Positions 1-64,000 of a stretch of DNA of 64,000 bases are shown in pieces (position 1 is the stretch's first letter; the number at the start of each line of letters is the position of its first letter). The notes under the pieces are model-generated. The model was not told the DNA's origin, did no database searches, and saw nothing but the letters and a program-made list of their open reading frames with translations. The stretch spans positions 2,736,693 to 2,800,692 of the forward strand of contig NZ_AP014545.1 in the NCBI RefSeq assembly GCF_016592435.1, read 5' to 3'. The position numbers and the translations under genes were made by a program. The stretch comes from Amphritea japonica ATCC BAA-1530. GTDB lineage: Bacteria; Pseudomonadota; Gammaproteobacteria; Pseudomonadales; Balneatricaceae.

Positions 1-874
1 TACCAGAAAGCGGATCTACCGCCATCGCGGCATCCCCTATTCTGATCCAGTTGTCACCGACCGCTTCGCGGCACAATATCGGCGTACTGGTACGGGCGTG
101 GATAATACCGGTCGGTTGAGCATCTTCCAAAAAAGGCTGAGCGCTGGGCAACGTTGCTAATATGCTATTACAGTGGTCAATCAATCCTGCTTTATCCGGC
201 AGATTGGCGGTAGCCACATCAAATGTCAGCTGCAGATAACGTGTGCCATCCGACCAGGCGGCCATCCAGGCCCAGCCATCCTCAAAACTTTCGGCGGCAG
301 ACTGTGGCTGACAGGGTTCCCCCTTCCAGTACTGCAGCAGGGAAACCGTTTCACTACCGCGTAAACGTTCAAGCCCGGCCCCCGGTGCACTGCGCCCACG
401 GGCTTCTACTAGAAAACCTGCTTTTACCGGGTCAGCCTCGGAGTTTTTAAACTGAATCGAGAAGCCACTACGCTCTTCGCTAACCTTACCCACTCTGTCA
501 TTAATAACGGTAACGCCGGCTGACATCAGATCCTTGCAGATCCCGTTGTCCAGCTCACTGCGATTAATCAGCATCTCGGTATTTGCGCTGTTCGTTGCAC
601 CGTTCCAACTGGCCACCCGTGGAGAGGGATCCGGCAGATTCGCCAGCGCCAGTTTAAACCCGGCATTGCGCAGCCCTTCTAACACCCGTTCAGAGATCCC
701 TTCAACCGCTTTGAAGGGTCTTGGTTCCGCGATGACTGTCACTTCATAGCCCAACGCCTTCAGCCCCAGAGCGGTCGCACCACCGGCAGGCCCTCCACCG
801 AGAATAACAATATCAGCCCTGTTAAAGTGACCTTTATTACTAAGATCGTTATTTATAGAGGTCTCATCTGTCAC
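1..874 (-). CDS. qhpG: FAD-dependent monooxygenase QhpG (3' end outside window)
   Basis: Flavoprotein expected to hydroxylate the gamma-subunit tryptophan that becomes the CTQ quinone of quinohemoprotein amine dehydrogenase (role known from Paracoccus work on the qhp operon). Only the first 291 residues are inside the window; the gene runs off the left edge. Seen directly: a Rossmann dinucleotide-binding motif GGGPAGG at residues 26-32 and, at the edge, the second flavin motif GDAAMAVDPLSG typical of flavin monooxygenases and tryptophan halogenases. I chose a GTG start because it overlaps the TGA stop of qhpE in a GTGA arrangement, which suggests translational coupling. It is the last gene of the order A-D-C-B-F-E-G seen in known qhp operons. 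The family is clear; the exact step is inferred from context. Confidence 0.85.
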   Translation of the reverse strand, partial: MTDETSINNDLSNKGHFNRADIVILGGGPAGGATALGLKALGYEVTVIAEPRPFKAVEGISERVLEGLRNAGFKLALANLPDPSPRVASWNGATNSANTEMLINRSELDNGICKDLMSAGVTVINDRVGKVSEERSGFSIQFKNSEADPVKAGFLVEARGRSAPGAGLERLRGSETVSLLQYWKGEPCQPQSAAESFEDGWAWMAAWSDGTRYLQLTFDVATANLPDKAGLIDHCNSILATLPSAQPFLEDAQPTGIIHARTSTPILCREAVGDNWIRIGDAAMAVDPLSG

Positions 875-1608
875 TTTTCCTGCCCTCCATCTTTCTGCTC
901 TACTGAACCGGGTGGAAAGCGGACTTCAACACCAAAGTAGTCCGCCTGACTTTCCAGCCAATGGGACACAGAATTCAAATCAGAGGCTCCACCGGTCGTT
1001 AGATAACGACCAATATGCCCCGTTAACTGAGCACAGCCAGCACTTGCACCAATGACGCCATTACGGGCTTTAACATAGCCACCAAAGTCGGCATATTGAG
1101 TTTTCAGAGAGGAAAGCTGTTTGGGGCCGGTACACCGGGCATCACCGGTCATACGAAAAACACCAGGATACGCCGAGGGGTAAACCGGATCACCTTTAGC
1201 GGGAGAAGAGGCACAGATAATAACGCCTGCTTTAATCGCGTTCTCGCAGGCGACTCTCAGAATGTCACGATCATTCCGCAGCCCCAGACTCAAATTAATC
1301 AGATCGACCTGCTGCTCTACTAGCCAATCTATTGCTGCAGCCACCTGAACCGGCGTAGTGCTCAGTCGTTCAGTAAAGATCTGAGCGATAGCAAACTCAG
1401 CCTGAGGAGCCTGTTCTGCGATCACCTCTAACAAAGCGGAACCGTGACCCAGACGGTCATTAACAACTGGCGCTAAAATAACACCCTGGTCAAATCTGAA
1501 TGCCTGCGAGGCAACAACCCGATCGATTCCAACGGGCGGTGATGATTCAAAACCATAACCGCTGTCTACAATACCAATAGTCACTCTACCGGTTGTCTTC
1601 AAACCCAT
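871..1608 (-). CDS. qhpE: Subtilisin-like leader protease QhpE
   Basis: S8-type serine protease of 245 residues, short and lacking a signal peptide, as expected for a protease that removes the leader of the QhpC gamma subunit. With the start at 1608 the catalytic triad can be read as Asp15 (GIVDSGYG), His55 (GHGS) and Ser189 (GASAG). An in-frame upstream start at 1641 would overlap qhpF. I prefer the ATG at 1608, one base past the qhpF stop and preceded by GAGG about 10 nt upstream. The stop overlaps the qhpG GTG. Oddity: where subtilisins carry the oxyanion-hole Asn (AAGN), this protein reads ICASSPAKG, so that Asn is absent. Function is by family and operon context. Confidence 0.85.
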   Translation of the reverse strand: MGLKTTGRVTIGIVDSGYGFESSPPVGIDRVVASQAFRFDQGVILAPVVNDRLGHGSALLEVIAEQAPQAEFAIAQIFTERLSTTPVQVAAAIDWLVEQQVDLINLSLGLRNDRDILRVACENAIKAGVIICASSPAKGDPVYPSAYPGVFRMTGDARCTGPKQLSSLKTQYADFGGYVKARNGVIGASAGCAQLTGHIGRYLTTGGASDLNSVSHWLESQADYFGVEVRFPPGSVEQKDGGQEK

Positions 1609-1609
1609 A

Positions 1610-3340
1610 TTACTCAGCCTCAGGCAAGGTATTTTCGGCAACTAACAAACCACTGTTTAACTCTATTCGCAGATCTACACCACTTAGTGTCGAAGCCCTG
1701 TGACTAATCAGGATACGAGTCTTACCGGCAAAGATACGATTCACATTAGCGATCACTTCAGCTTCAGTCGCTTCATCCACCGCAGAGGTTGCCTCATCCA
1801 ATATAAGGATTGCCGGCTTTTGCAGAATCGCCCGAGCGATCGCCACCCGCTGCTTCTGGCCACCCGACAGTTGGCTGCCACGCTCCCCTAATGGTGTTTC
1901 CAGCCCCATTGGCAGTGACTCGATCAACTCAGTTAACTGTGCCTGATCTGTAGCCGCCTGCACCTGTGCATCACTGGCTTCGGGTGCGGCATAACGAATA
2001 TTTTCCATCAGCGTGCCGCGAAATAGCGTGATATCCTGGCTTACCAGAGCAACCCGCTTACGCAGCTCCATCGGTGCCAGTTGTTTAAGGTTTACGCCAT
2101 CTATCAAAACACGCCCCTGCTCGGGATCATAATAACGCATCAGTAGGTCAATCAAGGTGGACTTACCCACTCCGGAAGGCCCGATCAGAGCAATACTTGC
2201 CCCCGCGGGAAACACTGTACTTGCGTGATCAAGAATAGGCGCACTTCTACCCTGATAACTAAAACTGACCCGATCAAAGCAGATCTCGCCAGACATATCA
2301 TCAGCTAGTTTAGCCGGATGTTCTGGGGCGGTTATATCCGGTTCTGCACGGCGCAGATCCATCACCCTGTCCAGACTCACTGACATTCGCTGAATCGCCA
2401 CATACAAGCCAAGAAGGCTTTGTACCGGACCGGTCGCCATCCCCAGATAGGTTGAAAAAGCGATCAGAGAGCCCAGCTGCCACTGCCCCTCTATCACCCA
2501 GTAACCACCTATTAAAAACGCAGTTGCGCGGGTCAGAGAGGTTAGCGTTCCAGGTATAGCCTGGGTAAAGAATTCAGTCACCTGCAGCTTTAGCAGGTCG
2601 GTCAGATAGCTATCGCTCAGGCGGTTCAGCTTACGGGACTCACGTTTCTCCTGAGACACCGCCTGGATAAATTTCATTGCTGGCAACGTTTCTACCAGAA
2701 ACGAACTAAGGTCAGCTGAGCGCTCGCGAATAATTCGGGTCTGACGTTCTACTTTGCGGCGCATCCAGCGTAACCAGAGTATTTCCAATGGAATTAGCAC
2801 CAACACCAGCAGCGATAGTTTCCACGAAAGGGTCACTAATAAAACCAATGCTCCCACCAGCCCCAGTACACTACTGAGAGCAGAAAACATACTATCAACA
2901 GCAAAACGCTGAATCTGGGATACATCGCCATCCAGACGGGAGAGAATGTCGCCGATTCGACGGCCACCAAAAAACTGTGGCGACAAGGTTTGCAAATGCG
3001 CATAAAGGTGTTCACGCAAAGAAAAGAGGATCTTGCCTGACAACTGAGTGTGCAGATAACGGTTAATTCCGGATAGTCCGGTACTGATAACCCCAACCAG
3101 AATCATCGCTACCGACATAGTCACCAACATGCCGTAATCTTTTGCTAACAGACCATCATCGATCAGTAGCTTGGTCAGCCAGGGTTGTAACAACACCAGA
3201 GCAGATGCAAAAACAGACAGCAACATCAGGCCCATTATCGCCTTCGACTGCGGCCGGACAAAAGTATAGAGCCAGCGAAACGCGTCCTCTAAACGTCCCC
3301 GATCCTGCCCATCAATTGCAGCACTTAACCATCTGAACAT
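1610..3340 (-). CDS. qhpF: ABC exporter, fused membrane and ATPase domains (QhpF)
   Basis: Half-size ABC exporter of 576 residues. An N-terminal membrane domain with about six helices is followed by an ATPase domain with Walker A (GPSGVGKST), signature LSGGQ and Walker B (ILILDEATSA). In qhp operons this transporter is thought to carry the crosslinked gamma subunit to the periplasm, since that subunit has no Sec or Tat signal. There is no N-terminal C39 peptidase domain, which fits the presence of the separate protease QhpE. A longer reading frame starts at 3379, but that start lies inside a terminator hairpin; the ATG at 3340, preceded by AAGAGAAG, is better. A minus-strand terminator stands between this gene and qhpB, so F-E-G expression probably depends on read-through or a weak local promoter. 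Confidence 0.88.
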   Translation of the reverse strand: MFRWLSAAIDGQDRGRLEDAFRWLYTFVRPQSKAIMGLMLLSVFASALVLLQPWLTKLLIDDGLLAKDYGMLVTMSVAMILVGVISTGLSGINRYLHTQLSGKILFSLREHLYAHLQTLSPQFFGGRRIGDILSRLDGDVSQIQRFAVDSMFSALSSVLGLVGALVLLVTLSWKLSLLVLVLIPLEILWLRWMRRKVERQTRIIRERSADLSSFLVETLPAMKFIQAVSQEKRESRKLNRLSDSYLTDLLKLQVTEFFTQAIPGTLTSLTRATAFLIGGYWVIEGQWQLGSLIAFSTYLGMATGPVQSLLGLYVAIQRMSVSLDRVMDLRRAEPDITAPEHPAKLADDMSGEICFDRVSFSYQGRSAPILDHASTVFPAGASIALIGPSGVGKSTLIDLLMRYYDPEQGRVLIDGVNLKQLAPMELRKRVALVSQDITLFRGTLMENIRYAAPEASDAQVQAATDQAQLTELIESLPMGLETPLGERGSQLSGGQKQRVAIARAILQKPAILILDEATSAVDEATEAEVIANVNRIFAGKTRILISHRASTLSGVDLRIELNSGLLVAENTLPEAE

Positions 3341-3364
3341 TAGCTTCTCTTTATTTCCAAACGT

Positions 3365-3390
3365 AAAAAGGGCTGTCATCGACAGCCCTT
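3365..3390 (-). terminator. Rho-independent terminator between qhpB and qhpF
   Basis: A 10-bp perfect stem (AAGGGCTGTC paired with GACAGCCCTT, 3-nt loop) is followed on the minus strand by TTTTT. It lies 50 nt after the qhpB stop and before the qhpF start. This suits partial termination that keeps the maturation genes below the structural genes. The adjacent 3392-3431 stretch also holds two GGTTAACC-type palindromes of unknown role. Confidence 0.8.
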
Positions 3391-3441
3391 AGTGGTTAAC
3401 CATTAACACCAAACATAAGGGTTAACCCTAAACTACATGGC

Positions 3442-4578
3442 TTAAAGTAGTCGCGCAATACGTAAATCTGAAGTAGACATATCACCGGTCAATTGGATCG
3501 ATCCGATCTTCTCCAGTGTATCCGGATTATGAATGGATATATCGCTTGAAGTACCGCCTATATAGATCGTCCGGCTACGGTCCATATTGATGCTATAGAA
3601 GGTATGATCCAGATCTATTACATCGACCGTCTTATTCTGCGAGAGATCATGCTTAGACAGTTGATTGAAAGCACCATAGAGAATATTGCTATCATTCGGA
3701 TCAGTAATCCAGTTGAATACAATAAATTCAAAAGGCACAGTCTCACGCTCATCAACCTCACCGGTTGCTATATCGATGCGGCTCATACCCCACCAAAACT
3801 CAGCCTTCTCCATATCACCCGGATCACCATTCCACTTAATAGTGAAGTACGGCATGATGTATTCGCCAACGTGTTCACCCTGAGTAAACATGGCAAACGC
3901 ATCTGGCGGAATCCAGTCTGCACCGCGTGCCCAGTTCTGCAGAGCACTCAGCACCCGTATGTCACCGTTTTCGGGATTGATCGCCTTAATGTCAGCGCCA
4001 CCCAGAATCACTTCGCCATTTTGCATCGTCATGATTTTGGTAATACGACGGTCAACCGGAAAATTGCGTACCGATTTTGCATCCAGGCCATCCGCTGTAT
4101 TAAAAACAGCCAGGCGCGGTGCAAGCACTTCATAACGATCATTCAGCTTACGGGTAGGATTCTGTACCGTGTACAGCTCTTTACCATCATTGCTGATCGC
4201 CAGAGAGATAAAAGTTTTCACCTTTTCACCGTTCTGGGACTGCTTAGCAGAGAACGTAATATCGCAATTAGTGATATCAAAACCATAGACATCTTCGGCA
4301 CCGTTGGTCAGTACATAAGCGATACGGCCATCCGGCGACGGCTGAACCGCACCGGTACCAAAGTTTCCAGGCACATCACAACTGCGTACAACCTGCTTGG
4401 TTTCAGTGTCAATCACATGTAGCTGGTTAGGGCGGGTTACGGTCAGCAGGTATTCATGCCCATCCGCAGCCATACCATTGACCGACGCAGCCTGATTCGC
4501 AGCACAGCCCGACATCAGGGTTACAGCCCCTGCAGCACACAATAACGTGGCCGTTTTAAAAATATTCGAAATGTTCAT
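3442..4578 (-). CDS. qhpB: Amine dehydrogenase beta subunit (beta-propeller)
   Basis: 378-residue beta subunit of quinohemoprotein amine dehydrogenase. Repeated YVTN-like propeller strands are visible (for example LYTVQNPTRK and TIYIGGTSSDI), matching the seven-bladed propeller known for this subunit, which packs over the CTQ site in the periplasm. The N-terminus is a signal peptide with a hydrophobic core at about residues 9-22. It ends in LMSGC at 21-25, which resembles a lipobox and would make Cys25 a possible lipid attachment site; this is unexpected for a soluble periplasmic enzyme. The gene follows qhpC with an 11-bp gap. Confidence 0.9.
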   Translation of the reverse strand: MNISNIFKTATLLCAAGAVTLMSGCAANQAASVNGMAADGHEYLLTVTRPNQLHVIDTETKQVVRSCDVPGNFGTGAVQPSPDGRIAYVLTNGAEDVYGFDITNCDITFSAKQSQNGEKVKTFISLAISNDGKELYTVQNPTRKLNDRYEVLAPRLAVFNTADGLDAKSVRNFPVDRRITKIMTMQNGEVILGGADIKAINPENGDIRVLSALQNWARGADWIPPDAFAMFTQGEHVGEYIMPYFTIKWNGDPGDMEKAEFWWGMSRIDIATGEVDERETVPFEFIVFNWITDPNDSNILYGAFNQLSKHDLSQNKTVDVIDLDHTFYSINMDRSRTIYIGGTSSDISIHNPDTLEKIGSIQLTGDMSTSDLRIARLL

Positions 4579-4589
4579 CTATTACTCCG

Positions 4590-4916
4590 TTACTTCTGCT
4601 CTTCCGGAAAGATTCCGTCCAGCTTACGCCAGTCCTCATTAGCCTTGGATACATCCATTGACCAGTTAGGCTGGCTACTCATGGTGTCAGGCACCTGAGC
4701 GGGCCACCAGCAAGCATCGGCACAACCATAAAGATCTGATTCCATTGGCTGACACAGCGAGCCCAGGCCACCAAAAGGATCAACTTCCCAGCCCGGATCA
4801 TTCGTGGAGGTACAGCCAACAACTGACTGCATCGCTACAACCTCTTCTACTTCATCCGGAGAAGTAGTCTGATCGAGCATTTTCGCTTTCTTATTAAACG
4901 ACTTTAGATGTTTCAT
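4590..4916 (-). CDS. qhpC: Amine dehydrogenase gamma subunit, CTQ-cofactor peptide
   Basis: 108-residue precursor of the catalytic gamma subunit. Every residue known to form crosslinks in the Pseudomonas/Paracoccus enzyme can be aligned with an offset of 28: Cys35-Glu44, Cys55-Asp61 and Cys69-Asp77 thioethers, and Cys65-Trp71 for cysteine tryptophylquinone. The 28-residue leader is polar and lysine-rich at its start, then acidic, ending near VVA. It has no hydrophobic core, so it is not a Sec signal; QhpE is expected to cut after Ala28. The stop of qhpD directly abuts the ATG of this gene, which suggests coupled translation with the crosslinking enzyme. Confidence 0.95.
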
Positions 4917-6356
4917 TTAAGCACTCCTTCTAGGAGAGACATGAGCTTCAAAAAAGCCCGGATTCTCTATCATGATGCGGGTATACGCTTCGACACCAAA
5001 ATCGACCCAGTCACGTAACAGATCGCAGTAGTGGTATGAAGGTACGGTCGCATCACCGTATTTTGCGTAACTTTCGTGATAACAACCGCCGGAACAGATA
5101 TTACGGATACGGCAGGTTTCGCAGCCGGTATCAGCTCGATCCAGACGGGTTTCAATAAATTCAGCCAGAGCCGGTTTATCCAGCCCCTCGCTGACATCAC
5201 CAAACAGTGACTGATCAGAGCCAGTGAACCGATGACACAGGTTGATACCCCCTTGAGTATCTACTGCCAGCAGACCGACTCCAGCACCACAAGGCAGCTG
5301 TTTCTTATTGCCCTCATGAATATCGGTCATCAGCATATGCATATTGCCGAAACCCAGGTTTTTGCCTTCCAGCGCAGCGTCCAGATACTTCTGACCCAAA
5401 CGCTTCATCCCTGCAAACACCTCGACCATTTCGTCAGCGGTAAGATTGAATGAGGAGATATCGCCAGAGGTTACCGGGCCAAATCCGACTTCGGAGAAAC
5501 CCAGGTCGTGATAGAGGTGATTAAAGATCGATTCCACATCAGTGATGCCCCGGGTCAGCGTAACCCGACAGCCAATTGGACGAGCGTTATAGCGAGACAG
5601 TAACATCTGCGCCTTCTTCTTCACCACGTCGTAAGTTCCCTGGCCACCTACCGTAATCCGGTTCTTATCGTGCATCGCCTTAGGCCCATCCATCGAGATA
5701 GTCAGGCCAAAACGATGCTCATTAAACCAGTCCACAAGCTCTTCGGTGAGCATGGTAGCGTTGGTGGTCATCGTGAAGCTCACATCCGCTTCCAGCGCTG
5801 CAAAGCGCTCTTCACAATAAGCCACAACATTACGAATGAGCGACATATTTGTCAGTGGCTCACCACCAAAGAACACGACATTGTACTGACGCTGGTCAGG
5901 AGACTCTTTCAGCATCATCTCCACCGACTTCACCGCTGTATCAAAGTTCATCTTGTCACCCTTTGACGGGGTGGTCAGATCCTCTTTGTAGCAGTAAGTA
6001 CAACTGAGATTACAACCCGTATTGGTATTCAATACGATCGTGGTCAACGGAAACTGTTTCACCGGTTGAGGCTCATTATTAATCTGAGCCCAGGTACCCG
6101 CTTCAGCAACGATCTTCAGCGTCTTTAACTCTTCCAGAGTATCCACTACATCACCGGCACTGAACCGGCCATCAAACCGTTCACGGATCTGTGGTGCAGA
6201 CACCTCTGCTTCCGAAGAGAACAGTTCAATAAGCTCTCGACCCAAATCATCCAGCTCAAACAAGCTGCTGGTTGGCACATGGAATAGCATCCGCCGTTCC
6301 GCCACATCTACAAGATGCAGGTTGGGTTTTACCAGAGTTAAAGATCCCATAATCAA
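4917..6356 (-). CDS. qhpD: Radical SAM/SPASM crosslinking enzyme QhpD
   Basis: 479-residue radical SAM enzyme that forms the Cys-to-Asp/Glu thioether bonds in QhpC. The radical SAM cluster motif CNLSCTYC places ligands at Cys115, Cys119 and Cys122. The C-terminus holds a SPASM-type set of cysteines (LPCGAG, NLCHRF, CETCRIRNICSGGC, YHYCD) for auxiliary clusters. The first about 95 residues look like a peptide-binding (RRE-like) domain. The ATG at 6356 has GAGG about 6 nt upstream. The gene lies between qhpA (55-bp gap) and qhpC (no gap). Confidence 0.94.
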   Translation of the reverse strand: MIMGSLTLVKPNLHLVDVAERRMLFHVPTSSLFELDDLGRELIELFSSEAEVSAPQIRERFDGRFSAGDVVDTLEELKTLKIVAEAGTWAQINNEPQPVKQFPLTTIVLNTNTGCNLSCTYCYKEDLTTPSKGDKMNFDTAVKSVEMMLKESPDQRQYNVVFFGGEPLTNMSLIRNVVAYCEERFAALEADVSFTMTTNATMLTEELVDWFNEHRFGLTISMDGPKAMHDKNRITVGGQGTYDVVKKKAQMLLSRYNARPIGCRVTLTRGITDVESIFNHLYHDLGFSEVGFGPVTSGDISSFNLTADEMVEVFAGMKRLGQKYLDAALEGKNLGFGNMHMLMTDIHEGNKKQLPCGAGVGLLAVDTQGGINLCHRFTGSDQSLFGDVSEGLDKPALAEFIETRLDRADTGCETCRIRNICSGGCYHESYAKYGDATVPSYHYCDLLRDWVDFGVEAYTRIMIENPGFFEAHVSPRRSA

Positions 6357-6411
6357 CCTCTTTTCTTTATATCAGCACAACGACAATTGGCAGTTGTTAT
6401 CAACATCACTG

Positions 6412-8013
6412 TTACTGAATTGCGCGTTTGACAAACACAGGTACAGTCACCAGCAGATGCGCATCACCCTCAATCGCTTTATCACCATCCAAAACCTGAG
6501 CTATCACTTTCAGATTGCCCACATTATTGGTGGAGAACTTACGTTCAGGATTGAGACCGGCATCGCCCGGTGTGAATACACCATTGCCATCAATTGAGCC
6601 TGCGTATTTAAGATCTTCCTCATGCTCTGCAGCTTCATCAAAAGCTTGTAGAGACCAGAGTGCCTGCATATAGCCCAGGCGCAAATCATCAGCCGTACCT
6701 GGCTGGCCGTCTTTACCAGCACTGAATGCCAACGCACGATAGGTTGATTGCATCTTCGGAATCTTTCCGCCATTACCCCCTATTCGAGCAATAGACTCAT
6801 TCGGCAATACCTGAACTGCAGCAATTTCATCGTAAACAGCCAGTTGTGCTTTGGCCTTACTCTTACCGACCGATACATCCCTCATGCCTACAGAGGCGGA
6901 ACCTGTCGCTTTTGCCAACACCACCACCCTGTCAGCATCACGGGAGAGGACTTTAACCACTTGAACGCCACTACCAAGGTTCACACTACCTTTGAGGTCG
7001 GCCCCCACAATAGTGATCTCTTTTTGCTGCCCTTGCTTTATGGCTGAAGGAGACAACGCAACGACTGCGCTACCACTGACAGCGGTCAGCTCACCACCAA
7101 TCTCATCATGAGCACTCTGGAACATCCGACCTGACAGAGAAGAGCCGTCTTCAGTAGCAGCCATCACCTGACGCATCTTTATGCCATCAATTGTCAGGCT
7201 TGCACGCCATTCATAACCGGCGAATACTTTTGCACTACCCTCACCCTGCAATGGCGTACCATCGGCATAATGACCCTTCATCGAAACACTAAAGTTATCT
7301 TTAGACGTCTCTTTAGTCTGAAGAACAGCACTGTAATCACCTTTACCCGGCATAAAGCCAGCAACGCTCCAGGTGCCACTCAGCGAAGGCTTAGCTTTTG
7401 CTTGCCACTGATTCCAGGCGGGATCATTGAACGCATAATCAACAGCCAGTTTTGGCACGACATCGTTATAGGCGATGTCATACCAATCCCGGTCTCGAGC
7501 CAGCGCATGCAGTTCAGTTGTTGGGTTTATCGCCATATGCGTATTTACATGTAGCTGCCACTCACCAAGAGTCCGGCGCTGAAGTCCAAAACGAGCATTA
7601 GAGTGACAACGCGCGCACATCTCAACATACGCAGGATCAACGTCTTCAACTACATTCGGCTTTTGCTCAAGCACATAACGAAACGGGGCGGTTTCAGAGG
7701 GAGCCAGTCCCTGCGTATCAGAAAGATACTTAATAACAGCCTGAACCTCGTCAGAAGAGATCACCAGACCATTCATACGTTGCATACGATTAAGCGTCAT
7801 ATGCCAGCCTTCAGGGGTCTTACGCTGTTGGCTTATTCTGGAATATGGCGCTTCAGGGTTGCCGGTATTGGTGTGACAAATCAGGCATTTTTCCTGAATT
7901 AGCGTCTCACCATCCGTCGCCCAAGACGCCGCAGGGGTCAGCATAGTCCCCATCAGAGCCAGTGCACTAACACTAAGCAGTGCATGCTTGGATTTCTTAA
8001 TTTTCAAGGCCAA
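6412..8013 (-). CDS. qhpA: Amine dehydrogenase alpha subunit, diheme cytochrome c
   Basis: 533-residue alpha subunit that takes electrons from CTQ through two c-type hemes. Heme motifs are CLICH (Cys43, Cys46, His47) and CARCH (Cys133, Cys136, His137). Ig-like and beta-barrel domains follow, as in the known structure. Residues 1-32 form a Sec signal peptide ending in SWA. No ATG precedes the signal peptide; the start must be a TTG, either at 8013 (AGGAG 3 nt upstream) or at 8007 (AGGAG 9 nt upstream, better spacing). First gene of the qhp operon; the shared 60-bp element lies 118-177 bp upstream. Confidence 0.94.
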   Translation of the reverse strand: MALKIKKSKHALLSVSALALMGTMLTPAASWATDGETLIQEKCLICHTNTGNPEAPYSRISQQRKTPEGWHMTLNRMQRMNGLVISSDEVQAVIKYLSDTQGLAPSETAPFRYVLEQKPNVVEDVDPAYVEMCARCHSNARFGLQRRTLGEWQLHVNTHMAINPTTELHALARDRDWYDIAYNDVVPKLAVDYAFNDPAWNQWQAKAKPSLSGTWSVAGFMPGKGDYSAVLQTKETSKDNFSVSMKGHYADGTPLQGEGSAKVFAGYEWRASLTIDGIKMRQVMAATEDGSSLSGRMFQSAHDEIGGELTAVSGSAVVALSPSAIKQGQQKEITIVGADLKGSVNLGSGVQVVKVLSRDADRVVVLAKATGSASVGMRDVSVGKSKAKAQLAVYDEIAAVQVLPNESIARIGGNGGKIPKMQSTYRALAFSAGKDGQPGTADDLRLGYMQALWSLQAFDEAAEHEEDLKYAGSIDGNGVFTPGDAGLNPERKFSTNNVGNLKVIAQVLDGDKAIEGDAHLLVTVPVFVKRAIQ

Positions 8014-8130
8014 TCACTCCTGTAAGAATTTTCTTTGCAGCATCTGTCGCTATAAACCAGAACAGATGCAGGCCCTCATCTTTAATTTTTATATTCGCCG
8101 GTTTTCCGACTTACACTAACCTAACGGTCC

Positions 8131-8190
8131 GGTGTAAATGAGTTTCTGGGAATTTGTGCTAAGTTGTTGGTTAATGTAACAGGATGTAAC
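8131..8190. promoter_or_regulatory. 60-bp shared element upstream of qhpA
   Basis: This stretch of the 335-bp qhpA/regulator intergenic region matches 18609-18668 upstream of the barrel gene at about 44 of 60 positions with no gap, in the same orientation relative to the gene. The strongest block is AAGTTGTT followed by two ATGTAA direct repeats exactly 10 bp apart, one helical turn. That is the geometry expected for an OmpR-family dimer, and the divergent gene encodes such a regulator. The rest of 8014-8348 shows no other clear motif. Confidence 0.65.
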
Positions 8191-8348
8191 AAACGCTGCA
8201 TCAGCATCTTTATAACCCTTTGTCTGATAAAGAATTTCTACAGTTTTCTATCCGCATAAGCTTTTATTCAGGACCACTGTCATCGGGCTTAACTGCTTGC
8301 TAGACTCAAAGCATTGGAATTACAAAAACACATTAATAGTTGCAGATC

Positions 8349-9071
8349 ATGATCTCTCATACTGAACAGTCACATATCTTAATCGTAGAGGATGATTTTG
8401 CATCCCGCTCTTTGCTGGTCAGCTATTTCGAAAACGAAGGTTATCGGGTAAGTGAAACCGATCATGGCGAAAGCCTGGTTCAAAGGGTTATAGATGAAAA
8501 TATCAACCTGGTACTACTGGATATCAATTTGCCTGGAAAAGATGGGCTTACGCTAACCCGCGAGCTCAGAACTCATTCAAAAGTAGGTATCATTTTAGTC
8601 ACCAGTAAAGGGGATGAAATTGATCGTATCGTCGGTCTGGAACTTGGTGCTGATGACTATGTCACTAAGCCGTTTAATCCCCGCGAACTCTTGGTAAGAG
8701 CTAAGAATTTATTATGGCGGGTAACCGATGAGCCCTCTTCTTCAGAAAGCCCAATTAACCGATTAATCCAGTTTGAAGGCTGGACGCTGGACTGCAGTCG
8801 ACGACTGCTGGAAAGCCCTGAAGACGGATCTGAACGCTTACCCGAAGGGGAATACAAACTTCTCCACGCACTGATCACCAGTCGTGGACAGGTACTCAGC
8901 CGAGATCAGTTGATGGACGCCATTCATGATCGTGAATGGACGCCAAATGATCGTTCTGTCGATGTTCTGATAGGCCGGCTACGACGTAAACTTTATGACA
9001 ACCCTAACGATCCCCATTTCATTCTCACAGCCCATGGGGCCGGCTACATGTTTGCCGGTGAGATCGGATAA
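8349..9071 (+). CDS. OmpR-family response regulator, probable amine-regulon activator
   Basis: 240-residue response regulator. An N-terminal receiver (acidic pair in ILIVEDD, phospho-acceptor Asp in LVLLDINLPG, Lys in YVTKPF) is joined to an OmpR/PhoB winged helix ending in RRKLYDNP and GAGYMF. A TTG-initiated extension from 8340 is possible, but the ATG at 8349 is preferred. It is divergent from qhpA and 3 bp ahead of the giant hybrid kinase. In Paracoccus the qhp operon is controlled by an AraC-type QhpR; here a two-component regulator occupies that place. Likely target: the 60-bp elements at 8131 and 18609. Function is inferred from position. Confidence 0.85.
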   Translation: MISHTEQSHILIVEDDFASRSLLVSYFENEGYRVSETDHGESLVQRVIDENINLVLLDINLPGKDGLTLTRELRTHSKVGIILVTSKGDEIDRIVGLELGADDYVTKPFNPRELLVRAKNLLWRVTDEPSSSESPINRLIQFEGWTLDCSRRLLESPEDGSERLPEGEYKLLHALITSRGQVLSRDQLMDAIHDREWTPNDRSVDVLIGRLRRKLYDNPNDPHFILTAHGAGYMFAGEIG

Positions 9072-9074
9072 TTG

Positions 9075-12000
9075 ATGAAGCATACTCCTGGCTTTCAGAT
9101 CCAGACAATTATTCACCGTGGTAAACACTGCACTGTCAGTCGCGCTCTTCGAGACAGTGACCTTCAACCGGTCATCATTAAGCAACTCAATAGAAATATC
9201 ACAACCCCGGAAGATATCGGTCGTTTTGAACATGAGTATGAGTTACTCAGTTCACTGGATATCGAGGGTGTAGCCACGCCATTACCCCTAAACAGTATTG
9301 ATAACCAAACAACGCTCATACTCCCTGACCTGGGCGGCCTTTCCCTCAGACAGATGATGCAAAAAAAGCGCTACCCCTGGGAGCAGGTATTACCCATGGT
9401 GATCTGCCTCAGCGAGCTGCTGGGTCGGTTACACAGTGAAAGGGTTATCCATAAAAAACTATCACCCGATAACATCCTTTGGTTACCTGACACCGAAGAT
9501 GTTCAGCTAATCGACTTTGCAATTTCTACCAGGCTAGCCCGAGAGCAAGCCAGCTGGAATTCACAGCAACTATCCATCGATGATCTGCAATATATGGCAC
9601 CGGAGCAAACCGGGCGCATCAATCGTCATATCGATTATCGCAGTGATTTTTATAGTCTGGGAGTGGTGTTGTATGAGATGTTCTGCGGACGCCCTCCCTT
9701 TAGGGGGGAAGATCGGCTACAACTGATCCACTGTCATATAGCCAAACAACCCAAAGCCCCTAATGATATTAATCCAGCATTACCTGAGATGCTAAGCCGG
9801 ATTATTCTAAAACTAATGGCCAAAGATGCATCCGAACGATATCAGTCAAGTTTTGGTATCACCGAAGATCTCAGGAAATGTCTTAATTGCTGGAATCAGC
9901 AACAAAACATCCCACTCTTTAACATAGCCCGCAAAGATATCTCTGAAAACTTTTCCGTACCGCAACGTCTTTATGGACGTGCCGCAATTATTCAGAAACT
10001 ACGCAGTAGCTTTGATCACAGAGCCCCTCAAAGCCAGGAGTTAATTCTAATTACCGGCTATGCGGGCATTGGAAAATCAAGCCTTGTGCACGAGCTGCGC
10101 CACTATATCCATGAGCAAAATGGTCGTTTTATCAGTGGTAAGTTCGATCAATTTCGCCGAAACAGACCCTACTCAGGTATATTTCTCGCCTTACAGGGAT
10201 TAATCAGACAGTTATTGACTGAAAGCGATCAGGATATCTCTGTCCATCGCGATCTTATATGTAAAGCACTGGGACAAAGCGCACACACTCTTATAAGTCT
10301 GGTACCAGAACTTGAACTGATCATTGGGAAACCATTAACGTCTCAGCGACTGTCTATTTTTGAAGAACAGAACCGTTTCTCTATTCTGGTCAAAGCACTC
10401 ATTAGTGCATTTGCGACGCCTGAAACCCCACTCCTTCTGTTTCTTGACGATCTACACTGGGGTGATCTGGCATCTTTCAACCTGATCTCTTCTTTATGTG
10501 AAGATGGCGATATGCCTAATCTACTGATTGTCAGTAGTTATCGTGATCAGGCTGTCGGCCATTCACACCCTTTGGCATTGACAATAAATCGATTGAAACA
10601 GGGAAATTGTCGCATTAGCGAGATTCTCCTTGAACCGCTTAACAAAACTCAAACGACCCGATTGATCGCTGATACTTTACGCACTGAGCCTCAGCATTGC
10701 ACAGCACTCGCTCAGATCTGCATGGAGAAAACCCAGGGAAATCCATTCTTTTTAATCCAGCTACTCTACTCACTTTATGACGAAGGGCTAATCAGCTTCC
10801 ATCAAAACCGCTGGCAATGGGACGAAACTAAGATTCAATCTCGGGAGATGAGCGATAACGTTATCGATCTGATGGTCAGTAAGATTCAAAAACTCTCAGA
10901 TGAAAGCCAGAAAGCCCTGCAAATGGCTGCCTGTATCGGTAGCCCGTTTGATCTTAATACCCTGTCTGTTGTGTTAGAACAAAGTGAAAACACCACGACA
11001 AAGAACCTGATGGATGCTGTTCGCGAAGGTTTATTAATTCCTTTGGATATCAACTATGCCAGCAGTTCTGGCCTGACATTTGATCGCCATCGATTTAGAT
11101 TTATACATGACCGAATTCAACAAGCCGCCTACTCTCTGATTCCGGAAAACCTGCGACAAGCATTACACCTGAAGATCGGCCAGCTTTTGCAGCAGCGCGT
11201 TTCAAATCGGCACAACATTCCGGTATTCGAGGTCACTAATCACCTCAACAGTGCCCGAAACCTGATCGAGTCAGAAGATCAGTTGATAGAGCTCGCCTCG
11301 CTTAACTGTCAATCAGGCATACAGGCGCTGGACTCAGCTGCCTTTGATGCTGCCCAGGAGTACTTTCAGACGGGTATTGAGTTACTCTCAGAGGATCGCT
11401 GGCAACAACATTACGATCTAACATTATCGCTTTATACCAGTGGAACAGAAGCCGCTTACATTAGCTCTCAGTTCGAACAGATGAACTATCTGATCGATCA
11501 GGTTATTGAGAATAGCAACAATATTCTGGATCAGGTAAAAGTCTATGAGATAAGAATTCAATCTCATGTTGCCAGAAATCAGTTCGAGCAAGCGATGCAA
11601 GTCGCTCTGCAAATATTACGCATGCTAGGCGTTGAGCTACCCGTCAAACCCAGTAAAAGGCAGACCTGGCAGGGAGTACTTCGTACCCAATGGCTGTTAC
11701 ATCGACGTAGCCGGGAGCAGATCCTGGAAGCCAAACCGATGCAAGACCCCTACGACCTGGCAGCATTATCAATTCTGGCCAGTATGTTCGGAGTAGTGAA
11801 GTTTTCCAGTTCGGCCTTACGCCCCCTGGTTATGGCTAAAGAAGTAGAGCTAACACTGACTCGTGGACTGACAGCGCATTCCTCTATGGCTTTTGCCGGG
11901 TATGGCGGTATTTTGTGTGGTACATATTCAGCCATCAATCAGGGTTATGCGTTAGGTAAAATCGCCATGGAGCTTGACCAGCGCCAGCCGAATAGACTAA

Positions 12001-15000
12001 TTCACCACCGAACCAGCTCTCTGTTTGATACCTATGTACGGCACTGGAAAGAACCTCTGAATCTATCACTCGAATCCTTACTCGACGGACATCAACAAGC
12101 GTTAGACTGCGGGGATATCGAATGGGGTAGTTACTGTCTTGCAGCCTGGATTCAGTTTGCGTTTAATCAAACAACTAATTTCGCAGAACTAAAACCCATC
12201 ATAGAGAATCACACGGCTTCTCTCCGGCAATATGGCCAGAAACAATCCACTCAATATTCACTGCTGGCCCTGCAAGCGATAGATAACCTACTAGGTAATA
12301 GCGATGATCCAACCCGCTTATTTGGAGATTTCTTCAGCCAGCAATTATTAGATGAAATCCACCAGGAAGATCACCGCACAGCGATCTGTCTGTACCACTA
12401 TTACAGTGCAATACTCTGCTTTATTATGGGGAGCTATCAACAGGCAAATCACCATTGTGAAACAGGTAGCCCTTACCTGCCACACATTGGCGGAACCTAT
12501 ACGGCCCCCTGCTTCGAATTTATAATCGCACTTTCCCAGATAGCGCTTATTCCTGAAACCAGTATTCTGCAACAAAGTAATAAGTTAAAAAAAGTACGCC
12601 AAATTCTACGACGATTTAAACGTTGGGCACGCCATTGTCCAGAAAACCATCAACACGTTGAGCATCTTCTACAGGCTGAATTGTATCGCGTTAATCGCCA
12701 CTTCAGTAAAGCGATGGACTTTTACGATAGCGCGATCAATGCTGCCCAAAAGAACCACTTTTACCTTATCGCCGCCCTGGCCCGGGAGTTGGCTGGTCGT
12801 TGCTATATTGAATGGGATAAACAGAATATTGCCCGCACCTACCTAAACGAGGCCTGGAATGGCTACCTCCACCTACAACTCAAACCAAAACTACACCAAC
12901 TACAAACGCAATATCCTGAGTTATTCGGTGGTCGGAATCTCAGCGAGAATAACAGAAACAACACACTTGTCAGCGTCGATCAGGCTGAGCATTTCTCCAA
13001 TCAACAACTGGACACTATCTCGGTTATCCGTTCCTCCCAGGCTATTTCAGATGAAATAGTGCTCGAGAAACTTTTGGGAAGACTAATGGCACTGGCGCTG
13101 GAAAGTGCCGGCGCCCAGCGGGCAATTCTTATTCTTAAAGAAAAAGGTAATCTCTATATAGAAGCGGAAACAGTCCTTGAAAGAGCGCCTCAGTTTTTCA
13201 ACAGTCTGGCTCTGGATAACAATACAACCTTGCCGGTGAGCATTGTTCATTACGCCGCCCGTACCAAAGAGATTGTGGTACTCAGTGATGCCCACCGTCA
13301 CGACATGTTTATGCAGGATAGTTATATCCGCAAGCACAAACCCCGTTCGTTACTTTGCATGCCAATTTTGTATCACGGTGAACTAACCGCCCTTCTTTAT
13401 TTAGAAAATAACCAAAGCCGAAATGTATTTGACCCTTCCCGAATGGAAACCCTGCAAATTCTCTCAGCACAGGCGGCAATCTCCATCGAGAATGCAAAAC
13501 TTTACTCAAGTCTGGAGCATTCAGAACAGGAGTTTCGCTCACTGTTTGAAAATACTGTGGAAGCAATTTTCAGAGCCAGCGCACAAGGTCACTTTATCTC
13601 AGCCAACCCCGCCTTAGCCGAACTACTCGGATACCGAAACCCTGAAGAATTCCTCAACACCATCACTGATATTGGTAGTCAGTGCTTTATCAACAGCCAG
13701 GACCTGCACCAGTTCCTGAATCTTTTGTCTGATGATAACCGGGTGACAGGCTTCGAAACAGAGTGGCAACGGCGGGATGGCTCACCGGTCAATGTCTCCA
13801 TTTCGGCACGAAGAGAACTAGATGATCAGGGCAAACCCCTCTACTACGAAGGCTCTCTTACTAATATCACTGAACGTAAAGCAAAAGAGCAAGCTCAGCT
13901 AAACCTTCAAAAATCTGAGGCCGCCAGTCAGGCGAAGTCTGAGTTCCTGGCAACAATTAGTCACGAGATAAGAACGCCTATGAATGGCATTCTCGGCATG
14001 GCTCAACTACTTGAGAAAGGCCATCTCCACCCTGAACAACAGAAACAAGTGAAGGCAATTTATCAATCCGGGCAGACCCTGTTATCTATCCTCAATGATG
14101 TACTCGACTTTACCAAAGCAGAAGCCGGCCAGGTTGAACTGGACCAGACCCCCTTCTCTGTCAGTCAGGTACTCGATGAACTCGAATTGATGCTACGACC
14201 CATGATGCAGGAAAAACACCTTTCATTTGAACTGAATATTCTTGACCCTTTACCTGACACCATATTCGGTGACCGACGGAGCCTGGGACAAGTTTTGATG
14301 AACCTTTGCGCCAATGCGATTAAATTCACCCAACAAGGTTTTGTTAAAATATCAGTCAAATGCATCCAAACGGTTCAATCAGCAAACATCAGCTTCATTG
14401 TTGAAGATAGCGGTATCGGTATTCCAGAAGAGTCACATCATCGTATTTTTCAACATTTCTCGCAGGCTGACTCTTCCATTACTCGTCGCTACGGCGGTAC
14501 CGGACTGGGTCTTGCCATAAGTAAAAAAATTGTTGAACTTCAACAGGGACAGATCGGCTTTAGCAGCTCCGAGGGACACGGCAGCCAGTTCTGGTTCAGT
14601 ATCCCCTATGTATTAACTTCTGCAGACCAGAGTAATACTACAGCGGTGTCAGCACCAAAACCCGGACAACCCCTGCACATTCTTTTGGTTGAGGATACGG
14701 TCATCAATCAACTGGTTGCTCAGGGACTACTGGAAAGCGATGGTCATCAGGTCGACATTGCAGAAAACGGCTATACCGCCCTGCAAAAACATAATCAAAA
14801 TAACTATGATCTGATACTCATGGATATTCATCTTCCCGATATGGATGGCATGGAAACCACACGCCGAATACGGGCACACCTAAACCCTAAAAAAGCCAAT
14901 ATTCGAGTAATCGCTCTCACCGCTAGCGTTACTGAGGCGGAAATCAATAACTATCATGCTGCGGGTATTGATGCGGTGGTAGGTAAACCGCTTCAATACA

Positions 15001-15464
15001 AAGAACTGCAACAGCTAATCGGTAAGCACAATACTAACCTTGAGACCGCTAATACCTTTATGACAAACCCTGTTGAAGAAGGATCCAGTTCGAAATTGAC
15101 TACTGCCACGCGTAATGAGGTTCCTCTGCTGAACCAACACCTGGTTGACCAACACTGCTCCATGCTTGGGCAGGAAAAATTCACCAAACTGATCGATCAG
15201 CTACAGCAACAATGCGAACAACTTACAACTAAGATGGAACAATCGCGCCTGCAGGGCAATGACGAACAATTTCGAAATATTGCTCACCAGTTGGCGGGGG
15301 CATCGGCGAATTTTGGTCTTCTGGCCCTGTCACTAAAATCCAAAGCATTAGAGGAGGAAAACGAAGCGATAACGGAGGGTACACACGCGGAGTTGAATAC
15401 TCTTCTGGAAATAAGCCTAAAAGAACTACACCAACATACCCAACAGAGCCGTTCAGGCAACTGA
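9075..15464 (+). CDS. Giant kinase-like/ATPase/hybrid histidine kinase
   Basis: 2129-residue cytoplasmic multidomain sensor kinase. Order: Ser/Thr-kinase-like domain (1-270), AAA-type ATPase with P-loop GYAGIGKS (about 326-334), a long TPR-like helical region, GAF (about 1333-1470), PAS (about 1483-1600), HisKA with His1630 in SHEIRTP, HATPase with GGTGLGL, receiver with Asp1917, and Hpt with His2071. The histidine-kinase half looks intact and could pass phosphate His-Asp-His-Asp to the preceding regulator. The N-terminal domain departs from active kinases: the HRD-type loop reads HKKLSPDN, so Lys128 replaces the catalytic Asp, and DFG reads DFA (147-149). It is probably a pseudokinase. No transmembrane segment seen. 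A TTG two codons' space upstream was passed over for the ATG. The signal sensed is unknown; amines are the contextual guess. Confidence 0.9.
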   Translation: MKHTPGFQIQTIIHRGKHCTVSRALRDSDLQPVIIKQLNRNITTPEDIGRFEHEYELLSSLDIEGVATPLPLNSIDNQTTLILPDLGGLSLRQMMQKKRYPWEQVLPMVICLSELLGRLHSERVIHKKLSPDNILWLPDTEDVQLIDFAISTRLAREQASWNSQQLSIDDLQYMAPEQTGRINRHIDYRSDFYSLGVVLYEMFCGRPPFRGEDRLQLIHCHIAKQPKAPNDINPALPEMLSRIILKLMAKDASERYQSSFGITEDLRKCLNCWNQQQNIPLFNIARKDISENFSVPQRLYGRAAIIQKLRSSFDHRAPQSQELILITGYAGIGKSSLVHELRHYIHEQNGRFISGKFDQFRRNRPYSGIFLALQGLIRQLLTESDQDISVHRDLICKALGQSAHTLISLVPELELIIGKPLTSQRLSIFEEQNRFSILVKALISAFATPETPLLLFLDDLHWGDLASFNLISSLCEDGDMPNLLIVSSYRDQAVGHSHPLALTINRLKQGNCRISEILLEPLNKTQTTRLIADTLRTEPQHCTALAQICMEKTQGNPFFLIQLLYSLYDEGLISFHQNRWQWDETKIQSREMSDNVIDLMVSKIQKLSDESQKALQMAACIGSPFDLNTLSVVLEQSENTTTKNLMDAVREGLLIPLDINYASSSGLTFDRHRFRFIHDRIQQAAYSLIPENLRQALHLKIGQLLQQRVSNRHNIPVFEVTNHLNSARNLIESEDQLIELASLNCQSGIQALDSAAFDAAQEYFQTGIELLSEDRWQQHYDLTLSLYTSGTEAAYISSQFEQMNYLIDQVIENSNNILDQVKVYEIRIQSHVARNQFEQAMQVALQILRMLGVELPVKPSKRQTWQGVLRTQWLLHRRSREQILEAKPMQDPYDLAALSILASMFGVVKFSSSALRPLVMAKEVELTLTRGLTAHSSMAFAGYGGILCGTYSAINQGYALGKIAMELDQRQPNRLIHHRTSSLFDTYVRHWKEPLNLSLESLLDGHQQALDCGDIEWGSYCLAAWIQFAFNQTTNFAELKPIIENHTASLRQYGQKQSTQYSLLALQAIDNLLGNSDDPTRLFGDFFSQQLLDEIHQEDHRTAICLYHYYSAILCFIMGSYQQANHHCETGSPYLPHIGGTYTAPCFEFIIALSQIALIPETSILQQSNKLKKVRQILRRFKRWARHCPENHQHVEHLLQAELYRVNRHFSKAMDFYDSAINAAQKNHFYLIAALARELAGRCYIEWDKQNIARTYLNEAWNGYLHLQLKPKLHQLQTQYPELFGGRNLSENNRNNTLVSVDQAEHFSNQQLDTISVIRSSQAISDEIVLEKLLGRLMALALESAGAQRAILILKEKGNLYIEAETVLERAPQFFNSLALDNNTTLPVSIVHYAARTKEIVVLSDAHRHDMFMQDSYIRKHKPRSLLCMPILYHGELTALLYLENNQSRNVFDPSRMETLQILSAQAAISIENAKLYSSLEHSEQEFRSLFENTVEAIFRASAQGHFISANPALAELLGYRNPEEFLNTITDIGSQCFINSQDLHQFLNLLSDDNRVTGFETEWQRRDGSPVNVSISARRELDDQGKPLYYEGSLTNITERKAKEQAQLNLQKSEAASQAKSEFLATISHEIRTPMNGILGMAQLLEKGHLHPEQQKQVKAIYQSGQTLLSILNDVLDFTKAEAGQVELDQTPFSVSQVLDELELMLRPMMQEKHLSFELNILDPLPDTIFGDRRSLGQVLMNLCANAIKFTQQGFVKISVKCIQTVQSANISFIVEDSGIGIPEESHHRIFQHFSQADSSITRRYGGTGLGLAISKKIVELQQGQIGFSSSEGHGSQFWFSIPYVLTSADQSNTTAVSAPKPGQPLHILLVEDTVINQLVAQGLLESDGHQVDIAENGYTALQKHNQNNYDLILMDIHLPDMDGMETTRRIRAHLNPKKANIRVIALTASVTEAEINNYHAAGIDAVVGKPLQYKELQQLIGKHNTNLETANTFMTNPVEEGSSSKLTTATRNEVPLLNQHLVDQHCSMLGQEKFTKLIDQLQQQCEQLTTKMEQSRLQGNDEQFRNIAHQLAGASANFGLLALSLKSKALEEENEAITEGTHAELNTLLEISLKELHQHTQQSRSGN

Positions 15465-15483
15465 GAGCCCTCATCGTGTAAAT

Positions 15484-15507
15484 AAAAAAGCCCCTCGATC
15501 GAGGGGC
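15484..15507 (-). terminator. Terminator, minus strand
   Basis: Palindrome GCCCCTCGATCGAGGGGC followed on the minus strand by TTTTTT. It could end both the candidate small RNA and read-through from the barrel/aldehyde dehydrogenase operon. A weak plus-strand hairpin with a T run (about 15664-15677) may serve the hybrid kinase gene. Confidence 0.8.
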
Positions 15508-15597
15508 AAAACTTCCGATTCTAGCCAGGAAGCATGTGCACGGGGACCTCCCGGCAGGTGAGAAAGAACGCTTTAAACGTTATTCAAACTAACCCAT
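15484..15597 (-). ncRNA. Candidate small RNA, copy B
   Basis: Minus-strand stretch of about 114 nt ending in a strong terminator. Its 5' box (plus-strand 15576-15599) matches 20 of 24 bases of the candidate at 30455-30478, and its 3' box (15500-15517) matches 16 of 18 bases at 30341-30358. The middle differs in length and sequence. Recurrence of both ends around a terminator points to a small RNA family and not just the 3' UTR of the upstream aldehyde dehydrogenase gene. No open reading frame seen. The family is not one I can name. Confidence 0.4.
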
Positions 15598-15690
15598 CAG
15601 CAGCGATAGGCTAGCCTGAAACATTAATACTTGTTTAAATCTTACTGATCACTCTACTGCAATAGCCTGAAGGCTTTTTATCAATACGGC

Positions 15691-17100
15691 TCATTTATTA
15701 ATATTAATAACCTGAGCCGATGTGTATTCCAATAAACCTTCCTGACCAAATTCAACACCAAATCCCGACATTTTACAGCCGCCAAATGGCGCATATGGTA
15801 GCAACTCGGCATGGCCATTCACCCAAGCGGTTCCACATTCCAGACGGGCTGCTATTTTTGCCGCTTTAGCAGTATCAGAAGACCAGACTGAGCCTCCCAG
15901 CCCTACATCGGCCGCATTTGCCCGTTTAATCGCATCTTCAACATCACTGTAACGAATTACAGGTAATACAGGGCCAAACTGTTCCTCATCAACAAGACGG
16001 CAGCCATCAGTAACATCAGCAACAATGGTTGGCGGATAAAAATATCCGGCGCCTTCTATCGGAGAGCCGCCGCATAGAACTCGTGCACCATTAGCACGGG
16101 CATCTTCGACTAACCCATTAACCAGATTCAATTGCTTCCTGTTCTGAATAGGACCAAAAGTAACGCCTTCTGTCTGACCATTGCCCACCACCTGTTTAGC
16201 AGCCACTTCTGCCAATTTCTCACACATCTCTTCATAGATAGAGTCATGAACATAAAGGCGTTTCAATGCAGCACAAGTCTGCCCCATGTTAAGGAATGAG
16301 GTCTGGAAGATAGCTTCAGCTATCGCAGCTGGGTCGGCATCCGCTAGTACAATACCTGCATCGTTACCGCCTAGCTCAAGCGTCAGGCGTTTGAGGTTAT
16401 CAGCGGCCCCTCGCATGATGGTCTGACCTGTTGGAGTAGAGCCCGTAAATACAATCTTACGGATGCCCTGATGCTTCGTCATGCCGTTACCAATATCACC
16501 TTCTCCGGTAACAATATTGACCAGCCCTGGCGGCGCCACTTCATTGATAATTTCGACCAATCGCAACGTGTTTAGCGGTGTCAGACCTGAAGGTTTAGAA
16601 ACGACAGTATTACCAGAACGGATAGCCGGCATAATATGCCAGACAGCAATCATCAGCGGCCAGTTCCACGGCGTTATAGAACCGACAACGCCAAGCGGTT
16701 TACGGTGGATTTCGATTCGCTTACTCTCGTTTTCTTCAAGAATATCGATTGGTAGCTCGAGGTCTGCTGTCGCACGGGTCCAGGCAACAGCGCCGCCCAC
16801 TTCAGCCTGTGCAAGAAACATAGGTTTACCTTGCTCCTCAACAACAATCTGAGCCAATTCAGCAGCATTGACTTCAATACGATCGGCTATGTCATGTAAC
16901 AATTTTTTACGCTCATCATGACTAGAATATTGCCAGGTTTCAAAGCAGGCCTGTGCCGCAACTACTGCCTCATCAAGCTGCTCTAAACTGGCTTGAGGAC
17001 AGAGAGCAACAACTTCTTCAGTCGCTGGGTTCAAAACGTCAAAATTGCCACCGTTACCGGCGACTTTCTGACCTTTAATAATCAGTGAATACTCTTTCAT
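15691..17100 (-). CDS. NAD(P)-dependent aldehyde dehydrogenase
   Basis: 469-residue aldehyde dehydrogenase superfamily enzyme that oxidises aldehydes to acids. Visible: the general-base Glu in LELGGNDAG, the nucleophilic Cys in MGQTCAALKR, the cofactor-binding VFTGSTPTG, and the C-terminal PFGGCKMSG. Two ATGs lie six bases apart; the inner one (17100) has AAGGA at a better distance. It follows the barrel gene on the same strand with a gap of about 70 bp, so the two are probably one operon. Given the shared upstream element, the likely role is to oxidise aldehydes released by quinohemoprotein amine dehydrogenase. Substrate is inferred. Confidence 0.88.
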   Translation of the reverse strand: MKEYSLIIKGQKVAGNGGNFDVLNPATEEVVALCPQASLEQLDEAVVAAQACFETWQYSSHDERKKLLHDIADRIEVNAAELAQIVVEEQGKPMFLAQAEVGGAVAWTRATADLELPIDILEENESKRIEIHRKPLGVVGSITPWNWPLMIAVWHIMPAIRSGNTVVSKPSGLTPLNTLRLVEIINEVAPPGLVNIVTGEGDIGNGMTKHQGIRKIVFTGSTPTGQTIMRGAADNLKRLTLELGGNDAGIVLADADPAAIAEAIFQTSFLNMGQTCAALKRLYVHDSIYEEMCEKLAEVAAKQVVGNGQTEGVTFGPIQNRKQLNLVNGLVEDARANGARVLCGGSPIEGAGYFYPPTIVADVTDGCRLVDEEQFGPVLPVIRYSDVEDAIKRANAADVGLGGSVWSSDTAKAAKIAARLECGTAWVNGHAELLPYAPFGGCKMSGFGVEFGQEGLLEYTSAQVININK

Positions 17101-17171
17101 TCTCATATTCCTTCATTACCGAAATACCGGGATCCTAGAATCCCGGCCTATATTATAGTTATGTTACACAA

Positions 17172-18452
17172 TCAGAACGGTACAATCGCGATAACCTGAG
17201 CATAAAAGTTATCAGAAGTAGTATTCTGAGTTTGGTTACTACTATCAGGAGAATAGACACCAATCAGAGGGCTAATAATCAGATGCTCATTAACAACCCA
17301 TTCGGCATAAAGATCTAATTCCTGTCCTTCAGAGTTAGCACCAAAAGTTGTTGAGTCGCTGAAGTCAAAATACAACGCTCCGACTGATAGCATTTCGGTT
17401 GGAGATGCTTTCAGGGCAACATGCTGAATAGATGCGGATGAACCAAATGGCCCAGCATAGTTGGCTGCCACTTCGCCCTGGAACCAGGTTCCGTAACCAC
17501 GGTTAAAGCCAAAGAACAACGAGTCAAAATTCTCTTCATACTTCGTATAACGATAGGTCAGCTGTGGCGTCCAGGCTACATCAGAAAAGGTCCAGCCCGC
17601 TTCTGCATACCATGCGTTTGCATCATCAGAGCTGTCACCTTGCGACTGATCAGCATACTCCGCTGACAGGAACAGGTTCTCGACACCGGCATTACCCTGA
17701 AAACGAACACTGACAGTCTTCTGCCCATCACGCTTAGCATTATCTACGGCATCAAGACCTTTGATATACGTAGCACCGAAAGTACCTGTTTCAGTAACAT
17801 ACTCAATGTTTGCACCGCCAAGCTCAACTTCAGACTGTGCTTTATTATCTGATTCAAGATAGAAAAGATCGCCGCGCAGGCCATCTTCTCCGCCAATACG
17901 TGCAATCGCTGTCTGGTTGAATGCTTTACGGGCTGCTAACCAATATGCGCCACCTCGGTTTGAGTCAGGAAACACTCCCTCACCCAGATTTAATGCATCG
18001 CCGTTGATAAGGAACCCGTCACCGATTGAGAAGTTCTGACGACCAAAAGACAGGTCCAGCATATCAGTTCGGAAACCGACATAAGCATCTTCGACTGCGG
18101 TACGACGTTCGCTACCGTCAGTATTTCCGCCAGCATCGCCATCACCCCAGGTACCTGAAGAAACAAAGTTAAGTCCGCCGTATACAGAGTTTAATTCGCT
18201 TAAGGCATGGCTACCGCTCAAGCCGGCTTTAAGATAACCTTCCTGCCAGCTGGAACCATCACCCGTTTTGCCGAAATAGTTTTCATCACTACTGAACGTA
18301 CCTACTACAGCTTCGATATCCAGGTTCAGTTCAGAACCATTTTCACTATAAAGATTGTACGCCTGTACTGGCATAGCCATTGCTGCGGTTGCTGCTGCAA
18401 CAGCTGCTGTCAGCAGATAACCAGACACATTCCGGTCATTTGATTTCTTCAT
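17172..18452 (-). CDS. Outer-membrane beta-barrel protein, probable amine-uptake porin
   Basis: 426-residue secreted protein. A Sec signal peptide of about 31 residues ends in VQA. The mature part is rich in alternating aromatic/polar strands and ends in Phe (IAIVPF), the classic barrel-assembly signal. Stretches such as LSFGRQNFSIGDGFL and the barrel length resemble alginate-export/DUF1302-type porins; I cannot place it more exactly. The start has a strong GGAGG 9 nt upstream. The upstream 60-bp element is shared with qhpA, and the next gene is an aldehyde dehydrogenase, so entry of amines or related substrates is the likely role. Confidence 0.75.
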   Translation of the reverse strand: MKKSNDRNVSGYLLTAAVAAATAAMAMPVQAYNLYSENGSELNLDIEAVVGTFSSDENYFGKTGDGSSWQEGYLKAGLSGSHALSELNSVYGGLNFVSSGTWGDGDAGGNTDGSERRTAVEDAYVGFRTDMLDLSFGRQNFSIGDGFLINGDALNLGEGVFPDSNRGGAYWLAARKAFNQTAIARIGGEDGLRGDLFYLESDNKAQSEVELGGANIEYVTETGTFGATYIKGLDAVDNAKRDGQKTVSVRFQGNAGVENLFLSAEYADQSQGDSSDDANAWYAEAGWTFSDVAWTPQLTYRYTKYEENFDSLFFGFNRGYGTWFQGEVAANYAGPFGSSASIQHVALKASPTEMLSVGALYFDFSDSTTFGANSEGQELDLYAEWVVNEHLIISPLIGVYSPDSSNQTQNTTSDNFYAQVIAIVPF

Positions 18453-18608
18453 CGATATTTCCTCCGCTAGCGCGCGATATTTTTATAATCTTCAGGCCCT
18501 GAAATCTGTCCAGGATTTTATAACCACTGCCAATCAACCAAAACATAAGGGGAATAGTTCTGGAGGGGCTGACAGATAAACTGAGTACAGGAAATAGACT
18601 AACTGCAG

Positions 18609-18668
18609 GGTGTAAACCTGATTCCGGGGAAATGTAGTAAGTTGTTTGTAAATGTAATGAGATGTAAT
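18609..18668. promoter_or_regulatory. 60-bp shared element upstream of the barrel gene
   Basis: Gapless match to 8131-8190 at about 44 of 60 positions, including AAGTTGTT and two ATGTAA repeats 10 bp apart. It lies 157-216 bp upstream of the barrel-gene ATG and is oriented as in front of qhpA. Probable binding site of the response regulator at 8349. Confidence 0.65.
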
Positions 18669-18758
18669 CGCTGACTTTTAACGCGCATAAGTTAGCCAAA
18701 CAAACCTGTGGCTGTAGAAGTACATATTACTTCCTGGGGATATAACCTACCTTTACGC

Positions 18759-18806
18759 TAACTCAGATGAATTTATAACGTGAATCTCCGTCCCTCATCT
18801 GAGTTA
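18759..18806. repeat. 12-bp perfect inverted repeat
   Basis: TAACTCAGATGA and its complement TCATCTGAGTTA, separated by 24 nt, in the 442-bp gap between the barrel gene and the dipeptidase gene. No T run follows on either strand, so an operator or processing stem is as likely as a terminator. The rest of 18669-18894 shows nothing further. Confidence 0.5.
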
Positions 18807-18894
18807 TGCTCTCTTTGATAAGCGTCATTCATTAACACTCTGGGTCTGTAATGACTTGGCACATTTCTGGTAACAACGACCATGAACAAGCTGT

Positions 18895-19572
18895 TTACTG
18901 GTGACTTACCCCACCATATATCGCATGATCATGGCCGCTCAGGTAGGCCCAGAATCGATCGCCGTATGAGAAGTGCCACCACTCCTGAAGGTAATTCACA
19001 AAGCCGGCACTCGTCATAGCGTCCACCAGCATCTGACGGTTCTGCACGACGACATCGCTAATTCCCGGCGCATGAGTCAAACAAAGATCAGGCTCTGTTT
19101 CTATCCACTTATAAATATCCATACCGAAATCCAGCGCCTGGCCACTCTCATCAACCAGAAACAGATCGACTGCTGCACCGGTATTGTGCGGAGGAATATT
19201 GAGCGTTCCATCCGGATAAGCGACCGCTGATACCATCCGGGTCGTTTCTTCAAACAGCTCTGATTCAGGCAGCTCTGGCTGGCGCTCACGCACTCTATCA
19301 AGCTCATCGGCAAATAACATACGTTGAACGTTAAGACTTCGATAACCCTCATATAGCCGCAAAGCAACCCCTCTTGGTAACAGTGACTGTGCATGCAGCA
19401 AGCGTTCATAAACCCCTTGCCGGACAAAGGTATAGTCATTCTGCGTTTCGGGGCATTCCGGTGGGGGCCCGTATTGCAGCCCCGCCATAACACGAATATC
19501 AACAAGTGGTTCGCCACATTCACGAACGGGGATAGCAAGCACGTCAGCGGAGGAAGGTGTCAATCTGTGCAT
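18895..19572 (-). CDS. D-alanyl-D-alanine dipeptidase (VanX/DdpX family)
   Basis: Zinc dipeptidase of the M15 family, about 225 residues, that splits D-Ala-D-Ala. The metal-site motifs are present: HNTGAAVD (His-x6-Asp) and EWWH near the C-terminus, and YRSLNVQ resembles the conserved YR motif. No signal peptide, so it is probably cytoplasmic. An upstream ATG at 19596 is in frame, but the ATG at 19572 has GGAG 6 nt upstream and is preferred. It stands alone; in Gram-negatives such enzymes recycle cell-wall dipeptide, and nothing nearby suggests glycopeptide resistance. Confidence 0.82.
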   Translation of the reverse strand: MHRLTPSSADVLAIPVRECGEPLVDIRVMAGLQYGPPPECPETQNDYTFVRQGVYERLLHAQSLLPRGVALRLYEGYRSLNVQRMLFADELDRVRERQPELPESELFEETTRMVSAVAYPDGTLNIPPHNTGAAVDLFLVDESGQALDFGMDIYKWIETEPDLCLTHAPGISDVVVQNRQMLVDAMTSAGFVNYLQEWWHFSYGDRFWAYLSGHDHAIYGGVSHQ

Positions 19573-19752
19573 CAGGCTCTCCGTCATAATTTTCATATAG
19601 AAGTATAACGGCTGACAATGAGAATTGTGAACAGGATGGGCGTATCTGAACTGTTCTCAGCTCAGCGTGCGGAGAAGCAACAGCGCAACGTTATCAGATG
19701 AATCATCTAAACATGAACTCCCCCCCAGGCTTCATGCTAAATTTATTAAAGC

Positions 19753-19965
19753 TTAACTTGCTGCCAGCGGCATTATATTGACAGCGTGTACGCCCTCTGT
19801 CTTCGGTGCGGCTTCAAACTGCACCTCCTGACCCGTTTTCAGACTTTTATAGCCTTCGCTAACAATCGATGAATAGTGGACAAACAGATCCTCATTAAAA
19901 TCTGGAGACACTATAAACCCAAACCCTTTCGCATTGTTAAACCACTTCACTGTACCCGTATACAT
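19753..19965 (-). CDS. Cold-shock domain protein (CspA/CspD type)
   Basis: 70-residue single cold-shock domain that binds single-stranded RNA or DNA. RNP1 reads KGFGFI and RNP2 reads DLFVHYSSI; a Tyr stands where most family members have Phe. AGGAG lies 6 nt upstream of the ATG. Monocistronic, with no clear signal deciding whether it is cold-induced. Confidence 0.93.
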   Translation of the reverse strand: MYTGTVKWFNNAKGFGFIVSPDFNEDLFVHYSSIVSEGYKSLKTGQEVQFEAAPKTEGVHAVNIMPLAAS

Positions 19966-20257
19966 GCCCAGCTCCTTAGAATTATTAACAGTCAGAGCAT
20001 TTCAACATCAATCAGATTAAAACAACTCTCTGTGACTATTTTCAGAAATTGAGACTGAGGGGTATATAAGAAAAAGTCCTAATATCATGCCGCTGTTTAT
20101 AAAAAAGCGACCCAGATCAAACACACCGGCTATTTCCTATATCAACTCGCCGTAATCATTGATATATCTCGTTGAAATACCTATGAACATTCTCCCCACT
20201 AAGCTTCCCTAGCTATCTCAACTAAACTGAGTAATGAGAAATGAAGGGTAAATAGGA

Positions 20258-22204
20258 ATGAGATTTTCGCTTTATAAAAGCACACATATGCTGATAGCCA
20301 TCCTGGTTACGGTGATGTTGATAGTTATCATCACCACAATCCAACAGCTTTATGAAACGGCTTTTCAGCATGCATCAGAACGACTGACAGAAACAGTCGG
20401 AAGCCAGGCCCAGCTCATTGAATCCATCACATTCAGTGCGCTAGAAGGTAAAGCTAAGCCCTATTCCGCTGAGACAGAAGCAACAGCCCTGGCTTTACTT
20501 CTTAATACCTATAAGGATCACAGGGGGTTTGGGGACACAGGTGAGTTTGCCTTAGCTAAGCAGATTAACGGTAATATTGAGTTTCTTCTCGGTCATCTAC
20601 ATACAAGTCCAGACAACATACATAATCAGACACGGCTATACCAATATGAAAATGTAGCTATACCTATGCAGCTTGCACTTGCCGGTAAATCCGGGACCCT
20701 CGTCACTGAAGATTACCGGGGGGTACAGGTATTGGCTGCTTATCAACCAATAAAACTTCTGAACTATGGCATCGTCGCCAAGATAGATCTTGCAGAATTT
20801 CGCAAACCCTTTATCCGGGCATCAGTAATCAGTATCTCTATCGGTGTAATATTAATATTCATCGGCGCGATCGGCTTTCATTTGATCACAACTCCCCTCC
20901 TGAACCGCATACACCGAAGTGAGTATCGAATGCGCTTACTGCTCAATTCAACCGCTGACGGGGTATTCGGTATCAATATAGCCGGACACTGTACTTTTAC
21001 AAATATCGCCGGCCTGAAGCTGTTTGGTTACTCCGAAAAAAAACTGTTACTGGGAAAACCTCTGGTTGAAGTACTGAAACAACCTGAGCTATCAGGTGTA
21101 TATGCGGATGACACCTCAGTCCAGACTATTCTGAAAGCCTTTCAGGCAACGCAGAAAGATCTTCATTACGAGATACCTTTAAGCGATCAATCCGACAGAA
21201 ACTTTATCGCTGAAATCAGGCTCTCTCCTATAGTCAAAGATGATCGATGTATCGGTGCCGTCATACTGATTGCGGACATCACTCAACAAAGAGAGGCTCA
21301 GGCGCAGAAACTACTTGCCAGGACAGTATATGAAAATATCGAAGAAGGAATTATTGTAACCAATGCCAATACTGAGATTGTCTCAGTAAACAGTGCATTT
21401 CAGCAGATCACCGGTTATCAGCAAGAAGAAGTATTAGGGAGAAACCCACGATTTCTTAAATCCGGCCAGCAAGATCAGAGCTTCTACGCATCAATGTGGC
21501 AGCAGATTATAAAAGAAGGCTGCTGGAAAGGTGTTATCTGGAACAAGAAAAAGAGCGGTGAAATAATCCCGTTGTGGAGTTCAATCAGTTCGGTCAAAAA
21601 CCCTGCTGGAAAGATCACTCACTTCGTCGGTGCTATATCGGATATATCTGCCCTGAAAGCTAAGGAAGAGATGCTTGAGCATATGGCTCATCACGACCCT
21701 CTCACCGGCCTCCCTAATCGTCTATTACTGGATGCCCGGTTTGAGCTATCGTTGCAAAACTCAGCCCGTCGTAACTCAAAGCTGGCAGTACTCTTCATCG
21801 ATCTGGATTATTTTAAAGAGATCAACGACCAGTATGGCCATAAAGCTGGCGACCAGCTGCTAATTGAAACCGCCCAGCGGCTGCGTAAACTATTACGCGA
21901 AGAAGATACGGTTAGCAGACTGGGAGGAGACGAGTTTGTCATTTTATTGCCCGATATCAACAATACTACGTCTGCGCTTGAGCTTGCTGAAAAAATCAAA
22001 CAATCTATAAAACGTAATTTTACAACTGAGGACGGACTCACTCTAAAAGTTGATTCCAGCATTGGTATTGCGCTTTATCCCGACCACGGCCGGGATACAT
22101 CAAGTCTGTTAAGTCGGGCTGACCACGCTATGTATATAGCTAAAAAGAAAGGAAAAAACTGTATCAGTTTTTTTCAGTATGATAATACGGATGAGACTGA
22201 CTGA
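20258..22204 (+). CDS. Membrane PAS-PAS-GGDEF diguanylate cyclase
   Basis: 648-residue inner-membrane cyclic-di-GMP synthase. One membrane helix at about 10-29, a periplasmic sensory region of about 160 residues that looks like a Cache-type domain, a second helix at about 190-212, two PAS domains, then GGDEF with an intact GGDEF motif near residue 556. No EAL domain. The ATG is preceded by an AGG-containing but weak site. Transcribed alone; ligand unknown. Confidence 0.92.
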   Translation: MRFSLYKSTHMLIAILVTVMLIVIITTIQQLYETAFQHASERLTETVGSQAQLIESITFSALEGKAKPYSAETEATALALLLNTYKDHRGFGDTGEFALAKQINGNIEFLLGHLHTSPDNIHNQTRLYQYENVAIPMQLALAGKSGTLVTEDYRGVQVLAAYQPIKLLNYGIVAKIDLAEFRKPFIRASVISISIGVILIFIGAIGFHLITTPLLNRIHRSEYRMRLLLNSTADGVFGINIAGHCTFTNIAGLKLFGYSEKKLLLGKPLVEVLKQPELSGVYADDTSVQTILKAFQATQKDLHYEIPLSDQSDRNFIAEIRLSPIVKDDRCIGAVILIADITQQREAQAQKLLARTVYENIEEGIIVTNANTEIVSVNSAFQQITGYQQEEVLGRNPRFLKSGQQDQSFYASMWQQIIKEGCWKGVIWNKKKSGEIIPLWSSISSVKNPAGKITHFVGAISDISALKAKEEMLEHMAHHDPLTGLPNRLLLDARFELSLQNSARRNSKLAVLFIDLDYFKEINDQYGHKAGDQLLIETAQRLRKLLREEDTVSRLGGDEFVILLPDINNTTSALELAEKIKQSIKRNFTTEDGLTLKVDSSIGIALYPDHGRDTSSLLSRADHAMYIAKKKGKNCISFFQYDNTDETD

Positions 22205-22246
22205 ACTATGACAAAGAAGAGATTTTAAAACGCTACGAGACCAGGA

Positions 22247-22483
22247 TCACTCTTCAGCCAGAATCGATAAGGCTTCTCTAATCTCGGGTTGTAGTACCTC
22301 GGTATTATCCTGAAGCTCGGTCACCGTTACGGCAAACTGAGTCCGAACAATATCGTTTTGATCAACTAACCAGGCAAGAGTCGCCTGACTGCACTGACGA
22401 GGAGTCCAGCTATGCTTCAACGGGACTCCTGAGCCTTTTAAAAAATTATAGAAGTCATTCTGATTGTTTAATACAGACATCAT
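22247..22483 (-). CDS. Small conserved-looking protein, function unknown
   Basis: 78-residue soluble protein with tandem ATG codons and AGGAG about 11 nt upstream. Acidic C-terminus, one Cys, a WTPRQCSQATLAWL segment that suggests a helical fold, no membrane segment. I do not recognise a family. It lies convergent with the diguanylate cyclase. Probably real because of the ribosome site and ordinary composition. Confidence 0.55.
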   Translation of the reverse strand: MMSVLNNQNDFYNFLKGSGVPLKHSWTPRQCSQATLAWLVDQNDIVRTQFAVTVTELQDNTEVLQPEIREALSILAEE

Positions 22484-22550
22484 TCTCGCGTGCTCCTGTA
22501 ACCACTCCGGCTACTTTATTATTATTTTTTTATTACCGCTGATAAAGACC

Positions 22551-22573
22551 AAAAAGCTGGCAAGCCGCCAGCT
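22551..22573 (-). terminator. Terminator downstream of the helicase gene
   Basis: AGCTGGC / GCCAGCT stem with a 5-nt loop, followed on the minus strand by TTTTT. It lies about 155 nt beyond the helicase stop, so it is its likely transcript end. Confidence 0.75.
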
Positions 22574-22727
22574 AATCTTCATACCTTAGTTGTATACCAT
22601 AAGACTAAAGTCTTCAACCATTATTAAGATATTAACGGTACGTTAAGGAGAGAGTCAGGAGGGAATATATAACGTGGCTAGCAAGCCGTAGCTTTTACGA
22701 CATTCCAGCCACTGTTATCTTTTATCT

Positions 22728-23993
22728 TTACTTCTTCTTATTCTTAGCTGTCGAGTTTATCGTACCGCCTTTTGCACGAATAATTTTAGTGCGTCCTGTT
22801 TTGTTAGTACGGGGTTTATGGGCTTTTTTATGTAGCTGCTTGCGCAAGTTATCCCGGCTGCCTACTTCGTAACCCGGCATATAGATGCGTTGAATCCGCG
22901 CTCCTATCAGACGTTCAATATCGTCCAGAGCCCGTTCCTCTTCGCGGCTTACAAAAGAGATCGCTTTACCTTCTGAGCCTGCGCGGCCGGTACGACCAAT
23001 ACGATGTACATAGTCTTCCGCCAGATAGGGTAGATTGTAATTCACGACCAATTCAAGTCCCTGAATATCGAGCCCCCGGGCTGCCACTTCAGTCGCTACC
23101 AGTACCTGAATTTTACCCGCTTTGAAATCAGCAATCGCACGACGGCGCGATCCCTGAGACTTATCACCATGACAGATAGCCGCCGGAATATTATCGATCT
23201 TCAGGTCAACCAACAATGAATCAGCCTGAGCCTTAGTACTGGTAAACACCAGAACCTGGTACCACTGATGCTTATTAATTAGCTCTGCAAAGAGATCAGC
23301 CTTACGCTTTTCCTCAACCGGGTAGACTACATGCTCCACAGTATCAGCCGTCGCATTCTGTTTGGCGACACGAATCACGTCATGGCGAGTCATCAGCTTT
23401 TTAGCAAACTCGTTTACCGTAGGGGTAACGGTTGCTGAAAACATCAACGTCTGACGTTTTTCAGGGGTTTGCTGCAGTAATGCACTAACATCGGCAATAA
23501 AGCCCATATCCAGCATTCGGTCAGCTTCATCCAATACTACAAACTCAACTTTAGCCAGGCTGACATTGCATTGCACCACATGCTCCAGCAAACGACCCGG
23601 TGTAGAGATCACAATATCAACGCCAGCTTTCAGCTTCTTACGCTGACCATCCATGTTCACACCGCCATAAAGTGCGGTCACTGTCAGGGGTAGAAACTGA
23701 GCATAGCGCTTAATAGTGTCCGCCAGCTGTTCGGCCAGCTCTCGTGTGGGTGTTAGGATCAGTGCCCGTGGACAGCCAGATTCGGTTGCTTTAGGTCGAT
23801 CATGTATCTGTTGCAGGATAGGCAGACTAAACGCAGCCGTTTTACCTGTGCCCGTCTGGGCATTCGCTAACAGATTTCGGCCCCGTCGTGCAGGGATAAT
23901 GGCCTTTTCCTGCACAGGGGTCATCTGACTATAGCCACAGGCATCCAGAGCCTGCTGAATCTCAGGAGCCAGATCTAATGCTGAAAACTTCAT
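22728..23993 (-). CDS. DEAD-box ATP-dependent RNA helicase, RhlE-like
   Basis: 421-residue DEAD-box helicase with Q motif, Walker A AQTGTGKT, DEAD box (VVLDEADRMLDMGF), SAT (MFSATVT) and motif VI HRIGRTGRAG. The N-terminal sequence is closest in style to RhlE. The C-terminal tail of about 45 residues is very basic (Lys/Arg/Thr), suited to RNA binding. Expected role in RNA unwinding during ribosome assembly or decay. A hairpin lies in the leader. Confidence 0.92.
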   Translation of the reverse strand: MKFSALDLAPEIQQALDACGYSQMTPVQEKAIIPARRGRNLLANAQTGTGKTAAFSLPILQQIHDRPKATESGCPRALILTPTRELAEQLADTIKRYAQFLPLTVTALYGGVNMDGQRKKLKAGVDIVISTPGRLLEHVVQCNVSLAKVEFVVLDEADRMLDMGFIADVSALLQQTPEKRQTLMFSATVTPTVNEFAKKLMTRHDVIRVAKQNATADTVEHVVYPVEEKRKADLFAELINKHQWYQVLVFTSTKAQADSLLVDLKIDNIPAAICHGDKSQGSRRRAIADFKAGKIQVLVATEVAARGLDIQGLELVVNYNLPYLAEDYVHRIGRTGRAGSEGKAISFVSREEERALDDIERLIGARIQRIYMPGYEVGSRDNLRKQLHKKAHKPRTNKTGRTKIIRAKGGTINSTAKNKKK

Positions 23994-24034
23994 GATAAAT
24001 CCTCTGTATGCCTTGCTATAGCTAAGGAAAGTGC

Positions 24035-24053
24035 GAATAGCTTCACGCTATTC
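24035..24053 (-). other. Leader hairpin upstream of the helicase gene
   Basis: GAATAGC / GCTATTC stem with a 5-nt loop, 42-60 nt upstream of the helicase ATG. It could sit in the mRNA leader and affect translation at low temperature; this is a guess. Apart from this and the narK2 terminator, the 464-bp gap 23994-24457 shows nothing I can identify. Confidence 0.35.
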
Positions 24054-24419
24054 TTTGCGGATATTCTAAGCCATTAGCGGCCGGTCCACACCTCCCTAAA
24101 ATTCTCGGGCGCATATGATAAAGGATTTTAGACAGTTTAGTGAGGATGATTACAGTTCATTCCTGTTTTAGAGAAAATTAGTAAAGCAGCACTAAACCGT
24201 AGAAACCTGACTGTCTGTATGTTCAATTACATCAGAAATCAGAATTTAACTGTCTTATGCTGAGTTCAGTAATCCACATAGACCGATAGAAGGTGTGCAG
24301 AAACCTTGGCTGAGGAGGAACTATATAGCCGAAGAAGTCTTAAACATCGAGAGGATAAGGGGTTAGCAACTATATACGTAGCTCATTGACGATGACTTTG
24401 TTGCAACCTTTAGTTGAGC

Positions 24420-24445
24420 AAAAAAAACGGGGCCCGAAGGCCCCG
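24420..24445 (-). terminator. Terminator after narK2
   Basis: CGGGGCC / GGCCCCG stem with a CGAA/TTCG loop followed on the minus strand by eight T residues. It lies 12 nt beyond the narK2 stop. A strong classic terminator that ends the narK1-narK2 transcript. Confidence 0.92.
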
Positions 24446-24457
24446 ATAGTGACCCTG

Positions 24458-26062
24458 TTACGGGTTTTTATATTCAGCTTTTGGTCCCAGGTAGTACCAC
24501 CAGTTCAGAATGAGACAAACCAGGTAGAACGCAGCGAAACCGTACAACGCATTTTCAGGTGTCGCCAGTTTAATCTGCTCACCGAAGATCTTAGGAATCA
24601 AGAACGCACCGTATGCAGCAACAGCCGAAGTCCAACCCAGGGCAGGACCCGCCAGTTCTTTCGGGAATACCATCGCGATAGTACGGAAGGTTGAGCCGTT
24701 ACCGATACCGGTTGCAGCGAATAGTAGCAAGAATAGTAGCAGGAACGGAACGAAGAACTCTTCCGGAGTCGCTGACTGGTAAGCTGCTTTAAGGAAATAA
24801 GCTACGCCCAGTGCGCTACCAATCATGATAATTGCGCAGTACTGAGTAACCTTAGCACCACCCATCTTGTCGGCCATCCAGCCGCCGATTGGACGAATCA
24901 GGGCACCGATAAAGGGCCCCATCCATGCATACATCAATGCAGATGGGCCATTCGCATTAACAACGTTGTGCGTCATTGAGCCATCAACCATCAAATGCTG
25001 ATAACCGAAGACTACTTTGATCGCCAGTGCGAAACCTGCTGAGTAACCGATAAAGCTACCAAAGGTCATGGTGTAGATGATACTCATCACCCAGGTATGC
25101 TTGTTATCAAAAATCTTAAACTGACGCTGAAGATTTGGTTTGATATCACCTGGAATCATCTTCATCAGCATGATAGTTGAGAACAGGATACCCGCGATAA
25201 CAGGCCACTTCGCCCAACCCGGTGCACCAATACCAACAGGGGCTGGCAAGATAATGTACAAGCCACAAGCGGCGGTGAAGAAACCGATCAACAGTAGACC
25301 TGCAATCTTACCCATAGAACCGATCGGAGAGCCAATATCAGGCGATACAGCATCAGTACGAATATTGTTCATACCGAACCAACCAGCAATTGCCAGAGGA
25401 ATCAGCAGCACCAGCCAGACAAAACCAGCATTGTGGATATAAGTTTCAGATCCGGCAGGAATCTTACCAATCAGCGTACCGGAGGTGTTTTCCAGAATCA
25501 TCGGCTCACCGCCGAAGATACCAAAAGTCATCACCAGAGGAATCAAAATCTGCATTGTGGTAACACCTGCGTTACCCAAACCAGCATTCAGACCCAGTGC
25601 CAGACCCTGCTTCTTTTTAGGAAAGAAGAAAGAGATATTGGACATTGAAGAAGCGAAGTTACCACCACCAATACCCGACAAGAACGCCAGAATCTGGAAT
25701 ACATACAGTGGAGTATCCTTATCCTGTAAGGCAAAGCCAGCACCTGCAGCAGGTATCATCAACAATGCCGTCGTGAAGAAGATAGTATTCCGACCACCCG
25801 CTATCCGGATAAAGAAACTACTGGGTATACGCAGTGTTGCTCCGGTCAGACCCGCAATACCCGCTAGCGTAAACAGTTCCGCTTTATCAAAATCAAACCC
25901 CAGATTAAGCATCTGTACGGTAATGATGCCCCAATACAACCAGACAGCAAATCCAGACAACAAACTTGGGATAGAAATCCACAGGTTGCGGTTAGCTACC
26001 CTCCTCCCTTCTTCTTCCCAGAACTTATCGTTCTCGACATCCCATTTTTTTAGATCAGACAT
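24458..26062 (-). CDS. narK2: Nitrate/nitrite antiporter, NarK2 type
   Basis: 534-residue major facilitator protein with about 12 helices, close in its N-terminal pattern to E. coli NarK (FW...RRVANRNLWISIPSLL). Both nitrate-signature stretches are visible: GLNAGLGNAGVTTMQ and the later GIGNGSTFRTIAM. The substrate-type Arg in ATLRIPSSF is present. Family members exchange nitrate for nitrite across the inner membrane. It lies 111 bp downstream of narK1 and ends at a strong terminator. In Paracoccus and relatives the two types are fused in one protein; here they are separate genes. Confidence 0.9.
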   Translation of the reverse strand: MSDLKKWDVENDKFWEEEGRRVANRNLWISIPSLLSGFAVWLYWGIITVQMLNLGFDFDKAELFTLAGIAGLTGATLRIPSSFFIRIAGGRNTIFFTTALLMIPAAGAGFALQDKDTPLYVFQILAFLSGIGGGNFASSMSNISFFFPKKKQGLALGLNAGLGNAGVTTMQILIPLVMTFGIFGGEPMILENTSGTLIGKIPAGSETYIHNAGFVWLVLLIPLAIAGWFGMNNIRTDAVSPDIGSPIGSMGKIAGLLLIGFFTAACGLYIILPAPVGIGAPGWAKWPVIAGILFSTIMLMKMIPGDIKPNLQRQFKIFDNKHTWVMSIIYTMTFGSFIGYSAGFALAIKVVFGYQHLMVDGSMTHNVVNANGPSALMYAWMGPFIGALIRPIGGWMADKMGGAKVTQYCAIIMIGSALGVAYFLKAAYQSATPEEFFVPFLLLFLLLFAATGIGNGSTFRTIAMVFPKELAGPALGWTSAVAAYGAFLIPKIFGEQIKLATPENALYGFAAFYLVCLILNWWYYLGPKAEYKNP

Positions 26063-26173
26063 GACTGACTCTCCAGAATAAAGCAGTCAGGAGTTCGTCT
26101 CCTGCTGCCTACGATTTCAAACCCTACCTGTGCTGGCTTAGCGTTGACTTATACGTCTGCGCTGGCCCAACAA

Positions 26174-27466
26174 TCAGGAATCAAGTTTTTCTTGTAAAAA
26201 GTTATTTCGAATCGCTTCCTGTAAACGATTCTGGCTCTCCTGCCGGTTAATGCCGTAATACATAACCGTCATACACAGCGCTAGTAATCCGTATAGCAAC
26301 ATGAAACAGGAACTACGAATCCCAAACAGGTCTGTCACCAGGCCAAACATAATCGGCAGGACAAAACCGCCGATTGCACCCAGCAGTCCTACGGCGCCTC
26401 CAACCGTTCCCATCCGGTCCGGGTAATAGTCATAAACGACGCGGTACACACTGGCACTCCCGAACCCCATAGCGATGCCCACTACCATAATCAACGCAGT
26501 AAACAACCAAACAGGCATTTCCAGCGCAAAGGTGAAGTCTCCTTCAAAACCATGAATAGTCATCGTGGTTGGGGGATAGGATAGGAAGAACAAACAAAAC
26601 AAGCAGACCCAGAACACGCTCCAGTTAACCTGACGCGCGCCAAGATGGTCTGCGCACCAGCCACCGAGAATCCGGGCTAACGCTCCCGGCACCGTGAACA
26701 ACAAAGTAATGAAAGAAGCTGATTTCAGATCCAGCCCATAATGATGGACATAATAATCTGGCAGCCAGAGTGTCAGTGCGACATAACCACCAAACATAAA
26801 GAAGTAATACAAACCGAAGCGCCACACCCGTAGCTCCAGCAGCGGAGTCAGTATTTCACTCAGAGATAGCAATTTTTTCTGTTCGCTGCGACGCTGATGT
26901 ACGGGATCATCCTGGGTCAACAACCAGAAAAAAAGCACCAGCAATACCAGCACAAAAGCATAGGCAATAGGCGCCATACGCCAGCCGTAAGCAATAATAA
27001 TCAGCGGGGCAACCAGGTTGGTCAGTGCTGCACCAAGGTTACCAGCACCAAAGACTCCCATTGCCAGACCTTGATTATCCCGTGAAGCCCAGGATGAAAC
27101 GTAATGAATGCCAATGACAAAGGTGCTACCCACAAAGCCGATACATAGTCCGAGCGTCAGGTATTGCCAGTAATACTGTGCATAAGCGAAACCATACAAC
27201 GGTATGCTCACGAGCAATACCACGCCTAACATCAGTCTACGGCCGCCGAAACGTTCCGCCAGAATACCCATCGGTAAACAAGCTAACGCACCACTTAAAA
27301 TCGGGGTTGCTATCAGTAAACCGAACTCGGTTTCACTCAGTAGCAAATCCTGTTTAATCTGCAAACCAATAACCGAAATCAGCGTCCAGGTGGCAAAACA
27401 GGCCGCAAAGAGCAAGGTACTCATGATCAGGGCTGATATCTGTTTTTGGGTTTCCTGGGCAGGCAT
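26174..27466 (-). CDS. narK1: Nitrate transporter, NarK1 type
   Basis: 430-residue major facilitator protein with about 12 helices, related to the NarK1/NasA branch (probable nitrate/proton symport). The loop GAGNLGAALTN matches the nitrate-signature region, and FGSASVYRVVYDYYPDRMG is the second-half counterpart. It is transcribed towards narK2 and divergent from narX. An FNR-type box 60-73 bp upstream of the ATG and a near-perfect NarL site further upstream point to induction by low oxygen plus nitrate. Confidence 0.87.
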   Translation of the reverse strand: MPAQETQKQISALIMSTLLFAACFATWTLISVIGLQIKQDLLLSETEFGLLIATPILSGALACLPMGILAERFGGRRLMLGVVLLVSIPLYGFAYAQYYWQYLTLGLCIGFVGSTFVIGIHYVSSWASRDNQGLAMGVFGAGNLGAALTNLVAPLIIIAYGWRMAPIAYAFVLVLLVLFFWLLTQDDPVHQRRSEQKKLLSLSEILTPLLELRVWRFGLYYFFMFGGYVALTLWLPDYYVHHYGLDLKSASFITLLFTVPGALARILGGWCADHLGARQVNWSVFWVCLFCLFFLSYPPTTMTIHGFEGDFTFALEMPVWLFTALIMVVGIAMGFGSASVYRVVYDYYPDRMGTVGGAVGLLGAIGGFVLPIMFGLVTDLFGIRSSCFMLLYGLLALCMTVMYYGINRQESQNRLQEAIRNNFLQEKLDS

Positions 27467-27525
27467 TGGTCACTATCCGGTTTATGGACTTGTTGCTAAG
27501 CTAAACCCTCTACCGCATACGGGTA

Positions 27526-27539
27526 TTGACCCAAATCAA
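27526..27539. promoter_or_regulatory. FNR/Anr-type box, narK1 promoter
   Basis: TTGACCCAAATCAA matches TTGAT-N4-ATCAA with one mismatch. Read towards narK1 it is centred 66 bp upstream of the ATG, leaving room for a -41.5 activator promoter. It might also affect divergent narX. Confidence 0.7.
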
Positions 27540-27576
27540 TACACAACTCACTGAAATTAGTGCGTTTTTCTCAAAA

Positions 27577-27592
27577 TACCTCTTTAGTAGTA
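27577..27592. promoter_or_regulatory. NarL 7-2-7 site between narK1 and narX
   Basis: TACCTCTTTAGTAGTA matches the 7-2-7 NarL palindrome TACYYMT-NN-AKRRGTA at 13 of 14 defined positions. It lies about 52 bp beyond the FNR box seen from narK1. Expected to bind the NarL encoded nearby. Confidence 0.65.
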
Positions 27593-27720
27593 CCACCAGC
27601 AATAGTTGTAACTTTATGTTTTACCTTGTATTTTTGATACCCTGATTCAATCCTGAAGAAACACCAGATAACACACAGGTTCTTTGTGAGTACAGACGTT
27701 TTCTGAGGACAGGAGCCCAA

Positions 27721-29541
27721 ATGAATTTTCTAAAAAAGTCTATCATCACCCGTTTGGGTACGGCGATGTTTGCGATCAGCCTGATGGCACTCATCAGCAT
27801 GATCAGCTCGGTGATAGTGGCAGAAAGCACTCAGGGAGACGCCGCGGGTATAAATCTGGCCGGTTCTCTGCGTATGATGTCTTATCGAATCGTTGCTGAA
27901 ACCCAACAGTACGAAAGCGCCCCATCGAATAAAGCCTTAACCCGAGTATTAGATTCCATCGACGAGTTTGACATTCGTATCAATGATACGGTGCTGACAG
28001 ATGTTATTCCCGAGGGTAAGGATCACAAACTCTATCAGGTTTATCAGTCTCTGATGTCAGAGTGGCAAAGCGCTTTATCTCCACGTTTAAAAATGGAGCT
28101 ACAACAAAGCCCAGTTAATGGCGCTAAAAATCTGGAGATGCTTAAAGATTTTGTAACCCGTATCGATCATATGGTCAGATTGCTGGAACACAGTACTGAG
28201 TCAAAAATCAAACTGCTCAGTCTGGTACAGGGCATCAGCTTATTAATGACTGTAATCATCATCTTTATCGCCCTATATGATATTAAGTGCAATGTGGTTG
28301 AGCCCCTTGGACAATTATTGCGTGCATCCAAAGAAGCCAGTGAAGGTAAACTTACCGCCCGGGTTTATTATCAGAGTGATGACGAACTGGGCCTGTTGGG
28401 CACAACGTTCAATCACATGGCAGGAGAGCTGTCTAAAATTTATGCCGACCTGGAAAACCGTGTACAGCAGAAAACGACGGAGCTCCGTGATACTAACCAG
28501 AGACTACAACTGCTGTACAAAGCAACCCGACGCTTCAACCAGGATGAGGACATCTGTCGCCGTCTGATGCCCGTCATGAAAGAACTGGAAGAAACGCTGC
28601 CAATTGGCCCTGTAAGCGTTACGTTATGCGATCCAAGTCAGCCCAGCAGTTATCGACTACTAACCACCCAGCAAGAGAAACGGCCAGTAGACTGCATGCA
28701 GACAAGCTGTAGCGACTGTATCGTACCCTCACTGAAAAACCGTCCGTATAAATCGGCTAACTTTCCTATTCAAACCCGAGAGGCATATTTTGGTGAGCTC
28801 ACCATAGCTTACGCACTCTCTTCTCCACTCACAGAAGACCAGAAAACCCTGATAGAAACGTTGGTTGATAACCTGGGAACTGTATTATCACTGGAACTGA
28901 AAGCCTCACAGGAGCAGCACATGTCCCTGATGGAGGAGCGAGCCGTTATCGCCCGCGAACTGCACGACTCGCTGGCGCAATCGCTTTCCTATCTGAAGAT
29001 GCAGGTTGGCCGACTTCAAATCTTGCGAAAAAAACATCAGAGTGAACAACAGATCGATGATGTTGTTAATGAGCTGAAAGAAGGACTCAACAATGCTTAC
29101 TACCAGTTACGGGAACTACTCACCACTTTCCGTCTGACTTTAGATCAGCCTGGACTTCGACCCGCTCTTGAATCTACTGTTAAAGAATTTTCTGACCGAT
29201 TAAACTCTGAGATCAAGCTAAAATACAATTTATTGCCGCAGAGTTTGACCGCCAACCAAGAAATTCATGTATTACAATTAGTACGGGAGGCTCTCGCTAA
29301 CGTGGTAAAACACAGTCAGGCGACTGAGGCTTCTGTACAGGTAACCCAAAGCGGCAACCACATGGAAGTCTGCGTAGAAGATAACGGCATCGGTTTGCCT
29401 GTAAATAAAGATACTTCCGGCCACTACGGCCTGGTCATCATGCAGGACCGAAGCTCCACCCTTAATGGTGAACTTAAAGTGGAAAATAGAGAATCAAGCG
29501 GCACCCGGGTGATCCTCAAATTTTCGGCTAAACAGACTTAA
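27721..29541 (+). CDS. narX: Nitrate/nitrite sensor histidine kinase NarX
   Basis: 606-residue membrane sensor. Helices at about 15-34 and 165-185 flank a periplasmic domain whose start (GDAAGINLAGSLRMMSYR) is the P-box that binds nitrate in NarX. HAMP, a GAF-like linker with a cysteine cluster (CMQTSCSDC), HisKA_3 with His415 in ARELHDSLAQS, and a C-terminal ATPase follow. GAGGACAGGAG precedes the ATG. It is directly followed by narL, and divergent from narK1. Confidence 0.95.
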   Translation: MNFLKKSIITRLGTAMFAISLMALISMISSVIVAESTQGDAAGINLAGSLRMMSYRIVAETQQYESAPSNKALTRVLDSIDEFDIRINDTVLTDVIPEGKDHKLYQVYQSLMSEWQSALSPRLKMELQQSPVNGAKNLEMLKDFVTRIDHMVRLLEHSTESKIKLLSLVQGISLLMTVIIIFIALYDIKCNVVEPLGQLLRASKEASEGKLTARVYYQSDDELGLLGTTFNHMAGELSKIYADLENRVQQKTTELRDTNQRLQLLYKATRRFNQDEDICRRLMPVMKELEETLPIGPVSVTLCDPSQPSSYRLLTTQQEKRPVDCMQTSCSDCIVPSLKNRPYKSANFPIQTREAYFGELTIAYALSSPLTEDQKTLIETLVDNLGTVLSLELKASQEQHMSLMEERAVIARELHDSLAQSLSYLKMQVGRLQILRKKHQSEQQIDDVVNELKEGLNNAYYQLRELLTTFRLTLDQPGLRPALESTVKEFSDRLNSEIKLKYNLLPQSLTANQEIHVLQLVREALANVVKHSQATEASVQVTQSGNHMEVCVEDNGIGLPVNKDTSGHYGLVIMQDRSSTLNGELKVENRESSGTRVILKFSAKQT

Positions 29542-29550
29542 GAGATAGTA

Positions 29551-30216
29551 ATGAATACAGAAGATAATAATAAATCCGGACCCGCATCAATTCTTCTGAT
29601 TGATGACCACCCCCTATTACGCAAAGGGGTAAAACAACTGATAGAGCTGGACTCTGAGCTTTTAGTGACAGGTGAAGCCAGCGATGCAGAAGAAGGCGTT
29701 GAGAAGGCGATTCAACTAGAGCCCGATTTGATACTGCTAGACCTGAACATGCCCAGAATCAACGGTATCGAAACTCTTAAGCTATTACGAGATGCAGGCA
29801 TCACCTCCCGGGTTGTGGTGTTTACCGTATCTGATAATGAAGAAGACGTCATTGCAGCGCTGAAAGCCGGCGCAGATGGATACCTTCTCAAAGATATGGA
29901 ACCTGAAGAGCTGCTGACCAACCTGAATCAGGCTGCTAATGGAAAGATGGTTATCAGTGAACGTCTGTCTACCGTGTTGGCCCAGGCACTACAAAGCAAC
30001 CGTAAACGAACAGGACCGGACATCAATAGTCTCTCCCCCAGAGAAAAGCAGATCATTAAACTAATCGCCGGCGGCCTGCCTAATAAGTTAATTGCCCGTA
30101 AACTAAATATTACTGAAGGCACCGTGAAGGTTCATGTAAAACATCTCTTTAAAAAGCTTCACTTGCGCTCTCGGGTAGAAGTCGCGGTACTGGCCGTTCA
30201 GGAAGGGCTTGGCTGA
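29551..30216 (+). CDS. narL: Nitrate/nitrite response regulator NarL
   Basis: 221-residue LuxR/NarL-family regulator. Receiver with acidic pair in IDDHP, phospho-acceptor Asp64 in LLDLNMPRI and Lys in YLLKDM; C-terminal helix-turn-helix with [21 protein letters not shown] and [14 protein letters not shown]. It lies 9 bp after narX. Likely targets are the heptamer clusters upstream of narK1, of the carrier at 30892 and of narG. Confidence 0.95.
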
Positions 30217-30315
30217 TAAAGAACCAGGATCGGCCTTATGTCTGTATATATGCCATCGGGATTTACTGATTCTTTAATGAATCAAACTACGACGAAGTAG
30301 TTCCCATCGAGATAC

Positions 30316-30347
30316 AAAAAAACCCCTCGGACAGAAGTAACGAGGGG
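30316..30347 (-). terminator. Orphan minus-strand terminator
   Basis: CCCCTCG / CGAGGGG stem with an 11-nt loop, followed on the minus strand by seven T residues. No protein gene lies upstream on this strand within 1.5 kb, which is the main reason to propose a small RNA here. Confidence 0.75.
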
Positions 30348-30478
30348 CAAAATTTCTGTCTATTTGAGCCTGAATTATTGCATGCCACTGACACCAAACC
30401 TGAATCAGTCCACAAACGGGTTTTGGAGGTGTCGCTGATATATATCGGCACAACAACGTCATTCAGGCTAACCCAGCA
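30316..30478 (-). ncRNA. Candidate small RNA, copy A
   Basis: Minus-strand stretch of about 160 nt in the 675-bp gap between narL and the carrier at 30892, where no gene reads leftward. It ends in a terminator oriented away from any known gene. Its 5' box (plus-strand 30455-30478) and 3' box (30341-30358) match copy B near 15.5 kb. Between them GACACC and GGTGTC, with AAACC and GGTTT inside, could form a long internal stem. No coding frame seen. The location in the nitrate region suggests, but does not show, control by oxygen or nitrate. Confidence 0.45.
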
Positions 30479-30633
30479 CCCAATGAAAACAAATCATCCT
30501 GAAGTGATATAACCTTACCTCCTCTGCACGTTCAAAGTTTGACTTCTATCATGGAATGATACAGCCACTTCTGAAGGCAAAATTATTTTCTTCTCGGTTA
30601 AATACCTCCGATATCTGCCAATTCAGCCTTAGA

Positions 30634-30649
30634 TACCTCCTAAGAGGTC
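30634..30649. promoter_or_regulatory. NarL 7-2-7-like site upstream of the third nitrate carrier
   Basis: TACCTCCTAAGAGGTC fits the NarL 7-2-7 palindrome at 12 of 14 positions. Further TACCTCC heptamers occur at 30516 and 30603. The site lies near -190 from the start point expected from the FNR box, similar to the distal NarL sites of E. coli narG and narK. The surrounding 30650-30780 is very AT-rich. Confidence 0.6.
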
Positions 30650-30786
30650 ATTTCAGCAAAAGCATATAAAACACAACTCATTAAAATACATTTTTATATT
30701 ATAAATCATATAGTTAACAAAAATATCATACCCTACCACCAAGGGAGTATATCAGCATAAACAGGCATAGAAGAGACTCCCTATCG

Positions 30787-30800
30787 TTGATATGTATCAA
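30787..30800. promoter_or_regulatory. Perfect FNR/Anr box, third nitrate carrier promoter
   Basis: TTGATATGTATCAA is an exact TTGAT-N4-ATCAA palindrome. A -10-like TATTTT lies at 30823-30828, exactly where a class II promoter centred at -41.5 would place it, with transcription starting near 30835. Confidence 0.85.
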
Positions 30801-30891
30801 CGGTTTTTATCGTGAAAAGGCCTATTTTGTAACCTAAATTTTTCTATCCTTACATCTTTAGGGCAGAGGTTAACACCTCCGGAGCAGTCAA

Positions 30892-32364
30892 ATGTCCACT
30901 AGCAAATTTAGCTTACTTAATTTTGGCGACCCCAAAATTAAAACATTACACATCACCTGGTTTGCCTTCTTCCTGACCTTTGTGGTCTGGTTCAGCCATG
31001 CTCCAATGCTCGCTTACATCAAAGATGTATTCGGCCTTAGCGGTGCTGAGGTCAAGGCGCTGATGATACTCAACGTAGCACTCACTATTCCCGCACGTAT
31101 TGTGGTCGGCACGCTGGTAGATAAATATGGACCCAGAATCGTCTACAGCATGCTACTGGTCATAGGCGGTTTTATTTGTATCGGTTTTGCGTTGGCACAG
31201 ACCTATGAACAACTAGCCATTATGCGCTTTCTCAGTGGCTTTATCGGCGCTGGCTTTGTTATCGGCATTCGTATGGTTGGTGAATGGTTCCCGGCAAAAC
31301 AGGTCGGTGTTGCCGAAGGTGTCTACGGTGGCTGGGGTAACTTTGGTTCCGCTGCCGGTGCCATGACACTGCCGACTATCGCTCTGATGTACGGTGGTGA
31401 AAACGGCTGGCGCTATGCCCTGATATCCATCGGTATAATCGCGATAATTTACGGCTTTATATTCTACAAAGTAGCGCGTAATACACCGAAGGGTTCTACC
31501 TATTTCAAACCCAAAAAACACGGTGGTCTGGAAGTTACCAGCAAGAAAGACTTTGTCTTCTACATTCTGATGAACATTCCGATGTATGCCGCACTCGCGG
31601 TGCTTGCCTGGAAACTATCACCCAGCAACATTGGCCTACTGGATCAGTTCTCTACCTACGCTATCTATGTCGTACTGGCGGTTCTTTTTGTAGTGCAACT
31701 GCGAGCCATCTATCATGTAAATGAAGAGAACCTCAAAAACGGCGTACCTGAAATTCAACGCTATAAGTTCAAACAGGTTGCGGTACTTGATATTGCCTAT
31801 TTCGTTACCTTTGGCTCCGAGCTGGCGGTGGTATCGATGCTACCCCTGTTCTTTCTGGAAACCTTCGAAGGTCTGGATCCGGTCAAAGCAGGCCTACTGG
31901 CATCAGGTTTTGCCTTCATGAACTTAGTCGCACGGCCTACCGGTGGCCATCTGAGTGATACTATCGGACGTCGTAAAACATTGAGCGTGCTGATTCTGGG
32001 TCTGATGGTGGGCTATTTCGTCCTCAGCCAGATTGATGGTGAATGGTGGATTCCGCTGGCCGTTATTGCCACTATGGCCTGTTCGTTTTTTGTTCAAGCC
32101 GGCGAAGGCGCTGTCTTCGCGGTGGTGCCACTGATTCAGCGTCGCATGACAGGTCAGATTGCCGGTATGGCCGGAGCCTACGGCAACGTTGGCGCGGTGT
32201 GTTACCTAACCGTACTTAGCTTCGTTGATTATTCTACATTCTTTATGGTGATCGGCGCCTCCGCTGCCGTAGTATTCTTCCTGGTACAATTTATGGACGA
32301 GCCCAGTGGTCAGATAGCCGAAGTGCTACCGGATGGCACTGTACAGTTGATCAATGTTGAATAA
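30892..32364 (+). CDS. Nitrate/nitrite MFS transporter (NarK/NasA family)
   Basis: 490-residue major facilitator protein with about 12 helices. [13 protein letters not shown] and [12 protein letters not shown] are the paired nitrate-signature loops of the nitrate/nitrite porter family, and [16 protein letters not shown] carries the conserved substrate Arg. It is the third nitrate-type carrier of the region and is controlled by its own FNR and NarL-type sites. CTCCGGAG lies 7 nt upstream of the ATG. The next gene is a PP2C/protein kinase fusion, a pairing also known for nasA in Pseudomonas. Import for assimilation or respiration cannot be told apart from sequence; the promoter suggests anaerobic use. 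Confidence 0.87.
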
Positions 32365-32388
32365 TCCACAAGTCGAGGGATAGTTCTG

Positions 32389-32419
32389 GGGTGGGGTGTT
32401 GCTAACGACACCACCACCC
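32389..32419 (+). other. Intercistronic GC-rich hairpin
   Basis: GGGTGGGGTGTTG pairs with CGACACC-A-CCACCC (13 bp with one bulged A, 4-nt loop), 24 nt after the carrier stop and 30 nt before the phosphatase/kinase start. Only TTT follows, so it is more likely an mRNA-stabilising or attenuating stem than a full terminator. Confidence 0.55.
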
Positions 32420-32448
32420 TTTACCTTGTGAAGAGAAGGGACGAATCG

Positions 32449-34203
32449 ATGAATGATCTTGAGTCGCAAACTATCTACCTGCAAGACAGCGTTATAAAAC
32501 TGTCGGCTGGCCAGCGCAGCGACCAGGGACGTAAGGAGCAAAACGAAGACTGTCTCGGTTTTTTCCACCCTGAGGGTAACCTACTGGCAACCAAAGGCGC
32601 TGCTGCCGTTATTGCTGATGGCGTTAGTACAGCTGAAGCCGGGGGCGAAGCCGCACGTTATTGTGTTCAGGAATTTCTCAGCGACTATTTTGACACTCCG
32701 GACATATGGACCGTTAGTAAGTCGGCGCAAAAGGTACTAACGGCGATCAATCGCCTGCTCTATACCCGCAGTCATGAATATCTGTCTACATCCCGGGGCC
32801 ACATTTGTACCCTTTCGGTACTGGTCATCAAATCAAAAACAGCGCATCTATTCCATATCGGCGATAGCCGAATTTACCTTATTCGCAACAACGAACTTGA
32901 ATTACTAACCACCGACCATACAACTCAGCTCAACCGTAAAGACAGTTGTCTGGCCCGTGCCATGGGCATGGATACCCACCTGGAAATAGATTACCTCTCC
33001 ATGGAAATCCAGCAGGGAGACCTTTTCCTGCTATCCACCGATGGTGTGCACGATAGTCTGACACCCGCTATGTTAAAACAGCTGTCCCTCGCCTCTGAAG
33101 ATATTCAGCAGAACTGTGAAGAACTGTTAGAAGCCGCTTACGAAGCAGGTAGTACCGACAACCTCAGTTGTCAGTTAGTACGGGTGGACCAGCTTAATGA
33201 TGAATCTATCAATCAGATGAACGATCGCCTGACCTTACTACCCTTCCCTCCAGAACTGGAGCAGGGTATGAAGATTGACGGGTACCTGATTGAAAAAGAA
33301 CTATATGCCAGCAATCGCAGTCAGCTATACCGGGTACGTGACCTGGAAACGGATCAAATATGGGTAATGAAAACCCCCTCCCGTAATTACGAAGACGATA
33401 CTGCTTATATTGAACGTTTCATCATGGAGGAATGGGTAGGCAGCCGTATTCAAAGCCCCCATGTAGTTCCCGTTCACATCCCTAACCGGGCAAAAAACTT
33501 TCTCTATTACCTGATGGAGTTTATTGAGGGGGTAGCCCTCGACACCTGGATGATCGAGAACCCATCACCCAAACCAGCTCTGGTTATTAAACTGGTCAAA
33601 CAGATGGCCGAAGGGCTGAAATCGTTTCATCAGCGTGAAACCCTGCATCAGGATCTGAAACCGAGCAATATAGTAGTGCGTCCCGACAACAGCGCGGTCA
33701 TTGTCGATTTTGGTTCCGTCTTCGTCGCGGGTATCAATGAGATATTCGTTCCCCTGGAAAGAGACCGGATTCTTGGCACCATGAATTACTCCGACCCGGT
33801 ATTCCGGTTAGGCCAGAACACGGGTATTAAGGGCGACATGTTTTCCCTTGCTGCCATTACCTACGAAATGTTCACCCATAAGCTGCCTTTCGGCAACGCG
33901 CTGGAAAGTTGTGAAACCCCCCAACAACTCGAAAAACTCAACTATATTCCAGCTGATCGTTACAACCCGATTATTCCTATCTGGTTTGATCGTGCGCTGG
34001 AGAAATCTATGATGATAAACCCTACTCAACGCTACGATAGCATCGACCAGATGATGCAGGACCTGACAGAGCCCAGCCCTGATTTTTTGGTGCCTCGGGA
34101 GAAAGTACAAAAGACCCCCAACGCACTATTATTCTGGCAATTGATGTCGTTGGTGTGGTTTATGACCGCCCTGTTCACACTGATCGCTTTTTGGTTAAAG
34201 TAG
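32449..34203 (+). CDS. PP2C phosphatase-protein kinase fusion, membrane anchored
   Basis: 584-residue two-domain signalling protein. Residues about 15-250 form a PP2C Ser/Thr phosphatase (ADGVST, HIGDSRIY, LSTDGVHD, STDNLS). About 270-535 form a Hanks-type kinase with an intact catalytic loop HQDLKPSN (Asp402), DFG in IVDFGS, and a Lys in WVMKTPS. A single C-terminal helix (about 562-582) anchors it to the inner membrane. A GTG at 32428 is in frame, but the ATG at 32449 with AAGGGA 7 nt upstream is preferred. Placed after a nitrate carrier, as for PA1782-nasA in Pseudomonas aeruginosa; probable role is control of that carrier by phosphorylation, which is inference. Confidence 0.88.
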   Translation: MNDLESQTIYLQDSVIKLSAGQRSDQGRKEQNEDCLGFFHPEGNLLATKGAAAVIADGVSTAEAGGEAARYCVQEFLSDYFDTPDIWTVSKSAQKVLTAINRLLYTRSHEYLSTSRGHICTLSVLVIKSKTAHLFHIGDSRIYLIRNNELELLTTDHTTQLNRKDSCLARAMGMDTHLEIDYLSMEIQQGDLFLLSTDGVHDSLTPAMLKQLSLASEDIQQNCEELLEAAYEAGSTDNLSCQLVRVDQLNDESINQMNDRLTLLPFPPELEQGMKIDGYLIEKELYASNRSQLYRVRDLETDQIWVMKTPSRNYEDDTAYIERFIMEEWVGSRIQSPHVVPVHIPNRAKNFLYYLMEFIEGVALDTWMIENPSPKPALVIKLVKQMAEGLKSFHQRETLHQDLKPSNIVVRPDNSAVIVDFGSVFVAGINEIFVPLERDRILGTMNYSDPVFRLGQNTGIKGDMFSLAAITYEMFTHKLPFGNALESCETPQQLEKLNYIPADRYNPIIPIWFDRALEKSMMINPTQRYDSIDQMMQDLTEPSPDFLVPREKVQKTPNALLFWQLMSLVWFMTALFTLIAFWLK

Positions 34204-34277
34204 AACCGCACATACACAATACTGTCCGGTGAAACCCTGACAGGGAAGTTACAAGCGGCCAAAGTTCTGAGGGTTTC

Positions 34278-34982
34278 TTACCCCCTCCATTCAAACACCG
34301 AAAACAGTGATTCCAGATCCCGGCGCAGATCCGCTAACGGTTCAGCGCCCAAACTGATCGTCCCTCGCAATCGAGGATCAAGACAATTTTGTCCGTGACT
34401 AACCTGCAGGGCGTAGCGAGTTACCCCTTCAGCGGCCAGTTGCCGTGCCAACAACAGAATATCTTCGGGTTGCAGTTGCTGCCAACTGACGGTGGTCCGG
34501 CACTCAAAAGCAATACCGGACGCCAGCAGCAGTTGTAGTGACTGACGATTTTTGACCGCCTGATTAATTCGCCCAGTGACCCGGGCGTAGAGATGGGATG
34601 GCGCCTTCACATCCAGGCCAACCCAATCCAGATGGTTTAGTATCGTTTTCAAGCGGGCAGGCTGTACTCCTGCAGAGTGAAGCCCTACTTTATAGCCCCT
34701 GTCTTTTACCCTCCGTATCGCTACGGGCAGCCCTGCTTGCAGGGTCGGTTCGCCGCCACTGAACACGACCGCTTCAAGCAACCCCTGACGACGCAGGAGA
34801 AAGTCATCAATATCGTCCCAGCTGACAGGCACAGTATCGGCTTGGAACGGAATAAGCTCTGGATTATGGCAATAACCACATCGCAACGGACAACCCTGCG
34901 TGTAAAGTACGCACGCAAGGTGATCCGGAAAATCGATGGTCGTCAGCGGCGTCATGCCACTGACCTGAAGACCTGCAACCAT
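34278..34982 (-). CDS. nrdG: Anaerobic ribonucleotide reductase activase NrdG
   Basis: 234-residue radical SAM enzyme that installs the glycyl radical on class III ribonucleotide reductase. The cluster motif CPLRCGYC places ligands at Cys31, Cys35 and Cys38, followed by VFSGGEPTLQ. GAGGAG lies 7 nt upstream of the ATG, 16 nt after the stop of the small glycyl-radical gene. Convergent with the phosphatase/kinase gene. Confidence 0.92.
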   Translation of the reverse strand: MVAGLQVSGMTPLTTIDFPDHLACVLYTQGCPLRCGYCHNPELIPFQADTVPVSWDDIDDFLLRRQGLLEAVVFSGGEPTLQAGLPVAIRRVKDRGYKVGLHSAGVQPARLKTILNHLDWVGLDVKAPSHLYARVTGRINQAVKNRQSLQLLLASGIAFECRTTVSWQQLQPEDILLLARQLAAEGVTRYALQVSHGQNCLDPRLRGTISLGAEPLADLRRDLESLFSVFEWRG

Positions 34983-34998
34983 CCGCTACTCCTCTAAG

Positions 34999-35148
34999 CT
35001 AGTTCTTTTCGATGAAATGCTGACGTTCTTTATGCTCCGACTGCTTACCGGCATTAAACTGAGATACCGGACGGTGATAGCCCATTACCCGGGTCCAGAT
35101 TTCACACCGCTGGCGCTCTTCTGTTTTCAATACGTACGTTGCTTTCAT
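34999..35148 (-). CDS. Stand-alone glycyl-radical subunit of anaerobic RNR
   Basis: 49-residue protein with the glycyl-radical motif TRVMGY, radical site Gly23, followed by the HRPVSQFN region that in other NrdD proteins forms the C-terminal radical segment. It has its own AAGGAG 8 nt before the ATG and lies 32 bp after the NrdD stop in a different reading frame. It is therefore a separate gene and not a simple extension. The preceding nrdD product lacks this motif. The pair with NrdG next door suggests a split class III reductase in which this peptide carries the radical. Confidence 0.85.
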   Translation of the reverse strand: MKATYVLKTEERQRCEIWTRVMGYHRPVSQFNAGKQSEHKERQHFIEKN

Positions 35149-35180
35149 GGTTTTTGCTCCTTGATATAGTTTTGACCTGA

Positions 35181-36914
35181 TTACGCCAGGGCACAGCCAG
35201 TTGTTTGCTTTTCTTCTGAAAGTTTTTGCTGCATCAGTTCCTCATCACAGCGCGGACAAAATTCGTGCTCCCCCGCCAGATAACCATGCTGAGGACAGAT
35301 TGAAAATGTCGGGGTAATAGTCAGATATGGCAGCGCGAAACGGCTCAGCGACTGCTTCACCAACTGCTTGCACGCACGTGCACTGGAGATCCGCTCACGC
35401 ATATACAGGTGTAATACGGTGCCACCGGTATAACGGGTCTGTAGGGCATCCTGTTTCTCCAGTGCCAGAAAAGGGTCGTCTGTATAGCCCACCGGCAACT
35501 GGCTGGAATTAGTGTAATAAGGATGTTCCCGGGTGCCAGCTTGAAGAATATCCGGCCAACGCTTGCGATCCTCACGGGCAAAACGATAAGTCGTGCCTTC
35601 CGCCGGGGTCGCTTCAAGGTTATATAGATGCCCGGTCTGCTCCTGAAATTCAGTCAGCCGCATATTAATATGGTCCAGCAGTTGTAACGACTGTTCCTGT
35701 CCCTGATCACTGCTGATATCAAACGTATCCCCACTGAAGTTACGTAGCATCTCATTAATGCCATTCACCCCGATGGTGGAAAAATGGTTACGCAGAGTGC
35801 CCAGATAGCGTTTGGTATAAGGAAACAGTCCCTCATCCATCAATTGCTGTATGCGCTGACGCTTCAGCTCCAACGAGTCCCTGGCCAGCAACAGTAAGTG
35901 ATCTAATTGCTCGTAGAGGCGTTCGGAATCATCCTGGCACTGATAGCCCAGCCGGGCACAGTTAATCGTCACCACACCGAGCGAACCGGTCTGCTCCGCC
36001 GAGCCAAACAGCCCGTTACCCCGCTTAAGCAGTTCTCGCAAATCAAGCTGCAAGCGACAGCACATAGAGCGCACCATACTCGGTTCAAGATCTGAGCAGA
36101 TAAAGTTCTGAAAATACGGCAGACCATATTTAGCAGTCAGACGGAATAACAGGTCTGCATTCGGGCTGTCCCAGTCAAAGTCCTTTGTGATGTTGTAGGT
36201 GGGTATCGGAAAGGTGAAGACCCGGTCTTTGGCGTCCCCCGCATCCATCACTTCCAGATACGCACGGTTGATCATATCCATCTCCCGCTGCAGTTCGCCG
36301 TAGGCAAACGGCATCTCCTCACCACCAATAACCGGCACCTGCTCCTTCAGATCATCTGGACAGTGCCAGTCAAACGTCAGATTGGTAAAGGGTGTCTGGG
36401 TACCCCAGCGCGATGGCACATTCAGGTTATATATCAGCTCCTGCATCGATTGCAGCACCTGTTCATAGCTAAGGTTATCTTTACGGATATAGGGTGCCAG
36501 ATAGGTATCAAAGGAACTGAATGCCTGAGCCCCGGCCCACTCATTCTGTAAAGTGCCAAAGAAGTTGACGATCTGGCCCATAGCGCTACTGAGATGCTTC
36601 GGCGGCCCACTGTCCAGGCGTCCTGGAACACCGTTCAGACCTTCATATAGCAAAGTACGCAGAGACCATCCTGCGCAATAACCAGAGAGCATATCCAGAT
36701 CGTGGATGTGCAGATCACCTTCCCGGTGCGCTACGCCAATCTGCGGGGTATACACCTCGTTCAACCAGTAGTTAGCAATCACCTTGCCGGAGACATTCAG
36801 AATCAGGCCACCCAGAGAATAGCCCTGATTAGCGTTAGCGTTAACCCGCCAGTCACTACGCTCCAGGTATTCATCGATGGTACTACGTACGGCAACACTG
36901 TCATTCCTGCTCAT
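35181..36914 (-). CDS. nrdD: Anaerobic ribonucleoside-triphosphate reductase, large part (NrdD)
   Basis: 577-residue class III ribonucleotide reductase barrel. Family features: HIHDLDMLSGYCAGWSL with an active-site Cys, SMCCRLQLDLREL, and a C-terminal zinc-type set (CPQH, CPRC) near 550-566. No N-terminal ATP cone is seen, so allosteric overall control may be lacking. It stops before the glycyl-radical segment, which is supplied by the next gene. A perfect FNR box lies 88-101 bp upstream with a CATAAT -10 at the right distance. Confidence 0.92.
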   Translation of the reverse strand: MSRNDSVAVRSTIDEYLERSDWRVNANANQGYSLGGLILNVSGKVIANYWLNEVYTPQIGVAHREGDLHIHDLDMLSGYCAGWSLRTLLYEGLNGVPGRLDSGPPKHLSSAMGQIVNFFGTLQNEWAGAQAFSSFDTYLAPYIRKDNLSYEQVLQSMQELIYNLNVPSRWGTQTPFTNLTFDWHCPDDLKEQVPVIGGEEMPFAYGELQREMDMINRAYLEVMDAGDAKDRVFTFPIPTYNITKDFDWDSPNADLLFRLTAKYGLPYFQNFICSDLEPSMVRSMCCRLQLDLRELLKRGNGLFGSAEQTGSLGVVTINCARLGYQCQDDSERLYEQLDHLLLLARDSLELKRQRIQQLMDEGLFPYTKRYLGTLRNHFSTIGVNGINEMLRNFSGDTFDISSDQGQEQSLQLLDHINMRLTEFQEQTGHLYNLEATPAEGTTYRFAREDRKRWPDILQAGTREHPYYTNSSQLPVGYTDDPFLALEKQDALQTRYTGGTVLHLYMRERISSARACKQLVKQSLSRFALPYLTITPTFSICPQHGYLAGEHEFCPRCDEELMQQKLSEEKQTTGCALA

Positions 36915-37001
36915 TTATTAACCTATACAATATATAGTGCTATTTATTAAATTAAGACACAAGATGTAGTGCATTATGTATAAACAACTCCTCTCGAGAC
37001 A

Positions 37002-37015
37002 TTGATAGATATCAA
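37002..37015. promoter_or_regulatory. Perfect FNR/Anr box, nrdD promoter
   Basis: TTGATAGATATCAA is an exact TTGAT-N4-ATCAA palindrome. On the minus strand CATAAT at 36973-36978 fits the -10 of a promoter activated from -41.5. Predicts induction of nrdD, the radical peptide and nrdG at low oxygen. The rest of 36915-37280 shows nothing else. Confidence 0.85.
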
Positions 37016-37282
37016 GGCCATCAATTATTTTTTACGGATATCTGATAAAGGTTTTAGGCGTTTTACGATGCTATCTTTGTCCAAATGCCCCTGTACATCT
37101 CTGTTCAGGTTGATTCGACGCAGCTAATCTTCTAGGTGATTTAGCCTGAAACAGGCGGAGATGGAGCCAATACAAAGGCTTTTGTTAAACGAAGAAATAT
37201 GACGATTCATACAAACTATCGGGTATCGAAAAGTAATGTTAGTACGAGGAGGAAACAGGAAAATTGATCAACAAACAGACGA

Positions 37283-37316
37283 AACAAAACAAGGGAGGCA
37301 TAGTGACAGCCTCCTT
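37283..37316 (-). terminator. Terminator after the CBS gene
   Basis: AAGGAGGC / GCCTCCCTT stem followed on the minus strand by GTTTTGTTT, about 20 nt beyond the CBS-protein stop. It also isolates the nrdD promoter from upstream transcription. Confidence 0.65.
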
Positions 37317-37336
37317 GAAGACTAACCCTATCGTTA

Positions 37337-37855
37337 TTATTTAGCTGACGCGTTACTTTCAGTCCGATAAAGCGTTATGCCTGATAACAGCTTCAGGATA
37401 TCCAGAGTCGAAACCGCACCGCAGATCTGTTCATCCCTGGTAATAAAAATCCTGTGTACTCCTTTGCTATGCATCGTTTCTGCAAGCTCAGTGACAAGGG
37501 TTGTGTCAGGGGCCGAGATAATAGACTTAGTCATAATCTCCGCGACCAGATGGTTTTTATGCTGGCTGCCTTCAGAAAAACCCAATTCATCTGGTGAATA
37601 CCCTTCAAGACTATTGTAATAGTACTGAGTAGTTGGGTTTTCATTTATGGAATGCTTAGGTTTACCGTCAAATGTGAGAATATCACTCAGGCTTACCACC
37701 CCGGAAAACTCTTTTTGTGCAGACAGTACAGGAGCACCGGTGATCTTGTGCCGATTAAAAAACTCAATTAATGCCTGGATGGACCAGTGTTCTGACACGG
37801 TTAATAAATCTTTTGACATGATATCGCTGGCGACCATTTCTGAGCGGGTATTCAT
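37337..37855 (-). CDS. CBS-domain pair protein
   Basis: 172-residue soluble protein made of two CBS motifs (about 8-55 and 108-160; ASDIMSKDLLTV and VAEIMTKSIISA), which usually bind adenine nucleotides as an energy sensor. A linker of about 40 residues separates them. No catalytic domain is attached. It lies between nrdD and the molybdenum-cofactor genes, so a redox or energy regulatory role is possible but not shown. The 284-bp gap upstream holds an imperfect hairpin (about 38037-38063). Confidence 0.85.
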   Translation of the reverse strand: MNTRSEMVASDIMSKDLLTVSEHWSIQALIEFFNRHKITGAPVLSAQKEFSGVVSLSDILTFDGKPKHSINENPTTQYYYNSLEGYSPDELGFSEGSQHKNHLVAEIMTKSIISAPDTTLVTELAETMHSKGVHRIFITRDEQICGAVSTLDILKLLSGITLYRTESNASAK

Positions 37856-38139
37856 AAGATTTAATCCTCTATATCAGTTTTGATTACCTATTTTTTAGGC
37901 TTGGAACTACATTTATACCTGTAAACTAAATCATGTTAGATCTCGACATTTATCATCAGCTGGCCTGAGCCATTAATACCCCGGAAACGAGGCTAAGCTA
38001 AGAAACCCAGTCAAGTGTTTTTCAGTTAATACTCCCCAGGCTGATTTTAATATCAGCAGCCTGAGAAGGAGGACACGAAGCGTTAGCTTAGCTACGAATT
38101 GTATCCGCTATTCTCAGCTATCGGGTGACTAAGGGCACG

Positions 38140-38733
38140 TCAGGCTCCCACAGCCAGCAGTTCGGGTGTATTCATATTCAGTAGACAATCGCCATCCCTG
38201 CTGGCATCCAGAACATAGTGTGGAAACTGCCGATACCAACGTCCCACAGCCCCCTGACCAGCGGCCAGCCACTGTTTCAATGCCGTCTGATAGCATACCG
38301 GAATGACGGCATGCAGATAATGTTCACGGTCTCCCGTTTTCAGGAAAACAATATGATCGGGGTACTGCCGGGCGCTATCCACCAATTGATCGATCACCTG
38401 TAAACTCAACAGAGGGGTATCACAGGGAAGTACCAACAAGTGACTGAAGTCTGTATCCAGTTCGGCCAAAGCAGCCTGAATACCGGCCAGCGGACCGCAA
38501 TACCCCACCTCATGATCACTCACCAGGGTTTCTCCAAAGCGGGAATAGAGATGCATATTACGGTTACAACTAATCATCAGATGATCAACCGCAGGCCTGA
38601 CTTGCTGTAACGTCCAGCTAATCATTGGCGCATGACGAAAAGGTACCAATCCTTTGTCTTGTCCACCCATACGACTGCCCTGCCCACCGGCAAGAACAAC
38701 CCCCGCTAACCGGGTAAATCCAGTATCAGCCAT
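38140..38733 (-). CDS. mobA: Molybdenum cofactor guanylyltransferase MobA
   Basis: 197-residue nucleotidyltransferase that turns molybdopterin into the guanine dinucleotide cofactor needed by NarG. N-terminal LAGGQGSRMGGQDKGL is the GTP-binding signature; LVLPCDTPLL carries the metal-binding Asp. It starts 1 bp after the moeA stop and is last in the cofactor operon. Confidence 0.93.
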   Translation of the reverse strand: MADTGFTRLAGVVLAGGQGSRMGGQDKGLVPFRHAPMISWTLQQVRPAVDHLMISCNRNMHLYSRFGETLVSDHEVGYCGPLAGIQAALAELDTDFSHLLVLPCDTPLLSLQVIDQLVDSARQYPDHIVFLKTGDREHYLHAVIPVCYQTALKQWLAAGQGAVGRWYRQFPHYVLDASRDGDCLLNMNTPELLAVGA

Positions 38734-38734
38734 A

Positions 38735-39964
38735 TCAGCTCAACAGTCCGTCGAAGGGATAGAAGGGCAATAGATCGTTTTCACAAACCTTCTGCTGCGC
38801 CGGTATCCGCAGAAACCCCTGCGCCAGCACCGACGAACTTAATACCCCCGAGCTTTGGCTATGAACCGGTGCAGCATAAAGTTGTCCCTCTGACCACTCC
38901 AGGCTAGCCCGCAAAAATTCATCCCGGGCTATCGGCTTATCACGTGTAAAACCGCTTTTAACGGGGAAGCATGCGGGCTCTACCGAGTTACTGCCCAGCA
39001 TGCTAAGCAGATAAGGGCGTGCGATCATCAGAAATGTAACCAGTACTGCACCGGGATTACCGGGTAAGCCCAGAAAAGGAACCTGGCCCACCCGACCATA
39101 TGCCAGCGGTTTTCCTGGTTTGATTGCCAAACGCCAGAGGTCCAGTTCACCAAGGCTTTCAACCGCGGCCTTTACATAATCTTCTTCGCCTACGGACACA
39201 CCTCCACTACTGATAATCAAATCAGCACGTTCGGCCGCTAAACTGAGCGCCTCACGGGTTTCCGTCAACGTGTCACCGATGATACCAGTGAATATCACCT
39301 CGCAACCGAGCGCCTCAAGCATGCCCCTGAGGACAAAATAATTGGAATTGTAGATCTGCCCACCCGCACAGATCTCTCCCGGCATGACCAGTTCATCACC
39401 GGTGGTGATAATCTCAACCCGTAAACGCCGATAGACCTTCACACGGTTGATGCCAACTGACGCTATTACGCCCTGGTGGCGACCATCCAATCGGGCTCCT
39501 TTTTCTGCCACACATCTTCCGGGCTGTATATCTTGCCCTGCCGGGCGAATATTGGCGCCGGCTTCAGGTATGCCCTCAAAAGTAACGTTATCTCCCTGTC
39601 GAATGCAGCGTTCCTGCATGACCACCGCATTAGCGCCGGGTGGGATTTCAGAGCCGGTAAAAATCCGCGCTGCGGTCCCCGGTTGTAATACCACCCCCTG
39701 CTCTCCAGCAGCTATACGCTGACTAATGGGTAGGCAAAGACCCGCTGTCAGAGACTCGATATTCACCGCGTAGCCGTCCATTGCACTGTTAGCCGCAGGG
39801 GGTACCGAAATCTTCGAAATCACAGGCTCTGCCAGGACTCGATTATTAGCCTGGTCAAGAAGCACTGTTTCAGTTTCTGAAATGCATTGAGCCGACGCTA
39901 ATAATGTTTCTAAAGCCTCAGCAAAGGGCATTAGCGCATCACTGTCACAACTACACCCACTCAT
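38735..39964 (-). CDS. moeA: Molybdopterin molybdotransferase MoeA
   Basis: 409-residue enzyme that inserts molybdenum into adenylylated molybdopterin. SAMDGYAV and the GDELVMPG...SGGVSVGEEDYV region are typical, with LGLPGNPGAVLVTF near the C-terminal domain. The ATG at 39964 overlaps the moaB TGA in an ATGA junction and is preferred to an in-frame start at 39979. The N-terminal SGCSC cluster is unusual but of unknown meaning. Confidence 0.93.
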   Translation of the reverse strand: MSGCSCDSDALMPFAEALETLLASAQCISETETVLLDQANNRVLAEPVISKISVPPAANSAMDGYAVNIESLTAGLCLPISQRIAAGEQGVVLQPGTAARIFTGSEIPPGANAVVMQERCIRQGDNVTFEGIPEAGANIRPAGQDIQPGRCVAEKGARLDGRHQGVIASVGINRVKVYRRLRVEIITTGDELVMPGEICAGGQIYNSNYFVLRGMLEALGCEVIFTGIIGDTLTETREALSLAAERADLIISSGGVSVGEEDYVKAAVESLGELDLWRLAIKPGKPLAYGRVGQVPFLGLPGNPGAVLVTFLMIARPYLLSMLGSNSVEPACFPVKSGFTRDKPIARDEFLRASLEWSEGQLYAAPVHSQSSGVLSSSVLAQGFLRIPAQQKVCENDLLPFYPFDGLLS

Positions 39965-40509
39965 GATCGTGGCCCGCAACTACTGCTAACATCCGGCAGT
40001 ACCATTTCAACAAAATTACAGGGACGATGACGGGCATCAAGCTGTTCACAAATCACTTTTTCCCAGGCAGTACGACAAGCCCCGGGAGAACCCGGCATAG
40101 TAAAAATCAAAGTCCGATTGGCAATTCCCGCGACGGTCCGGGATTGAATTGTAGAGGTGCCAATCTCAGCAAAGGAGAGCTGACGAAATAACTCCCCATA
40201 ACCCTCAATCACCTTATCAAACAGCGGTCGTAACGCCTCCGGCGTGGTATCACGGGCAGTAAAACCGGTACCACCGGTGACCAGTACAACCTGCACATTT
40301 TCCCGGGTAATCCAGTCGGATACTACAGCACGCAGTTCATAGATATCATCAGGCCTGATCTGCCGGTCAGCCAGCCGGTGTCCACTATCCTGCAGACATT
40401 GTTGCAAAGTATCACCCGAACTATCTGTTTCAAATGTCCGGGTATCTGAAACGGTCAGTAGCGCTATGTTCAAAGGTTGAAATCGTACATCTTTTTTCGC
40501 ATGCCCCAT
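39961..40509 (-). CDS. moaB: Molybdenum cofactor protein MoaB/Mog type
   Basis: 182-residue molybdopterin-binding protein of the MoaB branch, thought to adenylylate molybdopterin before MoeA acts. LTVSDTRTFETDSSG and VTGGTGFTARDTTPEAL are the family's binding loops. An upstream TTG start (40545) is possible, but the ATG at 40509 with AAGGA 8 nt before it is better. Coupled to moeA. Confidence 0.92.
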   Translation of the reverse strand: MGHAKKDVRFQPLNIALLTVSDTRTFETDSSGDTLQQCLQDSGHRLADRQIRPDDIYELRAVVSDWITRENVQVVLVTGGTGFTARDTTPEALRPLFDKVIEGYGELFRQLSFAEIGTSTIQSRTVAGIANRTLIFTMPGSPGACRTAWEKVICEQLDARHRPCNFVEMVLPDVSSSCGPRS

Positions 40510-40558
40510 GGCAATATTCCTTAAATCAATTCCAAATGCAGACAACAGATTGGGCGTT

Positions 40559-41266
40559 TTATTGAATGAGCCTTTTTAAACCGGCGACACTGTGTATCGT
40601 CAGGTTTCGCCCCTGCACATCTAATAACTCTTTCTCTTTAAGTTCACGCATAACCCGGGATAATGTTTCAGGCTGCATCGCCAGCCTTGACGCAATCAAC
40701 TGTTTCGTCGCAGGCAGTCTGACAACCACTGGATCAGGGGATTTCTCATCAATAAGACTCAGAATAAAATGGGCGACGCGATGGACAGCGCTCTGCTGTG
40801 TCAGAACTTCAATATCACTAATGCTTCGCTTCAGTCGGCTCGCCATGGAGCCTAAGATACCAAAACAACTTTCATACGACTGATGAAGCAGTTGCAGGTA
40901 ATCCTGACAACAGATAGACAACACAGCAGCTGACTTAATCGCCATAGCATTAGCCGGATAATGTTTCTCCGCCATAAACATAGCGGCTTCACCAACAGGG
41001 TCCTGCTCACCAAAGACATTAATAACAGTTTCTTTACCGCCCGATGTCAGGCGGAAAAACTTAATACTTCCCTGCAACACAATAAAAAAGCGCTTAGCCT
41101 CATCGCCTTGCATAAACAGATGATCACCATCATCGAGCTCTATGAGCTTGGCTTTTTTCATCAAACTGTAGAACTGACCATCAGTCAGTGCTGATAGCAG
41201 TGCATTCTGTCGCACTTTTTCCAACGAGTGGTAAGAAACATTGGCCCCACCAGGTAATATAATCAT
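40559..41266 (-). CDS. Crp/Fnr-family regulator without Fe-S cysteines (Dnr/NarR-like)
   Basis: 235-residue regulator. The N-terminal cyclic-nucleotide-fold domain (DGDHLFMQGDEAKRFFIVLQGS, GEAAMF) is joined to a winged helix with recognition segment QPETLSRVM, whose E--SR pattern reads TTGAT half-sites. The N-terminal cysteines that hold the oxygen-sensing cluster of FNR/Anr are missing; the three cysteines present lie in the middle. This resembles Dnr or NarR, which respond to NO or nitrite/nitrate. A GTG at 41275 overlaps moaA; the ATG at 41266, with AGGTGG upstream, is chosen. Sits inside the moa/moe genes, consistent with local control of the nar promoters. Confidence 0.82.
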   Translation of the reverse strand: MIILPGGANVSYHSLEKVRQNALLSALTDGQFYSLMKKAKLIELDDGDHLFMQGDEAKRFFIVLQGSIKFFRLTSGGKETVINVFGEQDPVGEAAMFMAEKHYPANAMAIKSAAVLSICCQDYLQLLHQSYESCFGILGSMASRLKRSISDIEVLTQQSAVHRVAHFILSLIDEKSPDPVVVRLPATKQLIASRLAMQPETLSRVMRELKEKELLDVQGRNLTIHSVAGLKRLIQ

Positions 41267-41267
41267 A

Positions 41268-42269
41268 CTATCCACCTGTCATGTTCATAAAGCGAAGCAC
41301 CTGAGGTGCATCGGGATCGGTAAACCCATGGCCTTCCGGCTTACGACAAACCGCATCACGTATCAGGTTTTCAAGCCGCTCAGGCTCACCTGGGTAGCCC
41401 CGTAAAACCGACCTGAGATCCACTGAGTTTTCCTGACCCAAACAGAGTAACAAACGCCCTTCAGCAGTAACCCGCAAGCGATTGCAGCTACTACAGAAAT
41501 TATGGCTATAAGGGGAAATAAAGCCGATCCGACCAGCTTGGCCAGGGATGCGGTAATACCGGGAAGGCCCGCCAGTCGTCTCAGCACTGGGCAGTAGTTG
41601 AAAACGTTGTTCGATAAACTGTTTTACTTCGTCACTGGAAAAACGAGCCTGTTTACGATCATGGCTGCTAATTTCTCCCAACGGCATCTCTTCAATAAAG
41701 CTGATATCAATATCCCGTGTTTGGGCGTATTCCAGCAGATCAAAAATCTCATCATCGTTGTAGCCACGCATCACTACAGTATTGAGCTTGATACGTTCAA
41801 ATCCAGCCGCCACAGCAGCATCAACACCTGCCAAAACGCGGGCCAGCATGTCCCGTCGTGTCATGCGTAAAAATCGCTCCCCGTTCAGACTGTCGAGACT
41901 GATATTGATTCGTTTCAGGCCCGCTTCTTTTAATGGCTGTGCCAGTTTAGTCAGTTGCGAGCCGTTAGTGGTCAGTGTCACTTCATCGAGCCCTGGCAGC
42001 GACGCTAAGCCTCGAACCAATTCGACAATCCCACCGCGTACCAAAGGTTCACCGCCAGTGAGCCGAATTCGGCGAATGCCTAAATTAACCAGCGACTCTC
42101 CCAACGAAATTATCTCTTCCAGCGATAGAATCTTAGCCTTAGGAAGAAACTCCATATCTTCAGCCATGCAGTAGACACAACGGAAATCACAGCGGTCAGT
42201 CACCGATAACCGTACGTAATCAATCTTTCTTCCCAGTCCGTCAACCAGGCCTTGTGGCGTTTGTATCAT
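41268..42269 (-). CDS. moaA: GTP 3',8-cyclase MoaA
   Basis: 333-residue radical SAM enzyme, first step of molybdenum cofactor synthesis. CDFRCVYC gives ligands Cys27, Cys31 and Cys34; the C-terminal cluster CSSCNRLR...LLCL is present; the protein ends in the characteristic Gly-Gly tail. The ATG at 42269 is preceded by AGAGGAT; a longer TTG-started form is less likely. It starts a run moaA-regulator-moaB-moeA-mobA. Confidence 0.94.
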
Positions 42270-42421
42270 CGCTGAGATCCTCTGCAATAAATCCAGTTTT
42301 CATTGATCTATTACTACGTAGTGGTAACCAACCGGTTCCCTTGGGGAAGTATTAACGTAATTAAATGCGGTATCTGCTCGATGATCGATAAGACTCGATA
42401 CTCTGAGCCAGCCCTGGCTAA

Positions 42422-43048
42422 CTATCTTTGCATGGCATAAATACCGGGCATATCACCATCGCTATCTGTATCCACCTCAAGATCTTTAATCAGGCCGTCT
42501 TCTATACTGTAGATCCAACCATGTACCGACAGTGACTGCCCTCTTTTCCAGGCTTCTTGTACGATGCCGGTGTGACAAATATTTTTCACCTGCTGCTGTA
42601 CATTCAATTCGCAAAGACGATTAACCCGACACTCTTCATCAGCTTCAGCCAACAGTTCTTCCCGGGAGTGGTAACCAATATCTTTAATATGCCGTAACCA
42701 GTTATCAATCAGTCCAAAACGCTGATTACTCAAAGCAGCACGGACACCACCACAACCATAGTGACCACACACTATAATATGTTTAACCCCGAGCACCTGA
42801 ACGGCAAAATGGATGACGGAAAGGCAATTCAGATCGGTGTGCAATACCAGATTAGCGATATTACGATGCACAAACAGTTCACCGGGTAACATACCAACAA
42901 TCTGATTAGCCGGAACTCGGCTGTCGGAGCAACCAATCCAGAGATATTCGGGATGTTGCTGGGCAGCCAGTTGCTTAAAAAAACCTGGCTGTTCCCGCTC
43001 AATCTGCTCCGACCAGCTACGATTATTGTCTAACAAATCTGATAGCAT
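42422..43048 (-). CDS. Beta-class carbonic anhydrase
   Basis: 208-residue zinc enzyme interconverting CO2 and bicarbonate. Zinc ligands Cys40, His96 and Cys99 are in place (GCSDSR, CGHYGCGG), with the Asp42-Arg44 dyad. It follows the parvulin gene by about 20 bp and precedes moaA by about 150 bp. The position within a nar/moa run is unusual and may reflect bicarbonate or pH demand during nitrate respiration (inference). Confidence 0.93.
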   Translation of the reverse strand: MLSDLLDNNRSWSEQIEREQPGFFKQLAAQQHPEYLWIGCSDSRVPANQIVGMLPGELFVHRNIANLVLHTDLNCLSVIHFAVQVLGVKHIIVCGHYGCGGVRAALSNQRFGLIDNWLRHIKDIGYHSREELLAEADEECRVNRLCELNVQQQVKNICHTGIVQEAWKRGQSLSVHGWIYSIEDGLIKDLEVDTDSDGDMPGIYAMQR

Positions 43049-43068
43049 CGCCTGCTTCTCCGGTCGCC

Positions 43069-43890
43069 TTACTGCACCAGTTGAGAATCTGCTGCTTGTA
43101 GTTCAATGCCCTCTACGTCAGCATCCGATACCAGCAATTGAATGTACTGGTTGACGGCACGGCGATAATTACGTTCGATCAGATAAGCTCGAATCCGATC
43201 TTCAACTGCTTCGAAAGGTAGTTGCTCACCTTCGACTCGTTTATCAATTCGGGTAACGTGAAAACCGTAGCGGCTTTCCAATGGACGTTGAGCCAAACCT
43301 TCAGGAAGGCTGAAAATCAGACGTTCAAACTCAGCTACTGTCTGACCCTTATCAATCTGTCCCAATTGACCGCCAAGCTCTTTCGAGGGGCAGACAGAAT
43401 GTTGCTGTGCAAGTTCAGCAAATAACTCTGGATTTTGCTGCAGGGTCGTTATTAATTTCTCGGCCTGCGCCTTTTGCTCAACCCGGCCTTCATGATCTTC
43501 CGGGGCCGCTGGCAGCAGAATATGGGAAACAGCCAATAGTGGCTGAGTACAGAATTTGTTTTGGTTGGCCTCATAGTAGTGAAGACAAACCTGTTCGGTT
43601 GCCTGAGGCAGCTCTACTTCGCGTGCAATCAGCAGGCGAATCAGTGCTTCTTCCTCAGTTTCATCAGATTGAATTTCAACCGCTAGCTCCAGTACATCCG
43701 CACGCTGTAACAACAACTCACGTACTACCAATGCCTGGGCGGCCTGCGCACGTGACATTTCCAGGGATTCAGCGGGATAATATTGAGTTTCTTCTACGAT
43801 TCGCTTCTCTTCAAGCAACGTGCCATTCACCATCACTGGTGTAAACTCAGGTGCTTCGCCACTTACCATTGCATGATCGATCATCTCCAT
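43069..43890 (-). CDS. Parvulin-type peptidyl-prolyl isomerase of the nar cluster
   Basis: 273-residue protein with a C-terminal PpiC/rotamase domain at about 125-225 (SHILLPAAPEDHEGR, GGQLGQIDKGQTVAEFE, SRYGFHVTRI). The N-terminal SurA/NifM-like helical part is about 120 residues long. No signal peptide, so it is cytoplasmic. A similar isomerase follows narI in Pseudomonas aeruginosa, where it is thought to help nitrate reductase mature. GAGG lies 8 nt before the ATG, and a terminator hairpin separates it from narI. Confidence 0.88.
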   Translation of the reverse strand: MEMIDHAMVSGEAPEFTPVMVNGTLLEEKRIVEETQYYPAESLEMSRAQAAQALVVRELLLQRADVLELAVEIQSDETEEEALIRLLIAREVELPQATEQVCLHYYEANQNKFCTQPLLAVSHILLPAAPEDHEGRVEQKAQAEKLITTLQQNPELFAELAQQHSVCPSKELGGQLGQIDKGQTVAEFERLIFSLPEGLAQRPLESRYGFHVTRIDKRVEGEQLPFEAVEDRIRAYLIERNYRRAVNQYIQLLVSDADVEGIELQAADSQLVQ

Positions 43891-43930
43891 GCGGGGTACC
43901 TCATATAGTCTTGAATTAGATCATTAAAGC

Positions 43931-43956
43931 AAAATCGGGGGGACAGAGTCCCCCCG
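43931..43956 (-). terminator. Terminator between narI and the isomerase gene
   Basis: Nine-base-pair stem (CGGGGGGAC paired with GTCCCCCCG, 3-nt loop), followed on the minus strand by ATTTTGC. Probably a partial terminator that lowers expression of the isomerase-carbonic anhydrase-moa genes relative to narGHJI. Confidence 0.75.
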
Positions 43957-43964
43957 CTGTTAGC

Positions 43965-44639
43965 TTAACGCTGACGTACTACCTGGTAGTTACGAGCAAG
44001 GTATTTCACCGGCACGCTCCAGATATGAACCATGCGGGTGAAGGGGAACACCACAAACATAGTCAGGCCAACGAAGATGTGCAGCTTGTACACAATACCA
44101 ACAGTCAGCAGATGCGAAGCGGCATCAGCCTGAAAGGTCACTAACCCCTGAGCCCAATCGGCTAGAAGTAGCATCACACCGCCATCAAGATGTCCCAGTG
44201 CAAACGGAATAGTCAGTAACCCCAGGCTCACCTGAATAAACAGAAGCACTAGAATAAAGATATCCGCCTTGGTGCTGGTTGCCCGTACTCTGGCATCACC
44301 CAAACGACGTTTGAGTAGCATCAACGCGCCAACCCAACAAGCTAAACCTGCTGTGCCACCGACGATGATTGCTATCATTTGCTTAGTTCCGGCAGACATA
44401 AACGGCGCATACAGAGCATGCGGTGTCAGCAAGCCAACTAAGTGACCAAAAAAGATCGCCAATACGCCAACATGAAACAGGTTACTGGCCCGGCGGAACC
44501 CCTTTGAGTTCAGCATCTGGCTGGAACCTGCCCGCCAGGTAAACTGCTCACGGTCATATCGGATCCAACTGGCGATGATAAATACAGCACCAGCTATGTA
44601 GGGATAAACACCAAAAAACAGATCATTCAAATAAGACAT
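43965..44639 (-). CDS. narI: Respiratory nitrate reductase gamma subunit NarI
   Basis: 224-residue inner-membrane cytochrome b that oxidises quinol and anchors NarGH. About five helices; conserved His residues for two b hemes lie in LFHVGVLAIFFGHLVGL and in the last helices (KLHIFVGLTM). GGAGAAG precedes the ATG. Last of narGHJI. Confidence 0.95.
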   Translation of the reverse strand: MSYLNDLFFGVYPYIAGAVFIIASWIRYDREQFTWRAGSSQMLNSKGFRRASNLFHVGVLAIFFGHLVGLLTPHALYAPFMSAGTKQMIAIIVGGTAGLACWVGALMLLKRRLGDARVRATSTKADIFILVLLFIQVSLGLLTIPFALGHLDGGVMLLLADWAQGLVTFQADAASHLLTVGIVYKLHIFVGLTMFVVFPFTRMVHIWSVPVKYLARNYQVVRQR

Positions 44640-44655
44640 TGTTCTTCTCCAAGGC

Positions 44656-45390
44656 TCAGAATGAACCGGCTGATTCAGAAGGAGCAGATGGTGACGCCGG
44701 CTGAATATTCAGCGGCTGTACCTGATCCAACTCGCGACGACGCTGGGCAACAGCATTATCGCCACAGTCCTGGGCGCTGTTTTCGGTAAACCGCACCATC
44801 TCCTCTTCCCAAACTTCATCCATCGCTTCGGGCGTGTCATCACGTACCTCCGAAGCCACTTTTTTCTGCAACTCTTCGCGCTCAACCGGTAAACCAGTGA
44901 GGCTCAGCAAAGCTTCAAACAGCACAGCATAGTTGCACTCCCGCTGGTGCAGACGAGTTTCCAGCAAGACCAGAATATGACTTACATCTACCAGCCATTG
45001 CTGTGCTTCCGAGTTTGACCGCATCGATAAATACTCTAAGTACAGCGGGATATAATCGGGTAGTTCACGTACACCGATTGCAAACCCCTGTTCTTCGTAA
45101 ATCGCCATCAGGTCCACCATTGCCTGGCCACGGTCACGGCTTTCGCCGTGAACATGTTCAAACAACAGCAGCGACAACGAACGACCCCGGTCAAACAGCG
45201 ACACATAGTTCTCCTGAGCATCCATCAGATCCTGGCTGCAGAGCTGTTCAATAAACTCAATCAGCAGATCCCGCTGTGCACCAGCCAAACAGGTATCAGA
45301 GCGCACTTCATCAATCAGCGCCTGACGTGCCTCAAACAGTTCCGTTTCCGGATAACTCAATAGAGCCGAGATTACTTTTAGACTTCGCAT
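44656..45390 (-). CDS. narJ: Nitrate reductase assembly chaperone NarJ
   Basis: 244-residue chaperone that helps insert molybdenum cofactor into NarG. The all-helical part begins with LKVISALLSYPETEL, typical of NarJ, and has a charged Pro/Ser-rich tail. A longer frame reaches 45618 but runs back into narH; the ATG at 45390 with GGAGG 7 nt upstream, just after the narH stop, is right. Confidence 0.94.
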   Translation of the reverse strand: MRSLKVISALLSYPETELFEARQALIDEVRSDTCLAGAQRDLLIEFIEQLCSQDLMDAQENYVSLFDRGRSLSLLLFEHVHGESRDRGQAMVDLMAIYEEQGFAIGVRELPDYIPLYLEYLSMRSNSEAQQWLVDVSHILVLLETRLHQRECNYAVLFEALLSLTGLPVEREELQKKVASEVRDDTPEAMDEVWEEEMVRFTENSAQDCGDNAVAQRRRELDQVQPLNIQPASPSAPSESAGSF

Positions 45391-45391
45391 C

Positions 45392-46960
45392 TTAAGCCTC
45401 CTCGTCCTGTAGTAACTGGGGATCCACTTGCTGTACGCCGCTGACCTTCTCAACCATGGTGACGCTCTGCTTCTTCGCGCCAAACAGGTTGAACTCAGTT
45501 TCGCCACCGGCACAGCCGTTACCAAAGGTAAAGCCGCAACCGTTACGCTCGGGGAACGCTTCTTTAGCCAACTCGCGATGACTGGTCGGGATAACGAAAC
45601 GGTCCTCATAGTTGGCAATCGCCAGGTAGCGGTACATCTCTTTCGCCTGGTGCTCGGTCAAACCGGCTTCTTCCAGAACTTCCAGGTTGATCTTGCCTTC
45701 TACCTGCTCATCACGTTTATAGGCACGCATGGCCAACAGACGTTTCAGAGCACTTATGACTGGTTTCTCATCACCCGCGGTAAGCAGGTTAGCCAGATAT
45801 TTCACTGGGATACGCAGACTCTCGACATCCGGAATCGCGCCATTCATGCCGATACTTCCAGCATCAGCAGCAGACTGGATAGGACTCAATGGTGGCACGT
45901 ACCAAACCATTGGCAGGGTACGGTACTCAGGGTGCAGTGGCAGAGCCAGTTTCCAGTCCATCGCCAGTTTGTACACCGGTGAATTCTGCGCAGCCTTAAG
46001 TACGTTGTCGGTCACACCATCCCGGCGCGCCTGTTCAATCACCGCTGGATCAAATGGATCCAGGAAGATTTCCAACTGCTTCTCATACAGATCCTGCTCA
46101 TTACCAGAAGCGGCAACTTCCTGAATGCGGTCTGCGTCATACAGCATCACGCCTAAGTAACGGATACGGCCAACACAGGTTTCAGAGCAGACGGTTGGCA
46201 TACCAGACTCAATCCGTGGGTAACAGAAGATACACTTCTCGGACTTACCGGATTTCCAGTTGTAGTAGATCTTTTTGTAAGGACAGCCACTGACGCACAT
46301 CCGCCAGCCACGACATTTGTCCTGGTCGATCAGAACGATACCGTCCTCTTCACGCTTATAAATGGCACCCGATGGACAGGATGCAGCACAAGCCGGGTTA
46401 AGGCAGTGCTCGCAAAGTCTCGGCAGGTACATCATGAACGTGTTCTCGAACTCGCCGTAGATCTCTTTCTGAACGTTATCGAAGTTCTTATCAACAGAAC
46501 GCTTCTTAAACTCAGTACCGAGAATTTCTTCCCAGTTCGGACCCCACTCGATCTTCTTCATCCGGTCGCCGGTAATCAACGAACGCGGACGTGCTACCGG
46601 CTGATGCTTACCTTCCGGTGAATTGTGAAGATGCTGATAATCGAAGTCGAACGGCTCGTAGTAATCGTCGATCTCTGGCAGATCCGGGTTGGCAAAAATA
46701 TTTGCCAATACCCGCCATTTACCACCGATACGCGGCTCAATACTACCGTCGGCTTTACGCACCCAACCGCCGTTCCATTTGTCCTGATTCTCCCACTCTT
46801 TCGGGTAGCCGATACCAGGCTTACTTTCAACGTTATTGAACCACGCGTATTCCATACCTTCGCGGGAGGTCCAGACGTTCTTACAGGTAATCGAACAGGT
46901 GTGACAACCAATACACTTGTCGAGGTTAAGCACCATGCCTACTTGAGAACGGATTTTCAT
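45392..46960 (-). CDS. narH: Respiratory nitrate reductase beta subunit NarH
   Basis: 522-residue iron-sulfur electron-transfer subunit. Four cysteine groups are visible: CIGCHTCSITCKN near the N-terminus, CEHCLNPACAASCP, CRGWRMCVSGCPYKK (Trp replacing one Cys, giving the [3Fe-4S] cluster) and CIFCYPRI...CSETCVGR. Normal length. Its ATG overlaps the narG TGA by four bases. Confidence 0.96.
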   Translation of the reverse strand: MKIRSQVGMVLNLDKCIGCHTCSITCKNVWTSREGMEYAWFNNVESKPGIGYPKEWENQDKWNGGWVRKADGSIEPRIGGKWRVLANIFANPDLPEIDDYYEPFDFDYQHLHNSPEGKHQPVARPRSLITGDRMKKIEWGPNWEEILGTEFKKRSVDKNFDNVQKEIYGEFENTFMMYLPRLCEHCLNPACAASCPSGAIYKREEDGIVLIDQDKCRGWRMCVSGCPYKKIYYNWKSGKSEKCIFCYPRIESGMPTVCSETCVGRIRYLGVMLYDADRIQEVAASGNEQDLYEKQLEIFLDPFDPAVIEQARRDGVTDNVLKAAQNSPVYKLAMDWKLALPLHPEYRTLPMVWYVPPLSPIQSAADAGSIGMNGAIPDVESLRIPVKYLANLLTAGDEKPVISALKRLLAMRAYKRDEQVEGKINLEVLEEAGLTEHQAKEMYRYLAIANYEDRFVIPTSHRELAKEAFPERNGCGFTFGNGCAGGETEFNLFGAKKQSVTMVEKVSGVQQVDPQLLQDEEA

Positions 46961-49900
46961 TTTACCGCCTCCTGAACATAATCGTTATTCTCGCCATCCA
47001 GCCAGTCGATGTTCTTCATCTTACGTACGACGACGAACTCATCACGGTTGGAACCCACAGTTCCGTAGTAGTTGAACCCGTACGCCTGCTGTGCATAACC
47101 ACCAATCATATGGGTAGGTTTAGGACAAGCACGAGTAACCGAGTTATGAATACCACCACGGGTACCCGAGGTCTCCGAGCCAGGAATATTCACAATACGT
47201 TCCTGAGCGTGGTACATCATTGTCATACCTTCGTTAACCCGCTGTGACACCACCGCACGGGCTGCAATTGCACCGTTGGTGTTGAAGATTTCAACCCAGT
47301 CGTTATCTTCGATGCCAACCTTCTCTGCATCCACTTCGGACATCCAGATAATCGGACCACCCCGAGACAACGTCAGCATCAGCAGGTTGTCACTATAGGT
47401 AGAGTGAATACCCCATTTCTGGTGCGGAGTGATCCAGTTCAGTGCGATCTCAGGGTTGCCGTTAGTCACCTTGTTCATCATCGGCTTAACCGTCTTGGTA
47501 TTGATCGGCGGACGATAAACCAGCAGGCTTTCTCCAAAGTCACGCATCCACTGGTGATCCTGATAATACTGCTGTCGGCCAGTCAGGGTGCGCCATGGAA
47601 TCAGCTCGTGAACGTTGGTGTAACCCGCATTGTAGGAAACATGCTCGTCTTCCAGACCTGACCAGGTCGGTGAGGAGATGATCTTACGAGGTTGCGCCTG
47701 TACATCACGGAATCTAATTTTCTCTTCTTCTTTCGGTTTCGCCAGATGAGTATGATCCAGACCGGTAAACTCGCTCAACGCAGCCCAGGCTTTCACGGCC
47801 ACCTGACCATTGGTTTCCGGTGCAAGACTGAGGATCATTTCCGCAGCATCAATCGCCGTTTCTATTTTGGCGCGATCTTTACTGGCACCCTCTTCGGTAT
47901 GCGTCCAGTTAAGGTTCTTCAGTAACTCAACCTCATCCTTAGTATCCCAGCTAATACCCTTACCGCCGTTACCCATGCTTTCAAGCAATGGTCCGACTGA
48001 TGAGAAGCGGGCGTAAGTGTTCGGGTAGTCACGTTCAACCACCACCAGGTTCGGCATAGTTTTGCCAGGAACCGGTTCACACTCGCCTTTTTTCCAATCT
48101 TTAACATCGTACGGCTGAGAAAGTTCTCCCGGTGAGTCATGCAGTAGAGGCACGCTGACCAGATCTTCTTCCACGCCCAGATGACCCACACAAACCTCAG
48201 AGAATTTCTTCGCAATCTCTTTATAGATATCCCAGTCAGAGCGAGCTTCCCAGGCAGGATCAGTCGCCGCTGAAAGCGGATGAATAAACGGATGCATATC
48301 TGAAGTATTAAGATCGTCCTTCTCGTACCAGGTAGCGGTCGGCAGGACTATATCGGAATACAGACAAGTAGTGGACATACGGAAGTCCAGCGTTACCAGC
48401 AGATCAACCTTGCCTTCAGCGCCTTTGTCATTCCACTTAACTTCTTCTGGCTTAGGTCCGCCCCCTGCACCCAGGTCTTCACCCAGCACAGAATGTTTGG
48501 TGCCCAGCAGATACTTGAGCATGTACTCGTGGCCCTTACCGGATGATCCCAGTAGGTTCGAGCGCCAGATAAACATGTTACGTGGGAAGTTTACTGGGTT
48601 ATCAGGATCTTCAGCTGAGAATTGAATACCACCAGATTTCAACTGATCAACAGTATAATCCTGCGGCGATACACCGGCAGCTGCTGCGGCCTTAGTAATA
48701 CCCAGCGGGTTCTGATTCAGTTGCGGTGTAGATGGCAACCAACCCATTCTTTCAGAACGTACGTTCATGTCGATAAGGCTGCCGGTATACTTGGACTTAT
48801 CTGCCAGCGGCGACAGAATTTCATCCACTTCAAGCTTCTCATAACGCCACTGACTAGAGTGGTTGTAGAAGAAGCTGGTACCGTTCATATGACGGGGTGG
48901 ACGCTGCCAATCGAGACCAAACGCCAGCGGCAACCAACCACACTGAGGGCGCAGTTTCTCTTGCCCTACATAGTGAGCCCAACCACCACCAGACTGACCG
49001 ACACAACCACACATCACGAGCAGGTTGATCAGGCCACGATAGTTCATATCCATGTGATACCAGTGGTTCATACCGGCACCCACGATGATCATGGAGCGAC
49101 CTTTGGTCTTATTCGCAGTATCAGCAAACTCACGAGCGATCTGAATAACTACCTTGCGATCAACGCCGGTAATCTGTTCCTGCCAGGCAGGCGTATACGG
49201 TGCATTGTCATCGAAGCTTTCAGCAACAAAATCGCCACCCAAACCACGGTTAACACCGTAGTTTGCCAGCATCAAGTCGCCAACGGTAACAACCAGAGAC
49301 TCACCACCATCGGCTAACTTGATCTTCTTAGCCGGCAGATTATGGTGAATCACATCATTAAAGGTGTTGTTAGGGAAGTGCTCGTGCTCTACTCCGCCGA
49401 AGTACGGGAAGCCAACAGAGACGATCTCATCATTGTTTTCGATAAGACTCAGAGCCAGTTTAGTCTCTTTACCTTCACCGCCCTCTTTCTCTTCAATATT
49501 CCACTTACCTTTCTCACCCCAACGGAAACCGATAGAGCCATTTGGCACCACAAAGCTATTGCTGCCAGCATCAAAAGCAACGGTCTTCCATTCAGGATTG
49601 TTTTCCTGGCCAAGCGACGCATCAAAGTCAGCGGCACGAATAAAGCGACCCGGAGCAAAGCTGCCATCTTCACGCTTATCCAGCTGTACCAGGAATGGCA
49701 TATCGCTGTATTTGCGGGCGTAGTCCTGGAAATATTCGCTTGGATTATCAACATGGAACTCTTTTAAGATCACATGTCCCATCGCCATCGCCAGTGCAGC
49801 ATCGGTACCCTGCTTAGGGTTCATCCACTGATCACAAAGCTTAGCAACTTCGGAATAATCCGGCGTTACTGCGACGGTTTTAGTACCCTTATAACGTACT

Positions 49901-50709
49901 TCTGTAAAGAAGTGAGCGTCCGGAGTACGCGTCTGCGGTACGTTAGAACCCCAGGCGATGATGTAGTTTGAGTTGTACCAGTCTGCCGATTCCGGTACGT
50001 CGGTCTGCTCGCCCCAGGTCATTGGCGACGCTGGCGGCAGATCGCAGTACCAGTCGTAGAAGCTCAGACAAGAACCGCCGATCAGTGACAGATAACGGGA
50101 TCCTGCTGCATAGGAGACCATGGACATAGCAGGAATTGGCGAGAAACCAACAACCCGGTCCGGACCGTACTGTTTAATAGTGTACGTGTTAGAAGCAGCA
50201 ATGATTTCATTGACTTCATCCCAGCTGGAACGAACAAAACCACCCAGACCACGGATAGACTTGTATGAATTAGCCTTATCTGGATTCTCGACAATTGATT
50301 CCCAGGCATCCACTGGATCTGTATGGGTTTTACGAGCTTCACGCCAAAGTTGCAGCAGACGCTTACGAATAGTCGGATATTTCAGTCGGTTAGCACTGTA
50401 GATATACCAGGAATAACTGGCACCACGCGGACAACCACGTGGTTCGTGGTTCGGTAGATCAGGTCGGGTACGTGGATAATCGGTCTGCTGGGTTTCCCAG
50501 GTAATCAGGCCGTTTTTGACATAAATTTTCCAGCTGCAGGAGCCGGTACAGTTAACCCCGTGGGTAGACCGTACAATTTTGTCGTGCTGCCAGCGTTGGC
50601 GATAGCCATCTTCCCAATCACGGCTTTCCGTGGTGGTTTGGCCGTGACCGTCAGCAAAGCTTTCCGGCTTTTTCTTTAAATATCTTAGTCTATCAAGCAA
50701 ATGGCTCAT
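46957..50709 (-). CDS. narG: Respiratory nitrate reductase alpha subunit NarG
   Basis: 1250-residue catalytic subunit with bis-MGD, reducing nitrate to nitrite on the cytoplasmic side. The FS0 cluster ligands (His in STHGVNC plus CTGSCSW) and the molybdenum-ligand Asp region ([21 protein letters not shown]) are intact. The N-terminus has no twin-arginine export signal, as usual for NarG. GGAG lies 9 nt before the ATG. First gene of narGHJI; its promoter carries an FNR box and NarL heptamers. Confidence 0.96.
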
Positions 50710-50909
50710 GTCATTATCTCCTGAAACCTCTTGGTCAGGACAAGATTCACCGGATGATGAATCTCTCTGAATATTTCCCCAGAAAAGCAGACATTTAATA
50801 GGCTGCTAACCTGGATTCCAACGGTCTGGCTGCAAGTGACGCTGCGGGGTTGCAGATCGCCTGCGGGTTAATGTAGAGCTCAAACTACGTGATAACGGGT
50901 TTAGATCTG

Positions 50910-50923
50910 TTGACACAGATCAA
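50910..50923. promoter_or_regulatory. FNR/Anr-type box, narG promoter
   Basis: On the minus strand TTGATCTGTGTCAA, one mismatch from TTGAT-N4-ATCAA. A TAGTTT -10-like hexamer at 50882-50887 is correctly spaced for a -41.5 promoter starting near 50875, giving a leader of about 165 nt. Confidence 0.75.
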
Positions 50924-50959
50924 CAGCCGGGGAACTCGAAAATGGCAAAAACCGCACTA

Positions 50960-50980
50960 TACCTCCAAAGTGATACTTCC
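50960..50980. promoter_or_regulatory. NarL-type heptamer pair upstream of narG
   Basis: TACCTCC (50960) and TACTTCC (50974), each 6 of 7 to TACYYMT, lie 85-105 bp upstream of the expected narG start. They are tandem, not a 7-2-7 palindrome. Confidence 0.5.
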
Positions 50981-51389
50981 TCAAAAAACACATAACACTA
51001 TGTTTTATAAAAGATAATAGGTTTAAGCGCCTTACTGAGACAGAAAAAATCATTGTTCGAGTTCTTTATGGGTATGCCATCTGAGAAAATCATTATCAGC
51101 ATTGGTTACTGCGAAACATCATGCAGTGAAAGGTGAGCAAGAAACTTCCAGCAAGAAAAAAACAGGGATTCAGACAAGGTCAGATAACAGCTATTTTGCC
51201 GCAGCGAATGCTCAAAGCACCTATAAGAGAATTCACCTTAAGACCGAAGCTCGATAGCCTTCTTCCGATCCTTTAATCATCTAGTGCTTTGACGACGCGT
51301 TTTGGCATCAATCAGGTCGGAGCCGGACAACTCTGAATATCCAGCGAACCTACAATGACAGATCTTTCAATCAATCTTATGGAGCTGAT
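50981..51389. other. Intergenic stretch between nar promoter and cupin gene
   Basis: About 400 bp without a gene. It must contain the cupin promoter, but I see no clear motif, hairpin or RNA gene. Confidence 0.5.
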
Positions 51390-51734
51390 ATGTCCGATTT
51401 CATCACAGTCATGCGCGAAACCTGCCCCACTCCAATTGTTGACGCTACCAAGTGGAAGCGTATTGGCGGTGATCCACACACAGTGAACCTTAACGCCTAC
51501 CTTTCCGAAGATGGCAGCAAGATAATGGGTACCTGGATCTGCACACCGGGAAAATTCGAAGTAGATTACGATAAATGGGAGTTTTGTCACTTCCTTGAAG
51601 GTTACTGCATCATCACACCCGAAGGCGAAGAACCCGTGCACCTGAAAGGCGGCGATGTATTCGTTATTGAACCGGGCATGAAAGGCACCTGGGAAGTAGT
51701 AGAGACCGTGCGCAAATACTTCGTCTTTGCCTAA
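51390..51734 (+). CDS. Small cupin protein (cupin_3/DUF861 type)
   Basis: 114-residue single-domain cupin. EFCHFLEGYCIITPEG and PVHLKGGDVFVIEPGMKGTWEV are the two half-motifs; the first metal-site pattern is reduced, so metal binding is uncertain. Related proteins are often found with amine or amino-acid catabolism, but nothing next to it supports a specific role. GGAG lies 5 nt before the ATG. Confidence 0.82.
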   Translation: MSDFITVMRETCPTPIVDATKWKRIGGDPHTVNLNAYLSEDGSKIMGTWICTPGKFEVDYDKWEFCHFLEGYCIITPEGEEPVHLKGGDVFVIEPGMKGTWEVVETVRKYFVFA

Positions 51735-51766
51735 GCGCTTTGACAGATCGTAGATTAGGGTTAAGG

Positions 51767-52255
51767 CTTTAGCTTTTCTCTGTGAACTCTGTGTTCTCGG
51801 TGATGCATCTGTGCCATTAAAAGCATTAAGAACGGTTTACCACAGAGGACACGGAGAGCACCGAGGGGATAATTAAAGGGCTTTTGTCTTTCTCTGTGAG
51901 CTCGGTGTTCTCGGTGGTTCATCTTTGCCGTTAAAAGCATTAAGAACGGTTTACCACAGAGGGCACGGAGAACACCGAGGGAATAATTAAAAGGCTTTTA
52001 TCTTTCTCTGTGAACTCTGTGCTCTCGGTAGTTCATCTTTACCGTTAAAAGCCTTAAGAGCGGTTTACCACGGAGGGCACGGAAAGCACCGAGTGGAATA
52101 ATTAAAAAGCTTTTGTCTTTCTCTGTGAGCTCGGTGTTCTCGGTGTTCTCGGTGGTGCATCTTTGCCGTTAATAGCATTAAGAACGGCTTACCACAGAGG
52201 GCACAAAGAACACCGAGGTTGATGTATATAAAGGCTTAGGCTCTTCTTTGTGACT
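51767..52255. repeat. Tandem array of about 115-bp repeats
   Basis: Four units and a partial fifth fill the gap between the cupin and hydrolase genes, with a period of 114-115 bp (the CTTTTRTCTTTCTCTGTG segment recurs at 51881, 51995 and 52110). Each unit contains CTCGGTGTTCTCGGTGGT and, further on, ACCACAGAGGGCACGG, which are nearly complementary. Each unit can thus form an imperfect hairpin. Units differ by a few substitutions, and the fourth has an extra GTTCTCG step. Short CTCTGTG/CACAGAG-rich dispersed repeats of this kind occur in many bacteria. Confidence 0.9.
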
Positions 52256-52257
52256 CG

Positions 52258-52857
52258 TTAAAGTGAAGCAATCAGCTCTGACAAAGCTTGCTCACCGTTT
52301 CTGAAGACAGGCCAGCCATCACCGGTCAGAATAGCGTCAATACCCTTGATTGATGCAACCCTTTTTACAGAGGCTTTCGCTTGTTCTAGATGTTGTAGTT
52401 TAGCGTCCGGTATCATGCAAAGCTTACCACCGGAATGCGCTCTGATAAGGTCACCCGTGATAAGCGTGCTTCCTTCAACAATGAAGGCGAGCTCACCCTC
52501 TGTTTTAGAGCCATTCAAAGCATAGACATCAAGCCCATCAATAACACTTCTGCCTTCACTTAACCACTGTGTACATGGAATAGGGAAGCTAGCCTTTTCA
52601 CCAGCTGGCCCCCAAATGTCAGCACCGGTTTGTTGAGCTAAAACCTTAGCGTTCCTAATATGATCAGAATTAGAAATGATGATGTGACTGACACTTCCCA
52701 ATGATTTCAGATGGTTTTCATCATGGGCTGTTAAAGGTAGCGGATCAAAAATCACATTACCGCCATCCCTCACCCAAAGGTAACTGTGAAAGTCTATATC
52801 TCTGTCTTCATCAAACTGAGTCCAGCAAAATAGATTTTTCTTGTGGAGTAATTTCAT
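52258..52857 (-). CDS. Metallo-beta-lactamase-fold protein, degenerate metal site
   Basis: 199-residue protein with the overall strand order of the metallo-beta-lactamase fold (VIFDPLP, HIIISNSDH, TLITGDLIRAHSGG, ILTGDGWPVF). The metal motif HxHxDH is reduced to SNSDH, and the second-metal Asp of TGD remains. A full two-metal site is unlikely, so hydrolase activity is doubtful. Cytoplasmic. No clear neighbour partner. Confidence 0.7.
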   Translation of the reverse strand: MKLLHKKNLFCWTQFDEDRDIDFHSYLWVRDGGNVIFDPLPLTAHDENHLKSLGSVSHIIISNSDHIRNAKVLAQQTGADIWGPAGEKASFPIPCTQWLSEGRSVIDGLDVYALNGSKTEGELAFIVEGSTLITGDLIRAHSGGKLCMIPDAKLQHLEQAKASVKRVASIKGIDAILTGDGWPVFRNGEQALSELIASL

Positions 52858-53296
52858 GAGTTATTCTCTCTATACTGCAGCAACATAATTATAATGATGA
52901 GTCCTGCCGGGGAAAAATCATCGGTTATGCCATGAACTGTTGACGCTCTTATAGCCGTAAACCTCATTCAGAATGTCAGTATAGCACCGCTCCATTTCAT
53001 CCCCTTATACAATGCATCTCGATGCAAAGTATAAGAAAGTACGACATTAGCTTTTACTAACCGATCACTATCCCCCCCTTGACGCTTCAGTAACAAAGAT
53101 CACCTGGGAAGGGTGGCTCAAACCTCGTTAAAATTCCCCAATCAAATACCTCTAATGCAGCGGTCATTTTTCGGCCTGTTTATGACGACTAACAATGAGG
53201 CTGTAACATCAGGAGTAAACGCCCACCTTTTTCACAATATGAAATCAGACCATTATTTATTAGAATACGAGATATGAAAATTCAGGACCCCGTTCA
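52858..53296. other. Intergenic stretch between divergent hydrolase and IclR genes
   Basis: 439 bp without a gene. It must hold two divergent promoters; no inverted repeat or RNA was recognised. Confidence 0.5.
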
Positions 53297-54106
53297 ATGT
53301 CAGACAACAAACCCGCTACCCGAATTCAAGTAATCGATCGCGCAGCTCAGATTCTAGATGCCATCTCGCGTTACTCGCAACCGGTTACGCTTAAGGTACT
53401 GAGTGCCGAAACAGGACTCCACCCTTCTACTGCTCACCGAATACTCCACTCGCTAATCGATAATCGTTTTGTCGATCGCAACAGCAACGGTGAATACTGG
53501 TTGGGAAACCGACTAATGCAACTCACTAATAAACGTCATACCGACGTTGATCTGCGAGCAGTTGCCCTGCCCTATATGGAACGATTACGGGACAAACTGG
53601 GGGAGAGTATTAACCTGACGATTCGCGAAGGTGATGTCATCATCTATTTTGAGCGAGCGATTCCGAATCGGATGATGCATGTACATCAACTGGTCGGCAG
53701 TAGAGCTCCTTTGCATGTCACCGGTGTCGGAAAGCTGATGCTAGGCATGGGCGGCATACAAGAGATCAGTCGTTATGCAGAACGCACCAATTTGCCATCC
53801 TATACTCAGAATACCTTCTCCTCGCTGTCATTATTGACCGAAGAGTGTCTGCAGTCAGCCATGCGCGGCTATGCTCTGGATAATGAAGAAGCGGAGATCG
53901 GCGTAGGCTGCATCGGTGTGCTGATCTATGATCAGACGAACCTGCCCGTTGCAGGGCTATCTATTTCGGCGCCGATAGAAAGGCGTAATTTGAAATGGAC
54001 TAAAGAGCTAAAAGAAGCCGCTAAAATGATCTCGGTTCAGTTAGGTTATAAAGAAACCAGACTCTCAGACTCACACCCATCTGTCAGCTCAACGCAGAAA
54101 ATATAA
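53297..54106 (+). CDS. IclR-family transcription regulator
   Basis: 269-residue regulator. Winged helix at about 10-70 (RAAQILDAISRY, TLKVLSAETGLHPSTAHRILHSL) and a C-terminal effector domain (YMERLRDKLGESINLTIREGD, GKLMLG, ALDNEEAEIGVGCIGV). Such regulators usually govern catabolism of aromatic or small organic acids. No catabolic operon is adjacent, so the target is unknown. Confidence 0.9.
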   Translation: MSDNKPATRIQVIDRAAQILDAISRYSQPVTLKVLSAETGLHPSTAHRILHSLIDNRFVDRNSNGEYWLGNRLMQLTNKRHTDVDLRAVALPYMERLRDKLGESINLTIREGDVIIYFERAIPNRMMHVHQLVGSRAPLHVTGVGKLMLGMGGIQEISRYAERTNLPSYTQNTFSSLSLLTEECLQSAMRGYALDNEEAEIGVGCIGVLIYDQTNLPVAGLSISAPIERRNLKWTKELKEAAKMISVQLGYKETRLSDSHPSVSSTQKI

Positions 54107-54443
54107 GAGAATCACCATTTTGAGAAAAATGTCACTCATATAGGCTGTAGTATTCCAGTCAACTGATCTAAAGTGTTAATAACCTGAATGAAGTTAACCT
54201 TTTGTAATTTATTGTTTTGTTGTTAACTGCGGTTCACAGGTTTCTGATAATTCATTGAATTATAGGAAGCTGCAAAGCATCTCTGGGTATTCTCTGCCAA
54301 CACGCAAAGACATCAAGAGCTGGTTCGCATTTTCCTTAGTTAGTCTACGTTATAGACAAGACTATGCAGAGGCTTTGTAGCCATGAAGCTTCCTGCTCGG
54401 ATGTAGCAATAACGGCTAACCATTACGAAAGGAATGCCAAACG
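54107..54443. promoter_or_regulatory. Intergenic region with AGTTAAC inverted repeat
   Basis: 337 bp upstream of the LysM-FecR gene. AGTTAAC (54192-54198) and GTTAACT (54232-54238) form a spaced inverted repeat around an AT-rich core; it could be an operator. Nothing else stands out. Confidence 0.3.
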
Positions 54444-56096
54444 ATGACTGTCAGCCGGATAGCACTTAACTTCTCTTTTTGCTTAATCGTTTTACTTACA
54501 ACCTCACTCCACTCATCACTGAGCCAGGCACAAGAGTGGGTTTATACTACGGTTGAAGGCGACAACCTCTGGAACCTCAGTGAAAAGCACCTGGACCGGG
54601 TCACACGGTTTCAGCAGCTTCAGAAGCTCAATAATATTAAAAACCCGCGTCAGCTTCAGCCCGGCACACGTTTGCGAGTACCGTTAAAATGGATTCGAAG
54701 CAATCCGGTACCAGCTGAAATATCCGAGTTACGTGGCGAAGCTGAACTACTGCGAGCGGCTGACAACAGTGTTATCCCTCTTACAGAGGGCAGCCAGATT
54801 CAGTTAGGTGATCGGATTCGCTCCGGTGCAGATACCACGCTGGCGATTCGCTTTGCCGATAACACCGTGCTGACACTCTACAGCGACAGTCTGATTCGAT
54901 TTGACCATCTCAGTGCCCACGGCACAACTGGGATGGTTGATTCCAGATTAAACTTGCTGAAAGGTCGAATGGATACCCGGGTAACCCCTGCGTCAGGGCC
55001 TGGCTCTCGATTTGAAATTGAAACCCCTTCAGCCATTAGTGCGGTCAGGGGAACTGAATACCGCGCAACCGTCGCTGATGAAGGTCAGCTGTCTAATATT
55101 GAGGTGCTTCACGGCAAAGTAGTCGTGAGCGGTGCCGACAAGAAAAGACTCATTAAAGCAGGCTACGGCACCCAGATTGCTACCGGCACGGCCCCTATCC
55201 CACCCAAAAAATTACTACCGCCACCACCGTTTAAAAAACCTGACGGCCCTATTCGTAGCATCAACTGGATAATCAACTGGCAAACTAACGAAGATGCACG
55301 CGAATACCGTATAGAAGTATCAGAAGACGCCAGTTTTAATACATTGCTATGGCAACAGATCAGCGAATATTCCCGGGCTCCTTTACCTGATCTCCCCGAC
55401 GGTAAATACTTTGCCCGTGTTCGCGGAATCGACCAACTGGGGCTTGAGGGACAAAGCAGTGTTCTCGCGTTCACCCTGGACGCCAGACCACAACCCCCGG
55501 TTCAACTATCACCCGCAGATAAAAAACTCTTGCGGGGGCAATCACCTGAACTGCAATGGACAGCTTCAGAAGACGCCGCTCGTTATCACCTGGAGATAGC
55601 TACCGATGCCACATTTAACAATTTAATTGTGGATGATAAGGGTATTAGTGGTAACCGATATGACAGTTCAGCACTGCCTGTTCCGGGCAACTATTTCTGG
55701 CGTTTAACGAGTGTCACTGCGGATAATGAATTCGGGCCAGCAGGCCTTATTCGGGAATGGGAGACCAAACCAATTCCCGCTAAAGTTGATGCACAGATGA
55801 GTGCGTCGGAAGATGGAATGCTGGTTGCCAGCTGGCCATCCACCAATGACAGAGAGACCTACCAGGTTCAACTGGCTTACGATAAAGCATTTAATAATAT
55901 TCAAACCGATTCAATACTCACAAAACCAGAAATGAGTTTCCAGCCGGTTAAAAATACTCCTCGTTATTTAAGAGTACGCACAATTGCAACCGATGGTTAT
56001 ATCGGGCCTTGGGGAGCAACTCAAAAAGTGGTACCAGTTACCGACTATACGCCTGTGGCTATCTGGGGTTCCATTATGCTGCTTATATTGCTGTAA
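54444..56096 (+). CDS. Secreted LysM-FecR domain protein
   Basis: 550-residue exported protein. Signal peptide of about 29 residues (SQA), LysM peptidoglycan-binding domain at about 33-80 (GDNLWNLSEKHL...LQPGTRLRVP), FecR domain at about 95-215 (GDRIRSGADTTLAIRFAD, ETPSAISAVRGTEYR), then two or three fibronectin-like repeats with SPADKKLLRGQSPELQW, and a C-terminal hydrophobic helix. Not the FecR of iron signalling; this LysM-FecR layout is often paired with CHASE2 proteins, as here. Its stop is 4 bp before the next start. Confidence 0.88.
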   Translation: MTVSRIALNFSFCLIVLLTTSLHSSLSQAQEWVYTTVEGDNLWNLSEKHLDRVTRFQQLQKLNNIKNPRQLQPGTRLRVPLKWIRSNPVPAEISELRGEAELLRAADNSVIPLTEGSQIQLGDRIRSGADTTLAIRFADNTVLTLYSDSLIRFDHLSAHGTTGMVDSRLNLLKGRMDTRVTPASGPGSRFEIETPSAISAVRGTEYRATVADEGQLSNIEVLHGKVVVSGADKKRLIKAGYGTQIATGTAPIPPKKLLPPPPFKKPDGPIRSINWIINWQTNEDAREYRIEVSEDASFNTLLWQQISEYSRAPLPDLPDGKYFARVRGIDQLGLEGQSSVLAFTLDARPQPPVQLSPADKKLLRGQSPELQWTASEDAARYHLEIATDATFNNLIVDDKGISGNRYDSSALPVPGNYFWRLTSVTADNEFGPAGLIREWETKPIPAKVDAQMSASEDGMLVASWPSTNDRETYQVQLAYDKAFNNIQTDSILTKPEMSFQPVKNTPRYLRVRTIATDGYIGPWGATQKVVPVTDYTPVAIWGSIMLLILL

Positions 56097-56100
56097 ACAG

Positions 56101-58617
56101 ATGAAGTTGTTGATCGAATCACACCGTCCCCAGCTGTACGCCAGCCTATTAGTACTGCTGCTGATACTGCTTAACACAGGCCTGAACAGCAGCCGTATCT
56201 TTGAACGGCTGGATCTCATGACATATGACCTGATGTATCCCTTTCATGCCGGAGAGATGAGCGACGAGGTTGTCATTGTTGCGGTAGATAACAACAGCAT
56301 TGAACAGCTTGGCCGATGGCCCTGGTCTCGTCGGGAGCACGCTCGATTAGTTGATCGACTGACAGAGATGGACGCAGCAGCCATCGGCATTGATATTCTT
56401 TTTACTGAACCCCAAAGAGATGACCCCGGTGCGGATCAAGCATTCGCCATCGCACTACACCAAAGTAACCGAGTTGTATTAGCTGCCGCACCCGGCATCC
56501 AACAAGACGGAATGATAACCGAGTTACTCCCCTTGCCAGAGCTGGCCATCAACGCTGCAGGTATTGGCCATGTCGATACTGAACTCGATAAAGACGGCCT
56601 TTGTCGTCGTGTATTTCTTTATGGTGGGATCAATGATGCTCATTGGCCAGCCCTGGCGTTAGCAATGCTTCAGACCGCAGGTAAAGACCCTTCTCTTAGC
56701 TTACCGTCCGATTTTCAAGAAAATCACCCGACAGACAGTAACCAATCCGAAAGCTGGGTGAGACAAAAAAGCATGTTCATCCCCTTTGCGGCAAGAGATC
56801 AAAAACCAACCATCATTTCCTGGATTGATCTGGTCAATGGGTCAGTTCCAGGCCAGCTCATCCGTAATAAATATATTTTGGTAGGGGCAACTGCAACAGG
56901 GTTAGGCGACGTTCTAGCTACACCGGCGGCCCAAGACCATGAGCGGATGCCCGGGGTGGAAGTAAATGCACATATTCTCAATGCTCTGATCCAAGGTAAA
57001 GCGATCTATTCACTCACTCGTACACAGCACTTTTTACTCAGTTCAGCATTAATACTAATCAGCAGTGTTGTCATTCTTCTTTTACTGCCTCTGCGGATCA
57101 GCCTGTTGTCCTCTGCCGTCATGATAGGCGCCGCTCTGATTACTACGCTGACGCTACTCAGTTTTTATCAGCTGTGGTTCTCGCCGGTTTCAACAGTCAT
57201 AACTATCGCCGCTATCTGGCCAGTCTGGACCATGTGGCAGCTAAATCTGAATACCAGTTTACGTAAGAAGCTTCTAACGCAGCTTCAGTATCAGGCACAG
57301 CACCACCGCGCAACCGGCATGCCCAACAGTGGGATGCTGGAAGACAGGCTGAACCAGTTGACGCTCAAAAAAGCAGCTAATCAGATCACGGGGCTGATGA
57401 TTATTCATTTTGAGTGGCCAGGATCGGCCAGTACAACATTGGGCAGACCGATAGGTGATCTATTATTACAGTCCATTGGAGAGCGCCTGAGGTCTGAAGT
57501 ATCCGAGAATGATTTCATCGCTCATCTGAATGGTGATGATTTTGCGGTGCTGATAACCCAAACAAACGATAAAGAAAGCATTGAAGACACCGCTGTAGCC
57601 CTGCTAAAGCAACTACAACAACCAATAGAGGTAAATGGAGAGTCTCTTTTGCTGTCCCCACAGATAGGGGTCAGTGTCTGGTCCGGGGATGACAACGAAG
57701 ATAATCAGTTACTTCGAAATGCTTATACCGCAATGTTTAAATCCCGAATAGATGATAGCGAGCATCTCTGCATTTACTCCGCCGATATTGGTCAACAGCT
57801 CAAAATTCGCTCGCAACTGGAACAAGCACTGATACACGCGCTCGAACGAGACGAATTTGAGATCTATTATCAGCCGCAAATTCTGGCAAATAGCGGCCAA
57901 ATCATCGGCACTGAAGCATTATTACGCTGGAACAACCCTCAGCTGGGTTCGGTTTCTCCTGAAGAATTCATCCCCGTGGCAGAGCATGTCGGCTTAATCC
58001 GCCCGATCGGGGAGTGGGTAATGAACAATGCCTGTAAGCAACTCAAAGCCTGGCAAGATGAAGGGTTGCCTCCATTACGACTGGCCGTGAATGTATCACC
58101 CCTCCAGTTTATCGACCCTGATCTGGGGAACGCTGTTAAACGAATCATTCAGAAGACCGGGATAAAGCCGGAAGATCTTGAGCTTGAAATAACCGAAGGC
58201 TCTCTCATGTGGGATATGGAAACTGCGATTAAAATGATGAATCAGATCAAACAGCAGGGAATCATTTTAGCCATTGATGATTTCGGAACCGGCTATTCAT
58301 CATTGAGTAATCTTAGACACTTCCCGCTGGATCGTCTGAAAATTGATAAGTCTTTTACCCAGGAAATAGGAACCAGTAGCGGCTCTACAGAGATAACCCT
58401 CACAATTCTTACCATTGGAAAGCGTTTGGGTATGAGTGTTATCGCCGAAGGAATAGAAACCCAGGAGCAGGCTACTTTCCTGCGCAATAACGGGTGTGAC
58501 GAATTTCAGGGATTTATGTACAGTCATCCACTGCCCGCCGACAAAATGACCCAGCTGTTACGAGACGGTGCGACGATTGGAATTAACCTGAAATCAGCTG
58601 AGTGTGAATCCGTTTAA
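56101..58617 (+). CDS. CHASE2-GGDEF-EAL cyclic-di-GMP phosphodiesterase
   Basis: 838-residue membrane sensor. N-terminal helix, periplasmic CHASE2 domain (VVIVAVDNNSIEQLGRWPWSR, IGIDILFTEPQ), three helices at about 310-385, a GGDEF domain whose motif is degenerate (NGDDF near 478), then EAL with EALLRW, EITEGSLM, AIDDFGTGYSS and IAEGIETQEQ intact. It should hydrolyse cyclic-di-GMP and not make it. A longer frame starts inside the FecR gene; the ATG at 56101 is chosen. The stop overlaps the convergent LysR gene by four bases. Confidence 0.9.
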   Translation: MKLLIESHRPQLYASLLVLLLILLNTGLNSSRIFERLDLMTYDLMYPFHAGEMSDEVVIVAVDNNSIEQLGRWPWSRREHARLVDRLTEMDAAAIGIDILFTEPQRDDPGADQAFAIALHQSNRVVLAAAPGIQQDGMITELLPLPELAINAAGIGHVDTELDKDGLCRRVFLYGGINDAHWPALALAMLQTAGKDPSLSLPSDFQENHPTDSNQSESWVRQKSMFIPFAARDQKPTIISWIDLVNGSVPGQLIRNKYILVGATATGLGDVLATPAAQDHERMPGVEVNAHILNALIQGKAIYSLTRTQHFLLSSALILISSVVILLLLPLRISLLSSAVMIGAALITTLTLLSFYQLWFSPVSTVITIAAIWPVWTMWQLNLNTSLRKKLLTQLQYQAQHHRATGMPNSGMLEDRLNQLTLKKAANQITGLMIIHFEWPGSASTTLGRPIGDLLLQSIGERLRSEVSENDFIAHLNGDDFAVLITQTNDKESIEDTAVALLKQLQQPIEVNGESLLLSPQIGVSVWSGDDNEDNQLLRNAYTAMFKSRIDDSEHLCIYSADIGQQLKIRSQLEQALIHALERDEFEIYYQPQILANSGQIIGTEALLRWNNPQLGSVSPEEFIPVAEHVGLIRPIGEWVMNNACKQLKAWQDEGLPPLRLAVNVSPLQFIDPDLGNAVKRIIQKTGIKPEDLELEITEGSLMWDMETAIKMMNQIKQQGIILAIDDFGTGYSSLSNLRHFPLDRLKIDKSFTQEIGTSSGSTEITLTILTIGKRLGMSVIAEGIETQEQATFLRNNGCDEFQGFMYSHPLPADKMTQLLRDGATIGINLKSAECESV

Positions 58618-59513
58618 TTATCAGACGATAAAGTCAGATCCAGATGCGAAAGCTCTTCGAGTAACCAGCTACCAGCACTACCGAGGGGACGGTTCTCCGC
58701 CCATACCACATCTACCCCCTGTAATGACGCTACTTTCTGGTAATCCCGCTGCAAAATTAGCAACTCCCCCGTCCGTAACTTTGCCTGCACTACATTACGG
58801 TGTAAAAACGCCCAACCTAAGCCACTACAGAGTAGTTCAAGAATAATATACGGGCTTTCAGAGAACCAGACACTCGGACTGAACGTCAGGCGCTCATGAC
58901 TCTGATCGTGCAGATCCAGACTTCTTAATACTAATTGCCGATGGCCTCGCAGGTTGGCATGACTGACCGGTTGTTTTGCGACCATCGGATGATCATGCCG
59001 GCAAACTGCTACCAGCTCTGAATAGCCGATTCCTCTAAAGCCAAACCCTTGTGGATATGCCTCTCGCTCTAACATTAAACCAATGTCTGCCCGATTTGTA
59101 CGAATCAGCTCGGCAACATCACTGCCACCAGGATCGAGTAACTCTAGTTGAATGTGGGGAAACCGTTGCTCGAACCGATGCAGAATATCCAGCAACTGAG
59201 GGTTAGAAACACTCTGTTCAACAGCCAGACAAAGCTTAATCTCACCGCTCTGCCCTAAGGCGTGTGCATGCACTCGGAACTCACGCTGGCTGTGTCGAAC
59301 TGTCCGGGCATATTCAAGCAGAGCTTCCCCGCTTTCTGTGAGCACCGGGTTACGATGACTTCGATCAAACAGCACAACATTGCTATCTAACTCTAAATTG
59401 CTGATTGCAGTACTGACGGCTGACTGGGCTTTACCCAACCGTCGGGCAGCGGCAGAAAATGACCCGGTCTCAGCCGCCAGAATAAAGGCTTCCAGTTGAT
59501 CGATTACCGCCAT
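58614..59513 (-). CDS. LysR-family regulator of the adjacent PACE pump
   Basis: 299-residue regulator with N-terminal winged helix (LEAFILAAETGSFSAAARRLGKAQSAVSTAISNLE) and a periplasmic-binding-like effector domain. The ATG at 59513 is preferred to a GTG at 59528. It is divergent from the PACE gene with 118 bp between, which by the usual rule for LysR proteins makes that pump its likely target. Confidence 0.9.
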   Translation of the reverse strand: MAVIDQLEAFILAAETGSFSAAARRLGKAQSAVSTAISNLELDSNVVLFDRSHRNPVLTESGEALLEYARTVRHSQREFRVHAHALGQSGEIKLCLAVEQSVSNPQLLDILHRFEQRFPHIQLELLDPGGSDVAELIRTNRADIGLMLEREAYPQGFGFRGIGYSELVAVCRHDHPMVAKQPVSHANLRGHRQLVLRSLDLHDQSHERLTFSPSVWFSESPYIILELLCSGLGWAFLHRNVVQAKLRTGELLILQRDYQKVASLQGVDVVWAENRPLGSAGSWLLEELSHLDLTLSSDN

Positions 59514-59540
59514 GTACCACCCTTCCACCTATCTGATTTT

Positions 59541-59553
59541 TAGATATTATCTA
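59541..59553. promoter_or_regulatory. Palindrome in the LysR/PACE intergenic region
   Basis: TAGATATTATCTA is a 13-bp perfect-arm palindrome centred between the divergent genes, surrounded by further ATCTA repeats. Probable LysR-type operator. Confidence 0.5.
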
Positions 59554-59631
59554 ACTTTTATCTATCTATTTAAAGACTAGAATACTTCCATCTAATCATC
59601 TGCAACCCTATATCTACCGTCAGGAGCCATC

Positions 59632-60123
59632 ATGAATCAGGCCATTATCACTCGTACACCGCTAGACCGGCTCCGCCATACCCTCATGTTTGAAGCGCTA
59701 TTACTAACATTACTGGCACCCATGATGTCGCTTATGTTGAATCGGGATATTGTTGATGTGGGAATGCTGGCTATCGTTCTCAGCCTTAAAGCGATGCTGA
59801 TCAATCCAGTTTTCAACTATGGATTTGATCGTTATGACGTGAAGCGGGGAAAGATTCCAACCGAACGGAAATTAGCCGGAAGAATACTGCATGCGATTGG
59901 ATTCGAAGTAACACTGACAGCCACATCGCTGCCATTGATTATCTGGTGGCTTAATGTGACCTTTTTACAGGCACTCATGGTAGACATTGTGATGGTGTTC
60001 GCCGTTATGACTTACACGCTATTATTCAATATTGGATATGACCGGGTGTTTCCTGTTATCCAACATACACGCCCCTTAACAGATCAGATATCCGATAAGC
60101 CTTGTCAGGCGGAGGGCTTATAA
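59632..60123 (+). CDS. PACE-family efflux transporter (AceI-like)
   Basis: 163-residue inner-membrane pump with four helices arranged as two bacterial transmembrane pairs. The N-terminal half has RLRHTLMFEALLLTLLAPMM with the conserved membrane Glu, and the second half GRILHAIGFEVTLTATSLPLIIWW; NPVFNYGFDRY and LLFNIGYDRVFP are the paired family signatures. Family members export chlorhexidine and short diamines. Divergent LysR gene upstream. Confidence 0.9.
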   Translation: MNQAIITRTPLDRLRHTLMFEALLLTLLAPMMSLMLNRDIVDVGMLAIVLSLKAMLINPVFNYGFDRYDVKRGKIPTERKLAGRILHAIGFEVTLTATSLPLIIWWLNVTFLQALMVDIVMVFAVMTYTLLFNIGYDRVFPVIQHTRPLTDQISDKPCQAEGL

Positions 60124-60193
60124 CTCCCCCATACCAGGGCCTCTGATCGTGTGAGACGGCAGCGGGCAACACCCGCTCTGGCAATGGTTGAAC

Positions 60194-60721
60194 CTACGTC
60201 GCCAGTGGGCCTGAATCAACATCCGCTGACAGTCCAGACTCAACGGCCGGGACACCCTCAGACTCTGCATCCGTTACATCAGCCGTGGTAGCTCCCACTA
60301 CAGTGTCAACGGTTGGAATGGTTGCGAGTGCCTCTGCCGCCAAAGGAGCCTCTACATACTCAAGATCGTTGCGGGTCCACCAGTACCTGAAACCGTTATC
60401 CACCATCCACTGACCTATACGATCCAGCGTTGACCACTCACGACAGTCACCTCTGGCACTGTTTAATCGTAACGGTAATCCATCCACATAAACTAATGCA
60501 GCCCAGGCATAAGGATGTTTATCAGGATCGCCAAAACCTCCGCCCTGCTTGTTTCTAAAGATACGATAAGCGACAGCATAATCACCCAGGCGCCCCTGCT
60601 CACGGCAGATTGGGAGCTCTGCCTGTGTCACACTTCCGGCAATTTCCAGATAGACTTCTAAACTCTCATTAGTAAACATCATGATCCATGGTGTTGCTTT
60701 TTGAAAAATACGGACATACAT
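60194..60721 (-). CDS. Hypothetical protein with acidic low-complexity tail
   Basis: 175-residue soluble protein of unknown family. Residues about 20-125 look globular (aromatic-rich, YRIFRNKQGGG and DRIGQWMVDNGFRYWW). The last 50 residues are an Ala/Val/Thr/Asp/Glu tail. No signal peptide. No good ribosome site at the first ATG; paired ATGs at 60682 and 60679 are alternatives. Divergent from the amidase gene. Confidence 0.6.
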   Translation of the reverse strand: MYVRIFQKATPWIMMFTNESLEVYLEIAGSVTQAELPICREQGRLGDYAVAYRIFRNKQGGGFGDPDKHPYAWAALVYVDGLPLRLNSARGDCREWSTLDRIGQWMVDNGFRYWWTRNDLEYVEAPLAAEALATIPTVDTVVGATTADVTDAESEGVPAVESGLSADVDSGPLAT

Positions 60722-60838
60722 TATGGGTCATGATGTAAGGTTCTACAACAAATTAGATTCGACAACATTGATATAGAACAGCTCGAAACAGGGTCGAATC
60801 ACAGAACCTTAAACACCCAAAATAATGAAGGAAGTCAG

Positions 60839-62350
60839 ATGGATTCAGGTAATAAAACAGCAATTGAACTACTCGAAGACCTTCGCGCTCACCGTATGAC
60901 GGCCATTGAGCTGCTTGAGCAAACGATTCAACGAGCAGAGTATGTCGCTGAAACCTATAATCCATTTTCTGTAAAACTATACGATCGTGCACGTGAGGCC
61001 GCCGCTAAAGCTGATGAACTGTTAGCCCAGGGTCTGGGCGGACCTCTGTGCGGTTTACCGATCACTATAAAGGAATCACAGTGGCTTGCAGGCGTTCCCG
61101 TGACGAGTGCCTCACGCACCGAAAAAGACGTTATCCCCCAGGAAACCAGCGCAGCAGTTCAACGTCTGGAAGAAGCCGGGGCGGTTATCTTTGCAAAAAC
61201 CACCTGCCCGGAATACTGTCTCACAGGAACAACATCATCAGAACTTTTTGGCACAACAACCAACCCCTGGAATAGAGAGCGTACCTGTGGTGGTTCATCC
61301 GGCGGTGCTGGCACTGCTGTAGCAGCAGGTGCCGGCACTTTATCTCTGGGAGGTGACGGTGGCGGTTCAATCCGCATCCCTGCCGCTTTTTGCGGTATTG
61401 TCGGTTTTAAACCTTCCTATAAAGCGGTGCCGAGAGAACCTTGCAACCCATCCTGGAGCACCATTGTCTCCTATGGCCCTATGGCCAGGACGGTGGCTGA
61501 TGCCCGATTGATGTATTCAGTCATAGCTGCAAATAACGATGAACACGCCTATATTGATTCCCTGAATGCCCACACGCTTCAACCCTTGTCACTGGCCGGC
61601 CAGAAAGTGATTATCTCTGAAGACCTAGGCCATGCACCTATTGACGATGATGTGCGAATGACCTTTCGCTGGGTTGTCGCTCAGCTAAAAGAAGCGGGCG
61701 CTGAAGTCGTATACGACAATCCGCACCTGCCCTCTTCCGTTATCGCCTGGGCAACCTCAGCCATGTACGATACCTGGAGCTTTCAAAAAGATAAGGATCA
61801 GCCCCTTAAAGGACTGGAACAAGGCACTCTGGATTCTATGACCTTTGGTGCCAGTATTACCGAAGAAGAATTTGATGCGGCTGAAGATCACCGGGAAGCA
61901 ATTCATACAGCTTACCAGGCGATGTTCGAACGCAATAACTGTACAACTTTTATTACGCCTACTCTAGGCGTTGAAGCGTTCAAACACTCCCTTCGCCACC
62001 CTAAATATGTAGGTTCCACCCGCATTACCTACCCCTGGCTCGACTGGGCAACCTTTATGTACGATGCCAATCTGACAGGTATGCCAGCTTGTGCCATGCC
62101 GATGGGGTTAGGTGATGAAGGTCTGCCGCTATCAATTCAGATTCAAGGCCCCCGGGGGACGGATGCCTCTGTCCTTAATATTGCCGAGCAATTAGAAAAA
62201 GTCATTGGGTGGGACAACTCACCGAAAGATTCTGCGGCTGAACCTAAAGCAGACAGCAACCCGGACGAAGATGACAGCAAAGGCATCATCAATCAGATGA
62301 AACGCGCCCGCGCTCGATTGGCACAGCTTCGGGGGACGGTATCTAAGTGA
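60839..62350 (+). CDS. Amidase-signature family hydrolase
   Basis: 503-residue amidase. The Ser-cisSer-Lys triad is visible: Lys78 in TIKES, cis-Ser in GGSSGG (153-154), nucleophile Ser177 in GGDGGGSIR. A polar C-terminal extension of about 45 residues beyond the core is rich in Asp/Glu/Lys then Arg. Substrate unknown. AAGGAAG lies before the ATG. Its TGA overlaps the GTG start of the next gene, so the two are translated together. Confidence 0.88.
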   Translation: MDSGNKTAIELLEDLRAHRMTAIELLEQTIQRAEYVAETYNPFSVKLYDRAREAAAKADELLAQGLGGPLCGLPITIKESQWLAGVPVTSASRTEKDVIPQETSAAVQRLEEAGAVIFAKTTCPEYCLTGTTSSELFGTTTNPWNRERTCGGSSGGAGTAVAAGAGTLSLGGDGGGSIRIPAAFCGIVGFKPSYKAVPREPCNPSWSTIVSYGPMARTVADARLMYSVIAANNDEHAYIDSLNAHTLQPLSLAGQKVIISEDLGHAPIDDDVRMTFRWVVAQLKEAGAEVVYDNPHLPSSVIAWATSAMYDTWSFQKDKDQPLKGLEQGTLDSMTFGASITEEEFDAAEDHREAIHTAYQAMFERNNCTTFITPTLGVEAFKHSLRHPKYVGSTRITYPWLDWATFMYDANLTGMPACAMPMGLGDEGLPLSIQIQGPRGTDASVLNIAEQLEKVIGWDNSPKDSAAEPKADSNPDEDDSKGIINQMKRARARLAQLRGTVSK

Positions 62351-63318
62351 AAAATTTGCAGTTTGACGTCATCAGTGAACTTTCACCCGGTGAGAAGTTC
62401 AGCGAACTTTTTAGTAAAAGCTGGCCAGCCTACCGGGCCTGGTATCTGGATGAAGGAGAGGAAGCACGCCCCAGCTATCTGGAGTGCATCAATGCACTCA
62501 AACAACACATGCCTGAATTGGTCCCCTTGTATAAAAAGCTGACGACACTGTTAGATTGCGATGATTTACAAGCTCGCTTTCTCAGTTTGTACTGTCCTCC
62601 GACCTTCTATTCTGCTTGTTCACAACTGATCTATAAGAAAGAGCAGACAGCCCTGATCCGCAACTATGATTTTCCTGCGTTTCTCTGTGAAGGCACCATT
62701 ATGCAGAGCCAATGGCTGGATAAAAAAGTCATCGCGACGGCAGATTGTATCTGGGGGGCGCTCGACGGTATCAACGATGCAGGTCTGAGTATCTCTATTA
62801 ACTATGGCGGTCGCCTGGTGGAAGGAAAAGGATTTGGGATCACCATCGTGGTTCGCTATGTACTGGAAACCTGCAGTAATGTAGAAGAAGCAATAGAGGT
62901 TTTCAGACGCGTTCCCGTGCACCTGGATTACAACATCGCACTGGTTGATAAGACAGGTAATCATTCTACCGTTTTTATCGCACCGGACCGGGATATCTGT
63001 GTCAGTCATGCAACCACCTCAACCAATCATCAGGGATCGGTAGAGCCAGGGAAACCTGTGTTTCTTGAGGACTCTGTTACCCGCCTGGATGCGCTCAATA
63101 AGCTTGCTGCACAACAGGAAACGACCTTACAGGACAGCGCTGCTCAATTTCTCTACAGCCCCCTGTATCGGCAGCATGACATTCACTCATCAGGCACGCT
63201 GTATACCGTTGTATATCTGCCTGCAGAGGGACAGGTCAGCTATCTCTGGCCACATCAAAGCCTCAACCTGAGCTTCGACCTGTTCCCTGAACAGACACTG
63301 GATATTCACTATGTATAA
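62347..63318 (+). CDS. C45-type Ntn hydrolase/acyltransferase-like protein
   Basis: 323-residue protein resembling the acyl-CoA:6-aminopenicillanate acyltransferase (peptidase C45) family. Candidate nucleophile Cys91 in YSACSQL is followed by LIRNYDF (Arg105, Asn106, Asp108), the usual Ntn arrangement, then GINDAGLSISIN. The family forms or cleaves linear amide bonds, often after self-cleavage before Cys. GTG start, overlapping the amidase stop. Exact reaction unknown. Confidence 0.7.
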   Translation: MKNLQFDVISELSPGEKFSELFSKSWPAYRAWYLDEGEEARPSYLECINALKQHMPELVPLYKKLTTLLDCDDLQARFLSLYCPPTFYSACSQLIYKKEQTALIRNYDFPAFLCEGTIMQSQWLDKKVIATADCIWGALDGINDAGLSISINYGGRLVEGKGFGITIVVRYVLETCSNVEEAIEVFRRVPVHLDYNIALVDKTGNHSTVFIAPDRDICVSHATTSTNHQGSVEPGKPVFLEDSVTRLDALNKLAAQQETTLQDSAAQFLYSPLYRQHDIHSSGTLYTVVYLPAEGQVSYLWPHQSLNLSFDLFPEQTLDIHYV

Positions 63319-63495
63319 CCAAGCAGCCATAGACCGGGGTGTATTAAAAAGCGCATGACTATCCTGACAAATAGATTCACCTCAATCTTATGCAAGATTC
63401 GCAGCATCATTTTCCCGCAAACACCGAAGAGTGTTAGTGAGATAAAACCAACAGACTCAACCTTATCTAACGATAATAATATAAAGGACGCTACT

Positions 63496-64000
63496 ATGAG
63501 CACACCTGATACTCTTCGAAGCCTATCTGACATCTATCGATTCTTTCGAAACAATACGACACCTATCTACTTCGTTTCACCGACCGCCTATAACATTCTG
63601 GGATTGGGACAGTGGATTCAGGGCTTCAAATATATCTCTCACTTCGACTCTTTCGATGGAGGCCACTTCCGGGTGACCAATCCAACACAGAATACCGAGC
63701 GAGAGTTTCAGTCAATGGAAGATATGGCCAACTATCTGTTGAGCCACAAAGAGTCCGTAGAACTTTTCGAAAAATCGGGCGGTAAGGGTAAGATTCTGAC
63801 CGTTATGTTTGATGAGAAAACAGAAGAGATCGCTAAAAGTTTAGGCATGGAAATAGCTCTGCCGCCTGCAAGCTTGCGAACCCGCCTGGATTCAAAAATT
63901 GTCACCACCCAACTCGCGAATGAAGCCGGTGTTCCGAGTGCTCCCAATATCGTTGATGTCGAAGCCTCCAGCTACGCAGAACTACAAGCGTTAGCGGATG
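63496..64000 (+). CDS. ATP-grasp-like carboxylate-amine ligase (5' part)
   Basis: First 168 residues of a protein cut by the right edge. After an N-terminal pre-ATP-grasp region comes SKIVTTQLANEAGVPSAPN, the typical entry into an ATP-grasp fold as in biotin carboxylase or D-Ala ligase relatives. AAAGGACG lies 7 nt before the ATG. It starts about 177 bp after the C45 gene on the same strand, so it probably belongs to the same cluster and may form an amide or peptide bond that its neighbours process. The identity rests on a partial sequence. Confidence 0.55.
   Translation, partial: MSTPDTLRSLSDIYRFFRNNTTPIYFVSPTAYNILGLGQWIQGFKYISHFDSFDGGHFRVTNPTQNTEREFQSMEDMANYLLSHKESVELFEKSGGKGKILTVMFDEKTEEIAKSLGMEIALPPASLRTRLDSKIVTTQLANEAGVPSAPNIVDVEASSYAELQALAD

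Follow-up and report, generated by a model that had tools for sequence, protein, structure and literature searches.

A direct-repeat operator/promoter that very probably joins amine oxidation, an outer-membrane barrel, and aldehyde oxidation in one two-component regulon of Amphritea japonica

Results

We analyzed a window of 64,000 nucleotides of the Amphritea japonica genome, in which a qhp operon lies on the minus strand. Its first gene is qhpA, encoding the alpha subunit of quinohemoprotein amine dehydrogenase (6412 to 8013; TIGR03908, 619 bits), followed by the radical SAM maturase gene qhpD (4917 to 6356; TIGR03906). An ORF conserved in relatives comes next (4590 to 4916), which we take, from its position and the usual makeup of such operons, to be the gamma subunit gene qhpC, and then the beta subunit gene qhpB (3442 to 4578; TIGR03907). 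A gene with ABC transporter family matches (1610 to 3379) is presumably qhpF, again from position and the usual operon makeup, and qhpE encodes a subtilisin-like protease (871 to 1641; NF049966), the sole copy above the cutoff in the genome. Adjoining qhpE, in the left flank of the window, is the QhpG gene (15182 to 16567 of locus L031; NF049967, 571 bits). QhpA, QhpB, QhpD, QhpE, and QhpG all score above their curated cutoffs. Farther along, also on the minus strand, an Alginate_exp-like outer-membrane barrel gene (17172 to 18452; PF13372, E = 3.6e-9) is followed by an aldehyde dehydrogenase gene, assigned by family matches (15691 to 17106). The barrel has no PDB relative at an E value of ≤0.1.

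On the plus strand, divergent from qhpA, are the genes of a putative two-component pair. Domain matches bear out the sequence-only reading, which had called the divergent gene an OmpR-type regulator with a giant hybrid kinase. The regulator, a predicted activator (8349 to 9071), has the domains of the OmpR/PhoB type (PF00072, 101.1 bits; PF00486, 78.8 bits). Its nearest named family is TorR, and at 272.6 bits against the TorR equivalog NF008034 (cutoff, 275) it is TorR-like rather than TorR. Sixteen other aligned regulators are 72 to 98% identical to it, with a near-invariant C-terminal recognition region. The kinase, its putative partner (9075 to 15464; about 2130 residues), contains a kinase-like domain, AAA_16, GAF, PAS, HisKA, HATPase, REC, and Hpt. 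Against the TorS equivalog TIGR02956 it reaches 448.3 bits, over residues 1613 to 2118 only (cutoff, 676.5). The HisKA histidine, REC aspartate, and Hpt histidine are retained in 18 of 18 aligned orthologs, and the kinase-like fold at the front has no HRD aspartate. A domain search recognized no periplasmic sensor domain in the kinase; our guess is that its input is an internal amine or aldehyde signal. In genome G035, a kinase ortholog (52% identity) lies on a different contig and does not adjoin the regulator gene. QhpR is an AraC-type regulator, and no gene of this type was among those tested in the neighborhoods of qhpA and the barrel gene (window and L031).

Two segments of the window resemble each other. 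Positions 8131 to 8190 and 18609 to 18668 had been said to match at about 44 of 60 bases without a gap; the count is exactly 44, and the next-best gap-free match of either 60-mer on both strands of the window is 32 of 60. Other details of that reading were likewise confirmed: both copies contain AAGTTGTT (at 8161 and 18639) and a pair of ATGTAA repeats 10 bp apart (8174/8184 and 18652/18662), and both have the same orientation relative to qhpA and the barrel gene. The conserved unit is 73 bp long, extending about 13 bases beyond the 60-mer toward each gene. Copy 1 (8118 to 8190, minus strand) precedes the qhp operon, and copy 2 (18596 to 18668, minus strand) precedes the barrel and aldehyde dehydrogenase genes, the barrel gene being the first gene after it. 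The two 73-mers are 70% identical, and the adjoining 73 bp on either side are 25% and 26% identical. From the 44 versus 32 matching bases, this contrast with the flanks, and the genome-wide rarity described below, we concluded that the similarity is not due to chance. A known structured RNA was likewise rejected, as there was no Rfam match at the gathering score in positions 7000 to 20000.

A gap-free alignment of 29 copies from 20 genomes, comprising 20 qhpA sites (19 relatives and the window) and nine barrel sites (eight relatives and the window), has 73 columns, 20 of them invariant. In order, the element consists of GTTACATnnTGTTACATnnnnnnACAACTTAGCACA, 16 less conserved bases with GAA, TTTACA, 9 nucleotides, and TAnnnT; on the minus strand, copy 1 reads GTTACAT..TTACAT......ACAAC....ACA....TTTACA.........TAnnnT. 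Four ACA cores start at columns 4, 14, 24, and 34, a 10-bp pitch, and mark four ten-base boxes (8151 to 8190 in copy 1 and 18629 to 18668 in copy 2, both on the minus strand) that are putative binding boxes for a response regulator. The information content of the first 60 columns has an autocorrelation of 0.33 at lag 10 and 0.38 at lag 11. TTTACA and TAnnnT (8118 to 8138 and 18596 to 18616, minus strand; invariant columns 53 to 58, 68, 69, and 73) form a probable core promoter, with TAnnnT as the −10 element. A search for a consensus sigma-70 promoter at 8000 to 8360, where 1.0 would be expected by chance, found none. Mean pairwise identity among the 20 qhpA sites is 0.70 within the element and 0.30 and 0.29 in the 73-bp flanks; among the nine barrel sites it is 0.73 within the element, 0.30 in one flank, and 0.42 in the downstream flank.

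Motif scans of the A. japonica genome and of related genomes did not place the element at many unrelated genes, the outcome that the sequence-only reading had named as counting against it. With up to three mismatches allowed, the core pattern matches the 3.83-Mb genome exactly twice, at the two sites. A sequence profile likewise gave two strong sites there, copy 1 at E = 1.4e-18 and copy 2 at E = 2.0e-16, both being training-set scores, as these two sites were among those used to build it; the next match has an E value of 0.32. In a sample of 293 genomes from across the order, sites at E < 1e-6 occur in seven genomes, two in each, and all seven belong to the family of A. japonica and have QhpA. 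Three of the genomes with sites at this level (G228, G268, and G307) contributed no copy to the training set. Ten genomes of other families in the sample have QhpA above the cutoff, and none has a site at E ≤ 0.01. The sample consists in part of the same genomes as the 57-genome set described below, and in both sets the filters of the profile scans let part of the weak matches go undetected. Other families of the order gave five weak matches (E = 2.7e-5 to 0.0076). A match in G035 (C34:30322; E = 6e-4) adjoins paaN and a hexapeptide-repeat gene; within the 9 kb around it, no ORF of at least 100 amino acids runs in the reading direction of the site.

We then compared the distribution of the element with that of the regulator. 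QhpA occurs in 21 of 57 genomes (A. japonica included), twice in most. In 19 other genomes, we examined the stretch around the qhpA copy that is of the same type as that in the window, and every stretch contains that qhp cluster; within the stretch, L049 is without regulator and kinase genes and L047 is without the kinase gene. The element lies upstream of qhpA at all 20 sites, counting the window, one of them (L046) being recognized by the matrix only. A strong site (E < 1e-10) upstream of qhpA was found in 20 of the 57 genomes, exactly the 20 that have a regulator at least 72% identical to that of the window. The other 37 genomes have one strong site among them, in G015, where the element (E = 4.6e-15) precedes a barrel gene adjoining phenylacetate genes; G015 has no match to the regulator (E ≤ 1e-75), the kinase (E ≤ 1e-100), or QhpA.

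A second set consisted of named loci, the best 80 of 471 relatives, of which 77 are distinct. They include Amphritea, Neptunomonas, Pontibacterium, Marinobacterium, Oceanospirillum, Neptuniibacter, Motiliproteus, Sedimenticola, Vreelandella, Halomonas, a Rhodocyclales metagenome-assembled genome, and Pseudomonas, among others. Scoring a matrix value above 15 as the element and a tblastn match above 150 bits as the regulator, we found the element upstream of qhpA in 44 of the 77, and the regulator within the locus in 42 of these 44 versus 0 of the 33 without the element. Because the two sets overlap and their sequences share ancestry, the counts cannot be treated as independent tests. Of the two exceptions, Motiliproteus SC1-56 (L131, the same strain as G029) has the regulator some 20 kb away. 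There the matrix finds no element upstream of the regulator, and we rejected the element as the regulator's own promoter. The other, a 3-kb contig (L120), has a different activator gene upstream, which from its translation we read as of the sigma-54 type.

Counting by gene, we searched 450 bp upstream, with a score of 20 as the line; rows were dropped if coverage was below 0.6, the match started after residue 60, fewer than 250 bp were available upstream of the gene, or the 200 bp upstream were identical to those of an earlier row. Among qhpA genes at least 50% identical to that of the window, 49 of 53 have the element in this range. A further locus, L112, has it 489 bp upstream and brings the count to 50; the remaining three are L136 and, outside the clade described next, L008 and L142. 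For qhpA genes under 50% identity the count is 0 of 44.

In a tree of 97 QhpA sequences, the 49 tips labeled as element bearing share an ancestor (support, 1.0) with two unlabeled tips. One of these is L112, whose element lies beyond the search range. The other, Halomonas icarae (L136), has neither element nor regulator, and an AraC-type gene lies 1.5 kb upstream of its qhpA. The presence of an AraC-type gene in the only clade member that lacks both element and regulator fits the contrast with AraC control drawn earlier. Because the branch joining L136 to its neighbors has low support (0.39), L136 may sit at the base of the clade rather than inside it. From the tree and the AraC-type gene of L136, the element and regulator look like an old system of a single QhpA lineage, at the edge of which control is of the AraC type.

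The element also follows the barrel and aldehyde dehydrogenase genes. It precedes 23 of 27 barrel genes of at least 50% identity with a score above 20. Three of the other four (L089, L091, and L092) are matched by the profile (E = 4e-8, 7e-6, and 3e-3), and the fourth (L134) has a long array. Paralogous barrels at 45 to 46% identity have it in 0 of 7 cases. Outside the training set, the element precedes eleven barrel genes and one aldehyde dehydrogenase gene. A tenth barrel site (L048) is weak and was left out of the model. In G022, the barrel gene about 44 kb from the qhp cluster retains the element; a 61% identical barrel gene inside operon 1 of that genome, outside the 27 counted, has none, in line with operon 1 (see below) being controlled differently. 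Most aldehyde dehydrogenase genes viewed in the loci of relatives lie directly behind a barrel gene. Where the two are apart, in the Motiliproteus locus L092, each has one copy (E = 3e-3 for the barrel and 2e-5 for the dehydrogenase). Aldehyde dehydrogenase genes apart from the barrel also carry their own copy in L134 (matrix score, 41.7) and L111 (12.6, seen by eye). Among 30 aldehyde dehydrogenase genes of at least 60% identity with upstream DNA, only that of L134 exceeds a score of 20. The element thus stands at the promoters of the proposed regulon and is rare elsewhere, with exceptions (G015, L120, and some barrels).

The boxes can be recognized by their spacing alone. Across 34 loci (562 kb, partly overlapping), runs of at least four ACA at a 10- or 11-bp pitch lie at element sites in 29 of 29 cases, one site being counted twice. 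The window contains two such arrays, and 20 mononucleotide shuffles of it gave two in total. The rule misses several elements, for example, those with TTATAT. In L091, a fifth box lies within an extra 11 bp, and a count by eye gives about 12 boxes at the barrel gene of L134.

A paralogous qhp operon, operon 1 (qhpA1-D1-C1-B1-barrel1), lies to the left of the window, next to a divergent gene for a StyD-like aldehyde dehydrogenase (706 bits; cutoff, 850) and a GAF/sigma-54 activator gene. Matrix and ACA-run searches found no element in this operon. Sigma-54-like sites (up to two mismatches to the consensus, with GG and GC required, and counted without a chance control) lie at either side of the region upstream of qhpA1 in 15 of 15 loci (L001 to L015) and are absent in L016. 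Since operon 1 has these sites and the activator gene but not the element, the two-component regulon would cover one of the two qhp operons, and the paralogous operon looks wired to sigma-54 instead. Operon 1 probably uses the maturases of operon 2, the operon in the window, because the sole QhpE above the cutoff, with the adjacent QhpG, is in operon 2.

Discussion

We consider it very probable that the element is a direct-repeat operator/promoter, activated by the response regulator and the giant hybrid kinase, that defines one regulon. The prediction of a single regulon made by the sequence-only reading is supported, in that the element tracks the regulator across genomes and tracks qhpA, the barrel gene, and the aldehyde dehydrogenase gene in rearranged loci. 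The element would constitute an entire promoter that depends on an activator and includes an operator of tandem boxes, in which four ten-base ACA-core boxes stand head to tail, one per helical turn, and the last ACA ends 16 bases ahead of a weak core promoter. The phosphorylated OmpR/TorR-type regulator would most likely bind the boxes cooperatively and recruit RNA polymerase to PqhpA (8118 to 8190) and Pbarrel (18596 to 18668), and the kinase would feed it through a His-Asp-His-Asp relay. The predicted output has three parts: a channel in the outer membrane, the oxidation of amines in the periplasm together with the maturases for the cofactor, and the oxidation of aldehydes. We infer which protein binds, where transcription starts, that the effect is activation and not repression, and that the signal is an amine or aldehyde.

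Another protein, such as an unlinked regulator, could bind the shared operator while the adjacent two-component pair controls something else. G015, which keeps the element without regulator, kinase, or QhpA, would suit this explanation, as would the different activator gene of L120. We nevertheless consider it unlikely, given the coincidence of element and regulator in all 20 regulator-bearing genomes and 42 of 44 named loci, which holds in G029, where the regulator gene does not adjoin qhpA, and given the absence of both from H. icarae and the near-invariant recognition region of the regulator. Head-to-tail boxes also suit OmpR/PhoB-type proteins, whose dimers bind such boxes one helical turn apart.

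Whether the regulator activates or represses does not follow from the comparison, and it might instead block PqhpA and Pbarrel until amine is present. The position of the boxes upstream of TAnnnT, the predicted −10 element, rather than over the start, suggests activation and makes repression improbable; the missing consensus sigma-70 promoter at 8000 to 8360 points the same way, weakly, as 1.0 was expected by chance. That the copies are mere duplications of promoter DNA, alike by descent and without shared regulation, is very improbable: two copies in one genome with 44 of 60 identical bases can arise in this way, but one copy should then have drifted in relatives, whereas in many genera both gene sets have retained the element, relocated aldehyde dehydrogenase genes carry a copy, box number varies by whole units, and the flanks are near chance identity (except the downstream flank of the nine barrel sites).

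More tentatively, the TorR-like regulator, driven by the kinase, might polymerize along a growable array of ten-base boxes, and the regulon might also gate maturation of the second enzyme, since the single full QhpE of the genome sits in the two-component operon. The arrays have four boxes as a rule, five in L091, and about 12 in L134.

For many marine bacteria, the element is a sharply defined, testable operator of a regulon that would bring together aldehyde oxidation, a channel in the outer membrane, and the oxidation of amines along with maturation of the cofactor. In one QhpA lineage, a two-component pair would control this enzyme system, which comes with qhpR in other qhp operons. The reading of tandem boxes by an OmpR-type regulator could be measured on the naturally occurring operators, whose box number is 4, 5, or about 12, and a simple promoter reporter would make the signal of the kinase addressable. 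In the open-access literature searched, we found no paper on Amphritea with "amine dehydrogenase," and the portions of text available described no two-component system for quinohemoprotein amine dehydrogenase. A qhp control circuit of a TorR-like regulator and a box array is thus absent from that literature, as far as those portions go.

In the pho box of PhoB/OmpR promoters, head-to-tail half-sites lie one helical turn apart and the nearest replaces the −35 element. Judged by this general description, the present element shares this layout and differs in having four or more ACA-core boxes. The TorS-TorR system of Escherichia and Salmonella is similar in its proteins: the regulator is nearest to TorR, its best PDB chain (1zgz) being the TorR receiver, and the C terminus of the kinase is nearest to TorS. 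The regulator, however, falls just below the TorR cutoff and the kinase far below that of TorS, the kinase has a kinase-like/AAA/GAF/PAS front, and the pathway is amine oxidation rather than trimethylamine N-oxide (TMAO) reduction. Upstream of torCAD, TorR is reported to bind several boxes that share a consensus of 10 nucleotides (PMC9239176). The boxes described here are ACA cored, and their likeness to the tor boxes is one of length and number. The qhp operons of Paracoccus denitrificans and Methyloversatilis universalis show amine-induced expression and carry qhpR, according to the available portions of two reports (PMC7876137, PMC5023235). They share with the operon in the window the same enzyme and maturation genes, and where they carry qhpR, A. 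japonica has a two-component pair, together with a repeated operator that extends to the barrel and aldehyde dehydrogenase genes.

The second qhp operon and its barrels

In the genome of A. japonica itself, we found a second, paralogous qhp operon to the left of the window (left flank L031, positions 4808-15122). This operon has its own outer-membrane barrel gene, together with genes for a StyD-like aldehyde dehydrogenase and a sigma-54 activator, and sigma-54-like sites are present; the element, the predicted 73-bp operator/promoter that precedes qhpA (8118-8190) and the barrel gene (18596-18668) in the window, is absent from it. The single full QhpE of this genome is encoded outside the operon. 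The element is likewise absent at the barrel gene of the corresponding operon in a relative, G022 (L175:2058-3392). That barrel is 61% identical to the window's barrel (17172-18452), compared with 45-46% for the other barrels of this operon, and hence, judging by sequence identity, it may have been swapped in.

Elements at other loci

An orphan barrel gene with an intact-looking element was identified in genome G015 (L084:6851-8348). It neighbors genes for a StyD-like aldehyde dehydrogenase, PaaE, PaaA/C-type proteins, and PaaK; no matching regulator, kinase, or QhpA was found in this genome. A shorter element-like site (E 6e-4) in G035 C34 (L094:6322-6381) has no obvious target gene; its neighbors are paaN and a gene for a hexapeptide-repeat protein. 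On a 3-kb Neptunomonas MAG contig, qhpA has the element upstream (L120:19-1255), as well as a different activator gene, of the sigma-54 type as read from translation alone. About 12 ten-base ACA boxes form a tandem array upstream of the barrel gene in Motiliproteus sp. MSK22-1 (L134, about 3450-3572). The regulator, giant kinase, and element also occur together on a Rhodocyclales MAG contig (L138); either they were transferred from one class to another, or the contig was misbinned.

The kinase-like domain of the hybrid kinase

The giant hybrid kinase (9075-15464) contains a Ser/Thr kinase-like domain in which HK(K/Q/R) occupies the position expected for HRD (residues about 125-150). Since this replacement was seen in all aligned kinase orthologs (18/18), the domain is probably a pseudokinase.
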